A stretch of 64,000 nt of DNA from Thermoplasmatota archaeon. GTDB lineage: Archaea; Thermoplasmatota; Thermoplasmata; UBA10834. The notes beneath the pieces are model-generated. The model worked only from the letters and a program-made list of their open reading frames with translations, ran no database searches and was not told where the DNA came from. Shown here in pieces: positions 1 through 64,000 of the stretch (positions are counted from its first letter, which is position 1; each line of letters opens with the position of its first letter). The position numbers and the translations under genes were made by a program. The DNA lies in NCBI GenBank assembly GCA_018818785.1, contig JAHIRF010000002.1, forward strand, positions 261,874 through 325,873, read 5' to 3'.

Positions 1-333
1 TCGGATGCGATCAACGGGATCGAGTCCTTGAACCATTGATTGTGTTTGCGCGTGATAGTACGTATCGATTGCGCAATCTCTCTTGGTGAAGGCACGATGT
101 CAGGGAAACAATCGTAGATTAAAAAATTATGCACCCAAGAAATAGACTAATTCCTCATGAGATGTTGTGAAACTCGGCAAGAAAGCTATGATGCCGCCTG
201 TGTTGGCAACTCGAATTGACTTTCGCGGATTCACGAGGTTCCACTCGAAGCAGTGGAAACGAAGGTGCGATTTGCCCAGGATATGTATTTATATGCTGTG
301 CGACAATGTGTCATACAAGGCTCCGCGATTACG
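1..333. other. Window edge and regulatory region before the RHH gene
   Basis: No complete gene is visible here. The first 39 nt could encode the last 12 residues of a plus-strand gene (stop TGA at 37-39), but a second frame is also open from position 3 to 92, so the edge cannot be assigned. The rest is AT-rich and unstructured except for an inverted repeat, TTCCACT at 239-245 and AGTGGAA at 252-258, just before the promoter of the next gene. Confidence 0.4.
239..295 (+). promoter_or_regulatory. Promoter with possible operator for the RHH regulator
   Basis: A TATA-like box (TTTATATG) lies at 288-295. Transcription would start near 318-322, so the upstream ATG at 253 cannot be used and the ATG at 334 is favoured. 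The 7-bp inverted repeat at 239-245/252-258 is about 30 bp upstream of the box. It may be an operator or activator site for the ribbon-helix-helix protein that follows; that link is inferred from position only. Confidence 0.4.
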
Positions 334-738
334 ATGACCACGAAGACCGCACGCATCAATGTCCGAGTACCCGATGACGATCTCAGGGAACTAGAGGCAA
401 TCAGAGAGAGGACAGGCCTGCAGAGCGTCTCCGATGTTGTTAGGGAGGCAATCTCAGCGTACCTTCACGACGAGGCAGTTACATGGAACTCCGAGAAGGT
501 CACTGCGATTGTCCCTTCGGCCCTTGCCGAAGACGTCGAGATGTTCATTGCCAGTGGGGATGCGACTGACATATCGCAGGCAGTCACGGTCGCCCTTGCC
601 GGATGGGTCGATGATAGGAAGCAATACTATCTCGAGGGCAGGGAACTCCTACGCCAGAAGATCGCAGAGGCGATGGACGAACGCAGTACGAAGAAAGGGA
701 TGGATCGTACCGCAGACAGGATGATGCGTAATCGATAG
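334..738 (+). CDS. Tandem ribbon-helix-helix (CopG/Arc-type) DNA-binding protein
   Basis: Predicted 134-residue transcription regulator. The start at 334 is chosen because the in-frame ATG at 253 lies upstream of the TATA box. Residues 3-45 form a typical ribbon-helix-helix unit: a short basic strand (ARINVRVPDDDL), a first helix, and a second helix with SVSDVVREAI. Residues about 54-95 look like a second copy (KVTAIVPSALAEDVEMF, then SQAVTVALAGWV). RHH proteins normally dimerise to build one fold, so two copies in one chain suggest a pseudo-dimer or a tetrameric DNA binder. The tail is charged and probably helical. It ends with TAG. Its target is unknown; the inverted repeat before its own promoter is a candidate autoregulatory site. 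Confidence 0.75.
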   Translation: MTTKTARINVRVPDDDLRELEAIRERTGLQSVSDVVREAISAYLHDEAVTWNSEKVTAIVPSALAEDVEMFIASGDATDISQAVTVALAGWVDDRKQYYLEGRELLRQKIAEAMDERSTKKGMDRTADRMMRNR

Positions 739-852
739 AGTTCCAAGTGTAGAACGGAAGCCTTGGACTGAGGCCGGGAATATCCTGAGGTCTCACAATT
801 CAGAGAGAGGGAAAGGAAGGGCTTGCCTTCGGAAGGCATGCAAAGACAGCTT

Positions 853-883
853 GAGGGGCACAGCCCCCTCACATCACTTTTTT
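853..883. terminator. Hairpin with T-tract between convergent genes
   Basis: GAGGGG (853-858) pairs with CCCCTC (865-870) around a 6-nt loop and is followed by a run of T at 878-883. The complementary strand also carries T-rich sequence beyond it (TTTTGTTTTAAAAAA on the minus strand). This fits a bidirectional transcription end between the RHH gene and the convergent isomerase gene. Confidence 0.6.
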
Positions 884-927
884 AAAACAAAACCCAACAG
901 ATACACGCAACTGCGGAATCATCGTGT

Positions 928-1968
928 TCACTTTTTTGATAGAATCGTCTTAAGTCGCTCGATTGGTTCAGTGGAGGAAGGGTCGACCTTGTTGAGGACC
1001 GCCGTGTACACGCTTACATAATCCCCAAGCATCACAAGAGAGAGCATCCTTGACATCAAGCTGCTCCCCGTGCCTTCGATCGAATGGGCCTGCGCATGGC
1101 AGCGCACGATGTCTATCGTCGCCTCAATTCGGTCAGTCATCCGCTCCTCGCAAGCATCCTTATCCAAGAAGACGATTGAAAAACCCTTTCCGCGAGGGTC
1201 GGACGAATACCCAACAATCTCGTTGTGGTCCATCTCCGGCAATTCTGAAGAGAATGCGAGACACTTTGCGTTCTCATTGAGCTGGTTCGCCCACCTCTTG
1301 GCAACCGGCGCTGAAGCTCCATGTCCGACTATGACTGGGATTCGGCCAAACATCTCATGAGCGATCTTCTTTGCAGGGTTATCAAGAGTGGGGACGGCCG
1401 GACCACACAGCTCACTGATCTTCGCAAGAATGCGTTGCGACTCTTCGACCTGTTTATCCGGCTTGGCAGCCCCCACCCGCTCAACAACGCCGACCATTGC
1501 CCCGAACATGTACCCAATGGTCGCCCTCGGAGGAAGGCCCGTTGGTATCCTCGCATGCGGTATCGAAGAAACAGATGCGACATCCGCGAGCTTGCCCCCT
1601 GATGAGATGGAGACGATCTTGGACCTCTTCTTCCTTGCATCTTCGAGCATACACAGGCTCTCCGCAGTGTTGCCCGAATAGCTTGCAACAATCACTAGCG
1701 AGTCCTTGCCCACATAGCTCGGAACCGTATAGGATCTGATGACCTCGCATGGAATCGCACACGAATCGGTCAGCCACGCCTTTAGGAGGTCACCACCTAT
1801 TGCCGAACCGCCCATGCCACATATCACTATGTTCTTGGAAGTGAAGTTGGAAAGCCCTGTCCTGCGTCCGCGTCTCAAACCCTCAGAGAGATGATCAGGC
1901 ATCTTCCCGATGAGGGACATCATGCCCTTTCGATCGACGGCGCGGATGTTCTTGACTGAATCGAGCAT
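928..1968 (-). CDS. Bifunctional phosphoglucose/phosphomannose isomerase
   Basis: Predicted cytoplasmic sugar isomerase of 346 residues interconverting fructose 6-phosphate with glucose 6-phosphate and mannose 6-phosphate (PGI/PMI family of the SIS superfamily, known from Crenarchaeota and Thermoplasma). Two SIS domains are expected. The N-terminal one opens with VICGMGGSAIGGDLL (about residues 48-62), the sugar-phosphate-binding glycine motif; VIVASYSGNTAE (about 92-103) is the SIS phosphate-binding serine motif. The second domain contains IPVIVGHGASAPVAKRWANQ, then SSELPEMDHNEIVG, with Glu and His typical of the active site. Length is normal. It stands alone, convergent with the RHH gene. 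Confidence 0.88.
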   Translation of the reverse strand: MLDSVKNIRAVDRKGMMSLIGKMPDHLSEGLRRGRRTGLSNFTSKNIVICGMGGSAIGGDLLKAWLTDSCAIPCEVIRSYTVPSYVGKDSLVIVASYSGNTAESLCMLEDARKKRSKIVSISSGGKLADVASVSSIPHARIPTGLPPRATIGYMFGAMVGVVERVGAAKPDKQVEESQRILAKISELCGPAVPTLDNPAKKIAHEMFGRIPVIVGHGASAPVAKRWANQLNENAKCLAFSSELPEMDHNEIVGYSSDPRGKGFSIVFLDKDACEERMTDRIEATIDIVRCHAQAHSIEGTGSSLMSRMLSLVMLGDYVSVYTAVLNKVDPSSTEPIERLKTILSKK

Positions 1969-2139
1969 ATGCCTAAGACCAAATGGAAGATGTACGTCGG
2001 AGTATAAATGAGGTTGCGATTACTAGCCCAAATCCGTGGTTCCAAGGAATGCCGCAACAAAACCTAAATATGCTTCTGGGTTTCGCAGAGGTGAAGCCGT
2101 TATTCGACATGGCAATTCAGCCCATCGGAGGTGACGAGC

Positions 2140-2889
2140 GTGAAGAGTGATAAAACGAGACGGGTCAGGCAGAAAGAAGATAGCTCATTCGTAGACGAAG
2201 GAATTGTCGTAGCGAAAGGCATCTTCAAGACTTACGACTCAGGCAAAGTCAGGGTTGATGCTCTCAGAGGCGTAGATTTCTATGCCAGGGAAGGGGAGAT
2301 GATAGCGGTCATGGGCCCTTCCGGTTGCGGAAAGACCACATTGCTCAACTGCATGTCTGGTCTCGATGACATAACCTCAGGGGAGGTATTCATACGCGGG
2401 AGAGCGCTCTCGGACATGTCCGACCGCGAGAGAACTCGCTATCGAGCGCAAAAGATCGGCTTCATCTTCCAAGCTTACAACCTCCTGCCGGTACTGACCT
2501 CTGCAGAGAACGTGGAACTGCCGCTACTACTCTCAGGTACCAATCCACGACTCGCGAGGGAACGGGCAACCGAAGCTCTCAAGTCTGTCGGCCTGCTGGA
2601 ATGGAAGAACCACAAACCTGCGGAGCTATCTGGCGGCCAGCAACAGAGGGTCACAATCGCCAGATCCCTTGTCAACAAGCCTGAGATCGTCTTCGGTGAC
2701 GAGCCCACTGGGAATCTCGACAGCGAGTACTCCAAGGAGATAATGGACCTCCTGAAGCAGCTGAACAAGGAGAATGCGCAGACATTCATCATCGTGACCC
2801 ACGACTACAATGTGGGTAAGATGGCAGACAGAATCGTGACCATGCGGGACGGTAGGATCGAAAAGGAATTCGCACCAACGCCCTTCTGA
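2140..2889 (+). CDS. ABC transporter ATP-binding protein, MacB/LolD type
   Basis: ATPase subunit (about 249 residues) of an exporter-like ABC system with an FtsX-type permease. Walker A is MGPSGCGKTT, the Q-loop FIFQAYNLLP, the signature LSGGQQQRV, Walker B VFGDEPTGNLD, and the switch His is in VTHDYN. This set is standard for the MacB/LolD/FtsE class. A GTG at 2131 is also in frame, but GTG at 2140 has an ideal Shine-Dalgarno (GGAGGTGA, 2127-2134) five nucleotides away and is preferred. A TATA-like box (CTAAATATG) is near 2064. The permease gene begins 12 nt after its stop. Confidence 0.9.
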   Translation: MKSDKTRRVRQKEDSSFVDEGIVVAKGIFKTYDSGKVRVDALRGVDFYAREGEMIAVMGPSGCGKTTLLNCMSGLDDITSGEVFIRGRALSDMSDRERTRYRAQKIGFIFQAYNLLPVLTSAENVELPLLLSGTNPRLARERATEALKSVGLLEWKNHKPAELSGGQQQRVTIARSLVNKPEIVFGDEPTGNLDSEYSKEIMDLLKQLNKENAQTFIIVTHDYNVGKMADRIVTMRDGRIEKEFAPTPF

Positions 2890-2901
2890 AGGAGGATTGA
2901 C

Positions 2902-5805
2902 ATGAGCGCACTTGTTCAGCTTGTCGTCATCGTCGCCATCGTGTTGGTGGCTGTAGGACTCATGGCAATGAGGCGCAGGATGTTCGCACGGATGGCCATC
3001 CGGAACGTCACCAGGAGGATGAGGTATGCAGTCATCGTGATCAGCGGCTTGCTAGTAGCCACTGCGATGATATCAGGATCACTCGTGGTCGGAGACACCT
3101 TGGACTACATCATCAAGGGTGATGTGTTCGAGAGTTCTGGAAATGCGGACATACTCGTGACCGTCGAGGATGAATCCGGAGCGTCGCTGTTCTTCAACCA
3201 ATCCGTTGCAGATGACCTGATCCATAGCCAGGAATCTGGATCGGCACCGCATATCGATATGGTCACACCAGCGATAAGGAGAGCTGCGACGATAATCAAT
3301 TTGAAGAACAACCTCTCAATTCCTTCTGCGCTGATATTCGCCTACGATCGCCAGAATGCGATAGGAGAACTGATAGATTCCGATGGGAACGACTTTGGAG
3401 CGGAGGATACAACCTCGGGGAAGGTCGTTTTGAACGCGGATCTCGCCGGTGAGATAGAGGCGGCGATTGGGGACCAACTCTTCGTACTATCGAAAGACGG
3501 CATGCCAGTAAATCTGGAGGTGGCCGGTGTGGCGGTGGAGGAGGGTATGGGGGTCTGGCGATCCTCAGATATTCTGTTCGTTGACCTGCAATTTGCCCAG
3601 GACACCATATTCGGAAGGCCGGGCATGATCAACGCGATCGATATTTCGTGCCTTGGAGACATCGAAGAAGGATACAAAGTGTCATCTCAGGCAGTCACAG
3701 AGCTGGAACAGAACCTCGATTCTGCATATGACTACGAGATCTCTGAGATCAAGAGAAACGGTGTAGAATCAGCGGAGACAGCGGCGGACCAGATATCTCA
3801 GATATTCATAGTAATGAGTTCGTTCGCGATAATCGCTGGCATCGCGCTCATCATCAACATATTTGTCATGCTCGCCGAGGAGAGGAAGCCAGAGATGGGC
3901 ATTTCGAGAGCCATCGGCATGCAAAGAGGGGATCTGACCCAGACATTCATGTTCGAAGGCATCGTATATGCAATCGCTGCTTCGATCGTCGGTGCATTTG
4001 CCGGGTTGTTGATAGCCATCGTGATGCTGGAAGCATTCTCGATGATCTTCGGAGGCGCGGGCATGAGCTGGTCTCTCCACTTCCAATGGGAGAGCCTGGG
4101 AGTCGCTGCCACTTCTGGATTCCTGCTAACCGCATTGACGGTTATCGTCGCATCATGGCGCGTGAGCAAGCTCAACATCGTGCGAGCGATCAGGGACATA
4201 CCCGAACCGATGCTGGCGAAGTCGGAGGGGAGATACATCATCACTGGCGCACTGACCATGTTGTTTGGCAGTCTGCTGACCGTGGTGAGCGCTTCAGCAG
4301 AACAAGCTGCAGGCATAGTTAGCGGCCCATGCCTTATCGCGTTGGGGGCAGCTATGATAGCTATCAGATTCGTCGGTCCGCGCGTGCCATTCTCTCTCGC
4401 AGGAATATTCATGATATTCTGGATGCTGGACCCACTCAATATCATCGACCAGCTATTCGGAACGCTGGGAGGAGACATGGAGATGTTCATATTATCCGGA
4501 GTTCTCCTGGTCACGGGTGGCGTGATCCTGGCCATGTTCAATAGCGACCTGCTCTTGGCCGGACTCATGAGATTGTTCGGACGCGGGAAGACCATGTTGC
4601 CTATCCTGAAGATCGCTATCAGTTATCCCTTGAACAAGAAGTTCAGGACAGGGTTGACACTCTTCATATTCGCATTGATAATGTTCACGGTGATCGTCAT
4701 AGCGATGATAGCATCATTCCAGAGGGAGAGCGTGGACACGATGTCAGAGAAGTTCTCTGGAGGGTTCGAGATAATCGCCTTCTCGCTCCACGACATTACG
4801 GACGAGGACTTACTCGATGGAATGGAAGAGGTCAATGCATCGCTAGGGACAGACGTGATAATGCGGATCGAATCGGCCAGATCGGCGCTTGTGTCACTGC
4901 ATACTGATAGTTCCAACCAGACGCCTACTGCAAATCTGATAGGATTCAATGACCGGATGCTATCAGACGGCGATTTCTCGCTAGCATCGAGATCAGAGAA
5001 TTTCTCCTCGGATGAGGACGCCTGGAATGCTATAGCTGGCAACTCGAGCCTCGCAATACTTGACGGCAGCTATTCCCAAAGCATGTTCTCATTCACAACC
5101 GGCGGCTTGCCGCTCGGTGTGGACGACACATTCAGCGTGACTTTCTCCACCGGCATGACGAAGAACATGACGGTGATTGGCATAATGGACCAACTGATCT
5201 TGGGCGGTGTATTCACATCTGCTGAGTTCGTCGAATCGAACGCACCGGTTTATCAACAGAACCTGTTCTATATAGACACGATCGGTGGCACAGGATTCAC
5301 CGACGACCAGATAAGGACAGAGATAGAGAAGACCTTCGCCGAGTATGGCCTGATAGCAGTCGTCGTGAAGGATTTGATCGAAGAATTCATGAAGATGGCG
5401 TCAGCAACCATGCAGCTCATGGAGATCTTCCTGGGCGTTGGCCTCATCGTGGGCATCACGGGGCTCGGCATAATAACCATAAGGAACATCGCAGAGCGGA
5501 GACAGGAGATTGGCGTCATGAGGGCGATAGGTTTCCAACGGGACATGATTCTGAAGACTTTCCTCCTTGAGACATCGTTCGTATCGCTCCTAGGGATAAC
5601 GCTTGGCATATTGCTGGGGCTGGCCCTTTCGTGGAGTCTGTTCTCGTGGGGAGGCTTCGATGAGTTCTCACGCTTTGTTATACCGTGGTCCGAGATCCTC
5701 ATGATAACGATTATCGCTTTCGCGATGACACTCGCATCGACACTGTCGCCATCCAGAAGAGCAGCCAGACTGGCCCCTGCTGAGGCTTTAAGAAGGGTAG
5801 ATTGA
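2902..5805 (+). CDS. FtsX-type ABC transporter permease with two FtsX domains
   Basis: Large membrane protein (967 residues) partnering the ATPase encoded just upstream; AAGGAGG at 2889-2895 precedes its ATG. Two hydrophobic segments near residues 5-24 and 42-62 are followed by an extracytoplasmic MacB_PCD-like region to about 295. The first FtsX domain (about 297-440) carries the EERKPEMGISRAIGM coupling motif. Several membrane helices follow (about 445-620), then a second extracytoplasmic domain, then a second FtsX domain (about 845-965) with AERRQEIGVMRAIGF. Such duplicated permeases act as mechanotransmitters or lipid/lipoprotein-type exporters in bacteria. The archaeal substrate is unknown, and no secreted partner is encoded beside it. 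Confidence 0.85.
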   Translation: MSALVQLVVIVAIVLVAVGLMAMRRRMFARMAIRNVTRRMRYAVIVISGLLVATAMISGSLVVGDTLDYIIKGDVFESSGNADILVTVEDESGASLFFNQSVADDLIHSQESGSAPHIDMVTPAIRRAATIINLKNNLSIPSALIFAYDRQNAIGELIDSDGNDFGAEDTTSGKVVLNADLAGEIEAAIGDQLFVLSKDGMPVNLEVAGVAVEEGMGVWRSSDILFVDLQFAQDTIFGRPGMINAIDISCLGDIEEGYKVSSQAVTELEQNLDSAYDYEISEIKRNGVESAETAADQISQIFIVMSSFAIIAGIALIINIFVMLAEERKPEMGISRAIGMQRGDLTQTFMFEGIVYAIAASIVGAFAGLLIAIVMLEAFSMIFGGAGMSWSLHFQWESLGVAATSGFLLTALTVIVASWRVSKLNIVRAIRDIPEPMLAKSEGRYIITGALTMLFGSLLTVVSASAEQAAGIVSGPCLIALGAAMIAIRFVGPRVPFSLAGIFMIFWMLDPLNIIDQLFGTLGGDMEMFILSGVLLVTGGVILAMFNSDLLLAGLMRLFGRGKTMLPILKIAISYPLNKKFRTGLTLFIFALIMFTVIVIAMIASFQRESVDTMSEKFSGGFEIIAFSLHDITDEDLLDGMEEVNASLGTDVIMRIESARSALVSLHTDSSNQTPTANLIGFNDRMLSDGDFSLASRSENFSSDEDAWNAIAGNSSLAILDGSYSQSMFSFTTGGLPLGVDDTFSVTFSTGMTKNMTVIGIMDQLILGGVFTSAEFVESNAPVYQQNLFYIDTIGGTGFTDDQIRTEIEKTFAEYGLIAVVVKDLIEEFMKMASATMQLMEIFLGVGLIVGITGLGIITIRNIAERRQEIGVMRAIGFQRDMILKTFLLETSFVSLLGITLGILLGLALSWSLFSWGGFDEFSRFVIPWSEILMITIIAFAMTLASTLSPSRRAARLAPAEALRRVD

Positions 5806-5864
5806 TACTTTCGGAATGGTAACTGCAACATCCATAATATGTTCCGACAGAATGGACGACTAAG

Positions 5865-6572
5865 ATGGCTTCAGACACCGTGTTGCGGGCGCTCAACGAG
5901 ATGAAGAAAGGACGTTTCGTCCTTGTATACGACGCCGATGGCCGCGAAGAGGAGACGGACATGGTCATCGCATCTGAGTTCGTCACATCTTCAGCCATAA
6001 GGACTCTGAGAAAGTCCGCTGGAGGGTTGATATGTACAACCGCAGATCCGGCCATAAGGCAAAGCCTTGGACTACCATTCCTTACAGAAGTCTTCGCAGG
6101 CATGTCAGAGGAGTACCCTGTGATGAAAGGGCTCACGCCCAACGATATCCCGTACGATGTCAAGTCCGCCTTCGGAATCACGATAAACCACAGGAAGACA
6201 TTCACGGGCATAACCGATGACGATAGAGCCCTTACGATCACAGAGTTCGCAAAACTAGCTAGGACAGCCGTCTCACAAGGAGACGGATGGGGCAAGAGAG
6301 AAATGGGCAAGAACTTCAGGGCACCTGGACATGTTCATCTTCTCAACACCTCGGATAATATACTTGAGACCAGGTTCGGCCACACCGAACTCACCACCGC
6401 CCTCGTCATGATGACGGGGCTCGTGCCATCGGCAACCATCTGTGAGATGATGGGGGACGACGGCAGGGCTCTCTCGAAGGAAGCGGCAAGAACATATGCT
6501 GAGAAGCACGATCTGGTCTTCATCGAGGGGAAAGACGTGATCGATGCCTGGAAGGAGTTCAGGAAGGGGTAG
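5865..6572 (+). CDS. ribB: 3,4-dihydroxy-2-butanone 4-phosphate synthase
   Basis: Predicted 235-residue enzyme converting ribulose 5-phosphate to 3,4-dihydroxy-2-butanone 4-phosphate plus formate, the four-carbon precursor of riboflavin. The DGREEETDMVIASEF motif (about residues 25-39) holds the acidic active-site loop; a C-terminal GHVHLL segment and HTELTTALVMM supply conserved His and Glu residues. Length suits a stand-alone archaeal RibB without a GTP cyclohydrolase II domain. It opens a four-gene flavin cluster with ribL beginning 6 nt later. Confidence 0.93.
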   Translation: MASDTVLRALNEMKKGRFVLVYDADGREEETDMVIASEFVTSSAIRTLRKSAGGLICTTADPAIRQSLGLPFLTEVFAGMSEEYPVMKGLTPNDIPYDVKSAFGITINHRKTFTGITDDDRALTITEFAKLARTAVSQGDGWGKREMGKNFRAPGHVHLLNTSDNILETRFGHTELTTALVMMTGLVPSATICEMMGDDGRALSKEAARTYAEKHDLVFIEGKDVIDAWKEFRKG

Positions 6573-6578
6573 ACTCCC

Positions 6579-7495
<917 letters not shown>

Positions 7496-7519
7496 CGATT
7501 GAAAGAAGGAGGTTCTGAA

Positions 7520-7933
7520 ATGGCAAGCAAGTACAAGATCGGCATCGTGTGCAGCGAATTCAATTTCGATCTGACACAGACGATGTTGGAGATGGCGAAG
7601 GAGCATGCGAAATTCCTGGACGTTGATGTGTCCAGAGTCGTGATGGTGCCAGGCGTATTCGACATGCCGTTGGCGATCAAGATGCTTCTGAAGGAGAAAT
7701 CGATCGATGGTGTAGTGACGATAGGCTCGGTCATAGAGGGCGAGACGGCACATGACCAGATCGTCATAGGCCAGGCTGCGAGGAAGATTACCGATCTCGC
7801 GGTCGAGTTCGAGAAACCCGTAGGTCTCGGCATTACGGGCCCTGGCATGAGCAGACTCCAGGCAGAGGACAGGATAGAGAGGGCGAAGGACGCCGTCGAA
7901 TCCGTCGTCAAGCAGCTCAAGGCGCTCAAGTAG
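7520..7933 (+). CDS. ribH: 6,7-dimethyl-8-ribityllumazine synthase
   Basis: Condenses dihydroxybutanone phosphate with 5-amino-6-ribitylaminouracil (137 residues; forms oligomeric shells in most organisms). Family motifs visible are IVCSEFNFDLT at the N-terminus, VPGVFDMPLAIKML, and IGSVIEGETAHDQIV, which holds the catalytic His. The start at 7520 is chosen because AGGAGGT (7507-7513) lies 6 nt upstream; an in-frame start at 7499 would place this motif inside the gene. It ends the flavin operon with TAG. The riboflavin kinase and the ArfA/ArfB steps are not in the window. Confidence 0.93.
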   Translation: MASKYKIGIVCSEFNFDLTQTMLEMAKEHAKFLDVDVSRVVMVPGVFDMPLAIKMLLKEKSIDGVVTIGSVIEGETAHDQIVIGQAARKITDLAVEFEKPVGLGITGPGMSRLQAEDRIERAKDAVESVVKQLKALK

Positions 7934-7946
7934 GTTCCAGTGGGTT

Positions 7947-8125
7947 CTGTCGATTATCGGGTGGTGGTCGTCATGACCGCCTCGCCAATCGACTCGTTCC
8001 ATTCGGCTCCGGCCTTGCGCCCGTCGCTGGGTCGTTGTCATCACCACGCCATGCTGGAACGCGCTGGGACTGAACCGTAAGCCCCCTGCCATCCCTTCCG
8101 GAAGGGCTACCCGCAGAAGGCTTAT
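7947..8125. other. GC-rich structured intergenic segment, possible ncRNA
   Basis: The gap between ribH and the next gene (7934-8332) has no convincing ORF but is rich in inverted repeats. GTCGATT (7947-7953) pairs with an AATCGAC about 30 nt later, enclosing a GGTC/GACC hairpin. Further on, CGTAAGCC and GGCTTATG close a stem that continues through CTGC/GCAG to the 14-bp palindrome CCCTTCCGGAAGGG (8093-8106). The nested pairing suggests a structured RNA or a processed leader, but no known family was recognised. Confidence 0.3.
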
Positions 8126-8299
8126 GCTGACTGGAACACGACTGCTCTGTTGAGCACCAAAGGACGCATCTGGCTATGGGCATATCCCCTCACGCGGCTA
8201 CATGCACATCACACATGCGATCGACGAGACATTCGTGGCATCGAGAGAGGCACCGTCAACAACATCATCCGATAACTATCCAGAACCGTTCCAGTGGAA

Positions 8300-8309
8300 A
8301 GTCTATAAT
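8300..8309 (+). promoter_or_regulatory. TATA box for a leaderless transcript
   Basis: TCTATAATAT-type box about 30 nt before the GTG at 8333. This spacing is that of a leaderless archaeal gene and supports GTG 8333 as the start, since there is no Shine-Dalgarno motif. Confidence 0.55.
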
Positions 8310-8332
8310 ATGTAGGCACTTTTCAGAAGCTT

Positions 8333-10249
8333 GTGGCAGAGATACGACTAGGCAAGATCCACCTACGCTGGTGCGATACCTGTAACCTTCCGGTACTCGA
8401 GCAGAAGTCATGCGGGAGGTGCGGTTCAGGTACCAGAGGCTTGCAGATTACTCCACCAGGGGATGCGAGGCCAGCCTTCGAATTCGATATTCAGTACATA
8501 CGCGAGATTGTTGATCGCCAGTTCGGTCCTGGAACCGGCGATGCCCTGATTCCATCTGGAAAGGTCGTCGTTCTGAACAAAGCACCAGACCTGGACCGCA
8601 TGGATGAGATAATCCTCGACGGAGAGGTCGCGGGCGCCGTCAGGTTCGACATCGTCCATGGGAACCGATTCCTCCTCAAGCCGCTCAGTGCCAAGATTCT
8701 GGCACCACTGATCTCAAAAAGTTGGGTCATCGTCGATGACGGTGCTCTCGACCCGATCAGGAACCGAAAGGCGAGTACATTGGCCGTTGGGGTTCTCCAA
8801 TGCGACCCAGGTATCAGGCCTGGAGACGATGTATTAGTACTGGACAAGGGAAGAAACCCAGTCTCTGTCGGCGTTGCGAAGATGTCCGCAGAGGAGATGC
8901 TCAGACCAGGAGCAAAGGGGACCGCTGTCAAAACGCGGTGGGTCGTGGCAGATGAAGCTCACGAACCACGAGATACAGATGTCACTTGGGACGATGTCTT
9001 GATTGCCAATAGCGAGGTTCTGGAACGCAGAGTGAGCGAGGCCAAGGCGTTCATTAGCAGGGTGGTGAGCGATAATCCTCTGCCCATCGCAGTTTCCTAC
9101 AGCGGCGGAAAAGATAGCCTCGCGACATTGTTGTTGGTCCTCGAAGCGGGAATCCGACCAAAGCTCATGTTCATCGATACGGGACTCGAGTTCCAGCAAA
9201 CCAGGAAGAACGTCGAGGAGGTCGCTGAGGAATACTCCCTGGAGATAGTCAAGGAAGAGGCAGGGGATGCATTCTGGAGGAATGTCTCGCTCTTCGGGCC
9301 TCCAGCAAAGGATTACAGATGGTGTTGCAAGACCTGCAAACTGGGGCCGGCCACGAGGATAATCCAGAAGAATTTCCCGAAAGGTGTTCTTTCATTCATA
9401 GGACAACGTGCTTACGAGTCAGAACTCAGGGCAGGCAAGGGACGCATATGGAGGAACCCTTGGACCCCGAACCAGCTTGGCGCATCGCCGATTCAGAAAT
9501 GGACCGCCCTTCATGTTTGGATCTATCTCTTTTCAAGGAAGGCTAACTACAATCCGCTGTACCGTCAGGGGTTGGAGAGGATAGGTTGTTTCTTGTGTCC
9601 AGCAACTGATCTCGCCGAGTTGAAGAAGGTCAGGGAGATAAGCGAGGAATATGGGAGATGGGACGCGCGGCTCGACGAATACTCGAAGAGCAAGGGCATG
9701 CCGGACGCATGGAGAGAATACGACCTATGGAGATGGCGGAGAGTGCCGGAATCGATTCTGAGTGAATTATCCATGAAAGGCATCGACCTGAAGGCGAATG
9801 AATCAACCCAGGGGAGCGATATACCCCTCGAGTTCAGAAGCACGAAAGGTTACAGTCCATGCGTCGAAGGATTGAGCATGGAAGGTGTATTCACAAAACG
9901 ACTAGACATGGATAGGGTCGCAAACCTCATGAATGCGATAGGCACAGTCACAACATCACCAGATGGAGAGATTGTAGAGGTGCGCGGCCTGACGGTATTC
10001 GGTGAAGGACCAGTCATGATAAGGGGCAAAACGGAAGAGGAACTCGATCGAAGAGCTTCGATCACCAAAGAGATTGTGTTCAAGGCGATGAATTGCACTG
10101 GCTGCGGGATATGTATCGGAAGATGCGAGTTCGGTGCCCTGCACCTGGATGGTAGAGCGATCATCGATGCCGAGAAGTGCACCCACTGCAGCAATTGCCT
10201 GGGTCCGTGCCCAGTCGTTGCATTCAGAGAAGAAGAGCTTGACATCTAG
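8333..10249 (+). CDS. Zinc-ribbon/PUA/PAPS-reductase-like/ferredoxin fusion protein
   Basis: 638-residue multidomain protein. In order: a four-Cys zinc ribbon (Cys14, 17, 27, 30); a PUA-like RNA-binding domain (about 115-195, ending AKGTAVKTRW); a PAPS-reductase/ATP-pyrophosphatase domain (about 230-460) with the SYSGGKDSLATLL P-loop and extra cysteines in WCCKTCKLGP and CFLCPA; and a C-terminal two-cluster 4Fe-4S ferredoxin domain with CTGCGICIGRC and CTHCSNCLGPC. Similar fusions are widespread in methanogens and other Euryarchaeota. The PUA domain and ATP-pyrophosphatase fold suggest RNA thiolation or sulfur transfer rather than sulfate reduction, but the substrate is not established. It converges on the next gene; the two stops share one CTAG. 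Confidence 0.85.
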   Translation: MAEIRLGKIHLRWCDTCNLPVLEQKSCGRCGSGTRGLQITPPGDARPAFEFDIQYIREIVDRQFGPGTGDALIPSGKVVVLNKAPDLDRMDEIILDGEVAGAVRFDIVHGNRFLLKPLSAKILAPLISKSWVIVDDGALDPIRNRKASTLAVGVLQCDPGIRPGDDVLVLDKGRNPVSVGVAKMSAEEMLRPGAKGTAVKTRWVVADEAHEPRDTDVTWDDVLIANSEVLERRVSEAKAFISRVVSDNPLPIAVSYSGGKDSLATLLLVLEAGIRPKLMFIDTGLEFQQTRKNVEEVAEEYSLEIVKEEAGDAFWRNVSLFGPPAKDYRWCCKTCKLGPATRIIQKNFPKGVLSFIGQRAYESELRAGKGRIWRNPWTPNQLGASPIQKWTALHVWIYLFSRKANYNPLYRQGLERIGCFLCPATDLAELKKVREISEEYGRWDARLDEYSKSKGMPDAWREYDLWRWRRVPESILSELSMKGIDLKANESTQGSDIPLEFRSTKGYSPCVEGLSMEGVFTKRLDMDRVANLMNAIGTVTTSPDGEIVEVRGLTVFGEGPVMIRGKTEEELDRRASITKEIVFKAMNCTGCGICIGRCEFGALHLDGRAIIDAEKCTHCSNCLGPCPVVAFREEELDI

Positions 10250-11103
10250 CCCAGGACTGCCCTGAGTGCAGCCGCAACCTCGGACATCCTGGTGCCCCAA
10301 GGGACGATGACCATGTCTCCATCCTGTTCGAACCCTTCTTTCACCTTGCAGCATTTGACGAGCGTCGGGCCCTGGATGTTTCTCTGTTTGGCGAGATCTC
10401 GAGGGCATATGTTGACCAGTTTCGGTTCTCTGCCATAGATCGCCTTGAAGATGCGAGCAGATAGACTGCACCCGACCAGAGTCACCCCATCTAGTCTTGA
10501 ACGATCCAATTCCCGAGTTTCGTCAAGATACATGACTTCATTTTCGGAACCAAGGCCAGACGCCCTGCATGGGAACATTATGATCGGAGTATCGATTCCG
10601 GCGGCGATATCGTTAAGGTCGATCTCAACGACCTCGCGTTTGACGAATCTGTCCTGGAGCTCGGATTCAAGGACTTGATCGACCATGCTCACCAGCTTCG
10701 ATGGCGCTGGCGGCACTACATCGAAGACGGTCAATAACTCTGCTGCTTCTTCCACGAAGAATGATATGTGTTCCGACCAGCCTTTCACAACCACACATTG
10801 CGATCCTGTCTGTTCGCGAATCATCCCCATCTTGGTGGCGGACAGTACCTCCAGGGAAGGATCGTGGACGAATCTCGTTTCACTGGGCAGCGCGAGGATT
10901 CGAACGGACTCTATCGGCTGAAGCACGGAGTTGACGCTTCGTTTCGTTATGGCGGCCACCGCCCAAGTATCTCCAGAGTTCAATACGAAGTACTTCGTCC
11001 GGATGTATGCATTCTTCCCGCGAAGGAACCTGAGGATGTTCTCCTCGGTCAACTGGAAATCCACGGACCTAACGCTAACTTCCTTGCAGTGCTCAGGAAA
11101 CAT
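10246..11103 (-). CDS. Conserved archaeal protein of unknown function
   Basis: 285-residue soluble protein with no domain recognised with confidence. It has no signal peptide or membrane helix. The C-terminal third has several cysteines in short contexts (FPCRAS, LVGCSLS, NICPRDL, VKCCKV), which could bind metal or be redox active. The N-terminal part reads as alternating strands and helices. A minus-strand TATA box (CTTTATAAT, 11135-11143) lies about 32 nt before the ATG, so the gene is probably leaderless and single. Its stop shares a CTAG with the PAPS-reductase-like fusion gene. Confidence 0.7.
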   Translation of the reverse strand: MFPEHCKEVSVRSVDFQLTEENILRFLRGKNAYIRTKYFVLNSGDTWAVAAITKRSVNSVLQPIESVRILALPSETRFVHDPSLEVLSATKMGMIREQTGSQCVVVKGWSEHISFFVEEAAELLTVFDVVPPAPSKLVSMVDQVLESELQDRFVKREVVEIDLNDIAAGIDTPIIMFPCRASGLGSENEVMYLDETRELDRSRLDGVTLVGCSLSARIFKAIYGREPKLVNICPRDLAKQRNIQGPTLVKCCKVKEGFEQDGDMVIVPWGTRMSEVAAALRAVLG

Positions 11104-11134
11104 GTTCGACTCAACGGATTATTGGTTTAGCAGT

Positions 11135-11143
11135 ATTATAAAG
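11135..11143 (-). promoter_or_regulatory. TATA box for the unknown minus-strand gene
   Basis: CTTTATAAT on the minus strand, about 32 nt before the ATG at 11103. The spacing predicts a transcript beginning at or a few nucleotides before the start codon. Confidence 0.5.
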
Positions 11144-11347
11144 AAATTGAGAATGAGGTGCGATATAAAAAGTGGCTCTTCGCGCGTTCCGAATTCACAA
11201 ATGGCCGATCCCTTAACGGTCATAAGAGGGACAATCCATCCCAAATCAGACAAATCTCGATTTCATACGATGTGAAGTCCGCTTAGGGATGGAGGCCATG
11301 TCCGAGAGTACTGCAGCGACCATGCAGAGGGCACTATTCTAATGAGT

Positions 11348-11391
11348 CATTACTCGCGAGAAAGGGTATATGGAAAGAACACATTACTCGC
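11348..11391 (+). promoter_or_regulatory. Direct repeats flanking a TATA box
   Basis: CATTACTCGC occurs twice, at 11348-11357 and 11382-11391, 34 bp apart. A TATA-like GTATAT (11366-11371) lies between them and the ATG of the next gene is at 11404. One copy sits upstream of the box and one over the expected transcription start, an arrangement typical of repressor or activator-repressor sites. No regulator is encoded beside it. Confidence 0.4.
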
Positions 11392-11403
11392 ACCGAGGAT
11401 CAC

Positions 11404-11982
11404 ATGGAATTCATCATGATTATGCCGATCGTAGTTCTAGGAGTGTTGTGTGCCATCCTCGGAATCTATTTCTTCATGAATAAGGAGAAGTTATACTCCA
11501 TCATATCATTCTGCGTGGCCGCCGGTCTGATTGTAGGAGCGGTCATGGTAATCAATGACGCGGGGAATTCGGGGCAGAGGATAGTCACTGTCTCGATAGA
11601 CTATTACCAAGAAGACGGCACCTTCGCTGGTGACCCTTGCTTTCAGATATGGATAGCATACATTGGAAACGACATGGTTCCGACCAATGAGACCTTCACA
11701 AGTGGAGTGTTCGATGATTCAATGATCCTGGAATCCCCATTCCAAGCATCAGTCGAATTGCCTGAGAACGTGATCAGTCTCAGCTTCACTATAAAGGTAT
11801 ATGACGGGGACATTGCAGAAAATCACATGATAGATTGTGACTCAGGAACTGGATATTTCATATCTCATACACTCACTTCACCATTTGAGGACGATTGGAC
11901 CTCGAACGGGAGCGACGACGGATTTGAGGATATCGACTGCGCACTGACATACTCTATCTCAGATTGGGACCGTTCATTGTGA
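11404..11982 (+). CDS. Membrane-anchored protein of unknown function
   Basis: 192-residue protein with two adjacent hydrophobic helices (about residues 4-24 and 32-50) followed by a roughly 140-residue acidic domain, probably outside the cell. The domain has short beta-like stretches (RIVTVSIDYY, VISLSFTIKVYD) and three cysteines (CFQIW, DCDSG, DCALT). Thermoplasmata often carry such lineage-specific exported proteins. No family was recognised. It is monocistronic, with its own TATA box at about 11366 and probably a leaderless transcript. Confidence 0.65.
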   Translation: MEFIMIMPIVVLGVLCAILGIYFFMNKEKLYSIISFCVAAGLIVGAVMVINDAGNSGQRIVTVSIDYYQEDGTFAGDPCFQIWIAYIGNDMVPTNETFTSGVFDDSMILESPFQASVELPENVISLSFTIKVYDGDIAENHMIDCDSGTGYFISHTLTSPFEDDWTSNGSDDGFEDIDCALTYSISDWDRSL

Positions 11983-12070
11983 AGTCCGCCTTCGTTCAGA
12001 TACTATCAGGGATTGCCTGAGAAAGAGTATTGACAATCTTTATGTCGGATCCTGTCGATCACTGGAACAT

Positions 12071-12640
12071 ATGCCAGAACCGCAAGCTGATTTCCCGATC
12101 ATAGAGACGGAAAGACTCATACTGGACAGTATCACCAGGGACCACTACCAATGGTATTTCGATCATTTCTCCATCAAGGAGATAATCGAGGGACAGGGGT
12201 TCGAAGGTCCGAAGGATGTCGAGACGGCGAAAGAGGAATTGAACCATTACATCGTCGGTCTCTTCGAGGAAGGCAAAGGCATCAGATGGGGAATCCGGCT
12301 CAAGGAGTCGAATGAGATGATAGGCAGCTGCGGATTCTATGCTTGGAACAAGGATTTCAAGAAGGCAGATATGGGATATGATCTGCAGCCAGCATACTGG
12401 GGACAGGGAATCATGGTCGAAGCCATGACGGAGGCCATTCGATATGGTTTCGAGGAGATGGGGCTGAACCGGATAGCGGTGACAATCATGGCAACCAACC
12501 CACGCTCGAGATCCCTGATCAAGAAGCTCGGATTCGTGCAAGAGGGGATTCTTCGAGACTACTCCATATGGAAAGGAGAGTATGTCGACGAGCACCTTTT
12601 TTCTCTGCTAAGAAAGGATTGGGAGTCATCCAAGAAATGA
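12071..12640 (+). CDS. GNAT family N-acetyltransferase (RimJ/RimL type)
   Basis: 189-residue acetyl-CoA-dependent N-acyltransferase. The N-terminal FPIIETERLILDSI strand, the ADMGYDLQPAYWGQGIMVEA acetyl-CoA pyrophosphate-binding motif (Q-x-x-G-x-G variant) and ATNPRSRSLIKKLGFVQEG are signature features of the RimJ/RimL branch, which acetylates ribosomal-protein N-termini or small amines. The true substrate cannot be told from sequence. A TATA-like box (CTTTATG, around 12036) gives a near-leaderless start. It is monocistronic. Confidence 0.85.
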   Translation: MPEPQADFPIIETERLILDSITRDHYQWYFDHFSIKEIIEGQGFEGPKDVETAKEELNHYIVGLFEEGKGIRWGIRLKESNEMIGSCGFYAWNKDFKKADMGYDLQPAYWGQGIMVEAMTEAIRYGFEEMGLNRIAVTIMATNPRSRSLIKKLGFVQEGILRDYSIWKGEYVDEHLFSLLRKDWESSKK

Positions 12641-12769
12641 TTCTATTTGTCGAGAATCAAGTCGATGCAAGTATTCAATGTCCAGAACTGGATAATCGAA
12701 ACGAATTGAGTCCGACTCCACACAATAAGCTTCTTTAACCCTTCTTGGAATACACGACAGGTCGTGCGA

Positions 12770-13840
12770 ATGAAGGGTTACCTTGTCCTAGAAGATGGGA
12801 CGGTCTGTGATGGGGTGCTCTTCGGCTTTCTCGAAGATCGAATCGGAGAGGTCGTTTTCTCCACTGGAATGACGGGATATCAGGAATCTCTGACAGATCC
12901 ATCTTACTGTGGCCAGATCCTCGTATCATCATATCCACTCATCGGCAATTATGGGACGAACATTCAGGATAATCAATCAAAGACAGCTCAGGTATGGGGA
13001 TATGTGGTCAAGGAACAGTCGAGGTTTCCGAGCCACCGAGATTGCGTGCAGACTATTGACGAATTTCTCAGAGCATCGAAGGTTCCTGGCATAAGTGGCA
13101 TTGACACACGGTCTCTCATCCGAAAGCTGAGGGATGTGGGGACGATGATGGGTGGGATCACTGCGGGGGATCCTGCAGCTATGCTCGAGAAGGTGAAGAA
13201 GTCAAGGAATCCAGATCAGACCAATCTTGTGGCAAGTGTGAGCACTGACAAAGCAGTGAGATTTGATGAGAAGAAGTCAAAGACCGTCGCAGTTTTCGAT
13301 TGCGGTGTGAAGGAGAGCATATTAGTGGAGTTGAGGAAGCGATTCAACGTGATTCAGCTACCATTCGACGCAAAGCCAGAGACCGTGAGAGGCTTCGAGC
13401 CCGATGGTATATTCATCACTAACGGTCCAGGCAATCCAGCGCACCCAGAGATGCTTTCGACTACAGTGTCCACTTTGGCTAAACTCAAGGAAGAGTATCC
13501 AATGATGGGCATATGCCTCGGCAACCAACTCGTCTCACTCATGTTTGGGGCGAAGACTTACAAACTCAAATTCGGTCATAGAGGCATCAATCAGCCAGTG
13601 AAGTTCGAGGGCAGGGTCCTGATCACATCACAGAACCATGGATTCGCGGTGGATCGCGAATCCGCAGAGGATGCTGAGCTAGAAGTCTGCTTCATCAACC
13701 TCAATGATTTGACCGTCGAAGGCATCAGACACAAGGAACTCCCGATCTTCTCGGTACAGTTCCATCCAGAAGCGCACGCCGGGCCATGTGATTCCAGATT
13801 CCTATTCGATCGATTCAAGACTATGTTGGAGGGAGATTGA
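12770..13840 (+). CDS. carA: Carbamoyl-phosphate synthase small (glutaminase) subunit
   Basis: Hydrolyses glutamine and delivers ammonia to CarB for carbamoyl phosphate, precursor of arginine and pyrimidines. The N-terminal CPSase small-chain domain (LVLEDGTVCDGVLFG, STGMTGYQESLTDPSYCGQI) is followed by a class I amidotransferase domain with nucleophile Cys in MGICLGNQLVSL and the His/Glu pair in FHPEAHAGP. The usual GICLGHQ motif has Asn in place of His, a tolerated variant. Both GTG 12764 and ATG 12770 are possible starts; a TATA-like CTTTAAC at about 12733 predicts a nearly leaderless message. carB follows with a 1-nt overlap. Confidence 0.93.
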   Translation: MKGYLVLEDGTVCDGVLFGFLEDRIGEVVFSTGMTGYQESLTDPSYCGQILVSSYPLIGNYGTNIQDNQSKTAQVWGYVVKEQSRFPSHRDCVQTIDEFLRASKVPGISGIDTRSLIRKLRDVGTMMGGITAGDPAAMLEKVKKSRNPDQTNLVASVSTDKAVRFDEKKSKTVAVFDCGVKESILVELRKRFNVIQLPFDAKPETVRGFEPDGIFITNGPGNPAHPEMLSTTVSTLAKLKEEYPMMGICLGNQLVSLMFGAKTYKLKFGHRGINQPVKFEGRVLITSQNHGFAVDRESAEDAELEVCFINLNDLTVEGIRHKELPIFSVQFHPEAHAGPCDSRFLFDRFKTMLEGD

Positions 13841-16800
13841 TGCCGAGAAGGGATGATCTCAAGAAACTGATGGTCATCGGTTCAGGACCCATCGTCATTG
13901 GACAAGCTGCTGAGTTCGATTTCTCGGGATCACAAGCATGCAAATCACTCAGGGAGGAGGGCTACACGACCGTCATCGTCAACTCCAACCCAGCGACGAT
14001 CCAGACGGACCTGGAGATGGCAGATATTGTCTACATAGAACCTCTGGATATCGAAACCGTTGCGGCTATAATTCAGAAGGAGAAGATCGACGGTATTCTC
14101 TCGGGAATGGGTGGGCAGACGGCGCTGAACTTGTGTTCGGAACTTGCTGAGAAAGGGTACCTGGAACGATTCGGCGTGGAAATACTCGGGAGTCAGCCTG
14201 AGGCAATCGCCCTTTCTGAGGATCGAGAATTGTTCAGAAAGACGATGCTCGACCTGGGCGAACCAATTCCAAAGAGTAAGACGGTGCACTCGATAGCTGA
14301 GGCAAAGAAGGCAGTCGAGGAGATCGGAGAGTATCCAGTCCTGGTCAGACCTGCATTCACACTCGGAGGAACCGGTAGCGGGATCGCATATGACGAGAAG
14401 GAACTGGAAGACATAGCAGGAAGGGGCTTGGCATATTCCAGAATCAAGCAGGTCCTGATTGAGGAAAGTGTGATCGGGTGGAAGGAATTTGAGTATGAAG
14501 TCATGCGCGATGGGAATGATAACTGCATTATCATCTGCAGCATGGAGAACCTTGACCCGATGGGCATCCATACGGGCGAGAGCATTGTCGTCGCGCCCGC
14601 CCAGACGCTCAGCGACGATGATCATCAGAGACTTCGCTCCGCATCACTCAACATCATCAGGGCATTGGGAATCGAGGGAGGGGCGAATGTCCAGTTCGCA
14701 TTCAATCACGATACTGGAGAATATCGGGTGATCGAAGTCAATCCGAGAGTGTCTAGAAGTTCTGCGCTAGCATCTAAGGCCACGGGTTACCCGATCGCTA
14801 GAGTGGCGGCCAAGATCGCAATCGGAAAGACCCTCGACGAGATCCCAAATGCCATTACGAAGAAGACATGCGCAGCCTTCGAGCCGTCCATCGATTACGT
14901 CGTGATGAAGATACCGAGATGGCCCTTTGACAAGTTCCGGACTGTTGACCGACGACTGGGAACCCAGATGAAGAGTACTGGGGAGGTCATGGCGATTGGC
15001 AGATGTGTTGAGGAATCCATCCTAAAGGCTGTGAGATCGCTCGAAATCGACAGGATCGCTCTTGAAACTGAGCCCTGGACAGATGATGACATCGAAAGGG
15101 AACTGACCGTCGCCACGGACCTCCGGCTCTATGCGATCGCTGAAGCACTTAGAAGAGGCTTCAGTGTCGAGCGCTTATGCAAGATGTCGAAATGGGATCC
15201 ATTCTTTGTCAGGAAGATCCAGAACATCGTCGATATGGAGAACGGTCTGAGATCCAATGGATTGGATGCGATCACAGTGAAGAACGCTAAGAAGCTGGGA
15301 TTCAGTGACGAGTACATCGCTTCATTCGTAGGAAAGGATGAGCAGGTGGTACGAGAGACAAGAAGGAAGAATGATCTGTACCCTACCTATAAGATGGTCG
15401 ATACCTGCGCTGCAGAATTCGAAGCGGAGACCCCATACTTCTATTCAACATATGAACGAGAGTGCGAAGCCAGGCCGTCGGTCAACAAGACTGTGATCAT
15501 AGTGGGCAGCGGTCCGATCCGGATTGGACAAGGCATAGAGTTCGATTATTGCTGTGTGCATGGAGCACTTGCTCTGAGGGGTGAATCCATTGATGCTGTA
15601 ATCGTGAATAACAATCCAGAAACTGTTTCGACAGATTTCGATATCTCCACGAGACTCTACTTCGAACCAATCACCGCAGAAGATGTTCTCAATATCATCG
15701 AGAAAGAGGATGCAGACGGCATAATCCTGCAGTTCGGAGGGCAGACCGCAATCAATCTCGCCCTTCCGCTCGAGAAAGCGCTCAAGGGAAAGAAGACAAA
15801 GATATTGGGCACGTCGCCTGGGGCCATCGACCTCGCGGAAGACAGGAAGAAGTTCTCGAAGCTGATGCAAGAACTCGGGATACATCAGCCAGAGTCCGGC
15901 ACGGGATTCTCATTCGGTGAAGTGAAGAACCTCGCCGAGGATATAGGATATCCGGTTCTGATCAGGCCGAGCTATGTGCTCGGCGGACGCGCAATGGAGA
16001 TCGTCTACAATGAATCGGAATTGGAGACATACATGCGCAGCGCCGCGAAGGTGTCGAAGAAGCACCCGATCCTTGTCGACAAGTATCTCAGCCATGCGAT
16101 CGAGATAGATGTGGACGCGGTGAGCGATGGAAAGAATGTCTTCATAGGAGGCATCCTCGAGCATATCGAAGAAGCGGGAGTACATTCCGGGGATGCGACA
16201 ATGGTTCTCCCACCCATCACACTCTCGAGCGAGGTCATAGATGAGATCCGGTCGATAACCAGGAAGGTCGCATTGAGCTTGGGGACAATCGGACTGATGA
16301 ACCTCCAACTGGCATACAAGGAGGGCATACTATACATGCTCGAAGCGAACCCTAGGGCTAGTCGGACGGTTCCGATAATCTCGAAGGCGACAGGCATTCC
16401 ACTAGCCAAGGTTGCGACAAGGGTGATGCTCGGAAAGACCCTCGAGGAACTGGGGTTGACCAAGGATACGGTGATACATCATTATGCAGTCAAAGCATCG
16501 GTTTTCCCATTCCTCAAGCTCGTCGGCGTCGATAGCATACTCGGACCTGAAATGAAATCGACCGGAGAGGTCATGGGGATAGATTCGGATTATCCAGCAG
16601 CCGTCTACAAAGCCCTTGCAGGTGCAGGACAAAGAATGCCCAAGTCTGGCACGGTCTATGTCAGTGTTGCGGACAGCGATAAGGAAGATGCCATCGAACT
16701 CGCGCAACGCCTGCGCAAGCTCGGATTCGGCATAGTCGCCACAAAGGGAACTGCGAGCATGTTAAGATCAAAAGGAATCGATGCTACTACGGTATACTTG

Positions 16801-17058
16801 ATATCAGAAAAGAACTCCCCAGATGCCCTGTCGCTTATGAGAAAAGGACTGGTTCAGATGATAATCACGACACCCACCGAAGCATCGGGCGCTAGGAGGG
16901 ACGGTTACATGATGAGAAGACTAGCAGTTGAACTCGAGATACCGATGTTCACAACGATAAAGGGAGCCAGCGCCGCCGTGCTCGCAATGGAGTACGTTGC
17001 GACGAGATGCCTTTCGGTCAACGATTTATCTCATTTCCACAGGAAGACCGTAGCTTGA
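13840..17058 (+). CDS. carB: Carbamoyl-phosphate synthase large subunit
   Basis: 1072-residue synthetase with two homologous ATP-grasp halves. The first (carboxyphosphate) half starts with LMVIGSGPIVIGQAAEFDFS; the second (carbamoyl phosphate) half repeats this near residue 548 with VIIVGSGPIRIGQGIEFDY. The middle oligomerisation domain and a C-terminal MGS-like allosteric domain (about 930-1060, FGIVATKGTASMLRSKG) are present, so the chain is full length. ATG 13840 overlaps the carA stop (TGATG) and GGAGGGAG lies just upstream; an in-frame TTG at 13837 is less likely. Confidence 0.95.
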   Translation: MPRRDDLKKLMVIGSGPIVIGQAAEFDFSGSQACKSLREEGYTTVIVNSNPATIQTDLEMADIVYIEPLDIETVAAIIQKEKIDGILSGMGGQTALNLCSELAEKGYLERFGVEILGSQPEAIALSEDRELFRKTMLDLGEPIPKSKTVHSIAEAKKAVEEIGEYPVLVRPAFTLGGTGSGIAYDEKELEDIAGRGLAYSRIKQVLIEESVIGWKEFEYEVMRDGNDNCIIICSMENLDPMGIHTGESIVVAPAQTLSDDDHQRLRSASLNIIRALGIEGGANVQFAFNHDTGEYRVIEVNPRVSRSSALASKATGYPIARVAAKIAIGKTLDEIPNAITKKTCAAFEPSIDYVVMKIPRWPFDKFRTVDRRLGTQMKSTGEVMAIGRCVEESILKAVRSLEIDRIALETEPWTDDDIERELTVATDLRLYAIAEALRRGFSVERLCKMSKWDPFFVRKIQNIVDMENGLRSNGLDAITVKNAKKLGFSDEYIASFVGKDEQVVRETRRKNDLYPTYKMVDTCAAEFEAETPYFYSTYERECEARPSVNKTVIIVGSGPIRIGQGIEFDYCCVHGALALRGESIDAVIVNNNPETVSTDFDISTRLYFEPITAEDVLNIIEKEDADGIILQFGGQTAINLALPLEKALKGKKTKILGTSPGAIDLAEDRKKFSKLMQELGIHQPESGTGFSFGEVKNLAEDIGYPVLIRPSYVLGGRAMEIVYNESELETYMRSAAKVSKKHPILVDKYLSHAIEIDVDAVSDGKNVFIGGILEHIEEAGVHSGDATMVLPPITLSSEVIDEIRSITRKVALSLGTIGLMNLQLAYKEGILYMLEANPRASRTVPIISKATGIPLAKVATRVMLGKTLEELGLTKDTVIHHYAVKASVFPFLKLVGVDSILGPEMKSTGEVMGIDSDYPAAVYKALAGAGQRMPKSGTVYVSVADSDKEDAIELAQRLRKLGFGIVATKGTASMLRSKGIDATTVYLISEKNSPDALSLMRKGLVQMIITTPTEASGARRDGYMMRRLAVELEIPMFTTIKGASAAVLAMEYVATRCLSVNDLSHFHRKTVA

Positions 17059-17112
17059 TCATGAGCGTCCAGAGGTGAGAACCCCCCCTCGACCCCACGA
17101 GTTGCATGAATC

Positions 17113-17898
17113 CTATTCGCTCTTGAGCATCTCAAGGGCCACTTCGGCACCCTTTCTTCCGGACAACAGCATCGATCCGAAAGTCGGACCCATTCGTGGC
17201 AAGCCGAATGTTGTGGAAACGGCCATTCCAATGACAACGAGACCGGGATGGGCTATACCGGTCTGCTCAACGACTGCGTCTTCGCTCTTCTCAATCCACA
17301 TCGCACCGAAGCCAGGGGTCTTGATCAGACCGCGATCTTCGAGCTTTCGGACCACGCTCGCATCATGACCAGTTGCATCGATCACGACTTTGGATTCGAT
17401 GGCGATCGGGTCCACACAGTTGATCGCTTTCGGGAGGAACGTGACGGGAGACCAGTTGATCACTGCACCGGCGACCCGGTTGTTCTCGCGGAGCACCACA
17501 TCATCGAACATAGTCATGTTGAGTACACCAGCACCAGCCTCGCACGCAGCTGCTATGAGCTTCCCGCAGGCATACGGGCCGGGTGTCACATAGAGCCCCT
17601 TCTCGAACTCGCGATATTTTATGCCGATCTCGTCGAGCACCTTATGTGCAGGAGCTCTGATGGTGATGGTATTCATGAAGAACCCGCCGACCCAGAAGCC
17701 ACCACCGAGATAGTTGTTCTTCTCCAGGATCAAGACATTCACACCCTTCAAAGCCAAATCCCTTGCAGCCAGAAGCCCGCTCGGACCGCCGCCCACGATG
17801 AGTACTTCCGTATCAGCGAACCGCTCCATGTCCTTTGAGAATTCAGATAAGATCGCGCGTGTCACGGCTTTCTCAGATGACTTTTCGAATATCGGCAT
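17113..17898 (-). CDS. thi4: Thi4 family thiazole synthase with active-site Cys
   Basis: 261-residue Rossmann-fold enzyme making ADP-thiazole, the thiazole precursor of thiamin, from NAD, glycine and sulfur. VLIVGGGPSGLLAARDLA (32-49) is the dinucleotide-binding motif; LEKNNYLGGGFWVGG and the C-terminal RMGPTFGSMLLSGRKGAE match the family. At the position where yeast Thi4 has its sulfur-donating Cys205 and M. jannaschii Thi4 has His, this protein has Cys161 (codon 17416-17418, in NCVDP). It may therefore be a single-turnover, self-sacrificing type, as proposed for Haloferax volcanii. A minus-strand TATA box (CTTATATC, about 17940) lies upstream. No TPP riboswitch was seen. Confidence 0.9.
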   Translation of the reverse strand: MPIFEKSSEKAVTRAILSEFSKDMERFADTEVLIVGGGPSGLLAARDLALKGVNVLILEKNNYLGGGFWVGGFFMNTITIRAPAHKVLDEIGIKYREFEKGLYVTPGPYACGKLIAAACEAGAGVLNMTMFDDVVLRENNRVAGAVINWSPVTFLPKAINCVDPIAIESKVVIDATGHDASVVRKLEDRGLIKTPGFGAMWIEKSEDAVVEQTGIAHPGLVVIGMAVSTTFGLPRMGPTFGSMLLSGRKGAEVALEMLKSE

Positions 17899-18029
17899 CC
17901 TAGTTCACCAGATTCCAGAATCCCTCATAATTGGTACTTGATATAAGCGTTGTTATTTCACTGCAAACCTGATGTAAATGGATCGGGCGCGCTGTAAGGG
18001 ATAAGAGATATCCCGACGGGGAGACAATA

Positions 18030-18102
18030 GTAATTCCCAGGAGCGGAGCTAGGCCCCACTCTATGCCCCGCAACTGAGAACCTGGCTCCGCTCCCCAATT
18101 AC
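18030..18102. repeat. Long imperfect hairpin upstream of the YHS gene
   Basis: GTAATT (18030-18035) pairs with AATTAC (18097-18102). After a small internal loop, the 14-nt arm at 18040-18053 pairs with 18081-18094 with only one G-U pair. The 27-nt apical loop is C-rich. A second small hairpin (GGGATA/TATCCC, 17998-18014) precedes it. If the transcript of the YHS gene begins near 18037 or earlier, most of this lies in its 5' leader and ends 18 nt before the ATG. It could be a cis-regulatory RNA, a MITE-like remnant or a small RNA. Confidence 0.5.
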
Positions 18103-18120
18103 GATTGAGAGGAGATTGAA

Positions 18121-18261
18121 ATGGCAATGGACCCAATATGCAAGATGGAAGTGGATCCAAAGACCGCTCAATGGAAATCGACATACAAAGGAAAGGACTT
18201 CTTCTTCTGCGCACCTGGCTGCAAGAAGGCGTTTGATAAGAACCCTGAGAAATACGCCTGA
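18121..18261 (+). CDS. Small YHS-domain protein (46 aa)
   Basis: A 46-residue protein consisting only of a YHS domain, a heavy-metal-binding module also found in copper ATPases and metallochaperones. Residues 5-9 are PICKM; the second half has FFFCAPGCKKAF (28-39) and KNPEKY, so the three candidate ligands are Cys7, Cys30 and Cys34. A Shine-Dalgarno motif (GAGAGGAG, 18107-18114) lies 6 nt before the ATG. It is convergent with a Lrp-type regulator whose C-terminal TRASH domain is also a metal sensor, so a role in copper or other soft-metal buffering is likely. Confidence 0.85.
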   Translation: MAMDPICKMEVDPKTAQWKSTYKGKDFFFCAPGCKKAFDKNPEKYA

Positions 18262-18306
18262 ATCATGCTCAGGTGAGAAGAATCTCAGAATCGAAGAAGA
18301 TGCGCA

Positions 18307-18912
18307 TCAAGCGGATTTCCTAAGCTTCTCGTATTTCTCCTTGTATAGCTTGGAACAGACGGGGCAACAGAGATAGTGATACTTCCCATCCATCTTGATC
18401 TTCACACCTTCGTCATGTATCATGTGCCCGCAATAGTAACATCGAATGAGCAGCCCGGCCTCGTCGGTGAGTGCAGCCCTCTGATCTTCCTTCGGAGCCT
18501 TCAGTATCATCGATGCGTCCATTGAGAGTATCTCAGGAATCTTGGATATCGTTTCGATGAACATCTTGTATTTCACCTGATTGTAGAAGGACAACATACA
18601 CAGCAATCTCGAGTCTGAGAGGATGAATATCTGTCGGACCATCTCATCCTCCATGAGTCTCTCATAGACATCATCAATATGAGATGGCTTCGCATTGATC
18701 GTCAGTATCACAGACACATGTCCCAGCATGTCCGCATCGAGAAGTGTCGAATACCCTTTTATCAGACCCATGTCAGTCATGGCTTGCACTCTCGCACTCA
18801 CCGTGGGGGTGCTAACGCCGATGCGGGAAGAAATGTCCCTGAAAGATGCTCGACCATCCGTTTGCAGCTCCCGCAGGATCCTCCTATCGACATCGTCCAG
18901 GTTGGGGCTCAT
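18307..18912 (-). CDS. Lrp/AsnC-type regulator with C-terminal TRASH metal-sensing domain
   Basis: 201-residue transcription factor. Residues 1-60 are the AsnC winged helix (LDDVDRRILRELQTDG, then SRIGVSTPTVSARVQAM). A middle region replaces the classic RAM domain. The C-terminus (about 163-195) is a TRASH domain with CYYCGHMI and YLCCPVCSKLY. In Sulfolobus and Halobacterium, Lrp-TRASH proteins sense copper and control a copper ATPase and a small chaperone. A TATA-like element (GGATATATG, minus strand, 18966-18974) makes ATG 18912 the start; an upstream in-frame ATG at 19002 precedes the promoter. Likely regulates the adjacent YHS gene. Confidence 0.87.
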   Translation of the reverse strand: MSPNLDDVDRRILRELQTDGRASFRDISSRIGVSTPTVSARVQAMTDMGLIKGYSTLLDADMLGHVSVILTINAKPSHIDDVYERLMEDEMVRQIFILSDSRLLCMLSFYNQVKYKMFIETISKIPEILSMDASMILKAPKEDQRAALTDEAGLLIRCYYCGHMIHDEGVKIKMDGKYHYLCCPVCSKLYKEKYEKLRKSA

Positions 18913-19222
18913 AATAACAGTGTTGATTTGCAGCCTAATAGACCTTCCGCTTGAAAGGTACGGTACATATATCCAGTACGATCGTAAATTCAGGTCAATC
19001 ATGGAGAAAAATGCTCAATAGCGCACACTATCATTGAGCTCCATGCTAACCGACAAATAACACATCTGGAGCAGAGTTTTGTCCCGAAGGTTGCACCAAC
19101 CTGCATCGAGGACTGAAATAGCATGATTCGGGGTGGAGTCGCCCGCATATGCTTGACCAATCGAAAAACAATGGGACAATCTACTTACACTCACAGGTCA
19201 TTTGATCGAATAGGTGGAGGAT

Positions 19223-19507
19223 ATGGTAACAGCAGTGAAACTAGTAGGTTTGAAAGTCGTGACATCGGATGCTTTCGTATTGGGCCAGATAGATGGAACG
19301 AATGTTGATACGAACGCTTGGAAGGTAACTCATCTTAACATAGAACTCACGGACGATGCCGCCCGAGAGCTTGCGTTCAAGAAGCCGTTCCTGGGAAGTG
19401 TCAAGATCTGTCTTCCTGTTGATTTCGTGAGCAAGGTCGGCGATGTGGTTACGCTCAAGACGATAATGACCGATGTCAAATCGAGACCGGAATGCAAAGT
19501 CAAGTAA
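19223..19507 (+). CDS. PRC-barrel domain protein
   Basis: 94-residue protein made of one PRC-barrel: LKVVTSDAFVLGQIDGTNVD followed by WKVTHLNIELTDDAARELAFKK and a third strand group ending VGDVVTLKT. Archaeal stand-alone PRC-barrels occur as RNA-associated or division-linked proteins (the CdpB family), but this copy carries no further clue. Starts at GTG 19214 and ATG 19223 are both possible; GGAGG at 19216-19220 is very close to the ATG. It is flanked by unrelated genes. Confidence 0.8.
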   Translation: MVTAVKLVGLKVVTSDAFVLGQIDGTNVDTNAWKVTHLNIELTDDAARELAFKKPFLGSVKICLPVDFVSKVGDVVTLKTIMTDVKSRPECKVK

Positions 19508-19531
19508 TATTTTGTATTCGCCCGCCGAACA

Positions 19532-20461
19532 TCACAGCATATCAGATTCAGCAGACGTCTCTGAGGTCTCGTATTTGCCCTTATCACGGCCATTCAGGAC
19601 AATGTAGAGCCCGAGAACTACAAGACAACCTCCTGCGATTATGAGGATTCCAGGGACTTCCCCTGGAAGCAGGAGGAATGCGAGGATGGAAGCCCCTACA
19701 GGTTCTCCCAGCACACTTGTGGAGATTATGTGAGCCGGCACCTTCTTGAGGGCGTAGTTGAACAACGTGTGTCCGAATATCGTCGGCACTATGGCCAGGA
19801 GTATGAATAGAATAATCTCTCGGTCCTCGGTCACCAGAAGTTCATCGCCGACGATGGCGGCGGAACACATCAAAATGACAGCGGACAGTCCATAGACCGT
19901 GAACGCATAAGGAAGTACCGAAACCCTCTGTCTAGCGACCCGTCCAGAGAGGAAATATATCCCGGCACATATGCCACCCAGGAAGGCCATGAGATCCCCC
20001 ATGAGATTGCTTCCGCCTTCGGAGTAATCGCTTAGGGAAATCGTTACGACCCCGGAAAACGCCAATACTATACCAGCCGCCGCGATCTTCTTCACCTTCT
20101 CGTTCATCAGAAAATGAGATATGGCCGCAACGAAGATCGGATGCGAAGTCACCAGTATCACTGATGTGGACACTAGAGTGAGGCTCAACGAGACTATCCA
20201 TAGACCGAAATGGAATGATAGAGCAACGCCGCTCAGGAGAACCAGCATCCAATCTCGACCGGAGAAACTGCGTATCTCGGATAATCCTCCGTACCGTACA
20301 AGAAACGGAAGCAGAATGAGGCACGTGAATCCGAGTCGATAATATGCTATCACGAACGGAGGACTCTCGCTCCACTTGATGAAGATCGAAGCGAAGGAGA
20401 TGGAGACCATCGCCACACCGATGGCGAGATATACCTTCGAGAACTCGCCCGAGGAACGCAC
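19532..20461 (-). CDS. EamA/DMT family permease
   Basis: 309-residue membrane protein with about ten hydrophobic helices in two EamA repeats (about 8-145 and 160-297). The first repeat has FIKWSESPPFVIAYYRLGFT, the second ISTSVLGEPVGASILAFLLL, both standard for the drug/metabolite transporter superfamily. Members export amino acids, nucleosides or other small metabolites; specificity cannot be inferred. The gene lies 32 nt downstream of the ACT-domain regulator in the same direction and may be co-transcribed with it. Confidence 0.85.
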   Translation of the reverse strand: MRSSGEFSKVYLAIGVAMVSISFASIFIKWSESPPFVIAYYRLGFTCLILLPFLVRYGGLSEIRSFSGRDWMLVLLSGVALSFHFGLWIVSLSLTLVSTSVILVTSHPIFVAAISHFLMNEKVKKIAAAGIVLAFSGVVTISLSDYSEGGSNLMGDLMAFLGGICAGIYFLSGRVARQRVSVLPYAFTVYGLSAVILMCSAAIVGDELLVTEDREIILFILLAIVPTIFGHTLFNYALKKVPAHIISTSVLGEPVGASILAFLLLPGEVPGILIIAGGCLVVLGLYIVLNGRDKGKYETSETSAESDML

Positions 20462-20493
20462 ATGTCTCCCTTCCCTCAGTTGTAGTATCCTGG

Positions 20494-20994
20494 TCAGTAA
20501 ATCGTTACGCCCTTGACTCCGCGCGCCTGACGGATCAACGGTATCAGTTCAGAGGGCACCTGACTCTCTGTCACGATGAACAGCTTGGGTTCCTCTGAAG
20601 TCATCGGATCGTCCACAATCGCCTGTCGGATGCTTATCTGCGACCTCGCCAGAATTTCCGCCACCGATGAAATGATCCCAGGCTCGTGCGCATCCGTTGG
20701 CACTATCTCGATGGCGCTCCAGCCCATCGCAGACGCCGCATTCTTCAGATGGTTCGTTGGCTGCAGCTGTGAGAAGAACTTCAGCAGCGTTGGGTCGGCC
20801 TTTATGGTCTCGATCGTCGACTTAACAACACGCCTGTCCACGCCTGCGGCCCTTGCAAGGGATGAATCTGCGATCTGCACTTCCCCGCAGTAGACATGGT
20901 CCTTGTCGATCCTTAAACCGTACTTCAAAAGATACCTAGCAACCTTCGCCTGCGAAGGGAATTTCTCGAAGTAGTTTGCTATCTTGTCCCACAT
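20494..20994 (-). CDS. Predicted amino-acid metabolism regulator with ACT domain (COG2150)
   Basis: 166-residue protein with an N-terminal helix-turn-helix-like segment (QAKVARYLLKYGLRI, then IADSSLARAAGVDRRVV) and a C-terminal ACT-like region (about 90-165: AIEIVPTDAHEPGIISSVAE). It matches the archaeal COG2150 group, predicted regulators of amino-acid metabolism. It is divergent from the long aromatic/homocysteine operon across about 150 bp holding both promoters, so it is a good candidate to control that operon in response to an amino acid. Confidence 0.75.
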   Translation of the reverse strand: MWDKIANYFEKFPSQAKVARYLLKYGLRIDKDHVYCGEVQIADSSLARAAGVDRRVVKSTIETIKADPTLLKFFSQLQPTNHLKNAASAMGWSAIEIVPTDAHEPGIISSVAEILARSQISIRQAIVDDPMTSEEPKLFIVTESQVPSELIPLIRQARGVKGVTIY

Positions 20995-21077
20995 ACCAAT
21001 CGATGACTACATGTGTACAACAATACATTAATATTGCGACTTAATGTACGCCTTCGGACTGCTAAAGAGTAGCAAGG

Positions 21078-21087
21078 GTAATATAGG
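21078..21087 (+). promoter_or_regulatory. TATA box for the aromatic/homocysteine operon
   Basis: GTAATATAGG, about 60 nt before ATG 21146. It predicts a start near 21110 and a leader of about 35 nt. This rules out the in-frame upstream start at 21044. The divergent ACT regulator begins at 20994, so both promoters share this intergenic region. Confidence 0.5.
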
Positions 21088-21145
21088 TCCAGTAACATGG
21101 AAGCGGGCAGTGACAAAGAATAGCACGCAAGAATTGGTGAGAAAA

Positions 21146-21931
21146 ATGACGGGCAAGGCAATAAGACTGAGGCGGATCTTCGACAACATGAGTGGAAGAA
21201 CCGTCATAGTCCCAATGGACCACGGGATATCCTTGGGTCCAGTGAAGGGAATAGAGAATATCGGGTCCACTGTTGACAAACTCGCGGAAGGCGGAGCCTC
21301 CGCGATAGTCGTACACAAGGGTCTTGTTCCGTTTCTCGGGCCGGCAGTCGGCGCCAAGCTCGGTTTAATCGTCCACATATCTGCCAGCACATCTCTCTCT
21401 CCAGATCCGAATTACAAGGTCCTGGTCGCGAGCGCGGATGCAGCTGCAAGCATCGGTGCGGATGCAATCTCCATACACTGCAACATCGGCGGGGACAACG
21501 AAGAGAAGATGGTGGCCGATTTCGGGGCTGTTGCAGACAGATGTCGTGAGCTAGGCATGCCATTGCTCGCGATGTGCTACCCGCGAGGTAAGAGCGTCAA
21601 GAGCGCGTTCGATGTGGATGCGATCAAGCAGTGCGCTAGATTGTCAGCTGAGCTGGGTGCCGACATCGTTAAGACGAGCTACACAGGATCGATAGACACA
21701 TTCAAAGAGGTCGTCAGAGGGACGCCGATACCAGTCGTCATCGCAGGCGGGCCAAAGATGGATTCCGACGAAGCTTTGCTCCAAATGGTACACGATTCGA
21801 TTCAGGCTGGAGGGAAGGGTGTATCGATAGGCAGGAACGTCTTCCAGCACGATGACGTCATTGGCATCACGAGAGCCATGGGACGTGTTGTTTTCGAGGA
21901 TATGTCCCCAAAGGATGCTTATGGGCGGTGA
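21146..21931 (+). CDS. aroA': 2-amino-3,7-dideoxy-D-threo-hept-6-ulosonate synthase (ADH synthase)
   Basis: 261-residue class I aldolase of the DhnA/FbaB type. It makes the ADH precursor of dehydroquinate from an L-aspartate-semialdehyde-derived partner, replacing DAHP synthase in many Euryarchaeota. VPMDHGISLGPVKG (about 22-35), ADAISIHCNIGGDNE and VKTSYTGS, with the Schiff-base Lys, are conserved. The immediate neighbour is AroB', its pathway partner, which sets it apart from a fructose-bisphosphate aldolase. Start 21146 is taken from the TATA position and homologue length. It overlaps aroB' by 4 nt (GTGA). Aspartate semialdehyde, its precursor, is produced by lysC and asd at the other end of the same operon. 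Confidence 0.88.
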   Translation: MTGKAIRLRRIFDNMSGRTVIVPMDHGISLGPVKGIENIGSTVDKLAEGGASAIVVHKGLVPFLGPAVGAKLGLIVHISASTSLSPDPNYKVLVASADAAASIGADAISIHCNIGGDNEEKMVADFGAVADRCRELGMPLLAMCYPRGKSVKSAFDVDAIKQCARLSAELGADIVKTSYTGSIDTFKEVVRGTPIPVVIAGGPKMDSDEALLQMVHDSIQAGGKGVSIGRNVFQHDDVIGITRAMGRVVFEDMSPKDAYGR

Positions 21932-22968
21932 GCTCCCTGATCAACCGTCAGGTGTGGATCGGGGCTATCCACCAGCCCAATAGTGATACCAGTAAGAAAA
22001 TCGTCCTAGCGGCTCTTGAGAGCGGGTTCGATACAGTGGTCCTAGAGAAGAAGGATCAGAAGCTCGCCAACCTTGGCAGGTTCCGAGCAATCACACTTGA
22101 TGGCAGGGACTTCGTCGAGAACGGCGAAAGGATCGGGCGGCTGATCGATATCGTGAAGAAATCGGATGAGCTCTCCGCCAAGAAGGCGGCCGAGAAGACC
22201 CGGAACATCGTGATATCGGCGAAGGATTGGAAGGTCATCCCGCTCGAGAACCTCATCGTCCACTTCCAAGGGACGGGAGCGAAACTGATCATGCTCGCGC
22301 GAACTGCGGAGGAGGCCAAGCTATTCTTCGGGACCATGGAGAAGGGTGCCGACGGAGTCCTGTTTGTGCCTGAGGAATTAGATGAGCTGGCCAGACTCCG
22401 TAGATTGCTGGATGAGGGTGCGCCCAAACTCGACCTGAGAGAAGGGAAGATAACCGTTCTCAGGCAACTGGGACTCGGGGACAGGGTATGCATAGACACC
22501 TGTTCGATGATGGGCATTGGAGAAGGAATGCTTATCGGGAATACCTCATCATCATTGTTCCTTATTCACTCCGAATCGCTCGAGTCAGAATATGCAGCGT
22601 CGAGACCGTTCAGAGTAAACGCTGGGCCCGTGCACGCGTATATACTGATGCCAGATGGCACCACGAAATATCTCTCAGAGCTGAGAGGTGGAGACGAGGC
22701 GTTGGTTGTCGGCACAGATGGACATACCAGAAAGGTCGTCGTGGGTCGAACGAAAGTCGAGAGACGACCGCTCCTGCTGATCGAGGCAGAGGTGGACGGG
22801 GAACGACATTCGACCATCGTCCAGAATGCAGAGACGATCCGCGTCTTTTCCAAGGGAAAGGTCGTATCCGTATCAAACCTGAGGCTGGGCGACACCATAC
22901 TATTGAGGCTCGAGCGTGGCGGAAGGCACTTCGGCATGCGCATCGAGGAGACAATCCAGGAGAAGTGA
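21928..22968 (+). CDS. aroB': 3-dehydroquinate synthase, archaeal type II (AroB')
   Basis: 346-residue enzyme converting ADH oxidatively to 3-dehydroquinate, unrelated to bacterial AroB. Typical stretches are LGDRVCIDTCSMMGIGEGML and FRVNAGPVHAYILMPDG, with the C-terminal LRLGDTILLRLERGGRHFG. The GTG start lies in a GTGA overlap with the upstream stop. Length is normal for COG1465. Confidence 0.93.
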   Translation: MSSLINRQVWIGAIHQPNSDTSKKIVLAALESGFDTVVLEKKDQKLANLGRFRAITLDGRDFVENGERIGRLIDIVKKSDELSAKKAAEKTRNIVISAKDWKVIPLENLIVHFQGTGAKLIMLARTAEEAKLFFGTMEKGADGVLFVPEELDELARLRRLLDEGAPKLDLREGKITVLRQLGLGDRVCIDTCSMMGIGEGMLIGNTSSSLFLIHSESLESEYAASRPFRVNAGPVHAYILMPDGTTKYLSELRGGDEALVVGTDGHTRKVVVGRTKVERRPLLLIEAEVDGERHSTIVQNAETIRVFSKGKVVSVSNLRLGDTILLRLERGGRHFGMRIEETIQEK

Positions 22969-22971
22969 GTG

Positions 22972-24456
22972 ATGACATTCATTGTCGCTTCTATCGTAGA
23001 GAGAAGCGTCTCTGGAGTTTCGCGCTCGTCAAAGAAGGCGTTCAGTCTGGGTGCTGACCTCGTAGAGGTCAGATTAGATCTAATGGAAATCGACCGTATC
23101 GACACTGATTTCATGGCAAGGATCAGGATGGCGGTCAAGGGACCCGCGATCGCCACCTTGAGGTCATACAAAGAAGGAGGAGCTTCCCGATTAACGAAAG
23201 CCGCGAGAAGGAAAGCACTGAAAGCGATTCTCAGGGCGGGTTTTGAATACATCGATCTTGAACTGGAGTCGGATGCAGATCTTCTCAAGGAGATTAAGAA
23301 GACACGAACCAGACCGGAAATCATCGCATCCAGTCACTTCACGAGACCCGTGAAGGCGAGGGAGGCAGAGACAAGGCTTCGAAGGGCATGCAAAGCCGGG
23401 GATATCGGCAAGGTCGCCATGCCGTGTGAGGACGCGGGTCAGGCATTGATGCTCTCGGCCATATCCATGAAGTTCTCCATGAATGGTGAACGATTCACCT
23501 TGATTGGCATGGGGGAGCAAGGACGGATGACTCGTGTGTGCGTCCGTCAGATGGGTTCATCCATGGTCTACTGCTGCATGCCAGGCAAACCTGCTGCTCC
23601 AGGCCAATTGGATCTGAGAACTCAGCTGAGTCTGTACAGGCGGGATAAGGTGGTTCTTGGATTGATAGGACACCCAGTTTCCCATTCAGTGTCCCAGCCG
23701 ATGCAGGAAGCCGCTCTTGCGAGATCGGGGTTGATTGGAGCATACCTTCATCTCGATGTGCCTCCGAAGAACCTTGACCGAGAGATCCTCGAACGCTTCA
23801 GGAGCCTCGGCTTCAAAGGCCTCAATGTGACCATACCGCATAAGAAAAACGTGCACTCATTATGCGATAGATTAGGGCCTTCAGCCCTTGCGACGGGGGC
23901 GGTGAACACGGTGAGATTCGAGGCTTCAAGGATTTATGGAGAAAACACCGATGTAATAGGATTAACTCGGATGATTGAAGGAAAAATACGCATCTCGCCA
24001 GACGACTCCGCACTCATCGTAGGCGCAGGGGGAGCTGCAAGATCGGCAGCTTATGTGCTCTCCCATCTCGGGGCGGATGTCACAGTTGCTGCACGCAGCC
24101 TCAAGAAGGCAAAGGATGTCGCGTCCATGGTCGATGGGCATGCTCTTCCTCTGCCCCTCGAGGGAAAATGTCATTCATACGACATAGTGGTGAACTGCAC
24201 GCCAATGGGAACAAAGAGTTCCGGAGGGAGGATCCCCATTCCCGCGCGCGTGTTCAAGAAGGGGACCATACTCTTCGATCTAGTCTACAACCCACCCATG
24301 ACGAAGTCCATGAAGATCGCCATATCAAGGGAGGCAAAGGCTGTCAACGGACTCGACATGTTGGTCCATCAAGGCGCCCAATCGTTCAGAATATGGACCT
24401 CCAAGGAACCGGATGTGAGGGCCATGTCCAGGGCTGCAAAGGGGGCATTACGATGA
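22972..24456 (+). CDS. aroDE: Fused 3-dehydroquinate dehydratase / shikimate dehydrogenase
   Basis: 494-residue bifunctional enzyme for two successive shikimate steps. Residues 1-220 are a type I dehydroquinase: LVEVRLDLMEID, catalytic His in IIASSHFTRP and the Schiff-base Lys in IGKVAMPC. Residues 225-494 are shikimate dehydrogenase: IGHPVSHSVSQPMQEAAL for substrate binding, LNVTIPHKKNV with the catalytic Lys, GENTDVIG, and an NADP-binding VGAGGAARSAAYVL. AroD-AroE fusions are usual in plants and known in some Chlamydiae and archaea. GTG at 22969 is an alternative start; an AGGAG motif at 22959 suits ATG 22972. Confidence 0.93.
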   Translation: MTFIVASIVERSVSGVSRSSKKAFSLGADLVEVRLDLMEIDRIDTDFMARIRMAVKGPAIATLRSYKEGGASRLTKAARRKALKAILRAGFEYIDLELESDADLLKEIKKTRTRPEIIASSHFTRPVKAREAETRLRRACKAGDIGKVAMPCEDAGQALMLSAISMKFSMNGERFTLIGMGEQGRMTRVCVRQMGSSMVYCCMPGKPAAPGQLDLRTQLSLYRRDKVVLGLIGHPVSHSVSQPMQEAALARSGLIGAYLHLDVPPKNLDREILERFRSLGFKGLNVTIPHKKNVHSLCDRLGPSALATGAVNTVRFEASRIYGENTDVIGLTRMIEGKIRISPDDSALIVGAGGAARSAAYVLSHLGADVTVAARSLKKAKDVASMVDGHALPLPLEGKCHSYDIVVNCTPMGTKSSGGRIPIPARVFKKGTILFDLVYNPPMTKSMKIAISREAKAVNGLDMLVHQGAQSFRIWTSKEPDVRAMSRAAKGALR

Positions 24457-25319
24457 TTGGGAGGGCCTCCTGCAGAGGGGCCGTGACGATAGTCAATGCC
24501 ATTCCAACAGGGATCGGCTCGGCGATGGGCATCATGCTCCAGTTAGATGCAGAGGTGAGATTATCTCAGGATGATGGATCGGTCAGACTCGAAGGGACCG
24601 AAGAGGGGACCGATCTCGTCAGAGGATGCATCGAAGGTGTCGGCAGAAGAGCGGGCATGCGTGATCTAGGCGGCGTCGTAACCATCCGATCGGACATACC
24701 GATCTCAAGAGGACTGAAGAGCAGCAGCGCAGCGTCAAACGCAGTCGTTCTCGCAGCATCAAGGGCCTTGAACATCCACATGGGCGATGAAGAGATAATC
24801 GGGCTGGCCATCGATGAATCCATCAAGGCCGGTGTGACGGTCACTGGTGCGTTCGACGACGCATCCGCATGTTTCCATGGGGGTGCAGTCATAACTGACA
24901 ATAAAGCGAGGCGGATATTGAAGAGATGGCACGTTCAGGATCCCGTGACCGTGCTCCTGCATGTCCCAGAGAGGAGAATCCGAAAAGAGGATGTAAAGAA
25001 CATGGATTTCAGCCCGGTCCGATCCCAGGTGGAGGAAGCCATCGAAAGCGCACTGAAGGGAGACTACCCCAGGGCGATGGAGCTGAATTCAAAGGCCTGC
25101 TCGAAGATCCTCGATGTATCTGAGGAGGTTGCGGAAGCGGCCAGGAGATCTGGCGCCATCGCCGCCGGCATCTCGGGAACGGGACCGGCCACTGCAGTGC
25201 TCGCACGTCATGAGGATAGAGGGCGGATCATGGACATCCTGGAATCGTTCGATGGAACGATCATCTCAGCCGAACTCAACGACACACCAGCCAGGGAGGT
25301 GGTTCCGCGGCGATCATGA
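24453..25319 (+). CDS. aroK: Shikimate kinase, archaeal GHMP type
   Basis: 288-residue kinase phosphorylating shikimate at O3. Archaea use a GHMP-superfamily enzyme unrelated to bacterial AroK. The GHMP phosphate-binding motif is ISRGLKSSSAASNAVVLAA (about 86-104); the C-terminal motif AAGISGTGPATAVLA closes the fold. The frame is open further upstream to 24168, but ATG 24453 overlaps the aroDE stop (ATGA) and gives the normal N-terminus. Confidence 0.92.
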   Translation: MIGRASCRGAVTIVNAIPTGIGSAMGIMLQLDAEVRLSQDDGSVRLEGTEEGTDLVRGCIEGVGRRAGMRDLGGVVTIRSDIPISRGLKSSSAASNAVVLAASRALNIHMGDEEIIGLAIDESIKAGVTVTGAFDDASACFHGGAVITDNKARRILKRWHVQDPVTVLLHVPERRIRKEDVKNMDFSPVRSQVEEAIESALKGDYPRAMELNSKACSKILDVSEEVAEAARRSGAIAAGISGTGPATAVLARHEDRGRIMDILESFDGTIISAELNDTPAREVVPRRS

Positions 25320-26578
25320 TCAAATCATCCACCGCGAGAGGCACGATTCTGGCGCCACCATCAAAATCGTACACACACAGATCGATGATCCTCGGCGCGC
25401 TCACCCATTCCGCATTCACTCTCAAGCACCCACTCATCTCGGAGGATACGCGAGCGACTCTAGATGCCCTGCAACTGCTGGGGGCCTCCATCACAGGAAC
25501 TCAGACAGATATAGACATCATCTGCGACAAACTGGCACCAGCGGCAGGCATCATAGATGCCAAGAACTCGGGGACGACCATGCGGCTGGTGACGGGCCTC
25601 GCCTCGTTGCTGCCAACCAAGACCGCCATCACTGGGGATGCGAGCCTCATCAAGAGGCCCATGGCGCCTCTCATCGATGCGCTCACACAGCTGGGCGCTA
25701 GATGTGAGTATAAGGGGGTGCCTGGGAACCCACCTCTGACGGTGACAGGACCAATCACAAAAGATAGGACCACCATATCTGGGGCGGTCAGTTCCCAATT
25801 CATATCATCATTGATCATAGCATGCACGCAGAAGCAGACAGATACCGATATCGAAATCACGGGAGGACTCGTCTCGAAGCCATATGTAGATATCACGCTT
25901 GAGATGCTCAGAGAGTTCGGGGCGCGCGTGGATATGTCCGGGAACGCATATCATGTGCCCGGAGATCAGAGATTCGTCCGTGACAGCTATACCGTTCCTG
26001 GCGATTATTCCTCTGCTGCATTCCTGTTCGCAGCGGGTGCAATCACGGACGGAGACGTTATCGTCAAGAATCTGGATGCGAAATCCCCCCAGGGAGATAA
26101 GGCTATCCTGGACCACTTGAAGGATTTCGGCGCCGATGTGACAGTATCCGACGATTTCGCACGTGTCAGGGGAGGAAGGCTCGAGGGATTGGAGATAGAC
26201 GTGGGAGACACCCCAGACCTCTTTCCCGTGCTTGCCGTGATCGGGGCGATCGCCGAGGGGAAGACCGTACTCAAGGGCGGACGGAACCTGAAACAGAAGG
26301 AAAGCGACAGGATCTTGACTACGACCGAATTCCTGAGAGACATGGGAGCAAGGGTCAAGCCCACTGAGGATGGTTGCGAGATACTCGGAGGAGATAAACT
26401 CCGTGGTGCCAGCATCCAGACCCATGGAGACCACAGGATTCTTATGGCCGCAGTACTTGCAGCTCTGGTATCGATATCAGGGACGACGATCGATGACGAC
26501 GAATCGTACAAGGTATCCTATCCAGGGTTCCTGAGAGACATGCATCAACTGGGATGTCGGCTCGAGGTGAGGAGATGA
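25316..26578 (+). CDS. aroA: 3-phosphoshikimate 1-carboxyvinyltransferase (EPSP synthase)
   Basis: 420-residue enzyme joining shikimate 3-phosphate and phosphoenolpyruvate. Visible family motifs are PPSKSYTHRSMILGAL near the N-terminus, DAKNSGTTMRLVTGLASLL, and the later LKQKESDRILTTTEFLRDMGA, with HGDHRILMAA near the C-terminus. Length is normal. ATGA overlaps join it to aroK upstream and aroC downstream. Confidence 0.95.
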   Translation: MIKSSTARGTILAPPSKSYTHRSMILGALTHSAFTLKHPLISEDTRATLDALQLLGASITGTQTDIDIICDKLAPAAGIIDAKNSGTTMRLVTGLASLLPTKTAITGDASLIKRPMAPLIDALTQLGARCEYKGVPGNPPLTVTGPITKDRTTISGAVSSQFISSLIIACTQKQTDTDIEITGGLVSKPYVDITLEMLREFGARVDMSGNAYHVPGDQRFVRDSYTVPGDYSSAAFLFAAGAITDGDVIVKNLDAKSPQGDKAILDHLKDFGADVTVSDDFARVRGGRLEGLEIDVGDTPDLFPVLAVIGAIAEGKTVLKGGRNLKQKESDRILTTTEFLRDMGARVKPTEDGCEILGGDKLRGASIQTHGDHRILMAAVLAALVSISGTTIDDDESYKVSYPGFLRDMHQLGCRLEVRR

Positions 26579-27651
26579 ACGAGTTCGGAAGTAGATACAG
26601 AGTAGGCATCTTCGGATCCAGCCATGGCCCTTGCGTCGGAGCCAAGATTGAGGGATGCCCCCCGGGCTCTAGGATCTCGGAAGCCGTGATCCAGGTGGAG
26701 CTGGACCGACGATCCCCTGGGAAGGGTGTGCACACCACACCCAGGAAGGAGCGAGACAGGCTCGAGCTCATATCAGGCATTATAGATGGGAAGGCCACAG
26801 GGGCCACTATAGTCGGCCTTGTCAGAAACACCGACAAGGATTCATCGGCATATGATTCATTCAGGCGCGTCCCACGGCCAGGACACGCTGATTATCCATC
26901 CATGGTGAAATACCAAGGACATCACGACCACAGAGGTGGAGGACAATTCTCAGGCAGGATGACGGCAGGCCTTGTGATCGCAGGCGCGATAGCGAGACAG
27001 GTAATCGGAAAGAAGGGGGTAGGAATAGTCGCCCAGACTGTCCAGATAGGCGGCGTGAAGTTGGACAAAGAAATACCTTCAAGCATTGCGGAGAGGGTCG
27101 CGAGAGCGAACGCGGTCGGCTGTGCGGACAGGAATGTCGCGAAGGAGATGATTGAAGAAATCGTCCGCGCCCATGAGAACAAGGACAGCGTCGGTGGAAT
27201 CGTCAAATGCACTGTGCGTGGCGTTCCTGTAGGGGTCGGCGAGCCATTCTTCAATTCAATAGAGAGCGTAATGTCAGCGATGATGTTTTCCATACCAGGG
27301 GTCAAGGGTGTCGAGTTCGGATCGGGGTTCAGGGCTGCCTCCATGACCGGGAGCGAGCACAACGACCCATTCATCGTCAGAAATGGCAAGATCGTGACCA
27401 AGACGAATAATGCGGGGGGGGTACTAGGCGGACTGTCGAACGGGATGCCCATAGAATTCAGGGTGGCGTTCAAACCGACATCATCGATCGCAGGACCCCA
27501 GATGAGCGTGGATATCCAGAAGAAGACGACCGTGGAACTGGAAGTGAAGGGAAGACATGATCCGTGTATAGTGCCGAGAGCGGTCCCGGTTGTGGAGAAT
27601 TCCGCAGCGGCCGTCATACTGGATCTGATGCTTCAGGGGGGATCCATCTGA
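26575..27651 (+). CDS. aroC: Chorismate synthase
   Basis: 358-residue FMN-dependent lyase giving chorismate. Motifs include GIFGSSHGPCVGAKIEGCPPG near the start, HADYPSMVKYQGHHDHRGGG, FSGRMTAGLVIAGAIA and the C-terminal RHDPCIVPRAVPVVE. The start at 26575 is set by a strong Shine-Dalgarno (GAGGTGA, 26565-26571) and an ATGA overlap with aroA; an in-frame start 21 nt upstream is less likely. The next gene begins in a CTGA overlap. Confidence 0.95.
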   Translation: MNEFGSRYRVGIFGSSHGPCVGAKIEGCPPGSRISEAVIQVELDRRSPGKGVHTTPRKERDRLELISGIIDGKATGATIVGLVRNTDKDSSAYDSFRRVPRPGHADYPSMVKYQGHHDHRGGGQFSGRMTAGLVIAGAIARQVIGKKGVGIVAQTVQIGGVKLDKEIPSSIAERVARANAVGCADRNVAKEMIEEIVRAHENKDSVGGIVKCTVRGVPVGVGEPFFNSIESVMSAMMFSIPGVKGVEFGSGFRAASMTGSEHNDPFIVRNGKIVTKTNNAGGVLGGLSNGMPIEFRVAFKPTSSIAGPQMSVDIQKKTTVELEVKGRHDPCIVPRAVPVVENSAAAVILDLMLQGGSI

Positions 27652-28730
27652 GCAAGGATGAACTCGGAGCCCTGAGAAAAGAGATCGAGAGGATAGACTC
27701 GGAGATCATGACGCTCATCGCCAGGAGGGAGGATGTCTCACACGAGATCGGACTCGTCAAGAAGAGGGGCGGGCTCAAGATCAGAGATATACCCAGGGAG
27801 AAGAAGGTCGTTGGAACGATGACCGCAATGGCAAAGTCCCTCAATGCGAACAAGGACATCACAAAGGAGATCTCACGACTCCTGATAGCCGATTCCGTCA
27901 ATGTGCAGAAGGGAGCCAGGCGTGAAGGGCTGGAGGGCAAGAAAGCCGTCGTGGTCGGAGGATCCGGCAAGATGGGGGAGTGGATGTGCAGATTCCTATC
28001 GAACAGAGGCGCGGAAGTGAAGGTCTGGGACCCCCGAGGCCGGCTAAAAGGATACTCGAATGTGAGACTACTTGACCAGGCGATCAATAGCAGCGACATC
28101 ATAATCGTGGCGAGCCCGCCTGGCCTGTGCCCGGACGACCTGCGGAGAGTAGTATCGGCGCGCCCTTCCGGACTCATATTCGACATCTGCAGCATAAAAT
28201 CACATATAGCAGGCATATTGAGACTCGGGGCAGCAGACGGGTTGAAGGTCACGAGCGTCCACCCGATGTTCGGACCAGGTGCACCTTCCGCGAAAGGGAT
28301 GAACGTGGTAATATGCGACTGCGGATCGAAACAGGCGACCGACGAGGCAAAGGAGATGTTCGGGTTCGCGGGAGCGAATATTACACGACTTTATCTTGAG
28401 GAGCACGATCAGATGATGGCATACATACTCGGCCTATCTCATGTCACTAGCCTGCTGTTCGGCACCACGCTCGCATCCTCTGGGATGTCTTTTGCGCAGC
28501 TGCAGAGCGTGCAAGGGCCGTCCTTCGCGAGACTGGCCGCGCTGGCAAAGGATATATCTGGAGAAAGTCGACGCGTGTATCATGACATACAGGCGCTCAA
28601 CCCCAGGACGAAGGAGATGCTCGACATCATGGAGAGCAGCCTCGGCAAGATCAAGGATGCGGCAATCGAGAAAGAACACGATGAATTCATCCAGCTAATG
28701 CATTCAGTGAAGGAATACACGGAGGGCTGA
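27648..28730 (+). CDS. tyrA: Chorismate mutase / prephenate dehydrogenase, apparent CTG start
   Basis: About 360 residues. Residues 1-85 form an AroQ-type chorismate mutase (LGALRKEIERIDSEIMTLIA, KKRGGLKIRDIPREKKV). Residues 95-360 are a prephenate dehydrogenase with the NAD-binding VVVGGSGKMGEWMCRFL and the catalytic-region TSVHPMFGPGAPS. Between the distal in-frame GTG at 27564 and the first helix there is no ATG, GTG or TTG. The codon at the expected position is CTG (27648-27650), in a CTGA overlap with the aroC stop and preceded by GGGGGGATCC. The long form from GTG 27564 would add 28 residues with no homologue-like sequence. It yields 4-hydroxyphenylpyruvate for tyrosine. Confidence 0.88.
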   Translation: MSKDELGALRKEIERIDSEIMTLIARREDVSHEIGLVKKRGGLKIRDIPREKKVVGTMTAMAKSLNANKDITKEISRLLIADSVNVQKGARREGLEGKKAVVVGGSGKMGEWMCRFLSNRGAEVKVWDPRGRLKGYSNVRLLDQAINSSDIIIVASPPGLCPDDLRRVVSARPSGLIFDICSIKSHIAGILRLGAADGLKVTSVHPMFGPGAPSAKGMNVVICDCGSKQATDEAKEMFGFAGANITRLYLEEHDQMMAYILGLSHVTSLLFGTTLASSGMSFAQLQSVQGPSFARLAALAKDISGESRRVYHDIQALNPRTKEMLDIMESSLGKIKDAAIEKEHDEFIQLMHSVKEYTEG

Positions 28731-28735
28731 AACAC

Positions 28736-29803
28736 ATGGAGAAGAAGAGGGTAGCAATACTGGGTTCAAGCGGAATGATCGGACAGAGATTCGCTCACAT
28801 GCTCCACATGCACCCCTATTTCGAGGTGACCGCTTACTGCGCGTCCGATAGATCTGAAGGGAAGACCCTTGCCAACTTGTGGAAGCTCTTCGACATCGAC
28901 ATGGATGAAGACCTGGGAAAGAGTAAGATACAGACGACGGACCCCAAGGCTCTGGCCAAGGAAGGCGTAGAGATAGTATTCAGTGGTCTTCCCTCAGAGG
29001 TCGCAGGCCCGTTGGAAGATGCGTGCGCCGATGAGGGCATGGCGGTATTCTCGAACGCATCGTCCCATAGGATGGACATTGACACACCTATACTGGTCCC
29101 TGAGATCAACCCGGACCACCTGGCATCTATCGAGGCGCAGAGATTGCGAAGAAAGAAAGGAGGGTACATCGTGACGAATGCCAATTGCTCCGTCACCGGT
29201 CTCGCTCTCGGTCTGAAGCCCATAGTTGATGCATTCAGGTTCACGGAAGTGTATGTGACAACTTACCAGGCGCTATCAGGAGCAGGCTATCCAGGAGTCC
29301 CGTCGATAGACATCCTGAGCAACGTCCTACCGTACATCAAGAATGAGGAGGAGAAGATGTCCTCGGAAGGAAAGAAGGTCCTTGGAGGATTCAGCAACGG
29401 CAGGTTCGGAGACTCGCCAATCAGCATCGAAGCCAGCTGTGCAAGGGTCGGCACAAGGGATGGGCACCTGGAGGCGGTCTTCATCAAGGACAGGAGCATG
29501 CCGACCGCAGAGAAGATAGCGAAGGCATTCTCCAGCTTCAGAGGGAGGCCGCAGGAGCTGGAACTCCCGAGCGCGCCCATCCAGCCGATAATCGTCAGGG
29601 AGGAGCCCGACCGTCCTCAGCCTATCCTCGATTGCGACGCAGGGATGCCAGAGAGGGCCAAAGGGATGGCAATCAGCATCGGCCGCATCAGGGTCAACAA
29701 TGACAGATTGAGATTCCTCCTCCTAGTGCACAACACGGTGAGAGGCGGTGCCGGCGGATCGGTCCTTAACGCCGAGCTAGCATTCAGGGAGGGTCTAATC
29801 TGA
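28736..29803 (+). CDS. asd: Aspartate-semialdehyde dehydrogenase
   Basis: 355-residue NADP-dependent enzyme reducing aspartyl phosphate to aspartate semialdehyde. The dinucleotide motif VAILGSSGMIGQRFAHML is N-terminal, the nucleophilic Cys lies in IVTNANCSVTGLAL, and ISIEASCARVGTRDGHLEAV holds the His region. GGAGGG at 28722-28727 precedes its ATG. The product feeds both homocysteine synthesis by the next three genes and, through the methylglyoxal-derived route, ADH synthase at the start of the operon, which explains the clustering. Confidence 0.93.
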   Translation: MEKKRVAILGSSGMIGQRFAHMLHMHPYFEVTAYCASDRSEGKTLANLWKLFDIDMDEDLGKSKIQTTDPKALAKEGVEIVFSGLPSEVAGPLEDACADEGMAVFSNASSHRMDIDTPILVPEINPDHLASIEAQRLRRKKGGYIVTNANCSVTGLALGLKPIVDAFRFTEVYVTTYQALSGAGYPGVPSIDILSNVLPYIKNEEEKMSSEGKKVLGGFSNGRFGDSPISIEASCARVGTRDGHLEAVFIKDRSMPTAEKIAKAFSSFRGRPQELELPSAPIQPIIVREEPDRPQPILDCDAGMPERAKGMAISIGRIRVNNDRLRFLLLVHNTVRGGAGGSVLNAELAFREGLI

Positions 29804-31011
29804 GCGATAGCAAAAGGGCTGGCAAGAAACAGAATTCCCCGAACAAGAGCCATGCAGATATAGCCCGGAAGATCGCAGACGGCGACGTCGTCGTCATGAC
29901 TGCACAGGAGTTCAAGGAGTTCGTTCGAGCGAACGGGATCAAGAAGGCCGCCAAAGAAGTAGATATAGTCACGACGGGCACGTTCGGAGCGATGTGCTCA
30001 TCTGGGGCATACCTGAACTTCGGGCATTCGGATCCACCGATCAAGATGCAGAAGATTTGGATAGACGGGATCCCCGCCCAGGCAGGACTCGCGGCGGTCG
30101 ATGCATACATAGGGGCCACCGCATTGGACGAGACGAACAACATGATCCATGGCGGGGGACACGTCATCGAGGACCTCGTGCGGGGCAAGGCATTGAGGTT
30201 GAGGGCGACCAGCTACGGGACGGACTGTTACCCCAGGAAGGAGATTGACACTTACATCAGCCTCAGGACGATCAATCAGGCGGTCCTGATGAATGTCCGC
30301 AACTGCTATCAGAACTATGCCGTTGCAACGAATTCGTCACCGAAGACCATGTACACCTACATGGGGAAGCTCTTGCCAGAGTTCGGCAACGCGACATTCA
30401 GCAGCGCCGGAGAGATATCCCCTCTGATAAACGACCCATACTACAGAACGATCGGGATAGGGACGAGGATCTTCCTTGGTGGAGGGCAGGGACACGTGAT
30501 ATGGGAAGGCACACAGTTCAACCCAGGAGCGCCCAGGACACCGAACGGAGTGCCTAAGAGACCTGCCGGGAGCCTTGCGGTCCTTGGAGATCTGAAACAG
30601 ATGACACCAGACTTCCTCAGGGGACTAACACTGAGCAGATACGGCTCTACCCTTGGCATTGGAATCGGGATTCCGATACCGATCCTCGATGAGGAGATGG
30701 CAAGATACTGCGCGGTGACGAACGACGACATACAGGCGCCTGTGTTCGACTATGGCCAGCAGTCAAGGAACAGACCTGTCCTCAGGGATGTGTCATACGC
30801 TGACCTCCGATCAGGAGAGATCACCATCAAAGGAAAGCAGGTCCCGACATCCTCGCTCTCTAGCCTCTACAAGGCGAAGCAGATATCAGAAATCCTCAAG
30901 AGCTGGATAATGAAAGGGGAGTTCACGATTCAGGAACCGATCCAGAGATTCCCGATGGACAGGGTCCTCAGGAACCTTGATGTCCGGACTGAGCGGGAGG
31001 CGCTGCAATGA
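29800..31011 (+). CDS. DUF39/COG1900 homocysteine biosynthesis protein, apparent CTG start
   Basis: 403 residues if read from CTG 29800. Homologue MA1821 of Methanosarcina acetivorans is required to make homocysteine from aspartate semialdehyde and sulfide. The conserved N-terminus (HADIARKIADGDVVVMTAQE) lies upstream of the first ATG (29896), so a start there would cut off family sequence. No ATG, GTG or TTG occurs between the upstream stop (29767) and that region. CTG 29800 sits in a CTGA overlap with the asd stop, with GGGAGGG at 29787-29793. Cys66 (FGAMCSSGA) and Cys143 (GTDCYPRKE) are candidates for the two Cys reported essential in MA1821. CBS domains of MA1821 are absent. Confidence 0.87.
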   Translation: MSDSKRAGKKQNSPNKSHADIARKIADGDVVVMTAQEFKEFVRANGIKKAAKEVDIVTTGTFGAMCSSGAYLNFGHSDPPIKMQKIWIDGIPAQAGLAAVDAYIGATALDETNNMIHGGGHVIEDLVRGKALRLRATSYGTDCYPRKEIDTYISLRTINQAVLMNVRNCYQNYAVATNSSPKTMYTYMGKLLPEFGNATFSSAGEISPLINDPYYRTIGIGTRIFLGGGQGHVIWEGTQFNPGAPRTPNGVPKRPAGSLAVLGDLKQMTPDFLRGLTLSRYGSTLGIGIGIPIPILDEEMARYCAVTNDDIQAPVFDYGQQSRNRPVLRDVSYADLRSGEITIKGKQVPTSSLSSLYKAKQISEILKSWIMKGEFTIQEPIQRFPMDRVLRNLDVRTEREALQ

Positions 31012-31409
31012 AGACCAAAGTCGTCCTCACATTCAGCCCCGAGGCATCCAACCAGCCGATCACACACAACCTGATTGCCAAGCACCATCTGCTCGTCAAC
31101 ATACTCAGAGCGGAGATAGACGAGGTGGGCGGGAAGATGGTCCTTGAGCTGTCGGGAAAGGCGGATGACATCAGAAAGGGCATAGACTACCTCAAGGACA
31201 ACAGCGTGAGTGTCCGACCCATAAAGGAGGGTGTTAGAAGAGACGATGACGCATGCACGCATTGTGGCATGTGCATCTCGATCTGCCCTACGAAGGCGCT
31301 TTCGATCGACCAGAAGTCCGGAAAGGTCAGCTTCAACGAAGAGAAGTGCGTAGCGTGTGGCGTCTGCATCGATGCATGCCCGCCGAGAGCCATGGAGATA
31401 CTGATCTGA
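31008..31409 (+). CDS. NIL-domain ferredoxin for homocysteine synthesis
   Basis: 133 residues. Residues 1-75 form a NIL domain (KVVLTFSPEASNQPITHNL), a ferredoxin-like substrate-binding fold; residues 80-133 carry two 4Fe-4S motifs, CTHCGMCISICP and CVACGVCIDACP. It corresponds to MA1822, the partner of MA1821 in sulfide-dependent homocysteine synthesis, presumably giving electrons for a reductive step. ATGA overlap with the upstream gene; TGATG overlap downstream. Confidence 0.92.
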   Translation: MKTKVVLTFSPEASNQPITHNLIAKHHLLVNILRAEIDEVGGKMVLELSGKADDIRKGIDYLKDNSVSVRPIKEGVRRDDDACTHCGMCISICPTKALSIDQKSGKVSFNEEKCVACGVCIDACPPRAMEILI

Positions 31410-32185
31410 TGGGAGCATTCATTCACGCAAAAGTGGAGATAGGAGAGACTGCGGCCACGATCGCAGCCGATGGGCAATATGTGGAGGCTGCCGTGGATGC
31501 GATCAAGAGTGCGAGGAAGGACCTCGAACGCATGATACGCAGAGATCGTTTCTTCATGACGACATTCGAGCCATACACTCCGAAAGAGGAGGATGGCCCG
31601 GTCATCTCACGGATGTGCGATGCTTCTGCCCGTGTCGGAACCGGGCCCATGTCAACGGTGGCTGGGACGATCGCCCAGGTGGCAATGGAAGCGATGCAGA
31701 ACAGAGGTTGCTCACACGGCTGGGTCGATAACGGAGGGGATGTCGCGTTCATACTCGAGAAACCAGCGACCATGGAGATCTTCTGGGAACCAGGATCGGA
31801 ATCGGCCGTCGCCATGGAACTCGAACCCACATCCAGGATACTTGGTGTCTGTGCATCGAGTGGAACCCTTGGCCATTCCATCAGCTTCGGGAATGCCGAT
31901 GCAGCTGTCGCGATGGCGGATTCGGCCATACTCGCAGATGCTTTGGCGACCGCATTGGGCAACCGCGCCATAGACGAGGATGCCCTCCAGGGAGTGTTCG
32001 ACCAGTTCAAAGGGATGGTCGGATTCATCGGAGGATTCGTCAAATTCAGAGGCTCCATCGCGATACATGGAAGATTCCCTAAGATCATCGAGGTGGGGCA
32101 TAATCCCGAGAAGATGACGGTCCACAGCAGGATGGCATCTCCAGCGTACATAGGTTGTTGCAGCAGTCATGAGGTGAGACCTTGA
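31409..32185 (+). CDS. UPF0280/COG2122 protein, sulfide assimilation factor
   Basis: 258-residue ApbE-like-fold protein of the UPF0280 family. In M. acetivorans the COG2122 protein MA1715 helps homocysteine synthesis at low sulfide. Conserved features seen are VAGTIAQVAMEAM, DNGGDVAFIL and a Ser/His-containing CASSGTLGHSISFGNADAA. The frame is open from 31253, but ATG 31409 coincides with the upstream stop and yields the normal N-terminus. The end overlaps lysC (TTGA). Its place between the NIL ferredoxin and aspartate kinase strongly links it to homocysteine formation. Confidence 0.88.
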   Translation: MGAFIHAKVEIGETAATIAADGQYVEAAVDAIKSARKDLERMIRRDRFFMTTFEPYTPKEEDGPVISRMCDASARVGTGPMSTVAGTIAQVAMEAMQNRGCSHGWVDNGGDVAFILEKPATMEIFWEPGSESAVAMELEPTSRILGVCASSGTLGHSISFGNADAAVAMADSAILADALATALGNRAIDEDALQGVFDQFKGMVGFIGGFVKFRGSIAIHGRFPKIIEVGHNPEKMTVHSRMASPAYIGCCSSHEVRP

Positions 32186-33561
32186 AGGTCATGAAATTCG
32201 GAGGGACGTGCCTCGGATCCGAGGATGCCTTGGATAGAGTATCCAAAGTGGTGCAGGCGGAGAAAGACTCGAAGATAGTCGTGGTTTCGGCCGCATCTGG
32301 AGTGACGAACACGCTCAAGGAATTCATCTCCAAGCCTAGGCAGGAGAAGGAGATCGATGACCTATTGCTGGCTCTGAGGATGAGGCACATAGACATGTTG
32401 CCGAAGACGGAGGGACAGGTCAGGAAGGAGGCGCTCGACCTCATCGAGGAGAAGATGACCAAGCTCGAGAGGCTGTTGTACGGTGTGACATATACCGAGG
32501 AGCTCACGCCACGAACCAACGACCTCATACTCAGCTTCGGCGAGAGGCTTTCGGTGATAGTGGTCGCCGCGAGGCTCACGGACGAGGGACTGAACGCGAT
32601 CGCGATGGAGAGCGACGCCATCGGGTTCATCACCAATGATCATCACGGGAACGCTGTGGCGCTCCTGGACCTATGCGAGAAGAACATGGGTGCCAGCCTG
32701 GACAGCGCGATAAGACAGGGAATCACCCCGGTGGTGACCGGGTTCTTCGGAACGACACAGAATGGTCACGTCACAACCGTCGGCAGGAGCGGAACGGACT
32801 ATTCGGCTGCTGTGATAGCATACGCCACAAATGCGAAACCCGTTGAGATTTGGAAGGAAGTAGACGGGTTCATGAGTGCCGACCCGAAACTCGTCAAGGA
32901 GTCGTTCACAATAGAGTCACTATCATATGAGGAGGCCGCGGAACTCGCATACTTCGGAGCGCAGGTACTGCACGCCCGGGCGGTTCAGCCAGCGCGCTTG
33001 AAGGGGATAGAGATAATAATCAAGAATCTCTACTCGCCAGAAGCCCCAGGTACCACGATCGGCAATGGGAAGCAGACGAAGAAGGATGTCATAAAGAGCG
33101 TCTCATATGTCCCGAAAGTAGCCACGTTGAAGGTGTACGATACCGGTGCAGGTTACAAATCAGGATTCCTATCCGACATCACCAATTGCCTCGCGAGTGA
33201 AGGTGTGAATATATTCTCTGCGACCACTTCCCAGACATGCGTCGCCGTCCTCATAGACGAGAACCAGATACACCTAGCCAAACGCGCGATCAAGAGCATC
33301 ATAGGCGGGGTCGGCGAGAGCTTCGAAATAAAACCGGGGGTGGCCCTCGTGTGCACGGTCGGGGAAGGTTTGGGCTACACCGAAGGTGTCGCGGCCAGGG
33401 TATTCAAAGCGGTCGCATCAAAGAAGGTGAATGTCGACCTCATCTCGGCGGGAGCATCCACGGTGGCGTATCACTTCACGGTAGACAACAAGGACCTGAA
33501 GAAGACAGTGATGGCAATACACAAAGAGTTCTTCACCCCGGTCCAGAATGATGCCGACTAG
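32182..33561 (+). CDS. lysC: Aspartate kinase
   Basis: 459-residue kinase making aspartyl phosphate. N-terminal KFGGTCLGSEDALDRV is the amino-acid-kinase motif; GRSGTDYSAAVIAYA and WKEVDGFMSADPKLV complete the catalytic domain. Two C-terminal ACT domains (about 310-455) should bind a feedback amino acid. The likely start is TTG 32182 in a TTGA overlap, four nucleotides after GAGGTGA (32172-32178); ATG 32191 is an alternative. It ends the operon with TAG, sharing CTAG with the convergent oxidoreductase. Confidence 0.93.
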   Translation: MKVMKFGGTCLGSEDALDRVSKVVQAEKDSKIVVVSAASGVTNTLKEFISKPRQEKEIDDLLLALRMRHIDMLPKTEGQVRKEALDLIEEKMTKLERLLYGVTYTEELTPRTNDLILSFGERLSVIVVAARLTDEGLNAIAMESDAIGFITNDHHGNAVALLDLCEKNMGASLDSAIRQGITPVVTGFFGTTQNGHVTTVGRSGTDYSAAVIAYATNAKPVEIWKEVDGFMSADPKLVKESFTIESLSYEEAAELAYFGAQVLHARAVQPARLKGIEIIIKNLYSPEAPGTTIGNGKQTKKDVIKSVSYVPKVATLKVYDTGAGYKSGFLSDITNCLASEGVNIFSATTSQTCVAVLIDENQIHLAKRAIKSIIGGVGESFEIKPGVALVCTVGEGLGYTEGVAARVFKAVASKKVNVDLISAGASTVAYHFTVDNKDLKKTVMAIHKEFFTPVQNDAD

Positions 33562-35501
33562 ATTATCTTGACGAAGGTCGAGTTGAAGGCGGAGTTCTGC
33601 CCGTACTTCTGCACGAAATCCGTTGTGACGAAGTTGACGTTCTTGCCGCCACACAATTTAGGCCACAGCACGGAATATGTCACCAGAACCCCGGGAAGGA
33701 CACTGTCAGAGGTCTCGCAGGTCACGGACCATTCGTCGAATTCGTTCTTGAGAGTGATCATAGACCCGCTCTCGATGTTCTCCTCGAGGGCATCCTTCTC
33801 GCTGATGTATACCACGGGTCTGATGTCTGGCCATCGGAGATGATACTGGGACCTTACGAGGAATTTGTGCACTGGTGAAAGCAGGATGAATGGCTGCGTT
33901 CTTCGCACCTCTGCATGAACGGGCAATCCGCCCAAACCCTCGGCTTCTGCGGCAGCGGAAAATAGCTCGATCTTCCGAGTAGGCGTGCTGTAAACCGACC
34001 TGTTCGGGACCTTCATCCTCAAGAAGCCTTTCTTCGTCAGGTCCTCGAACTTGCCTTCGACGGACTTGCTCTTCGATAACAGCATGCGTGCGACCTTCTC
34101 GTCCTCCTCGAAGAGTTCCTTGGTTTGCAGGTTCATGATCTTTGCGAGTGATCTGAAAACATCACTGTTGGACCTGGCTTCGCCTATCGGTTCGATCGCT
34201 TTCTCGTTTATCGAGAGGTAATTGTGGAGATACGAGGTGTGGATATCGAAATGTTCGAAGAAGCTGGTTGCAGGGAGCACGATATCTGCATGGTCCGCCG
34301 TATCGGTCATGAACAGATCGTGAACGACAGTGAATATGTCCTTCTTCATGAAGCCGTCCCGCAGCAGTCTCTGGTTGGGCAGCGTTGCCAGCGGATTGGA
34401 ATTGTATACGAACATCATCTTTATCTTGTTCGACTGGAGGGTACGACCGATGTCCACCATGTTATGCATCACACGCATCCGAGTACGGAGTGAGGCGCCC
34501 TCCAGATAATCCATGTCGAAATCGCCTAGGTCAGTCGAGTAATAGAATCCGCGGTTCTCACCTATCAAGGCGGGCAGTATGCTGATCGCACGGACCATCT
34601 CACCGCCATTCCTATGGCGCTGCATCCCGTATCCAATCATTATGCAGTTTGGTCGGAGGGATACGAAATCTCCGATGAAATCCTCGACCTCTCGAGTCTT
34701 AAGACCAGTCGTCTTGCAGATCTTGGTCATATCATACTTGCTGGCCGCGCCCACTAACCTGTCGAAACCAGTGGTGTTCTGATCCAGGAAGACTTCATTG
34801 CACAACCTGTTCTCGATCAGATGGTTTATGATACCAAGCGCGAGTGCCGCATCAGTGGTCGGTTTGATCTGCAGATGTGTCCCAAGTTCAGTCGTGGCTG
34901 ACTTCACGGGATCGATGATGTATATCTTCGTGCCGCACTTCTTGGCGCGCTTGAGCATCTCGAATGTATGAGCACTACTCCATGCAGGGTTCATTCCCCA
35001 CAGCACAATGAGTCTGCATTTCTCGATCTCATCAGGAAGCATTCCAAGTGTGGAACCATAGACGATCTCAAGAGCCTTCTCTCCTGCACGAGAGCAGATG
35101 GTATGCGACACCCTAGATGCCCCGATGACATTGAAGAATCTGGTCGGAAAATATCTCTGGACCAGGCCCATAGTTCCAGCGTAATCGAATTGGAGAATCG
35201 ATTCCGGGCCATGCCGGAGAGATATCTCCCGAATATTCTCAGCTATCTCTTTTAGAGCGTCGTTCCAAGTGATCTCCTCGAACTTACTCGCACCCTTCTC
35301 GCCGGTTCTTCTGAGAGGATACAGGATCCGCTGTCTCGAGTACACATATTGTGAGATATTCCGTCCTTTAGGGCACAATAGATCGCCGGTGAACGGATGC
35401 TTCTTATTGGGTTCTGTCGAGTGCAACTTCCCATTCCTGACTCTCGTTACGATTGCGCACGTGTCATAACAATCTCTGGGGCAAGTGTTGAAGATGAACA
35501 A
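33558..35501 (-). CDS. Molybdopterin (bis-MGD) oxidoreductase
   Basis: About 647-residue catalytic subunit of the DMSO-reductase superfamily. An N-terminal 4Fe-4S site is formed by CPRDCYDTC plus a downstream CPKGR motif. The bis-MGD domains follow (LIVLWGMNPAWSSAHTFE, MIGYGMQRHRNGG, MFVYNSNPLATLP), then the C-terminal DUF-like beta domain (SGSMITLKNEFDEW). HTICSRAG is the best candidate for the Mo-ligand region. No beta or gamma subunit, signal peptide or TAT motif is present, so it is cytoplasmic and orphan; substrate unknown. TTG 35501 is preferred because GGAGG lies 7 nt upstream and because the in-frame ATG at 35558 falls inside the TATA box. Confidence 0.87.
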   Translation of the reverse strand: MFIFNTCPRDCYDTCAIVTRVRNGKLHSTEPNKKHPFTGDLLCPKGRNISQYVYSRQRILYPLRRTGEKGASKFEEITWNDALKEIAENIREISLRHGPESILQFDYAGTMGLVQRYFPTRFFNVIGASRVSHTICSRAGEKALEIVYGSTLGMLPDEIEKCRLIVLWGMNPAWSSAHTFEMLKRAKKCGTKIYIIDPVKSATTELGTHLQIKPTTDAALALGIINHLIENRLCNEVFLDQNTTGFDRLVGAASKYDMTKICKTTGLKTREVEDFIGDFVSLRPNCIMIGYGMQRHRNGGEMVRAISILPALIGENRGFYYSTDLGDFDMDYLEGASLRTRMRVMHNMVDIGRTLQSNKIKMMFVYNSNPLATLPNQRLLRDGFMKKDIFTVVHDLFMTDTADHADIVLPATSFFEHFDIHTSYLHNYLSINEKAIEPIGEARSNSDVFRSLAKIMNLQTKELFEEDEKVARMLLSKSKSVEGKFEDLTKKGFLRMKVPNRSVYSTPTRKIELFSAAAEAEGLGGLPVHAEVRRTQPFILLSPVHKFLVRSQYHLRWPDIRPVVYISEKDALEENIESGSMITLKNEFDEWSVTCETSDSVLPGVLVTYSVLWPKLCGGKNVNFVTTDFVQKYGQNSAFNSTFVKII

Positions 35502-35556
35502 TGGGTGTCCTCCGAGGCACACTCTGAGCGACTCTGGCAGATAATAGGCTACGACC

Positions 35557-35564
35557 ATTTATAC
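35557..35564 (-). promoter_or_regulatory. TATA box for the molybdopterin oxidoreductase
   Basis: GTATAAAT on the minus strand. It overlaps the in-frame ATG at 35558, so translation must begin further downstream; TTG 35501 with GGAGG is the first well-placed start. Confidence 0.6.
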
Positions 35565-35635
35565 ATTGGCGGTTCATTCTCAGGATCATAAATGAGTTCT
35601 GGCAACAGGACTAAGACCAACCTTGATCCCTCGAC

Positions 35636-36049
35636 TTAAATCAAGAAGTGGATCTCATCAGGGATGCTTGAGATAAACCACAACACCGCGATGATTGAAT
35701 ACGCCAGCACACCCAAGATACTGAAGACCATGCAATTCCTGCCGACAATGTGGCTATCAGTATCGCTCCGTTCAAGATACAATCCTCCGAATACGATGCC
35801 GATTACAGGCATGATGAGAGATACCAGATATAGAAATCCGTGAGAAGTAAATGTCCATGGTTCAGGCTCTATCATGGGGGCATCCATAATATTGAAACTA
35901 TTCCCACAATAGGGACAGAAAGAAATGTCAGAAGCCACGGACCTACCGCAGGAACTGCATTGCCGATCATATTGCCGAACGGTCGGGCCATTAGTCACTA
36001 GACGGTCCAAATGAAATCCGCTTTCCGAACCGGCAGGCCCATTGTTCAA
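35636..36049 (-). CDS. Zinc-ribbon membrane protein
   Basis: 137 residues. A zinc ribbon (CSSCGRSVASDISFCPYCG, about 31-49) is followed by two hydrophobic helices (about 72-92 and 106-126). Such zinc-ribbon plus two-helix proteins are common in Thermoplasmata and other archaea and have no assigned function. A minus-strand TATA-like TTTCTATATC lies about 20-27 nt upstream of the ATG, giving a near-leaderless transcript. Confidence 0.72.
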   Translation of the reverse strand: MNNGPAGSESGFHLDRLVTNGPTVRQYDRQCSSCGRSVASDISFCPYCGNSFNIMDAPMIEPEPWTFTSHGFLYLVSLIMPVIGIVFGGLYLERSDTDSHIVGRNCMVFSILGVLAYSIIAVLWFISSIPDEIHFLI

Positions 36050-36224
36050 TCGAGAACCACCGAATCGATATAGAAACTGGGGATAGTAATATCTGTCGAC
36101 CAGGTCAACCGTGAGGATGAAGACTACCGTTTATCCATCCATCAGTTGCGAGGCAGAGCTTCGTGTTTGAACTCTCGGATATTGTGACGGACCCTTATTG
36201 CCGCACCAACATCCATGACCAAGC

Positions 36225-36731
36225 TCACCTCACGAGGTCCCCTATCACCCTATATTCCCCCCAATAAAGGAGAGCGTCCTTCGAATCGTATTGGGTATCC
36301 TTCCTCGCAGCGACCACTTCACCGATGAAAAGAGCATGGTCGCCAACCTCCACTTCATTCACCTTGATGCACTCGATGTTGACGGGGCATTCTGCGATCA
36401 GAGGTGACAATATCTTCTCCGCCTTCTCACGGGTGAGACCAGCCGCATCGAACTTATCCACTTTCCGTCCGGATTTGGAGCCACATATCTCGACCGCCTT
36501 CAGAAGCCCCTTTGTAGGTATGTTGATTGCAAAATCGTCTGAGGCCCTGAGCAGGCCATAGCTGTGTCGCTTGGGTCCGATGCCGATTGCCACAAGAGGT
36601 GGTTCGAATGAGAAGATGTGGCACATTGCCAATGTGATTATATTGTCCTTCGGTCCGCTCATGCTGCACAGCACAACTGGAAAACCGGAGAAGGAATCTT
36701 GTGCCTTCCCAGGCGCTACTGGATCCTTCAT
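36225..36731 (-). CDS. Flavoredoxin-like FMN-binding protein (flavin reductase family)
   Basis: 168-residue split-barrel FMN-binding protein. Residues 10-60 (SGFPVVLCSMSGPKDNIITL, EPPLVAIGI, KRHSYGLLRASDDFAIN) match the flavin reductase/flavoredoxin family, which binds FMN and transfers electrons or reduces flavin. The conserved ALFIGEVVAA strand lies near the C-terminus. No obvious redox partner is adjacent. A 175-nt gap before it (36050-36224) holds nothing recognisable. Confidence 0.85.
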   Translation of the reverse strand: MKDPVAPGKAQDSFSGFPVVLCSMSGPKDNIITLAMCHIFSFEPPLVAIGIGPKRHSYGLLRASDDFAINIPTKGLLKAVEICGSKSGRKVDKFDAAGLTREKAEKILSPLIAECPVNIECIKVNEVEVGDHALFIGEVVAARKDTQYDSKDALLYWGEYRVIGDLVR

Positions 36732-36798
36732 GCGTCAACCCCCGAGATCATGGTTAGAGAGGCCCTATGAGCGCAGATGCCAAGTGGCGAACGCAGGT

Positions 36799-37182
36799 CT
36801 ACTCGCCAAGTAGCTTCCTGTAATCATCGGCGGACATGAGATCACTGAGGTCGTCCTGGTTCCTGAGCTCTACGGCCGCGATCCATCCCTCGCCGTACGG
36901 GTCCTTGTTCAACAGCTCAGGAGAATCGACGAGCTTATCGTTCTTCTCATTGACCGTGCCGCTGACGGGTGAGAAGACCTCTGAGACCGTCTTCACTGAT
37001 TCGACGTTTCCCAACACATCCCCCTTGCTGACATCTTTGCCAGTGCTCGGGAGCTCAACGAATACTATCTCCGTTAGCTCGGCCTGTGCGTGATCAGTGA
37101 TACCTATGCGCGCGAGGTTGCCCTCAATCTTCACCCATTCGTGGTTCTTTGTATATTTGAGATCGGGTTGAACAACTGACAT
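36799..37182 (-). CDS. gcvH: Glycine cleavage system H protein, stand-alone
   Basis: 127-residue lipoyl carrier. LKYTKNHEWVKIEGNLARIG and GDVLGNVESVKTVSEVFSPV include the lipoylated Lys in the ESVK context; the C-terminal GEGWIAAVELRNQDDL is usual. The frame is open to 37377, but homology and a minus-strand TATA (AATTATAAATG, about 37226-37236) put the start at 37182. No gcvT, gcvP, lipoate ligase or Hdr-like sulfur oxidation genes are nearby, so its partners are elsewhere or it serves another lipoate-dependent process. Confidence 0.9.
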   Translation of the reverse strand: MSVVQPDLKYTKNHEWVKIEGNLARIGITDHAQAELTEIVFVELPSTGKDVSKGDVLGNVESVKTVSEVFSPVSGTVNEKNDKLVDSPELLNKDPYGEGWIAAVELRNQDDLSDLMSADDYRKLLGE

Positions 37183-37244
37183 AACTGGCCTCCCGAACCT
37201 TGCCGCGGAGATTAGCTTATCCGCATTTATAATTTCCCAAGGGA

Positions 37245-37724
37245 TTACAAATCCATCTCGAGGAAGAAAAGAGTCACCCCAATCCCTATCACGATCAGGA
37301 TGGCATTCACAACGACATCGTCGAACCTTACAACGCCCTTGTACCTCCTCCGGGATAACGGGTAGAATAGCTTGCATCCTTGGAAGGTCAACGAATCCTC
37401 AAGCGTATGGACGAACGAAGCCATGAAGACGACGACAGTGGATGGGAGGAGAGGGATCGTATCCAACCAGGACATTTGAGACGTCCCCGACACGGTAGCC
37501 AGGAGGACCGCCCACGCCAATGCGAGGAGCACCGATGCTAGGAGGCTGTGAGATGCAGCAGACCGGTGTACGCGTCTGCTGAGACCAGAGAATATGAGAT
37601 CGAAATCAGGGAATATGCCGAAGAAACCACCCAGCACGATCAATGAAATGGGTTCACTACCCGACAGAGATGCAGTAGCGGACCCTACGGCGATTCCTGA
37701 GATGAGATGCGTGAACCGTTTCAT
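37245..37724 (-). CDS. YdjM/DUF457-type membrane-bound metal-dependent hydrolase
   Basis: 159-residue integral membrane protein with three to four hydrophobic helices. The family's metal-ligand motifs are visible as HLISGIAVG near the N-terminus, FGIFPDFDLIFS, RSAASHSLLASVL and SFVHTLEDSLT, giving the His/Asp set proposed to bind metal. Function in archaea is unknown. Its end is 63 nt upstream of gcvH. Confidence 0.78.
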   Translation of the reverse strand: MKRFTHLISGIAVGSATASLSGSEPISLIVLGGFFGIFPDFDLIFSGLSRRVHRSAASHSLLASVLLALAWAVLLATVSGTSQMSWLDTIPLLPSTVVVFMASFVHTLEDSLTFQGCKLFYPLSRRRYKGVVRFDDVVVNAILIVIGIGVTLFFLEMDL

Positions 37725-37898
37725 GGTATTCTACCTGTCAGGGACAACTCAGCCACGAACACTCAGGGAGATATTAGCTCTGTGGACAAGATAGTCGAAA
37801 GTAGGCAATGAGATATCAGTCGACATGCATGACAGCAACTGTTATCTATCGTCAACATGATTGGAGCCATAGGTGAGGTTTTGATATCGAAAGAATCA

Positions 37899-39002
37899 AT
37901 GAAGTTCCTCGAAGAACTGACCAACTGTTTTGGCCCATCTGGCTTCGAGAAGGAGCCTGCTAGAATAGTCAAGGGATACGTGTCGAAGTATTGCGATAGC
38001 ATCACAACGGACAAACTAGGTTCGCTGCTATTCACTAAGAAAGGATCGGCCGAGAAACCAGTCGTGCTTCTCCCAGGCCATGTCGACGAAGTTGGGTTCA
38101 TGGTATCCTCCATAAACAAAGCAGGATTCCTCACATTCAACCCACTAGGAGGGTGGTTCGATCAGGTCCTGCTCGGTCAGAGGGTGAAGGTCAAGACCGC
38201 CAAGGGTATCATTCCGGGCATCATCGCAGCGAAACCGCCACACCTTCTTTCGGCGGAGGAGCGCGGCAAGGTTGTGACCAAGGACAAGATGTTCATCGAT
38301 ATTGGAGCGTCCAACGAAGACGAAGCCAAGGAGATGGGCGTTAGGCTGGGCAACCCGGTAATGCCAGACTCGTGCTTCTCGACCATCGAGAAGAAGATAT
38401 ACAGGGATGGCAAGAAGAAGGGCAGCGATACCATCGCAATCGGAAAGGCGTTCGACGACAGGATAGGCACATTCATCGCCGCCGAAGTGGTTCGAACCTT
38501 GTCTGTGCAGAAGATCAAGCATCCCAACACGGTCGTTGGAGCGGCCACCACTCAGGAGGAGGTCGGACTCAGAGGTGCGAGGACTACCGCTCATGTCGTG
38601 AATCCCGATGTATGCCTCACGCTCGAGGTGGATATTGCAGGGGACGTTCCTGGCATCGAAATGAGCGAGGCACCGACGAAAATGGGGCTCGGACCGTCGA
38701 TAACGACCTATGACTCGTCTATGATACCTAACCAGGAACTGCTCGAGTTCGTGCTCTCGACCGCGGACAGGTCCAAGATACCATATCAGTTGTCCCAGAT
38801 AGCAAGAGGAGGCACCGATGCGGGCATTATCCACATCTCCAACGCGGGTTGTCCGAGCTTGGTGATCGGAGTCCCGACGAGGCACATACACGCGCATGCT
38901 GGCCTGTTGAGTCTCTCGGATACGGAGAACGCCATCAAGCTGCTAGTGGAAGTCATCAAGAAGATGGACAGGAAGAAGGTTGACAGCTTCACCGAGATTT
39001 GA
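37899..39002 (+). CDS. M42 family metallo-aminopeptidase
   Basis: Predicted 367-residue cytosolic aminopeptidase, probably a dodecameric TET-type shell. Metal and catalytic motifs are LLPGHVDEVGFMV (His, Asp), KAFDDRIGTFIA, AATTQEEVGLRGA (catalytic Glu pair), LEVDIAGDVPG and the final IPTRHIHAHAG-like segment with His. The frame is open from 37857 and a TTG at 37881 has GGTGAGG upstream; ATG 37899 gives the best fit to homologues (MKFLEELTNCFGPSGFE). The next gene follows after 13 nt. Confidence 0.9.
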   Translation: MKFLEELTNCFGPSGFEKEPARIVKGYVSKYCDSITTDKLGSLLFTKKGSAEKPVVLLPGHVDEVGFMVSSINKAGFLTFNPLGGWFDQVLLGQRVKVKTAKGIIPGIIAAKPPHLLSAEERGKVVTKDKMFIDIGASNEDEAKEMGVRLGNPVMPDSCFSTIEKKIYRDGKKKGSDTIAIGKAFDDRIGTFIAAEVVRTLSVQKIKHPNTVVGAATTQEEVGLRGARTTAHVVNPDVCLTLEVDIAGDVPGIEMSEAPTKMGLGPSITTYDSSMIPNQELLEFVLSTADRSKIPYQLSQIARGGTDAGIIHISNAGCPSLVIGVPTRHIHAHAGLLSLSDTENAIKLLVEVIKKMDRKKVDSFTEI

Positions 39003-39015
39003 ACAGAGGCTGGAA

Positions 39016-39609
39016 ATGGAAGACCTATTCGATCCGATACTCGTCAAGAATCTGCGAGACGCCAAAGCTGCGCTCGCCAGGCATGGAATCGTAATCCTCA
39101 GGACTATCCAGAGCGAGCTGGAGCCTGCGATATTAGTCAAGGTCAGAGACTCGATGGCATCCTCACAGGAAAGATTGAGCAGAATGAGCGATGAGGACCT
39201 CGACGAGTTCATGGGTGAGGTCAGGAAGGTTGCGACTAAGGCAGCGACCGAACTTGCGGCCCTGCACACTCACCTACTGACAAAGTTGGGGAGTGAATAT
39301 GTCGTCGACCTCGTCAAAGAACTTGATGGGATCAACCAGCTATTCCGTTGGGAGAGGATCGCGAAGGTCACTGACCCAGTGAGTGTACTTCTGGTCTCAA
39401 AAGGGTTCGACCGGATCGAACTCGATGGTCCGCAGGAGGTGTCCGATGCCTTCGCCGTCGAACTCACCGAGAAATGGCCTCGTTCCTTCGACAGATTCAA
39501 GGTGCTGGCCGATGAGACTGCAAGTAAAATCAAGGACATGGGCGTAAAGCCAGCGACGAAGGAACCTACCCCTGCAAAGACCAGGAAGAAGAGCAAGAAG
39601 AAACGGTGA
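39016..39609 (+). CDS. Unknown protein with Lys-rich tail
   Basis: 197-residue, mostly helical soluble protein, not recognised. Residues 1-165 hold several amphipathic helices (for example KNLRDAKAALARHGIVIL and DEFMGEVRKVATKAATELAAL). The last 25 residues are a Pro/Lys-rich tail ending KKSKKKR, which may bind nucleic acid. It lies between an M42 peptidase gene and a Dcd-like gene, with GTGA-type overlap potential with the latter. ATG 39016 is preferred to the upstream in-frame ATG (38980) that overlaps the M42 gene. Confidence 0.65.
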   Translation: MEDLFDPILVKNLRDAKAALARHGIVILRTIQSELEPAILVKVRDSMASSQERLSRMSDEDLDEFMGEVRKVATKAATELAALHTHLLTKLGSEYVVDLVKELDGINQLFRWERIAKVTDPVSVLLVSKGFDRIELDGPQEVSDAFAVELTEKWPRSFDRFKVLADETASKIKDMGVKPATKEPTPAKTRKKSKKKR

Positions 39610-39614
39610 TCGCC

Positions 39615-40124
39615 TTGGCAGTCCTGTCAGATACCGATATACTCTCTAGGTTAGGCGATGGGTCCCTGAAAATCGGAGCCTATGCTGAGAAGAACCTCAC
39701 CCCTAACGGATATGATGTGACGATAGAAGAGATTTGGATTCCGTCAACGGACATCAGGATCAGAGAAGGAGTAGCAGCCGTGCCCGCGAAATCGTGGTTC
39801 ATCATAGGCACCCGAGAATATCTCGAATTGCCCCCGGACCTGATAGGACAGATATGGATCCGGACCACCTGGGTGCGCAGAGGCATATTGTCCTCTTTTG
39901 GCAGAATAGACGCAGAGTTCAATGGAAACCTTACCTTTTCTGCTCTAAATGCATCGAATAGCCCTGTCGATGTACCGATAGGCGAACGGTTCGCCCAAGT
40001 CATCTTCGAAGAACTCAAATCCCCGCCTTTGAAGACCTACGGAGAGAGGTCGGGCAACTATCAGGGCCAGAAAGGCATCACGCTCAAACCCTGCAATCAG
40101 AAGAACTTGAGGTCGAAGCCATAG
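39615..40124 (+). CDS. dCTP deaminase/dUTPase-fold protein lacking the deaminase Glu
   Basis: 169-residue protein of the Dcd/dUTPase superfamily: AVLSDTDILSRL at the N-terminus, LELPPDLIGQIWIRTTWVRRG, then GRIDAEFNGNLTFSALN and PIGERFAQVIFEEL. In dCTP deaminases the strand after the conserved Gly carries a catalytic Glu (L-x-L-E); here it is Ser109 (codon 39939-39941). Asp in RID is kept. The protein may be a dUTPase, a deaminase with changed chemistry, or a non-catalytic binder. TTG 39615 follows GGTGATC (39605-39611) and gives the usual N-terminus; GTG 39606 is an alternative. Its 3' end overlaps trm5 by 28 nt antisense. Confidence 0.75.
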   Translation: MAVLSDTDILSRLGDGSLKIGAYAEKNLTPNGYDVTIEEIWIPSTDIRIREGVAAVPAKSWFIIGTREYLELPPDLIGQIWIRTTWVRRGILSSFGRIDAEFNGNLTFSALNASNSPVDVPIGERFAQVIFEELKSPPLKTYGERSGNYQGQKGITLKPCNQKNLRSKP

Positions 40125-41107
40125 AAACCCATCGTCGGGGAGTAGCTCTTCACTTTCCGTCGGGAGAGCTCTGTCATGACCCTGCCCTTGCTGACAGCCA
40201 TATCGGCGAGCGCATGGAAACGGTTCTCCAGTTCATCGTCTTCCATTATCTCGTAGAAATGAATCACACCACCGGGCTTGAGGGCGTCCAGTGCGTCCAG
40301 CAGGAATTCTCTGGCGCTGTGAGGGAGGTTCATGATGATCCTATCGGCCTTCTCGAGATCCTTGATGACCTTCCTGGCATCACCAAGGACCGGGTTGACA
40401 TTGCTTACCTTGTTGAGAGCGATATTCTCTTTCAGGTATTGGATCGCATCGGGGTTCGTGTCAATGGCGTGAACGACCTTTGGCAGCCTTGTCTTTGCAA
40501 TCATGATGGAAAAGGGACCGATCCCCGCAAACATATCTATGATGACCTCGCCTGGCAGGACCTGCTTCGCGACCGCGTCACGCTCGGTCGCGAGACGTGG
40601 CGAGAAGAAGACCTTGACCACATCCAGCTTGAATGTGAGTCCATATTCCTTGTGAGTGATCTCAGTGGATCCATCGCCCGCGACGACTCTGACCTGGCGC
40701 GTGCGATATTCTTCCTTGACGCCTTCATCCACGCATACGGTCTTGACAGACTTCTGCACCGCCATGATGGCGTTCCCGATGTGCTTCGCGTGTGGAAGGA
40801 CCTCATCGGACATCTTGACAATGGCCACTGAACCCAGGACGTCGTATGATGACGGCAGAAATGGCCTCAGCGAATCGGGCACGTCGACCAATTGCCTGTA
40901 ATCATTGATCTGTGCATCGACTTCAGTGAACTCGCGGGTCTCGATGGGATAGCCCAGATCGACCCTCTGATTCACAGGCAGAAAGACTGACTTCGAATCA
41001 GAAACCACCTGGAGATTCGTTCTAAGCATGCCCTTCTCCAGCAATCTGCGCCTGACAGGTTCAGTCTTCTTCTTCGGAACGACTAGGCAGATAGATTCCA
41101 TATCCAT
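40097..41107 (-). CDS. trm5: tRNA (guanine37-N1)-methyltransferase Trm5
   Basis: 336-residue SAM-dependent enzyme forming m1G37 on tRNA, needed for frame maintenance and, in archaea, for wyosine precursors. The class I Rossmann motif is VIIDMFAGIGPFSIMIAK (about 187-204), followed by AIDTNPDAIQYLKENI and the catalytic-loop IIMNLPHSAREFL (N-L-P-H in place of N-P-P-x). The N-terminal D1 and D2 parts are present, so it is full length. It is convergent with the Dcd-like gene and shares 28 nt of 3' sequence. Confidence 0.9.
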   Translation of the reverse strand: MDMESICLVVPKKKTEPVRRRLLEKGMLRTNLQVVSDSKSVFLPVNQRVDLGYPIETREFTEVDAQINDYRQLVDVPDSLRPFLPSSYDVLGSVAIVKMSDEVLPHAKHIGNAIMAVQKSVKTVCVDEGVKEEYRTRQVRVVAGDGSTEITHKEYGLTFKLDVVKVFFSPRLATERDAVAKQVLPGEVIIDMFAGIGPFSIMIAKTRLPKVVHAIDTNPDAIQYLKENIALNKVSNVNPVLGDARKVIKDLEKADRIIMNLPHSAREFLLDALDALKPGGVIHFYEIMEDDELENRFHALADMAVSKGRVMTELSRRKVKSYSPTMGFYGFDLKFF

Positions 41108-41196
41108 ACACGCATCGGTCTACTCGATAGATAAACCAATCCAATCGTATGATTGGCAAAGGTCTCCGGAGGGGTGGCGGTCCACCTCCTATGAGA

Positions 41197-42594
41197 TCAT
41201 GCCCAAGGACCACCACGGACCCCGATTCCCAAGCTTTTCATCTTCTTCCTGTACTCTTTCAATACTGCGATATAGTCCTTGCTTGGTCTCCGCCTGTCGG
41301 CATCCCATGCCTCGAAGAGCATCTTCCCCAATGGGGGGGCCTGAAGCTTGTCCTCATAGCCCTTGACCAATCTTGTGACCAATTCGTTCGCATCGGCCAG
41401 GCTCATACCAGCGACAGCGTGCCCCACCTCTGCCGATATCCTTGGCTCGACCGGAGTGGTTCTGTCCTCCTCTTTGTTGGATGCCACACCCAGCGATTCG
41501 ATATGCAGTCCAGAGGTCACTGCAGCAGTCACCGACGCAGAGGTCTCCAGCAGACACATCAGCGTCGATGGGCCGGCAGAGGTGTAGTTCAGATTGACGG
41601 AGAGAAGATGCGTGTTCCTGCTGATTGCCTGACCAGACAGGCTGATAAGCCAGAGGAGCTCCCTACAGCTGCTAGATACGTATCTGAGATGCAGCGGGAA
41701 GGGCAGGAACCAGCTAGCCTGATAGGTCAGTATCCCCATCATGTGATGTGCGATGTTCGATATGGCTGTGCCTTCAGGTCCGCCGGCATAGCCACCCATC
41801 ATTGGGCCAAAGCACATTCCGATGGGACCGCCGAGCCCAAGAGCCACGGTGGCCTTGTTCAACCTCGCGAAATCGACCTTCATCGGATCCATGCAGCATA
41901 TCATGTAGCCATCAGATTGACGCAAACCATACTTCGGATGCATCGCACCAGCAAGTGCGATGTCAGACTCGGCAGTGGAGAGCGCGTTCATCACGGGCAT
42001 GCCCTGACGACCGACACGGTTGCACGCTTCCCTGAACAGAACCGCGTTCCTCTGGGCACCAAGGACTTCGAGAGGCGATGCGGGCCTGATCCTCATCCCC
42101 CCGACTCTTGTGAGCGCGGGGGTGGTTATCGCGTTCGCCTCGGGTATCTCGGCGTATCCCTCCACAAGGGCAAGGAACGATTGCTCGCTCGAACAGGCGC
42201 CTCCACCAGCACCCAGCAAACACCAGGGAGGGTTCTTATCTCCCACGCTCCTCGGTCGGAGCTTTCTCCGGTCCTTTCCCTCGCCAAACTCTATTTCGGA
42301 CGGTGCGAACCTGAGAGCCTCTTTGACTTCGCTCTCGGTATAGGATATGACCCGGTTCGTATTGGTGCAGTATGCCCCAACCTCGACGACGAGGTCGAAT
42401 GCAGCCTGGAATGCATCGTCTGCAAGCGTAGGGTCGTCGGGTATCGGAGTATTCCTATCGAAGTGGATGTCGTATTCCTTGACCTTCTCGTTCACCTTAG
42501 CTGCGAAGGATCTCAGCTGGTAGTCAGTCTCGCTCATCGGTTTACCCTCTAGCGCCTTCTGCATCACGTCTAGTATCTGGACCACCTGAATCAC
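41197..42594 (-). CDS. MtmB-family methyltransferase without pyrrolysine
   Basis: 465-residue homologue of monomethylamine:corrinoid methyltransferase MtmB, co-linear over its length (AYCTNTNRVISYTESEV, RSVGDKNPP, GGYAGGPEGT, SAGPSTLMCLLETSASV, EYRKKMKSLG). In MtmB, residue 202 is pyrrolysine encoded by in-frame TAG, in the GRPGMGV-Pyl context. Here the matching GRQGMPV is followed by Met202, an ATG codon at 41991-41989 (minus strand). No in-frame TAG interrupts the gene. The substrate is thus probably not monomethylamine by the Pyl mechanism. The GTG start overlaps the corrinoid gene stop (GTGA); GTG 42585, 5 nt after GGAGGTGA, is an alternative. Confidence 0.85.
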   Translation of the reverse strand: MIQVVQILDVMQKALEGKPMSETDYQLRSFAAKVNEKVKEYDIHFDRNTPIPDDPTLADDAFQAAFDLVVEVGAYCTNTNRVISYTESEVKEALRFAPSEIEFGEGKDRRKLRPRSVGDKNPPWCLLGAGGGACSSEQSFLALVEGYAEIPEANAITTPALTRVGGMRIRPASPLEVLGAQRNAVLFREACNRVGRQGMPVMNALSTAESDIALAGAMHPKYGLRQSDGYMICCMDPMKVDFARLNKATVALGLGGPIGMCFGPMMGGYAGGPEGTAISNIAHHMMGILTYQASWFLPFPLHLRYVSSSCRELLWLISLSGQAISRNTHLLSVNLNYTSAGPSTLMCLLETSASVTAAVTSGLHIESLGVASNKEEDRTTPVEPRISAEVGHAVAGMSLADANELVTRLVKGYEDKLQAPPLGKMLFEAWDADRRRPSKDYIAVLKEYRKKMKSLGIGVRGGPWA

Positions 42595-43253
42595 CTCCCC
42601 TTGACCGCTTTGCTGGCAAGCTTGACCGCATGCACAGCGTTCTTCCCCCAGCCATCGGCTCCGATCTCGTCAGACCATTCCTGTGTAGTTGGGCCTCCCC
42701 CGACCAGAACAGTGAATCTTCTCCGATCACCTGACGCACTCAGATAATCGATGATGTCCTTCTGCGATCCGATTGTGCTGGACATGAGAGCTGATGCGCC
42801 GATGATCTTGGCGCCCCTTGCCTTGGCCTCGTCGACGAAGGTAGAAGTCTTGACGTTCACGCCAAGGTCGATGACTTCGAAGCCACCCGCCATAAGCATG
42901 CTGGAGACGATGTTCTTGCCGATCTCATGGACATCCCCCTGGACCGTGCCGATAACAACGGTTGCCTTGGATGTCTTCTCGCCCTTCGGTACGAGCGGCA
43001 GAAGCAGGGCAAGAGCAGACTTCATGGCGTCCCCTGCGAGCATCAGCTCAGGGAGGTATATCTCCATCTTCTCGAACTTTTCACCCACATCATGTATTGC
43101 AGGAACCAGTCCTTTCTCAATCGCCTGCAGAGGATCCATCTTCGCGTGGATGACGGCCTTTGCAGCAGACACTGCGGCGTCGGAATCGTACTTCAGCACG
43201 GCTCCGCGCAGCTGCTCCAGAATCTTCTCAGCACTCACTGTAGCTACCCCCAC
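42591..43253 (-). CDS. Methyltransferase corrinoid protein, MtmC/MtbC type
   Basis: 220-residue cobalamin carrier. Residues 1-90 are the B12-binding cap (helical, with LVPAIHDVGEKFEKMEIYLPELMLAGDAM in short blocks). Residues 95-215 are the Rossmann B12 domain with GDVHEIGKNIV, where His109 is the axial Co ligand, followed by SSMLMAGGFEVIDLG and VLVGGGPTTQEWSDEIGADG. It lies directly upstream of, and overlaps by 4 nt, the MtmB-like methyltransferase, so it should be its methyl acceptor. No MtbA-type CoM methyltransferase or RamA-type activator is in the window. Confidence 0.92.
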   Translation of the reverse strand: MGVATVSAEKILEQLRGAVLKYDSDAAVSAAKAVIHAKMDPLQAIEKGLVPAIHDVGEKFEKMEIYLPELMLAGDAMKSALALLLPLVPKGEKTSKATVVIGTVQGDVHEIGKNIVSSMLMAGGFEVIDLGVNVKTSTFVDEAKARGAKIIGASALMSSTIGSQKDIIDYLSASGDRRRFTVLVGGGPTTQEWSDEIGADGWGKNAVHAVKLASKAVKGR

Positions 43254-43433
43254 TCAGGACAGGACCGCCACTCAACCAAAGCATCGGTCAGTCCCAAGGG
43301 GGGATTGGAATACGAGGTTATGAGGGTAATCGAGAAGGTTTAAACAATTGATGTGCTGAAAGAAGAATCGGGTTCAAATCAAGGAGTGCCTGGATGGACA
43401 AGTGTAATCTATTGGGTCAGTGTTCTTACATCC

Positions 43434-44225
43434 ATGGTGAGACAAAGCGGCAAACTCTCATTCATCGGACTTGGACTCTATGATGAGAATGGCATAACAC
43501 TTGCCGGCCTCGATCGCATAAGATCTGCAGATGTGGTTTTCGCAGAATTCTATACTTCGAAACTCTCGGAAGGCGCCCTTGAAAGACTCTCAGCGATGAC
43601 GAACAAGGAGATCATGGCGCTTGGCAGGGAGGAAGTCGAAGATGGCACGAGGATACTCGAAGAGGCCAAGGAGAAGAACGTTGCACTACTGGTCGCGGGA
43701 GACCCGATGACTGCGACGACACACATAGACCTGCGGTTACGCGCCCACAAAGAATCCATCGACACCGAAGTCATCCATGGCAGCTCCGCCTTGACGGCGG
43801 TCCCAGGATTGCTGGGCCTGCAGCATTATAAGTTCGGACGAACAACGACGTTGCCCTTCCCGCAGGAGGGATATTCTCCCACGAGTCCATACGACATGAT
43901 CATGGAGAATCTGGATAGGGGATTGCACACGCTCGTTCTTCTGGACATTGACGCCGAGAATTCGCGCTACATGTCAGCAAATGAAGGGTTCCATCTGTTG
44001 CAGGAGATGGAGAGAAGGATGGGGAAAGGGGCAGCGAAGGATGATTCCATCGTATGTGTTGTTGCGAGGGCTGGATCCCCGGATTGCGTGGTTGCTGCAG
44101 GTCCATTATCGAAGCTCATAGCGATGGATTTCGGAGGTCCTCTGCATTCAATAGTCATTCCCGGAAGGCTTCATTTCATGGAAGAGGAATCCCTTGGACA
44201 ATGGACCAATGGGAAGGATGGATGA
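43434..44225 (+). CDS. dphB: Diphthine synthase
   Basis: 263-residue SAM-dependent methyltransferase that methylates the modified His of elongation factor 2 during diphthamide synthesis. KLSFIGLGLYDENGITLAG at the N-terminus, LLVAGDPMTATTHIDLRL and HGSSALTAVPGLLGLQHYKFG are family hallmarks. The open frame begins at 43353, but ATG 43434 matches the conserved N-terminus. It is divergent from the corrinoid gene; a TTTAAAC element around 43338 may serve both promoters. Confidence 0.93.
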   Translation: MVRQSGKLSFIGLGLYDENGITLAGLDRIRSADVVFAEFYTSKLSEGALERLSAMTNKEIMALGREEVEDGTRILEEAKEKNVALLVAGDPMTATTHIDLRLRAHKESIDTEVIHGSSALTAVPGLLGLQHYKFGRTTTLPFPQEGYSPTSPYDMIMENLDRGLHTLVLLDIDAENSRYMSANEGFHLLQEMERRMGKGAAKDDSIVCVVARAGSPDCVVAAGPLSKLIAMDFGGPLHSIVIPGRLHFMEEESLGQWTNGKDG

Positions 44226-44233
44226 GGAAAATA

Positions 44234-44491
44234 CTACTCATCTGGACCCGCAGAGCTCGTAATGCCCTTGATCACGAATGTCAATTTTGTTATGATCGTG
44301 CTTGAGATCGTTCGTTCATCCGTCATCTTACGCTCAGGCGTCAGCTTCACAGCCCCACATCTGGTGGAGGCTATCTGGCTGACTAGCCATCTGCAATCTC
44401 TGTCATTGTATTCAGTACGGACATATCGAGACATGGCCGTGTGAGTGTTCTGTATGTGTCTGCCGCTAGTCATCAGGTTAGATTCTGCCAT
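44234..44491 (-). CDS. Possible small protein (85 aa)
   Basis: An 85-residue ORF supported mainly by a good Shine-Dalgarno (GAGGTGA, minus strand, 44505-44499) 7-8 nt before ATG 44491. The sequence has two cysteines (DRDCRWL, STRCGAVKL) and a hydrophobic C-terminal stretch (IITKLTFVIKGI). It matches no family I recognise. It is convergent with dphB, and no promoter was clearly seen. An opposite-strand ORF overlaps it, so it may be chance. Confidence 0.35.
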   Translation of the reverse strand: MAESNLMTSGRHIQNTHTAMSRYVRTEYNDRDCRWLVSQIASTRCGAVKLTPERKMTDERTISSTIITKLTFVIKGITSSAGPDE

Positions 44492-44723
44492 CAACCTAAT
44501 CACCTCTTTTCATCGTCCCTACCGCATCTCTTCTGGCAGGTTTCATTGATAGACGGACGGGACGCTCACACAAACGAGGGGATCCCACGAAGGCCGACAC
44601 AGCGCATACGTTAGCCAGCGGACACAATATATGAGATCTGTCTCCTGCGTAGTTACTCCCGTGCTTCACGTCCTCATCGCCTACGAGTACAATGCGCGTG
44701 TAAGTTAATAAAACCTTCGTTTT

Positions 44724-44757
44724 AATGGTGAAAACCATTATATCACTGTTAAACCAT
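44724..44757 (+). promoter_or_regulatory. Promoter with palindrome for the ArsR-type gene
   Basis: AATGGT (44724-44729) and ACCATT (44734-44739) form a palindrome that touches the TATA box (TTATATC, 44738-44744). A further AAACCAT at 44751-44757 repeats the half-site 19 nt downstream. The start codon is at 44775, so repressor bound here would block TBP. Autoregulation by the HTH protein encoded next is inferred. The 200 nt before this hold nothing recognisable. Confidence 0.45.
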
Positions 44758-44774
44758 GTGTTTTCTGAGTACCG

Positions 44775-45383
44775 ATGAAATCGATGAAAGTGATCAAGGA
44801 TCCAACCGCATTCCAGCTCCTTGGGGACGAGACTCGACGGAGAATGATATATCTCCTGAGAGGAAAGGAATATACGGTAAGCCAATTGGCGGCCGAACTC
44901 AGTCTGACCCCACAGGCAATCTACCATCACATAAGGAAATTGAAAGAAGCGGAAATGGTCGAAATCGCTCGCGAAGAGAGAATCGAGCACTTCATTGAGA
45001 CATATTACAGGGCATCCGCCGAATTGTTTCAGTGCATGCATGGCACAAGCTCATGCTGCAAGGAAGACCTCGAGGAGAAGGCGAAACTGATAATCGATGG
45101 CCTGAAGAGCCTTGGATATGAGGTCGCTAAAGACGCAAACATTCTCTCAAAGATGATAGAAATCGAGGAGACCAAGGAAGAATTGGGAACAGTCCCGGAG
45201 ATCATCGATCAGATAGGTGGGCTAGAGGATGTAGGCTTCTTCGAGAAACAGACTCTCGTCGATTATACCAAACTCTTGTTGATGTCCGATGAAGAATTCG
45301 AAAAGTACCAGCAGGAAAGCAAGAAGCTGAGAGATGTCCTGCGAGCCAATGTGAAGAAGCCGGGCAAAGCCAAGAAATCCTGA
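44775..45383 (+). CDS. ArsR-type winged-helix transcription regulator
   Basis: 202-residue protein with an N-terminal ArsR-like winged helix (FQLLGDETRRRMIYLLRG, then VSQLAAELSLTPQAIYHHIRKL, residues 12-60) and a helical C-terminal region. A CMHGTSSCCKE segment (about 88-98) contains three Cys that could bind metal or sense redox state. The tail is Lys-rich. The palindrome over its own TATA box suggests autoregulation. ATG 44784 is an alternative start. It converges on the dimethylargininase-like gene with only 3 nt between stops. Confidence 0.82.
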   Translation: MKSMKVIKDPTAFQLLGDETRRRMIYLLRGKEYTVSQLAAELSLTPQAIYHHIRKLKEAEMVEIAREERIEHFIETYYRASAELFQCMHGTSSCCKEDLEEKAKLIIDGLKSLGYEVAKDANILSKMIEIEETKEELGTVPEIIDQIGGLEDVGFFEKQTLVDYTKLLLMSDEEFEKYQQESKKLRDVLRANVKKPGKAKKS

Positions 45384-45386
45384 ACT

Positions 45387-46142
45387 TTAAAATAGGATCG
45401 ATAGACAGGTTAGGGCGCCCTCGCATTTCGGGAATTCCGTCATGTCCAATGCAATGACCCTGTATCCGTTCGATTTCAGAATGGCTTCGGTACGCGGGTA
45501 CCCTTTCGACATGATCACGGAATCATCGACCGCGATCACGTTCGAACCATACCATTCCTCGCTTGGCACCACCAACAAGTCAAGCTCGCCGAGAACAGTG
45601 GTGTCGGCGTATCTTTCCGTGACCAATAATCGGCCTGTTCCCAATGAGCTCATGTAACTCTTGAGGTGCATGATCTTCGGGTCGCGAACCACATCAATCT
45701 TGATCTCGAGCCATTCGCCCATCTGTTCCGCACCATCGTCATTCGTTCTCTGTGTGATGCCACAAATCAGCCGGTCGTCAAAATGGACGACGTCACCACC
45801 CTCGATTGTCGCAGGAGCTGCTGCGAATCCGATTGATACGTACTGAGATAGTGTCTCCCTCACGGGACCTTCCTCACCCTGTCGGCTCTCTTTTGCGGTC
45901 CTGCACATCAAGGCCTTGCCATTGTGGACAACTGCCACATCTTCAACAAAGCAGGAATCTGGATGTTCGTCATCCATTTCGAGACAGATTACTTCCATGC
46001 CCAGTTCCGAGAGAGCGGCACAGTAGCGAGCATGCTGATTGCGAGCATTGACCAGGTCGATGGTTCGCTTCAATGGATGTGACGACAGACAGTCCGAATA
46101 CCTCGATCCAGGCGCTCTCACAATCGCCTTGTTTGTTGACAT
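45387..46142 (-). CDS. Dimethylargininase/arginine deiminase-family hydrolase
   Basis: 251-residue member of the guanidino-group-modifying superfamily. Motifs expected of DDAH are present: HPDSCFVEDVAVV (substrate Asp/Glu), TIEGGDVVHF, catalytic His in PKIMHLKSYMSSLG, and the nucleophilic Cys near the C-terminus in GALTCLSILF. DDAH produces citrulline and dimethylamine from methylated arginine; other members hydrolyse arginine or related compounds. Dimethylamine production would be of interest beside methylamine-type methyltransferase genes 3 kb away, but that connection is speculative. Confidence 0.85.
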   Translation of the reverse strand: MSTNKAIVRAPGSRYSDCLSSHPLKRTIDLVNARNQHARYCAALSELGMEVICLEMDDEHPDSCFVEDVAVVHNGKALMCRTAKESRQGEEGPVRETLSQYVSIGFAAAPATIEGGDVVHFDDRLICGITQRTNDDGAEQMGEWLEIKIDVVRDPKIMHLKSYMSSLGTGRLLVTERYADTTVLGELDLLVVPSEEWYGSNVIAVDDSVIMSKGYPRTEAILKSNGYRVIALDMTEFPKCEGALTCLSILF

Positions 46143-46259
46143 GGAAACCTACCTACACATCGCATAGAAGGGTCAAGTAATTTACGAATCAGATAGAAAG
46201 CTCAAATGTGTCGATTACTTGCGCATACCCTGCATAAATATGAACCGGGGAGAAATCAA

Positions 46260-46267
46260 ATTATATT
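46260..46267 (+). promoter_or_regulatory. TATA box before heliorhodopsin
   Basis: ATTATATT centred about 21 nt before GTG 46285. A second TATA-like element (CATAAATATG) lies at 46232-46241. Both exclude the ATG codons at 46219 and 46240 and make GTG 46285 the first usable start. Confidence 0.45.
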
Positions 46268-46284
46268 CCCTTTATCAATCAAGT

Positions 46285-47073
46285 GTGGGTGGAAATCTGG
46301 AGGAATCCGTTAAGGAGCCTAGATTCATTGGCCTGAGGAAATTCAACATCGCAATGGGCTTTCTGCACCTCATCCAAGGGGCGTTGATGCTCTGGTTGAG
46401 CAAAAGCTCATCGTTACCCATCAATCTCACTCTCCTGCATTATGATCCTGTCACGGAGACCATAAACTCCCAGACGGATACACTCATCAACCTCCAACTT
46501 GGGCCTATGATCGCATCGTTCCTGTTCATTTCTGCGATCGCTCATTTCGCTGTATCCTCTCCCAGAGGATATCCATGGTACGTCAAGAACCTGAAGGAAG
46601 GAATCAACTACGCCAGATGGTATGAGTACGCTGCAAGCTCCTCAGTCATGGTGATCGTCATTGCGATGCTATGTGGCATATTCGAACTCTCCAGCTTGAT
46701 ACTCATATTCTCATTGAATGCGACGATGAACCTGTTCGGCCTGATGATGGAACTCCACAACCAGACGACGAAGCGTACGAATTGGACTTCATACTTATTC
46801 GGATGCTTTGCGGGACTGCTTGTGTGGATAGTATTGGGGATCTATTTCTTCGGAGCGCTCCTAGGATCCGGGGATTCAGTGCCGACCTTCGTGTATTTCA
46901 TATTCATATCGCTTGCGATCTTCTTCAATGTGTTCGCGGTGAACATGGTCCTGCAATACAGAGCGAAAGGGAAATGGAAGGACTATCTCCATGGAGAGAG
47001 AGTCTACATCATCCTCAGCCTCGTTGCGAAATCCGCATTGGCATGGCAGGTGTTCGCTGGGACCCTCCGATGA
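46285..47073 (+). CDS. Heliorhodopsin
   Basis: 262-residue seven-helix retinal protein of the heliorhodopsin family, which are inverted in the membrane relative to type 1 rhodopsins. The third-helix segment YARWYEYAASSSVMV contains the counter-ion Glu114 (codon 46624-46626), and the seventh helix SLVAKSALAWQVFAGTL carries the Schiff-base Lys249 (codon 47029-47031). These match Glu107 and Lys241 of heliorhodopsin 48C12. Proposed roles in the family are light sensing or regulation of a partner enzyme, not ion pumping. No retinal synthesis gene is in the window. It is divergent from the dimethylargininase-like gene. Confidence 0.93.
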   Translation: MGGNLEESVKEPRFIGLRKFNIAMGFLHLIQGALMLWLSKSSSLPINLTLLHYDPVTETINSQTDTLINLQLGPMIASFLFISAIAHFAVSSPRGYPWYVKNLKEGINYARWYEYAASSSVMVIVIAMLCGIFELSSLILIFSLNATMNLFGLMMELHNQTTKRTNWTSYLFGCFAGLLVWIVLGIYFFGALLGSGDSVPTFVYFIFISLAIFFNVFAVNMVLQYRAKGKWKDYLHGERVYIILSLVAKSALAWQVFAGTLR

Positions 47074-47127
47074 ATGACCTGTGAGCGAACTGGCAATGGA
47101 TCCAATCTAGGATCAAGAGATTGCCTC

Positions 47128-47162
47128 AAAAAGCGATAGCTTTTTATTGCTCCTCGCTATCG
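47128..47162 (+). promoter_or_regulatory. Nested inverted repeats, terminator and/or operator
   Basis: AAAAAGC (47128-47134) pairs with GCTTTTT (47139-47145) around GATA, a stem with T-tract that could end heliorhodopsin transcription. CGATAGC (47134-47140) is also repeated inverted as GCTATCG at 47156-47162, on either side of a TATA-like CTTTTTATT. The same bases may thus be a terminator for one gene and an operator-promoter for the next (ATG 47202). Confidence 0.4.
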
Positions 47163-47201
47163 GCGGTATGCTCAAACAGACATATCGGGAGGAGCTACGT
47201 A

Positions 47202-49274
47202 ATGTCAGATTCTTCGAAAGCCCCGGAAACGGGCACCAATGAGATTGATGAGAACAAGGAAAGCATCGCGGCCCCAAAGAAGGCCGGCATGGGCTCGACC
47301 GCCAAACTGATCGCCCTCGCAGTGATCGTCGTGCTTCTAGTTGCGGTGCCAATGGGATATATGCTTACTCAGAACACAGATGATGAACCTGAAGACGAAG
47401 AGACTCTGGTCACACTGGAGGGAAAGACCGCTACAGATGAATTGACTGCACCCGAACTTGCAGGAATGGACTATCTCGAGGAGGAGTCTTCCTACCAGAA
47501 CAGCTTCGGCAACTGGAAGGGGTTCGGAACCTACAGGGGTGTCGAACTTCGTGACCTCGCCGACCTGGTTGGCGGAATGGAATCAGGGGACATAATGACA
47601 GTGACAGCAGCTGATGGCTACGGTCAGAACCTCTCATACGATCAGGTCTATGCCGAGGGTGAGTGCCTTGAGATCCAGGGTCAGATAATCCTGGCATACA
47701 TGTTCAACGGCACGGATATCCCTGAATGGGAAAGCGGCCCGATGATTGCAGTCTTATCGCCGGACGGTGCATTCAGCAACGATGATCTGAACGAGACGGT
47801 ATCTGATGAGCCTGAATTCAGCTCGACCACATCAGCGGGATCCCTCTGGGTCAAGAACGTTGCATCAATAAAGATCACTACGATGGCCGAAGGCGCAACA
47901 GTGCTTACCATTACAAAGGATCAGACCTCAATCGACCTAACGATGGAGGAGCTCAATGATATGACCGCAACTACGGCTCCGGGGGGATTCAAGAAGACCA
48001 CTGGAACCATAGAAGGGCCATCCGAATTCACGGGAATACCTCTTACGGATTTCGTCGATCTGTTGTACGCAGGTACGGACTACAGCCTGGAGGTAGTCGC
48101 CACTGATGGTTACACGATGGCATATAGTTCAGGCCAAGTCGAGGACGGCACTTTCGCATACTACGACCCGGAGGACGGATCGCTCCTCGGAGAAGGAGAT
48201 TTCACGATGATCGTGGCCTATGCGCAGGACGGATTACCCCTGGAAGATATGGACCTGCGCATAGCCATTGTTGATGAATCGGGTCCGATAACCGATGGTC
48301 ACTTCTGGGCCAAGTATGTGAGATCGCTCACCATCCTTCCGTTCATGAAGGATTGGACACTCAACCTGAGCGGTGTGACGGACCTTCAGATCGACAGACA
48401 GACCTTCGAATCAGTCGCATCCTGCGAGTACCATGCTGCCTCATGGACCTTCGTGAACGAGACTGGAACCCACGAATACACAGGTGTCGCGCTCTGGACC
48501 CTCGTCTCTGCGGTCGATGGTGCAGATGGACCTGCCACCGACTACCTATTCAACGATCTGCTTGCGAAGGCGGGCTACAATGTGACAGTGGTGGCTTCGG
48601 ATGGATTTGGAGCCGACAGGCCATTCGACTCACTGCAGGTGGCAAGGAACGACACCCTCATAGTCGCGAACAGGCTCGATGGAGAACCACTCTCCGAAGA
48701 TGATGACGAATTCCCGCTCAAGCTCGTGGGTGATGGTCTGACGTCAGGTCAGAGGATCAAGTCCATCGCGAACATCTCGATCGTCGACATGCATGAAGTT
48801 CCGACGTGGACTCTGAATCTGACAGGATTGACGAGCGCGGTGATAACTGCTGAGACCTATGTTGCCACTTACTACTCAGGACTGCACGCGAAGAACTTCA
48901 CATACACAGACTACGGTGGGGTGCACGCAGTGTACTACAATTATACGGACAGCGAGGAAGTAGCGCACACTTACGCGGGTATTCCACTGTGGCTCCTGGT
49001 TGCAGTGATGGATGGAACGGACGAGAGCCACTACGAGCTGAACAGCACATTGGCCGCAGAAGGCTATGATATAGTGCTCACGGCTTCGGACAGCTATTCA
49101 GTGACAATAGACTCGGCAACGGCAGCGTTCAACGACACGCTCGTTCTCGCGTTCATGCTTGACGGGGAGATGCTAACCGATATGGCGCCTCTGAGGCTCG
49201 TGAACGAGTTCCTGCCGGGCTCGATGAAGATCAGCAACGTGGTGGACATAGACCTCGAGAACCTGCCAATCTGA
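47202..49274 (+). CDS. Membrane-anchored protein with four sulfite-oxidase-fold-like repeats
   Basis: 690-residue exported protein. A cytoplasmic N-terminus of about 32 residues precedes one membrane helix (about 33-55, KLIALAVIVVLLVAVPMGY). The exterior holds four repeats at about 69-226, 234-379, 384-527 and 534-690. Each has a Y-x-G-V/I-x-L-x-x-L motif, a V-x-A-x-D-G-Y/F motif and a closing strand with KN/KS-V/I-x-x-I. This resembles the oxidoreductase molybdopterin-binding (SUOX) fold, but no metal-ligand Cys is conserved across repeats. GGGAGGAG at 47188-47195 sets the start. It opens the ECF locus and may bind the substrate outside the cell. Many N-x-S/T sites suggest glycosylation. Confidence 0.82.
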   Translation: MSDSSKAPETGTNEIDENKESIAAPKKAGMGSTAKLIALAVIVVLLVAVPMGYMLTQNTDDEPEDEETLVTLEGKTATDELTAPELAGMDYLEEESSYQNSFGNWKGFGTYRGVELRDLADLVGGMESGDIMTVTAADGYGQNLSYDQVYAEGECLEIQGQIILAYMFNGTDIPEWESGPMIAVLSPDGAFSNDDLNETVSDEPEFSSTTSAGSLWVKNVASIKITTMAEGATVLTITKDQTSIDLTMEELNDMTATTAPGGFKKTTGTIEGPSEFTGIPLTDFVDLLYAGTDYSLEVVATDGYTMAYSSGQVEDGTFAYYDPEDGSLLGEGDFTMIVAYAQDGLPLEDMDLRIAIVDESGPITDGHFWAKYVRSLTILPFMKDWTLNLSGVTDLQIDRQTFESVASCEYHAASWTFVNETGTHEYTGVALWTLVSAVDGADGPATDYLFNDLLAKAGYNVTVVASDGFGADRPFDSLQVARNDTLIVANRLDGEPLSEDDDEFPLKLVGDGLTSGQRIKSIANISIVDMHEVPTWTLNLTGLTSAVITAETYVATYYSGLHAKNFTYTDYGGVHAVYYNYTDSEEVAHTYAGIPLWLLVAVMDGTDESHYELNSTLAAEGYDIVLTASDSYSVTIDSATAAFNDTLVLAFMLDGEMLTDMAPLRLVNEFLPGSMKISNVVDIDLENLPI

Positions 49275-49282
49275 GTCAAAAC

Positions 49283-50779
49283 ATGAAAAACTCAAAGAGA
49301 AGCAAGATCGCCCTGATGATCGGCTCGATAGCCGTAGCATGTCTGCTATTGGCATCGATCACCGTGCTCCTGCGCATCGACGATGAAGGAGTAGATATCA
49401 CTGGAGGCACCTTGCTTTCTGAAAACTCAAACAGGGTCATAGTCAGGTGCCTCTCTCCTGACGTGACCCTGTCACTCCGAGGATTTTCGGGAGAGGTGAT
49501 TTTCACAAATTGCGTTCCGGACGCCCAGGTCTTGGGCTTTGACGGCGCGATATCACGTGAGGGTATGAACATATCATTCGTGGTTGATGGAGGCGATGGC
49601 CAATATCAGTTGAACTCTCCGCACAAGACGGATTTCTGCTTTGCAGTCCTTGGAGACAGTCAGGGATTCAACAACATCTTATCGGAAGCCCTCCGAAATC
49701 TGGAGGATTGCGAGTTTGTCATCCATTGCGGGGATATGACACCATCGGGAATGCCAGAGGAATTCGACTCGCTCCAATCAGCGTTCGATGAATCGCCAGC
49801 ACCGGTATACACGACTCCAGGAAACCATGATGTGAAGAACAATGGTAGTGTGGAGTATCAGAATCGCTACGCGCCGCTGTCATATTCATTCGAATATTCA
49901 GGGATAACATTCGCGATTGTCGACTCGTCCGACCTCAACATATCCGAGGAGGAGATAGCATGGATGGAAGATGTCTTCGAGGATGCGGACAGAAAGGTGA
50001 TCGTCACCCATGCACCATGCTACGACCCATATACTGACAATCACACACTTGATCCATCGTCGTGCGAAAGATTCCATGAATTTGTGCTCAGTCGAGGGAT
50101 AGACGCAGTATTCGCTGGCCATGTCCATGCATTCGACTATCTCAGGATTGAAAACTCAGATTTTATAATCACGGGTGGCGCGGGAGCGTCTCTGGATAAT
50201 GGGACCCATCATTTTGTGATTGTCACAGTCTCGACCTCAGGGTTCGCCTATGAGAAAGTCGACATCTTCGGCATCAATCAGACCGGCGAGGGAATAACAT
50301 TGGTTGCCAAGAACGGCATACAGTCGAACTTAACATATGATGATCTGAAGGCGATGACACCAGTCCATCTGTATTCATCATACGAGAATCTCTTCGGCAA
50401 TATCGGAGGACAGGGATTCTATACAGGAGTCCGAATCTCGGACCTGATTTCGATGATCGGAGGCATGGACGATGGAGATATCCTACGGATCACTTCCACT
50501 GACGGATTCTTCCAGGATTTCGGATACCTCAATGTCTACCCCAATGAGACTTGGTTTGATCTGCAAGGGTTCATGACACTGTCGTTCGAGTACGAGGGAA
50601 CGGAGATACCAGATTGGCAGGACGGACCCAGGTTGTCGATGCTTCCCAGTGATGGATTTTACAGCAACTCGGATTGCGAGATAACATCATACGAAGGTCA
50701 GGGATATGACATCTATCCCTCTGCTGGCTCAAGGTGGGTTAGGAATGTGAGCGCCGTCTCGATTCTTGACGGGGTGTGA
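49283..50779 (+). CDS. Exported metallophosphoesterase with C-terminal SUOX-fold-like domain
   Basis: 498 residues. An N-terminal signal anchor (about 9-30) precedes a calcineurin-like phosphoesterase domain (about 115-330) with GDSQ (124-127), HCGD (148-151), GNHD (180-183), His243 in VTHAP and GHVH (279-282), so the two-metal site is complete. Residues about 340-498 form one copy of the domain found four times in the preceding protein (GQGFYTGVRISDLISMIGG, SRWVRNVSAVSI). It starts 8 nt after that gene and overlaps the S-component gene (GTGA). It could dephosphorylate a substrate before uptake; this is inferred from context. Confidence 0.85.
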   Translation: MKNSKRSKIALMIGSIAVACLLLASITVLLRIDDEGVDITGGTLLSENSNRVIVRCLSPDVTLSLRGFSGEVIFTNCVPDAQVLGFDGAISREGMNISFVVDGGDGQYQLNSPHKTDFCFAVLGDSQGFNNILSEALRNLEDCEFVIHCGDMTPSGMPEEFDSLQSAFDESPAPVYTTPGNHDVKNNGSVEYQNRYAPLSYSFEYSGITFAIVDSSDLNISEEEIAWMEDVFEDADRKVIVTHAPCYDPYTDNHTLDPSSCERFHEFVLSRGIDAVFAGHVHAFDYLRIENSDFIITGGAGASLDNGTHHFVIVTVSTSGFAYEKVDIFGINQTGEGITLVAKNGIQSNLTYDDLKAMTPVHLYSSYENLFGNIGGQGFYTGVRISDLISMIGGMDDGDILRITSTDGFFQDFGYLNVYPNETWFDLQGFMTLSFEYEGTEIPDWQDGPRLSMLPSDGFYSNSDCEITSYEGQGYDIYPSAGSRWVRNVSAVSILDGV

Positions 50780-51858
50780 CCAGGATGAAATATCACTTCA
50801 CAACGAAGGACCTGGTCACGATAGCACTCCTGTCCGCGCTTGGCGGTGTGCTATCGACATATGTGGGTTATCTCGGCAACATGGTGAATCACATTGTCGG
50901 AGTTCCGTTCGGGGCAGGCCAGTTCCTTTCGGGATTGCATGTCATCTGGATCATGCTGGCAATCGCCCTGACGAGAAAGAAGGGCGCGGGCACCGTGACT
51001 GGACTCGTCAAGGGCATAATCGAACTGTTCATGGGGAGCACACACGGGATCGTCATAGTCGTGGTCTCCATGATGCAAGGTATCATCCCCGACATGGTGA
51101 TGTTCAAGGATAGCACTAAATCCGATCGAAACATCTACGCATACACATTCGCAGGAGGGCTATCCGCAGCAACCAATGTCGTGGTTTTCCAGATATTCTT
51201 CTTCGCTGGAATCCCGATCATACTCATCGCAATGTTGTGCATGTTGGCATATGCATCAGGGATGATATTCGGCGGATGGCTCGTGCTCCAAATGCTGGAT
51301 ACATTGGAGACATCGGGAATCGTCCGCGGACGAAAACCGATAATAGTGGATTCACCCGAATTTGATGAGAAGGCGTATCTGGAGCAGAAGGGGAAGAAGA
51401 AGAAGGCCATCGCAGCGATGTCGGTTGTGGTCGCGTTCCTTGCAGTGTTCGCCATCGGGGGAGTATATTATTACATGTTCGTTTTCGTCCTGCCAGGTTC
51501 GGATACCATTGAAATAACCGGCGATGTGCAGAACCCATATGATTTCAGGTACAGCGATTTCGAGAACCAGGAGGTCACGATCAACGCCGAACTCATAGGC
51601 TCGGTGACTTATGTAGCACCCAAGAACTATACGGGTGTGCCCATCAACATCATAATCGAAGAGTCGTCTCCTGGGGATGATGCTTCAGATGTGGTCGTCT
51701 GGGGAAGTGACGGCTACACAGTGGTCTTCTCATTTGTGAACGTAATGTCAGATGACAATCTAATACTGACCGCGGAAGATGACATCTATACGCTGGTAGC
51801 TGCTGAATATGAAGGTGCGTATTGGGTCGAGGACGTCGTCAAGATCGAAGTGAGGTAG
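50776..51858 (+). CDS. ECF transporter S-component (YkoE-like) with exterior SUOX-fold-like domain
   Basis: 360 residues. Residues 1-190 form a six-helix substrate-binding component similar to YkoE of thiamin/hydroxymethylpyrimidine ECF systems: FTTKDLVTIALLSALGG, GLHVIWIMLAIALTRKKGAG and LFMGSTHGIVIVVVSMMQG. A charged linker (about 190-212, KGKKKK) leads to an extra helix (213-236) and an outside domain (240-360) with NYTGVPINIII, VVVWGSDGYTVVF and YWVEDVVKIEV, the same fold as its neighbours. S-components are not normally fused this way. GTG 50776 overlaps the upstream stop; ATG 50785 is an alternative. Confidence 0.83.
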   Translation: MTRMKYHFTTKDLVTIALLSALGGVLSTYVGYLGNMVNHIVGVPFGAGQFLSGLHVIWIMLAIALTRKKGAGTVTGLVKGIIELFMGSTHGIVIVVVSMMQGIIPDMVMFKDSTKSDRNIYAYTFAGGLSAATNVVVFQIFFFAGIPIILIAMLCMLAYASGMIFGGWLVLQMLDTLETSGIVRGRKPIIVDSPEFDEKAYLEQKGKKKKAIAAMSVVVAFLAVFAIGGVYYYMFVFVLPGSDTIEITGDVQNPYDFRYSDFENQEVTINAELIGSVTYVAPKNYTGVPINIIIEESSPGDDASDVVVWGSDGYTVVFSFVNVMSDDNLILTAEDDIYTLVAAEYEGAYWVEDVVKIEVR

Positions 51859-53331
51859 ATGCTCGAAGTATCGCACCTGTGCGTCAGGTATGAGAATAGG
51901 TCCATTCCTGCAGTCCAAGACATATCCTTCTCAATCGGACACGGAGAGTTCGTCGTACTAGCTGGCGATAGCGCATCGGGCAAATCGACGGTCATGCAAG
52001 CCGTGTGCAGATTCATACCTGAGATCATCCCTGCAGAACTATCCGGCTCGATCAGAATAGATGGAGATGAACTAGTCGACCCAATTGATACTGCACGATT
52101 CATAGCAATGGTGCAGCAGGATCCAGAAACCCAATTCTGCACTGAAACGGTCGAGGAAGAGGTCGCGTTCGGTCTTGAGAATCTCAGGTTCAAGGAAGAA
52201 GATATCCGTCGTAGGGTCCACGAGGCGCTGGAGATGGTTAATGCGTCTCACCTGATAGATCAAAGCATATCCACTCTGTCTGGAGGGGAGAAGCAGAAGG
52301 TGGCAATCGCATCAATGCTCGCGCTCGACCCTAGAATATTGATACTGGATGAACCGACATCTAGCCTGGATCCGAAGTCCGTCGCTGAGGTCGTATCAGC
52401 CATCGAGAAGCTCAGAACGGTAAGGAGCATGACCGTGGTCATCGTAGAGCACAGGGTCCGTGGATTCATAGATATGGCGACTAGGATCATCCTTATGGAT
52501 CGGGGGAAGATAGTGCATGATTTCACGGTTGAGGATTTGAAGTTCGCAGGAATCTGTAAATCGCTGACAGGGGCTCGCAGTTATCCAAAGATTGTCCCAA
52601 GGGAGGGAACCGTCCTTACCATCAATAATCTCAGCTATCAGACTGGAGGAAAGAAGATACTGGATGACGTGGGGCTCACTGTGACGGATGGAGCAGTGGT
52701 CGCGCTCATGGGAGAGAACGGCGCAGGAAAGACGACTCTGCTGAAACACATCATGGGACTGATCAAGGTATCCTCAGGTTCAATAGAATTCAAGAACCAT
52801 CGCATAACCGAGAACAACCCAGTCGAACCATGGATACTGGGTAGAGACATCGGGTTGGTCTTCCAGAATCCGAATCACCAGATGTTCGAGAAGACTGTCG
52901 AGAAGGAGATCAAGTTTGGGCCAGAAAACTTCGGCACATCGATGGAAGAGGTTAAAAATACGATCGCGTCTTTTGAAAGCACCGAAGGAGTGCGACGATA
53001 CGTCCATCCCCAATGCCTAAGCTTCGGACAGAAGAGAAGAGTGAACATCAGGTCCGCGTCTGCCCATGGCCCTAGCATACTCCTCCTAGACGAACCCTTT
53101 GCTGGACAGGACGAGAATAACGTATCTAAAATCATGGAATTGCTTGCCAATCTTCAGAGATCCGGCAAGACCATCATTGTCGTGACTCACGACATTCAAT
53201 TCGCGAGAGGATTCTGCACAGACGCCCTGATCATGAGGCATGGCAGGGTAGTTGCAGATGGACCTATTGAGAAAATATCTGAAGAGTCTTGGCAGGATAT
53301 CCTTCCAAAAGGAGGGAAGATGGATGGATAA
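51859..53331 (+). CDS. ECF transporter ATPase, two fused ABC domains (YkoD/EcfA-A' type)
   Basis: 490 residues. The first ABC domain has Walker A GDSASGKST (36-44), signature LSGGEKQK (140-147), Walker B ILILDEPTSSLD and the switch His in VEHRV. The second has GENGAGKTT (285-293), a degenerate signature LSFGQKRR (387-394), ILLLDEPFAGQD and VTHDIQ. One canonical and one degenerate signature is common in EcfA-A' pairs. It begins directly after the S-component stop (TAG then ATG) and its 3' end overlaps the EcfT gene by 8 nt. It energises the importer from the cytoplasm. Confidence 0.92.
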   Translation: MLEVSHLCVRYENRSIPAVQDISFSIGHGEFVVLAGDSASGKSTVMQAVCRFIPEIIPAELSGSIRIDGDELVDPIDTARFIAMVQQDPETQFCTETVEEEVAFGLENLRFKEEDIRRRVHEALEMVNASHLIDQSISTLSGGEKQKVAIASMLALDPRILILDEPTSSLDPKSVAEVVSAIEKLRTVRSMTVVIVEHRVRGFIDMATRIILMDRGKIVHDFTVEDLKFAGICKSLTGARSYPKIVPREGTVLTINNLSYQTGGKKILDDVGLTVTDGAVVALMGENGAGKTTLLKHIMGLIKVSSGSIEFKNHRITENNPVEPWILGRDIGLVFQNPNHQMFEKTVEKEIKFGPENFGTSMEEVKNTIASFESTEGVRRYVHPQCLSFGQKRRVNIRSASAHGPSILLLDEPFAGQDENNVSKIMELLANLQRSGKTIIVVTHDIQFARGFCTDALIMRHGRVVADGPIEKISEESWQDILPKGGKMDG

Positions 53332-54073
53332 GCCTAACGCCATCAACCCCCTGGCCAAGTTCCTCATCTTGATAGTACTATCAGTCATGGTCTTTCAGAT
53401 TTCCGATCCCGCATACATGGTTCTGTTTGTGGCAGTGGTAATCGTGGCAAAGGTTCTGACGAATGCAAGGAGCACATTGACTAAAGGCGTCATGTGGTTC
53501 GCTTTCGCCATATTCCTCGCCCAAGTGATATTCAACCATTCGGGAGATATCGCCGTCACAATACTGTTCCTCGACGTCAATTGGGGAGGAATAGTAACAG
53601 GGGTTTTGATCGCTGGAAGGTTTCTGGCATTGATCACGATGTCATGGATATTCGTCGCCACGACAAGAGCCTCAGATTTCTCCTCTGCGCTCATAAGCTC
53701 CGGAATGCCATACAGATTCGCATACCTGCCGGCATTAGCGATGAGATTCGTTCCTGTGTTCCAGGTGGAATTGAGCGCGGTCCGCGACGCTCAGGTCACT
53801 AGAGGTTTGAGGTTGGACAAGAGCATCAAGGGGATCGTCCGGGCGGCACGATATACGACCATGCCGATGTTGATCTCAGCGATGTCGAAGGTCAACACTC
53901 TTGCAGCCTCTATGACGGGCAGAGGATTCGGCGCATATCCGAAACGTACATTGCTCAAGCCACTTCGCATGACCGTATGGGACATCTTACTGGTCATATC
54001 CTCTATCGTACTGGCAGTGGCAATCATCTATTTTTCCAGATGCTATGAGATCGACTTGCTCGTGCATGTCTAG
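53324..54073 (+). CDS. ECF transporter transmembrane coupling protein EcfT
   Basis: 249-residue membrane protein with about five to six helices. The two EcfT coupling motifs that contact the ATPases are visible in AVRDAQVTRGL and SMTGRGFGAYPKR, with the typical RFVPVFQVELSAV segment just before the first. A Shine-Dalgarno (GGAGG, 53311-53315) lies 8 nt upstream of ATG 53324; the frame is open from 53252. It completes the S, A-A', T set in the ykoE-ykoD-ykoC order. Its TAG stop shares CTAG with the convergent kinase-like gene. Confidence 0.92.
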   Translation: MDKPNAINPLAKFLILIVLSVMVFQISDPAYMVLFVAVVIVAKVLTNARSTLTKGVMWFAFAIFLAQVIFNHSGDIAVTILFLDVNWGGIVTGVLIAGRFLALITMSWIFVATTRASDFSSALISSGMPYRFAYLPALAMRFVPVFQVELSAVRDAQVTRGLRLDKSIKGIVRAARYTTMPMLISAMSKVNTLAASMTGRGFGAYPKRTLLKPLRMTVWDILLVISSIVLAVAIIYFSRCYEIDLLVHV

Positions 54074-54786
54074 AACTCGTCCCAAGAAGAAATCTTGTCG
54101 GCCCATTGGTCCATTTGGGCGCAATCGCTCCTGAATCCACCGTAGTATCTGAGTGCACTTGACACGGAGCCAGGAAGCTTTGACCTAATATCCGTCTTAA
54201 TTCTATCCTCATATCGAGCGACTATCATCCTGGCAAAATCGAACTTCGCATCAGTGAACATCGGTCTTGTGGCTATGACATATGCACATACCTGCCCCAA
54301 GTCTTCGATGGAATCGCCCTCATGGGATTCCTCGAGATCTATTCCGACTAGCATTCCGGGAGCATCGATGAAATTACGGAGAATCGAATCGCCTCTGACC
54401 AGCTTGAAATCGAACGCCTTGTGGAAAGAATATAGCCAGGACGCAACACGATCGGCGAGTTGGTCCAATGCCACATCACCCGCCCTTTGACACGCGCCTT
54501 CGAAACATGAATCAAATAACTCGGACGCATTATCTCCATCGACATGGCTCATGACGAAAGCGTTCTCCAACTGCAAGAGTGGTTCCGGAACAGATACCCC
54601 ATATCGTTTGCATCGGCAAAGAATCTCATATTCGTTGGCAATCGAACGCGCCCGGCCAGGTCCAGAGACTTTAGCCACGCATATCTTTCCTTCAAGATTC
54701 ACTTTGAACACTCTATTCTTCCTGCTGAAGAATGGTTCACCGACCCTCATCCGCTCCAGGTCGGCAATTGACAGATTATCGGCCAA
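54070..54786 (-). CDS. Kinase-like protein (Bud32/RIO/APH-type fold)
   Basis: 238 residues. Features of an atypical kinase are seen in order: a strand with KICVAKVSGPG (ATP-binding Lys), ANEYEILCRCKRYGVSVPEPLL (the helix C and alpha-D area), a hinge-like AFVMSHVDGDN, the catalytic loop LVRGDSILRNF with Asp and Asn, and the metal-binding Asp in VGIDLEES. The usual HGD is RGD. Small kinases of this kind modify tRNA-linked complexes (Bud32) or phosphorylate small molecules (APH family). It is adjacent and convergent to the ECF operon but probably not part of it. Confidence 0.7.
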   Translation of the reverse strand: MADNLSIADLERMRVGEPFFSRKNRVFKVNLEGKICVAKVSGPGRARSIANEYEILCRCKRYGVSVPEPLLQLENAFVMSHVDGDNASELFDSCFEGACQRAGDVALDQLADRVASWLYSFHKAFDFKLVRGDSILRNFIDAPGMLVGIDLEESHEGDSIEDLGQVCAYVIATRPMFTDAKFDFARMIVARYEDRIKTDIRSKLPGSVSSALRYYGGFRSDCAQMDQWADKISSWDEF

Positions 54787-54909
54787 CGATTATCCTCCGA
54801 TGAGGGATAATGCGTGAACTCCAATGAATAGCTGACGGCTCTCAGCATCGATCGAGCGGGCAATTACACAAGACTAATTAACGCAATTGTCCATGAATGT
54901 GGGATCATC

Positions 54910-55410
54910 ATGGATTCAATCGACCCAATCAGCAAGAGAATATCCGTCCGAGAATATGATTCGAGGGAGATACCAGAAGAGGCACTTAAAAGGATACTCG
55001 AAGCGGGACGAATCGCACCCTCCGCCATGAACTACCAGCCATGGAAATTCGTGGTTGTCCATGACCCGTCAAGAAGGAAAGCCCTATCCCATGGAAGATA
55101 TGCGAAATTCTTGACGGAGTGCCCTGTCGTAATCGTGGGGTGTGGGAATAAGAAACGATCTCCGGAATGGTATACTGTTGATGTCACCATCGCGCTTCAG
55201 AATATGGTTACACAGGCCACGGCTGAGGGATTGGGGAGTTGCTGGATCGGCAGCTTCGATGAAGATGCAGTCAAGGCCGCCATCAAAGCTCCAGAAGACC
55301 ATGCGATCGTGGCCATGCTTGCCATCGGCTACCCCAAAGATGGAAAACTTAAGATTGCCCACAAGAGGAAGAGCTTCGATGAGATTGTCTCATTCGAAGA
55401 CTTCAGTTGA
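54910..55410 (+). CDS. Nitroreductase family protein
   Basis: 166-residue FMN-dependent oxidoreductase. The N-terminal RISVREYDSREIPEEALKRIL, the FMN phosphate region IAPSAMNYQPWKFVVV and the C-terminal GLGSCWIGSFDEDAVK, IGYPKDGKL are characteristic. The short length fits the compact archaeal subgroup. Physiological substrate unknown. The gap after it (55411-55586) has a small AGACC/GGTCT hairpin near 55434-55450 and nothing else recognisable. Confidence 0.88.
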   Translation: MDSIDPISKRISVREYDSREIPEEALKRILEAGRIAPSAMNYQPWKFVVVHDPSRRKALSHGRYAKFLTECPVVIVGCGNKKRSPEWYTVDVTIALQNMVTQATAEGLGSCWIGSFDEDAVKAAIKAPEDHAIVAMLAIGYPKDGKLKIAHKRKSFDEIVSFEDFS

Positions 55411-55586
55411 ACCGAATTAATAGAAAAAACGGGTAGACCCTCGCCGGTCTTCCCGGTCGGATTCCCCAGCTATGATTGAATCTAGTATTAGAAGCCAATT
55501 CTGGTTCATTCTTCAAACTAATCGGGGAGATTCATTGAAAATATTGAATGATAAAGGGTTTAGTCGGGACCATAGTGATCCTCAAC

Positions 55587-57128
55587 TCACTGGGGCACTG
55601 CAACCAGTTCACCAGATAGTGGTGACTCCAGCAGGCTCTGCATCAACTCGACTGCAGCCTGGGCTATTCCGCCATCCGTGACTGTGAGCAACAGACAAGC
55701 GGCATCCATCTCTCCGCTGGAAATCAATGCTCTAGCCTCATCCTCGATGGCAATCACATCGACGAGCTGTTCGCTCTCCCACTGCTCGTAGACTGGAACC
55801 AGATCGCCCCACTCATAGAGTCCGCTGCTCCTAAGCTGAGATGCAGCGCTCCAGGCAAGTCCCTTGACATAATCCTGAAGAAGTACGCTCGCAACATCCA
55901 GCTCGTTGAGGATTGCATTGTGCAACGCAACATATGGCGCCCACACAGGACCGTTTATTGCCATCCACATCACAGACAACTCTTCCACGTTGGTGGGATC
56001 AGAGCGGAATACTGAAGCGCTCACAGTCCTTGCGTTGGAGATCGAGAAACCAGGCCATCCATCCCACCAGCAGTCGTCCGGAATCTCGGGATGCGCATCC
56101 TTCACTGCGTTCGTGTTCGGGTTCCCGAAGTTCTCAAGATCCCTCGTGAAGCTCATCACCGTCTGGACATCAAGCACGGGATTCTCGGCCAATAACTCCA
56201 ACCCACGATCGTATCTCGCCACCGATGGTGTCCAAAAGTAGCGGAATGATCCATCTAATACCCAAGAATGGAAAGGTTCCATGACATAGTGGTTGGTATG
56301 GACATATGCACCATCCGTTATTATTTGGTACAATGTGTCTGGCGTATTGATCACTGATGGGACGGTCTCTACGAAGGCCGCTATGGATGCATCAGACAAT
56401 ATGAATGTCGCACCCTCAGCTTTCGGAACCTCGCCGATCAGAGCGATGGCCTCATTCACATCCGCACACTGTTCCATTACCATCTGGTTTACGATGAACG
56501 GTGCATAACCCGGATCATAGTATTCGGGAACTGGCATCCAAGTGTGACCAATGGACAGACCCATCTCATTGATACCCTGAGAGATACCGACCGCACCAGC
56601 AGACATCATGCCAATGAATTTGTATCCAGAATCCGGTTCAACGAGCATGAGGACTTGCATGTTGTTCTGGTCGCGGTTCTTTGATGTGATTGGCACGCCA
56701 TCAGTCGTTCCACTGCCAGCCGCGGCGAAGCATGTGCAGGCTTTCTGTTCGTAGTCGTCGTTTCCGTACTTGTTGAACGTTAAGAGATCGTTGTACGAGA
56801 CTCCCGATGTCTTTGACATGCCTTTCAGTTCGTCGATTACTTCAGACGTAAGGTATGCCTCATCTGCCAACGCATCCGCAATCAACGCTTGCTGCGACAA
56901 TCCATTCACTGAGACCCAATCCCAGAACTGGGCAACATTGCTCACGATCGCGTCCTTGGCCATCGCACCATATTGAAGACCCATCTCTCGAGGTGTCCCA
57001 CTCAGGTACAAGACCGTTGTCTCAGACTTTCCGCCTCCACCATCATTCTTCGCAAGCATCGGCACTGCCATCGCAGATAACACGACGGCGACTAGCACGA
57101 ATGCTGCGCTCATCTTAATTCCTCTCAC
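55587..57128 (-). CDS. Secreted C45-type Ntn hydrolase (acyltransferase-like)
   Basis: About 513 residues with a signal peptide (SAAFVLVAVVLSAMAVPMLA). The domain resembles peptidase C45/acyl-CoA:6-aminopenicillanate acyltransferase and phospholipase B-like proteins: SGTPREMGLQYGAMAKDAI at the start, KACTCFAAAGSGTTDG with the likely nucleophile Cys, then PITSKNRDQNNM. Substrates in archaea are unknown; amide bonds of exogenous N-acyl compounds are possible. GTG 57128 follows GGAGGGG and gives a positively charged signal start (RGIK); ATG 57113 is an alternative. A minus-strand TATA (TTATATTTTAA) lies around 57170-57180. Confidence 0.8.
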   Translation of the reverse strand: MRGIKMSAAFVLVAVVLSAMAVPMLAKNDGGGGKSETTVLYLSGTPREMGLQYGAMAKDAIVSNVAQFWDWVSVNGLSQQALIADALADEAYLTSEVIDELKGMSKTSGVSYNDLLTFNKYGNDDYEQKACTCFAAAGSGTTDGVPITSKNRDQNNMQVLMLVEPDSGYKFIGMMSAGAVGISQGINEMGLSIGHTWMPVPEYYDPGYAPFIVNQMVMEQCADVNEAIALIGEVPKAEGATFILSDASIAAFVETVPSVINTPDTLYQIITDGAYVHTNHYVMEPFHSWVLDGSFRYFWTPSVARYDRGLELLAENPVLDVQTVMSFTRDLENFGNPNTNAVKDAHPEIPDDCWWDGWPGFSISNARTVSASVFRSDPTNVEELSVMWMAINGPVWAPYVALHNAILNELDVASVLLQDYVKGLAWSAASQLRSSGLYEWGDLVPVYEQWESEQLVDVIAIEDEARALISSGEMDAACLLLTVTDGGIAQAAVELMQSLLESPLSGELVAVPQ

Positions 57129-57408
57129 GATTCCCCTCCACACTTGCGCCAATGAGCAATCCTTTTCCCTTAAAATATAAGGGCAGTTAAACCATTGAAT
57201 CCGGATTACTGGCGCATCAAAGACATCTATCCCATCTACTAAGTCATTTTCGGTTCATGATTAGAAAGATGATTTCCGCATTCGCCGCAATTATGCATAG
57301 AAGAGCACAATTGTCACGGACTCCCCGGATTGGGCAGATGGCGGAGCACAATGCCATTGGCGCGGAAATTCTCAATCCTTGAATAAGGGCATCGGATTCG
57401 AAAGGATT

Positions 57409-58335
57409 TCAGAGGCTGCGGCAAAGAACCAGACTCAGCCTTATACGGTCGCCAAGCGCAGGATCAGAATAGGACCCGCTAATCATTCGACATCCAGGAA
57501 GATGTGAATCCAAAGAGTTCAGGATGGACTCCATTTCCTTGTCCCAGGGATCTGAAGAGGAATAGATCACGATGCCGGCTTCTGTCTCTGTGAGGTCGTA
57601 ATCGAACCAAGGCGAACTCAGCGCCTCGTTGACAACCCGCTCGACGCGCTCATCGCCACGTGCCATGCCTAGTCCGAACCGCCCATATGATGAATCACCG
57701 ATGACCCGCCCAAGTGGATCTATGTCCAATTTCGATGCAGTTGCGCACAATTCCATGACTGGTCGGAGCATGATACTGTTCATCAACGAGAAGGCTTTTG
57801 ACAAAGGCACGTTCGGCGCCAGAGTAGATAGCTGGTCGTTCCCGAATTCGACACAGATAGTAGATGTCTCGAGCAGCTCATCAAGGATCCGTCTGGCAAA
57901 CTCCCGTCTCCTGGTACTCTCCGCGGAGAACGGTGTCGCAGCCAGAACAATCTCAAGCGTCCCTTTTGACTGAGCGAGCGTAGAGAAAACCTTCGTCCCG
58001 AGACTCCCGCTGATACCCCCGAGACCGCACATCAAGAATGCCAGATCGGTATTGTTGAACAGATCCATCACCTCATGTCCGACTATCGACGGCATCTGTT
58101 TCAGTACGGATCGATCGGTATGATATGCTCCGACCAAACGATCCTGGCCAAGAAGGATTCTTCTCTCCGCACCCGAGCGATCCAGGTCAGCGCTCGATGT
58201 GGATATCGCAACCTTGGGGTATGACGCAGGCTCGACCATGTTGCACCCTGCACTCCCAAGACCGAAAAGCTTGGTTCTGGCATTTTGTCCATCAGGGAAT
58301 TGAGAGAATCTGAGCCTTTCCGCCATCCAGACCAT
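57409..58335 (-). CDS. Divergent FtsZ-family protein
   Basis: 308-residue tubulin/FtsZ-like protein. It opens with KLFGLGSAGCNMV (22-34), matching FtsZ's first nucleotide loop (G-x-G-G-x-G/A-x-N). The tubulin signature GGGTGTG is replaced by GGISGSL (106-112, in LMCGLGGISGSLG). The T7-loop region aligns as KLDIDPLGRVIGDSSYGRFGLG; FtsZ's N-x-D-x-x-D is D204-x-D206 with Gly at the second acidic position. The following ARGDERVERVVNEALSSP is FtsZ-like. It is shorter than FtsZ1/FtsZ2 and probably a third paralogue with weak or no GTPase activity. Single gene; a TATA-like GTTAAAATC lies upstream near 58352-58360. Confidence 0.8.
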   Translation of the reverse strand: MVWMAERLRFSQFPDGQNARTKLFGLGSAGCNMVEPASYPKVAISTSSADLDRSGAERRILLGQDRLVGAYHTDRSVLKQMPSIVGHEVMDLFNNTDLAFLMCGLGGISGSLGTKVFSTLAQSKGTLEIVLAATPFSAESTRRREFARRILDELLETSTICVEFGNDQLSTLAPNVPLSKAFSLMNSIMLRPVMELCATASKLDIDPLGRVIGDSSYGRFGLGMARGDERVERVVNEALSSPWFDYDLTETEAGIVIYSSSDPWDKEMESILNSLDSHLPGCRMISGSYSDPALGDRIRLSLVLCRSL

Positions 58336-58548
58336 TGATGAACCTATTCGGATTTTAACCTTTCATGTTTGAACTCATCGTTAGTGATCGCTCCAGGCAC
58401 ACTAGGGACAAGAACCAAGCTTAAGTAATCAAACCCATATCGGTGGTGCCAGGGCATCTATTGCTCTTGATATGGGGAGGACCGGCAGGCTGAACAGGGA
58501 TGCCTTGAGCTTGACCGGGACAGGGCTCAATGCAGCGGTGCAGTCATC

Positions 58549-60393
58549 ATGGCAGACTTGCAGACAGAATTTGTAATGAGCATGGCGCTCGTCATAGCGG
58601 TTGCTGCAGTCATCATAGTACTCTTCCACAGGTTCAAACAGCCTCTCATTCTGGGATATCTTCTAGCAGGGATCATCGTCGGTCCCTTGGTAACTTCGTC
58701 AAGGGAGTCCGTCGAGCTTCTGGCAAGACTGGGCATCATCCTGATCACATTCTCAATAGGGCTCGAATTCAACTTCAAGAAGCTGAGAGCGCTCGGCATA
58801 ACCGTGATAGCAGCCGCCACCCTGGAGATCCTACTCATGATAGGATTCGGATTCCAGTTAGGCCTTGCTCTGGGCTGGACTTCTCTCGAAGCGACCTTGT
58901 TGGGTGCTATCCTGTCAGTCGGGTCGACGATGATGATAGTTCGGGCGCTCATGGAGAGCGGAGGGTTCGAAAAGGAGCGGGCCAGACTCGTCATGGGTTT
59001 GCTTATCGTGGAAGACTTCGCTGCCGTATTGATACTCGCATCCGTATCCGGATTGGTATCGTCCGGGGGCATCGACCCGGGACAGCTAGGAGGATTACTT
59101 TTAAAGATGGGCGTGTTCGTGGCCGCCGCATTCGTATTCGGACTTGCTGTCGTTCCAAGGCTGGTCGATTACATTGGGAAGCAGCGCTCAGGTGAACTCC
59201 TCATAGTCACCGTGCTAGGGCTCTGCTTCGCCATGGCATACTTCTCCATAGCCATCGGATTCTCGGAGGCCATCGGAGCATTCGTCATGGGCGTGCTCAT
59301 ATCTGAATCCCGATTCGCATCGGATGTCATGAGGAAGGTGGAGCCGGTCAGGGATATTTTCGGAGCCATATTCTTCATAACCATAGGCATACTCGCCATA
59401 GGGATGTTGATGGAGCTGGACATACTCGCCAATCCATCTACATTCATCATCCCGGTTGTCATAATAACCGTCGTCTTCATCCTGGCAAAACTGTTCTCAT
59501 GCACACTATCTACATTTGCGGCAGGATTCGGTGCCAGGAATGCGATAGGTGCGGGATTGAGCATGGTCGCGATAGGAGAATTCTCCCTCATGATCGCAGC
59601 GGTCGCAGCGACGAACTCGAATATCCGTCCGGACCTGTATCCCATGATAGTCGTGGTGACAACCATCACTGCCTTGATCGTGCCGTACAGCGTCAAATCC
59701 ACAGAGAATATAATCAGAACGATAGAGACCAAGACACCAAGGTCTCTGGTAATCCTCGCGTCCTACCTGAATCTGGTCATGAGGAATCTCAGGAGACGCT
59801 CGCGCGCTTCCCGAAAGATATCGAACGAGATGAGGAACAACATATCGAGCATACTCGTGAACATAGTGATCGTCATCTCGGTCCTGGTAGGCCTTGGCAG
59901 TTTCATTCAGCGAGCAGAGGATTATGCGTACCTGGTCGGAGGACGGGCAGACCTCCTGACTCTGCTGGCGGTCACTGCATCCATAGTGCTCATAGTCCCG
60001 GCCATGTACAACACCTGGGTCAGAACGATCAGGTTCGTTGAGGTGTCGACGAGCGAGGCGATGCTCGGAACACGGTCGGGAGAGGAGATGGGGTACCAGG
60101 CTACTGCAAAAGCCCTCAGATGGACCATGCTCGGTCTGTATCTCGCGATCGGATTCGTAATCATATCACCTATAGTGCATTCTGTCGTCCAGGAGAACAT
60201 GGTGTTCTACATCCTGGTACTAGGGATGATCACGGCGGTCCTTGTCGCACTCTGGAACTCGGTTCAGACAGTCAACGACAAGATGTGTGAGGTTTTTGCA
60301 AGGACGGATCGGTCGACCCACGAATCGACATCATCCAAGGAATTGGCCGAGATATCGGAGATCATTGCCGCCATGGAGCGTGAGAAAGATTGA
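58549..60393 (+). CDS. CPA2-family cation:proton antiporter (Kef/KefB type)
   Basis: 614-residue membrane protein. About twelve N-terminal helices hold the antiporter domain (LGYLLAGIIVGPLV, IILITFSIGLEF, VMGLLIVEDFAAVLIL with the conserved Asp, then GAGLSMVAIGEFSLMIA). Past about residue 395 there is no TrkA-N domain; instead three to four more helices (about 425-450, 470-490, 530-575) precede an acidic cytoplasmic tail. The function is K+ or Na+/H+ exchange. The last helices are an unusual addition for the family. mre11 begins in its TTGA stop overlap. Confidence 0.87.
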   Translation: MADLQTEFVMSMALVIAVAAVIIVLFHRFKQPLILGYLLAGIIVGPLVTSSRESVELLARLGIILITFSIGLEFNFKKLRALGITVIAAATLEILLMIGFGFQLGLALGWTSLEATLLGAILSVGSTMMIVRALMESGGFEKERARLVMGLLIVEDFAAVLILASVSGLVSSGGIDPGQLGGLLLKMGVFVAAAFVFGLAVVPRLVDYIGKQRSGELLIVTVLGLCFAMAYFSIAIGFSEAIGAFVMGVLISESRFASDVMRKVEPVRDIFGAIFFITIGILAIGMLMELDILANPSTFIIPVVIITVVFILAKLFSCTLSTFAAGFGARNAIGAGLSMVAIGEFSLMIAAVAATNSNIRPDLYPMIVVVTTITALIVPYSVKSTENIIRTIETKTPRSLVILASYLNLVMRNLRRRSRASRKISNEMRNNISSILVNIVIVISVLVGLGSFIQRAEDYAYLVGGRADLLTLLAVTASIVLIVPAMYNTWVRTIRFVEVSTSEAMLGTRSGEEMGYQATAKALRWTMLGLYLAIGFVIISPIVHSVVQENMVFYILVLGMITAVLVALWNSVQTVNDKMCEVFARTDRSTHESTSSKELAEISEIIAAMEREKD

Positions 60394-61499
60394 GAATAAT
60401 GCACATCTCCGACACTCACCTCGGGTACAGCGCTTATTCGAAGGTCGATTCGCAGGGGATCAACCAGCGAGAGGCGGACTTCTACGACTCATTTAGACAG
60501 GCCATTGATAAGGCGATAGAGATGCGGCCTGATGTCGTCATCCACGCAGGTGACCTCTTCGATACGGTCAGACCACAGAACAGAGCAATTGACTTCGCGC
60601 TCAAGCAGCTCATCAGACTATCCGATGAGAAGATAAAGACCGTACTGATCTCTGGCAACCATTCCACCCCGAGGCTGAGGGAGACGGGCAACATCTTCAG
60701 GATATTCGAACATCTGGACCATATACATTCAGTCCACCAACCCGGGCTTCGGAAGATCGTGAAGGGCGATCTCACAATCCACGCAGTCCCCCATTCGGTC
60801 GCACCGCCGATGCACGAGTTCATATCGAATGCAACTCCGTCAGGAGATACGAAGTACAACGTGCTCGTCCTCCATGGAGGCATACTCGGATCGAACACAT
60901 ACAAGATGGATGAGTTCAACGAACAGGACGTGCCAGCATCATCCATATCCAAAGATTTTGACTATGTCGCATTAGGGCATTTCCACAGATTCACCGAAGT
61001 GAGGAGAGGGATGTACTATTCCGGATCGACCGAGAGATTAGGTTTTGGAGAGGTCGGTCAGAAGAAAGGTGTTATCGAAGTGGACCTTGACGAGGACAAG
61101 GCCATTTTCCACGAGTTGACAACGAGAGACATGATAGATATCCCATCGATAGACGCATCGGAACTCACCTCATCGGAGATATTGAAGGAGGCCAGGGAAA
61201 GAATCAGCGCATCCTCGATCGATGATAAGATCGTGAGACTGACTGTGAGCAAGGTCAAGCCAGATGCATATAGGGCTTTGGAGGTAGCGACTGTCAAAAA
61301 GCTGGGCTCTGCGGCGATGCATTTCGAACTGAAAGTGGGAAGGGTTGAGACCGAGGAATTCCGCGAAGTCTCAGGCGGGCACATCGGATCCCTTTCTCAC
61401 GAATTCCAGCAGTATGTGAACTCGCTCGAAGTGTCTGATAGCAAGAAGAGGAAGCTCGCGGAGATAGGTCTGCCATACTTCTCGGAGGATGAGGGATGA
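60390..61499 (+). CDS. mre11: DNA double-strand break repair nuclease Mre11
   Basis: 369-residue Mn-dependent nuclease with motifs HISDTHLGYSAY (metal Asp/His), VIHAGDLFDTV, LISGNHSTPR, VLVLHGGI and YVALGHFHRF, in the Mre11/SbcD order; a C-terminal capping domain follows. The TTG start at 60390 (TTGA overlap with the antiporter stop) gives exactly the usual N-terminal length (M-R-I-M-H-I-S-D); ATG 60399 would remove three residues. It overlaps rad50 by 4 nt (ATGA), as expected for the MR complex. Confidence 0.94.
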   Translation: MRIMHISDTHLGYSAYSKVDSQGINQREADFYDSFRQAIDKAIEMRPDVVIHAGDLFDTVRPQNRAIDFALKQLIRLSDEKIKTVLISGNHSTPRLRETGNIFRIFEHLDHIHSVHQPGLRKIVKGDLTIHAVPHSVAPPMHEFISNATPSGDTKYNVLVLHGGILGSNTYKMDEFNEQDVPASSISKDFDYVALGHFHRFTEVRRGMYYSGSTERLGFGEVGQKKGVIEVDLDEDKAIFHELTTRDMIDIPSIDASELTSSEILKEARERISASSIDDKIVRLTVSKVKPDAYRALEVATVKKLGSAAMHFELKVGRVETEEFREVSGGHIGSLSHEFQQYVNSLEVSDSKKRKLAEIGLPYFSEDEG

Positions 61500-63919
61500 G
61501 GATATCATACCTCGAGATTAGGAATTATCGGAGATTCCGGGAGGTCAAACTGGAGTTCCCGGATGGAGTCGTGGGCATACTCGGATTGAATGGCACTGGA
61601 AAGACCACGATCATAGAGGCGATAGCATGGGCGCTCTTCGGCAATACGGACGAAGTGGTGAGGACATCTCGAGAAGGCATCAGAAGCGCCGCCGCCGGAT
61701 CATCAGAATCCTGTTCAGTGAATCTCGAGTTCGAGCTAGGAGGCACCGATTACAGAATCGAAAGGGAGATGGGAGGTAAGAGCCTCACAATGAAGGTGGC
61801 TCTGAAATCAGGAGATACGGTCCTCGCTGATGGAGACAAGCCCGTGAAGAAGGCTGTCGAGAAACTGATCGGCATGGAACATAAATCGTTCTTCACTTCG
61901 GTCTTCGCGCGCCAGAAGGAATTGAACGCCCTCCAGAATGTCACGCCTGGGGAAAGGAAGAAAGTGGTTCTTCGGATGCTCCGAATCGATGGCGTTGATG
62001 ACATACTCCAGATCGCCAGAGCGGACAGAAGGGACGTGACAGAGAGGATCAAGGGCGCGGCGCAAACGCTGCATGACGAAGAAGGACGAGACCGGGAATC
62101 ATTGATAGGGAACAAGGTGCCGATTCTAGAGAAAGCTGTCGAAGAATCGGAACGGATGCTGAAGATCGTCGAGGAGAATGAGAGCAAGGCCAAGAAGGAC
62201 TTCGAGGGCACCAAGATCCGACGAGACGAGGCTAAGAAGGATTATGAAGCGTACAATTCGACCAATAAGGACCTCTCAGCGAAGACCTCTGCTCTGAAAG
62301 AATTGCGCAACAGAGAGGAGCGATTGCAGAAAAGGATCAATGAGGTGAAGGTCAAGCTGCAGAGACTTCCGGTGCTTGAGAAGGCGGAAACTGACTGGGG
62401 CAAGATTTCATCCATACTGGACGAATTGGAGGAATCCAGGCGGAAAGCCGAGCGTGCCAGACACCTTGCCAAGGATATAGAGACGGATGAGAAGTCGAAG
62501 GAACAGATGAGAGCGGAGGTCAGAGTGGCCGAAGAGGAACTCTCGAAGTTCCCTGATCTTGAAGGACAGGCGAAGAACCTGGACAGTTCCCGTGCAGAAT
62601 CAGAGAAGGCGAGAACGGAGCTCTCGCACAGCATTGGCGAACTCAAGGCAAAGAGAAAGGAACGTACCGATGAGGCGTTGAAGGACCGCAAGAAGCTCGA
62701 AGAGATCTCTAAACTCGGTTCAGAAGGCACCTGCCCGACCTGCGAGAGAATGTTGGAGGATGCCTATGAGCTCCTGATCAGCAAACTGACAGTGTCAGCG
62801 TCGGAGGCCGAAAGGGCTGCTGCCGAAGCGAAGGCAGAGATGGAGAAGGCAGATGCGAACCTGGCAGGCATCTCGAGAAGGGAGGATGCATTCAAGAAGA
62901 AAGCCTCTTGGATCGAGGCGGAGACTCGCAGGAGAGGACGCCTCGAGGCTCAAATAGAGGCGTCCCACAAGCAATCCAAGGCGATAGATGATAGAATAGC
63001 CTCCAAGAAGCGAGATCTCGAAGAGTTGGGTAAAATCGCATTCTCGGAGGACGAATATGCCAAGACGAAATCCGAGAGGGATCGGTTAAAACCCATGCAC
63101 GACGAGTTCGTCCGATTGAAAGGGACTCAGGAAGAGATGGTGCGTTCCGACCACGAGATGGGAGAGGTCAAGGATTGGATCGACAAGAATTCCATGGAAG
63201 AGCGCACTTTGAAGACCCTCATTTCAGAACTTGAACCAAAGAAAGAGCTTTATGAAGTCATTCTCAAAGATATTGATGAAAAAATGAACATTCTATCAAA
63301 AGCCAAAGACGAGGTGCGGAGACTCTCCGATTCGAGGGATAGTAGCAGATCCGAACTCCAAACGGCTAGGAAGGAGTTGGAGACCATCGAGAGGGTCAAG
63401 AAGAGCATAGAGATGGAGCGTACAAAGGCCGACGACCTTGCACTTCTAGAGGACGTCCTGATAACATTCAGGGATCACCTGATAGGCAAGGTGGCTCCGA
63501 CCCTCTCAGAACTCACGTCACACGTATTCGAATCCATGACAGAGGGCAGATATTCCGGCGTCGAACTGAACGACAGCTATGAGATCCAGATTGATGACCA
63601 AGGCACACTGTATCCGATCAGCAGGTTCTCAGGAGGGGAAGCTGACCTTGCAAACCTATCCCTCAGGTTGGCAATCTCAAGGATCATAGCGGAGAGGACC
63701 GGTGCCAACCCGATGAACTTCCTCATCCTGGACGAGATATTCGGATCGCTCGATCCCACTCGCAAGAGAAGTGTGATGGCAGCCCTGTCAAACCTATCGA
63801 CCCAGTTCAGACAGATATTCCTCATAACCCACTTAGAGGATGTCAAGGATCTGATGGCATCCATCGTTAAGGTGGAAGAACTGGAGGATGGGAGCAGTAC
63901 CGCGTTCCTGGTCTCGTGA
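61496..63919 (+). CDS. rad50: DNA double-strand break repair ATPase Rad50
   Basis: 807-residue SMC-like ATPase. Walker A is GLNGTGKTTIIEAIAWALFG near the N-terminus. Long coiled coils (about 190-400 and 430-650) flank the zinc hook CPTC (Cys413, Cys416). The C-terminal half has the signature SRFSGGEADLANLSLRLAI and Walker B FLILDEIFGSLDPTR. Length is in the archaeal range. With Mre11 it senses and trims DNA ends. HerA and NurA, which often accompany the pair, are not seen in the 80 nt left. Confidence 0.95.
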   Translation: MRISYLEIRNYRRFREVKLEFPDGVVGILGLNGTGKTTIIEAIAWALFGNTDEVVRTSREGIRSAAAGSSESCSVNLEFELGGTDYRIEREMGGKSLTMKVALKSGDTVLADGDKPVKKAVEKLIGMEHKSFFTSVFARQKELNALQNVTPGERKKVVLRMLRIDGVDDILQIARADRRDVTERIKGAAQTLHDEEGRDRESLIGNKVPILEKAVEESERMLKIVEENESKAKKDFEGTKIRRDEAKKDYEAYNSTNKDLSAKTSALKELRNREERLQKRINEVKVKLQRLPVLEKAETDWGKISSILDELEESRRKAERARHLAKDIETDEKSKEQMRAEVRVAEEELSKFPDLEGQAKNLDSSRAESEKARTELSHSIGELKAKRKERTDEALKDRKKLEEISKLGSEGTCPTCERMLEDAYELLISKLTVSASEAERAAAEAKAEMEKADANLAGISRREDAFKKKASWIEAETRRRGRLEAQIEASHKQSKAIDDRIASKKRDLEELGKIAFSEDEYAKTKSERDRLKPMHDEFVRLKGTQEEMVRSDHEMGEVKDWIDKNSMEERTLKTLISELEPKKELYEVILKDIDEKMNILSKAKDEVRRLSDSRDSSRSELQTARKELETIERVKKSIEMERTKADDLALLEDVLITFRDHLIGKVAPTLSELTSHVFESMTEGRYSGVELNDSYEIQIDDQGTLYPISRFSGGEADLANLSLRLAISRIIAERTGANPMNFLILDEIFGSLDPTRKRSVMAALSNLSTQFRQIFLITHLEDVKDLMASIVKVEELEDGSSTAFLVS

Positions 63920-63924
63920 GCGGG

Positions 63925-64000
63925 TCAATAGCCGCCGAGCGTCATCTGGTCCTGTATGAACACTTCCTTGTGTTCATGAGGCATGCCGATTATCTCCATC
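63925..64000 (-). CDS. C-terminal fragment of an unknown protein at the window edge
   Basis: On the minus strand a frame open to the window edge ends at TGA (63927-63925). The visible last residues are MEIIGMPHEHKEVFIQDQMTLGGY-like in composition, with His and acidic residues that look coding (IGMPHEHKEVFIQDQ). The ATG at 63999 is probably internal. It converges on rad50 with a 5-nt gap. Identity cannot be determined. Confidence 0.4.
   Translation of the reverse strand, partial: MEIIGMPHEHKEVFIQDQMTLGGY

Follow-up and report, generated by a model that had tools for sequence, protein, structure and literature searches.

What does an ECF-type importer carry when its substrate-binding subunit, an exported repeat protein and a phosphoesterase all bear the same domain? 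Such a locus lies at positions 47202-54073 of the 64,000-nucleotide stretch of DNA that we analysed (the window), in an archaeal genome whose 12 contigs add up to 1.97 Mb and whose named relatives are uncultured Thermoplasmata. It comprises five genes, all on the plus strand and touching or overlapping. An earlier note, made from the sequence alone, had described five consecutive, nearly touching genes here, and both its coordinates and its family assignments proved right, the latter by Pfam and TIGRFAM profile matches. The transporter is a group I ECF system, and its dedicated EcfT and ATPases share the operon with the S-component in a conserved gene order. A converging kinase gene, absent from the earlier note, overlaps the end of the EcfT gene by four bases and belongs to the importer set. 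The genes considered below are:

47202-49274, plus strand: protein 1, a SUOX-repeat protein of 690 aa (PF00174, E 9e-17)
49283-50779, plus strand: protein 2, a metallophosphoesterase of 498 aa with a C-terminal SUOX-fold domain (PF00149, E 1e-15)
50776-51858, plus strand: protein 3, a YkoE-family S-component of 360 aa with a SUOX-fold domain (PF09819, E 2e-18)
51859-53331, plus strand: protein 4, fused ECF ATPases (EcfA-EcfA', YkoD-like) of 490 aa (TIGR04520, E 3e-106, and TIGR04521, E 7e-106, one per half)
53324-54073, plus strand: protein 5, an EcfT transmembrane coupling subunit (YkoC-like) of 249 aa (PF02361, E 2e-28)
54070-54786, minus strand: a converging Bud32/RIO/APH-like kinase (weak RIO1 and APH matches)
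33558-35558, minus strand: a molybdopterin oxidoreductase (PF00384, E 2e-44; PF01568; PF04879)

We propose that the locus is probably a salvage importer of a tungsten or molybdenum pyranopterin (molybdopterin-type) cofactor, of which the molybdopterin oxidoreductase is a likely user within the same window. A stronger form of this proposal, that many anaerobes including Asgard archaea take up the intact, metal-loaded cofactor as a vitamin and no longer make it, insert its metal or even take up tungstate, seems to us about evenly poised. PADLOC matches on the ATPases and the phosphoesterase were set aside as generic superfamily matches.

Protein 1 contains four SUOX-fold (PF00174) domains, with three stretches scoring above the PF00174 threshold:

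about 47403-47891, plus strand: D1, SUOX-fold domain
about 47892-48347, plus strand: D2, SUOX-fold domain
about 48354-48791, plus strand: D3, SUOX-fold domain
about 48804-49271, plus strand: D4, SUOX-fold domain

From its sequence it is predicted to be an exported or membrane-anchored capture protein, with an N-terminal anchor at residues about 33-55. The SUOX-type fold was detected by sequence profile, profile-profile comparison and Foldseek alike. The earlier note had proposed that a single SUOX-like domain occurs four times in protein 1, once in the tail of the phosphoesterase and once at the end of the S-component, and profile-profile comparison of ortholog alignments bore this out: all 15 pairs were related at a probability of at least 95.5 (95.5-100 overall, 96-100 among D1-D4), the closest being D1 and the phosphoesterase tail with 38% identity. 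For the S-component, a Foldseek search with the AlphaFold model also matched SUOX-fold structures.

Known SUOX-fold proteins offer two points of comparison. The sulfite oxidase and YedY molybdoenzymes share the PF00174 fold, while here the domains are short and occur in repeats or fusions. All 14 orthologues compared have Cys408 in D3, and loci of Firmicutes and the Bipolaricaulota group encode stand-alone SUOX proteins with the same cysteine. A Y-x-G-V/I motif follows Cys408 after about 20 residues, and sequence alignments to known structures begin only after this cysteine; its position appears compatible with that of the metal-ligating cysteine of sulfite oxidases. We found no conserved cysteine in the corresponding region of the other protein 1 domains or the phosphoesterase tail. 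PruR (7kou, 7rkb) is a non-enzyme SUOX fold that binds pterin outside the cytoplasm, as we propose for the domains here; this periplasmic protein binds free pterins and is thought to be too small for Moco (PMC13259868), a point against our proposal. PruR signals through DcpA, whereas here the domain is repeated and is fused to a transporter subunit and to a phosphoesterase.

The S-component itself resembles YkoE in sequence (phmmer match to PDB 5edl, E 4e-5) and in structure (AlphaFold model pLDDT 88; best Foldseek match 5edl, target TM 0.79). Its next structural matches, to sulfite dehydrogenase, YedY and PruR, are independent of the YkoE match. The protein is built from the six YkoE-family helices, a seventh helix (residues 198-236) and the SUOX-fold domain (about 51493-51855). 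Since the C-terminal helix of YkoE protrudes to the cytosol (PMC5037267) and a seventh helix has been added here, the SUOX-fold domain is presumably exterior.

In YkoE, thiamine is bound by Tyr46, Trp49, Glu77, Gln95 and Asp131, with Glu77 and Gln95 holding the aminopyrimidine (PMC5037267). The equivalents across 68 S-component sequences are Ala/Ser52, His55, Glu83, Gln/Glu101 and Gln139. Thus an invariant histidine replaces Trp49, alanine or serine replaces Tyr46, and glutamine replaces Asp131, while every one of the 68 sequences has Glu at the Glu77 position, and the Gln95 equivalent is Gln in 56 and Glu in 12. A pterin also has an aminopyrimidine edge, and the two retained positions would fit a pterin ligand, which is compatible with pterin import rather than proof of it.

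Riboswitches near relatives of the locus point to the same class of compound. No Rfam family was detected in the window. An Rfam scan of 35 Firmicutes loci gave 21 riboswitches of the Moco family (RF01055), the only other matches being two tRNAs. The importer operon starts directly downstream of the riboswitch in 11 loci (L086, L099, L103, L114, L122, L123, L125, L126, L134, L136 and L137), and in others the riboswitch precedes SUOX-repeat proteins or oxyanion-binding ABC proteins. Stem P3 is missing in four aligned examples, a form that Regulski et al. linked to genes for the tungsten cofactor (PMC2408646).

In importer genomes, cofactor biosynthesis is replaced while the cofactor-using enzymes remain. 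We surveyed 150 genomes (the host, G000, and 149 relatives), of which 24 encode full-length S-component orthologues with 48-63% identity, 75 encode MoaC (PF01967) and 78 encode aldehyde ferredoxin oxidoreductase (AOR, PF01314). All 24 importer genomes have AOR and 23 of them lack both MoaC and MoeA; the host has four AOR genes, with no MoaC, MoaE or MoeA found. Among AOR-bearing genomes, one has importer and MoaC, 23 have the importer only, 38 have MoaC only and 16 have neither (Fisher p 4e-8, a value that overstates the evidence because the genomes are related and not independent). The exchange recurs within families. In f1, G017 has the importer and lacks MoaC, and its congeners G004, G006, G013 and G018 show the reverse; G019 and G020 differ in the same manner in f2, as do G063 and G084 versus G077, G091 and G103 in genus g37 of f7.

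Within that genus the exchange can be followed at a single site. By NCBIfam models, G091 carries moaA, moaE-moaC, moaB, moeA, a PIN-domain ATPase and wtpCBA there. Between the same flanks, its importer-bearing congener G084 retains only moaE and the PIN-domain ATPase, so that moaA (looked for only at this one syntenic site), moaC, moaB, moeA and the tungstate ABC transporter genes wtpABC have been lost from it. WtpA, the one oxyanion-transporter protein searched for across the genomes, is found in no importer genome except G115, although several importer-free genomes also lack it. Because MoeA is gone and, in one genus, wtpABC is gone as well, the imported compound is probably already loaded with metal. 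At least for genus g37, this argues that the cell can do without making the pterin, inserting the metal or taking up tungstate by a Wtp-type system.

Several observations run against a Moco importer. G115 (64% complete) combines the importer with biosynthesis. The 16 AOR genomes with neither MoaC nor importer include fairly complete ones (G050, 89%; G011, 88%; G008, 87%), so the importer does not account for every case of missing MoaC. MoaC is also kept in 16 of 22 Firmicutes importer genomes. On the supporting side, importer genomes of Asgard, Theionarchaea, the Bipolaricaulota group and related lineages lack MoaC and have AOR in 22 of 22 cases, but this set comes without importer-free controls. 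Again on the other side, MoaE is kept in six importer genomes, with none in the importer genomes of family f1. Its survival fits import of an intact cofactor poorly unless MoaE serves repair; one idea is that it could restore lost dithiolene sulfurs.

The system extends well beyond the host. In several Thermoplasmata families, about two dozen genomes in all, the genes stand in the order repeat protein, phosphoesterase, S-component, ATPases and EcfT, with the kinase converging on them, and other phyla have most of these genes as well. The refuting outcomes named in the earlier note, unrelated folds in the three proteins or a gene order conserved in no relative, are thus not what we see. A scan of genome contigs with a single sequence returned no relatives; an alignment query was needed, and found 128 in named genomes of Thermoplasmata (largely the same genomes as among the 150), Hermod-, Thor-, Heimdall- and Lokiarchaeota, Theionarchaea, Firmicutes and Bipolaricaulota. 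No relatives were found in viral contigs. The locus counts cover 80 of the 128 relatives: the catalytic phosphoesterase occurs in 20/22 loci of Thermoplasmata, 11/15 of Asgard archaea, 25/35 of Firmicutes and 2/2 of Theionarchaea, and many loci also contain kinase homologues and SUOX-repeat proteins encoded as separate genes. Archaeal copies lie apart from bacterial ones in the S-component tree, and the system is therefore old or long settled in both.

The phosphoesterase is membrane-anchored, with a catalytic part at about 49634-50272 and the SUOX-fold tail at about 50282-50776. Its model (pLDDT 91) matches the fold of GpdQ, Rv0805 and purple acid phosphatases, and the metal-site residues D125, D151, N181, H182, H243, H280 and H282 are conserved in 45 sequences. 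The kinase likewise conserves the catalytic residues of the protein-kinase/APH fold (K39, E52, D133, N138 and D150). We considered whether it is Bud32, the KEOPS kinase, and rejected this: it scores 19.3 bits against model TIGR03724, far under the cut-off of 125. Instead we propose a small-molecule-type kinase that would rephosphorylate the imported pterin. In family f1 the importer genomes carry a close homologue of it and their importer-free sisters only a more distant paralogue, and in family f7 no homologue is found in the importer-free genomes with MoaC.

An exterior phosphatase and a cytosolic kinase together suggest that a side-chain phosphate is removed for passage and restored inside. 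The pathway that we envisage would begin with binding of the cofactor by the exterior SUOX-fold domains, after which the phosphoesterase would strip a terminal phosphate, or a nucleotide, from it. The YkoE-like S-component would then move the dephosphorylated cofactor inward, with EcfAA'T supplying the power, and the kinase encoded on the opposite strand would restore the phosphate, trapping the cofactor for aldehyde ferredoxin oxidoreductases and other Mo/W enzymes. Import of this kind would replace de novo synthesis in the host genome and in many relatives. Phosphate handling is the weakest step of this model, because the phosphoesterase is missing from 10 of 42 well-covered loci and its coupling with the kinase within loci was not significant (p 0.14).

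The reading that comes closest to ours, possible though in our view doubtful, is that molybdopterin enters without its metal, or as a breakdown product that has lost phosphate or sulfur, and is repaired inside the cell by the kinase, the kept MoaE and some other metal insertase. The six genomes that keep MoaE would be explained, as would the handling of a side-chain phosphate that the phosphatase and kinase pair implies, and Mo/W ABC transporter genes do adjoin some of the Firmicutes importers. However, such repair is hard to square with the absence of MoeA from 23 of 24 importer genomes, with the deletion of moaB and wtpABC at the syntenic site of the genus compared, and with the lack of any MoaE in the importer genomes of family f1. 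It is improbable that the substrate is a different pterin, for instance a precursor of folate or methanopterin, and that Moco genes were lost as a side effect of lifestyle. The SUOX fold of PruR does bind simple pterins (PMC13259868), but the riboswitch directly upstream of the operon belongs to the Moco family, and the importer and moaC replace each other between close relatives, all of which retain AOR.

Two further readings depart from pterins altogether. If the ECF system carried the tungstate or molybdate oxyanion, with SUOX domains that bind oxyanions and a riboswitch that reports cofactor status, then the Moco-family riboswitches, the neighbouring oxyanion-binding ABC proteins, the association with AOR and the loss of wtpABC would all be accounted for. 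Loss of moaA, moaC and moeA would not, nor would the phosphoesterase and the kinase, and the solved member of the YkoE family binds an organic vitamin, thiamine (PMC5037267); we therefore hold this reading to be very improbable. The earlier note had envisaged a chain of capture, dephosphorylation and import of a phosphorylated nutrient, for example a thiamin or pyrimidine phosphate. The chain remains plausible, given the SUOX domain on three exterior proteins, but the suggested substrate does not: salvage of thiamin or HMP phosphate is hardly credible. It is true that YkoEDC has the same make-up of S-component, ATPase and T subunit (PMC5037267), that the fold is that of YkoE and that the Glu77 position is kept and that of Gln95 is Gln or Glu. 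Nevertheless, three of the five thiamine ligands are changed, the host and 26 of 28 other genomes tested encode ThiC regardless of the importer, Rfam detected no TPP riboswitch in the window or in the 35 Firmicutes loci, and the pattern of MoaC and MoeA would go unexplained.

Import of the W/Mo cofactor would place the locus beside several known systems without making it equivalent to any of them. Bacillus subtilis YkoEDC, a group I ECF thiamine transporter (5edl), has an S-component of the same family and fold and a dedicated ATPase and T subunit in its operon. In comparison, the locus described here adds a seventh helix, an exterior SUOX domain, an exported SUOX-repeat protein, an exterior phosphoesterase and a kinase gene; Trp49, Tyr46 and Asp131 of the thiamine site are replaced, and the riboswitches of its relatives belong to the Mo/W cofactor and not to TPP. 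ECF transporters for vitamin B12 and heme likewise use this machinery to scavenge a large metal-containing cofactor. They have other S-component families and substrates (PMC5997447, PMC7299338) and are not known to have an exterior phosphatase or SUOX domains. Caenorhabditis elegans also obtains ready-made Moco from outside, in this case an animal taking up a protein-bound cofactor from its diet (PMC9793310).

The earlier note knew of no described ECF system of this composition, and neither did the papers that we searched contain one. A full-text search, with preprints and most subscription papers outside its reach, found no ECF transporter for the Mo/W cofactor, and the uptake pathway implied here is without a described counterpart in that literature. 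Cells that require Moco are said to depend on their own synthesis of it (PMC9793310), and the passage of pterins across bacterial membranes has been described as unknown (PMC13259868). If our proposal is correct, the Mo/W cofactor is a shared nutrient, which would help to explain anaerobes that bear tungsten enzymes and lack cofactor synthesis, and would be relevant to the culturing of Asgard and Thermoplasmata archaea. The locus offers concrete, testable candidate proteins for each step by which an unstable cofactor would be captured, transported, dephosphorylated and rephosphorylated.

A heliorhodopsin gene, absent from the earlier note, lies 5' of the locus at 46219-47073. We considered a functional link with the importer and rejected it: importer carriers mostly have heliorhodopsin elsewhere in the genome, and only the host and two species of a single further genus have it close to the importer locus. 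Heliorhodopsin is thus probably outside the importer set.

The window's host genome lacks MoaC and MoeA; the window itself carries a gene for a molybdopterin oxidoreductase:

33558-35558, minus strand: molybdopterin oxidoreductase with dinucleotide-binding domain

Six importer genomes without moaC and moeA (loci L142, L143, L144, L145, L152 and L153) have kept moaE as a lone MPT-synthase subunit. Aldehyde ferredoxin oxidoreductase was also found in genomes with neither MoaC nor the importer (G008, G011, G015, G021, G040, G050, G058, G066, G073, G080, G087, G093, G105, G109, G111 and G117). These assemblies may be incomplete, or the cofactor may be reached by another route.

In G005 the phosphoesterase gene is cut down to the SUOX domain alone (L037:9292-9798), and the kinase and the remaining importer locus are kept despite this reduction. 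G017 carries the locus twice, as separate copies (L040, L041). In Anoxynatronum, a small membrane protein gene different from the importer (L106:14474-15010) has a Moco-family riboswitch on its 5' side, and its product is possibly a second Moco-linked transporter:

L106:14227-15010: Moco-family riboswitch and small membrane protein gene

Immediately 5' of the window's importer lies a heliorhodopsin gene:

46219-47073, plus strand: heliorhodopsin (PF18761, E 8e-97)

In most importer carriers this gene has no conserved position beside the importer; in two species of family f7 it is again close by, on the opposite side from the window's.

Elsewhere in the window, a phosphoesterase/ATPase pair is probably Mre11-Rad50, and a GTPase domain protein is also encoded:

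60390-63919, plus strand: second calcineurin-like phosphoesterase adjoining SMC/Rad50-like ATPase
57409-58335, minus strand: protein with a GTPase domain of the Tubulin/FtsZ family (PF00091, E 5e-10)
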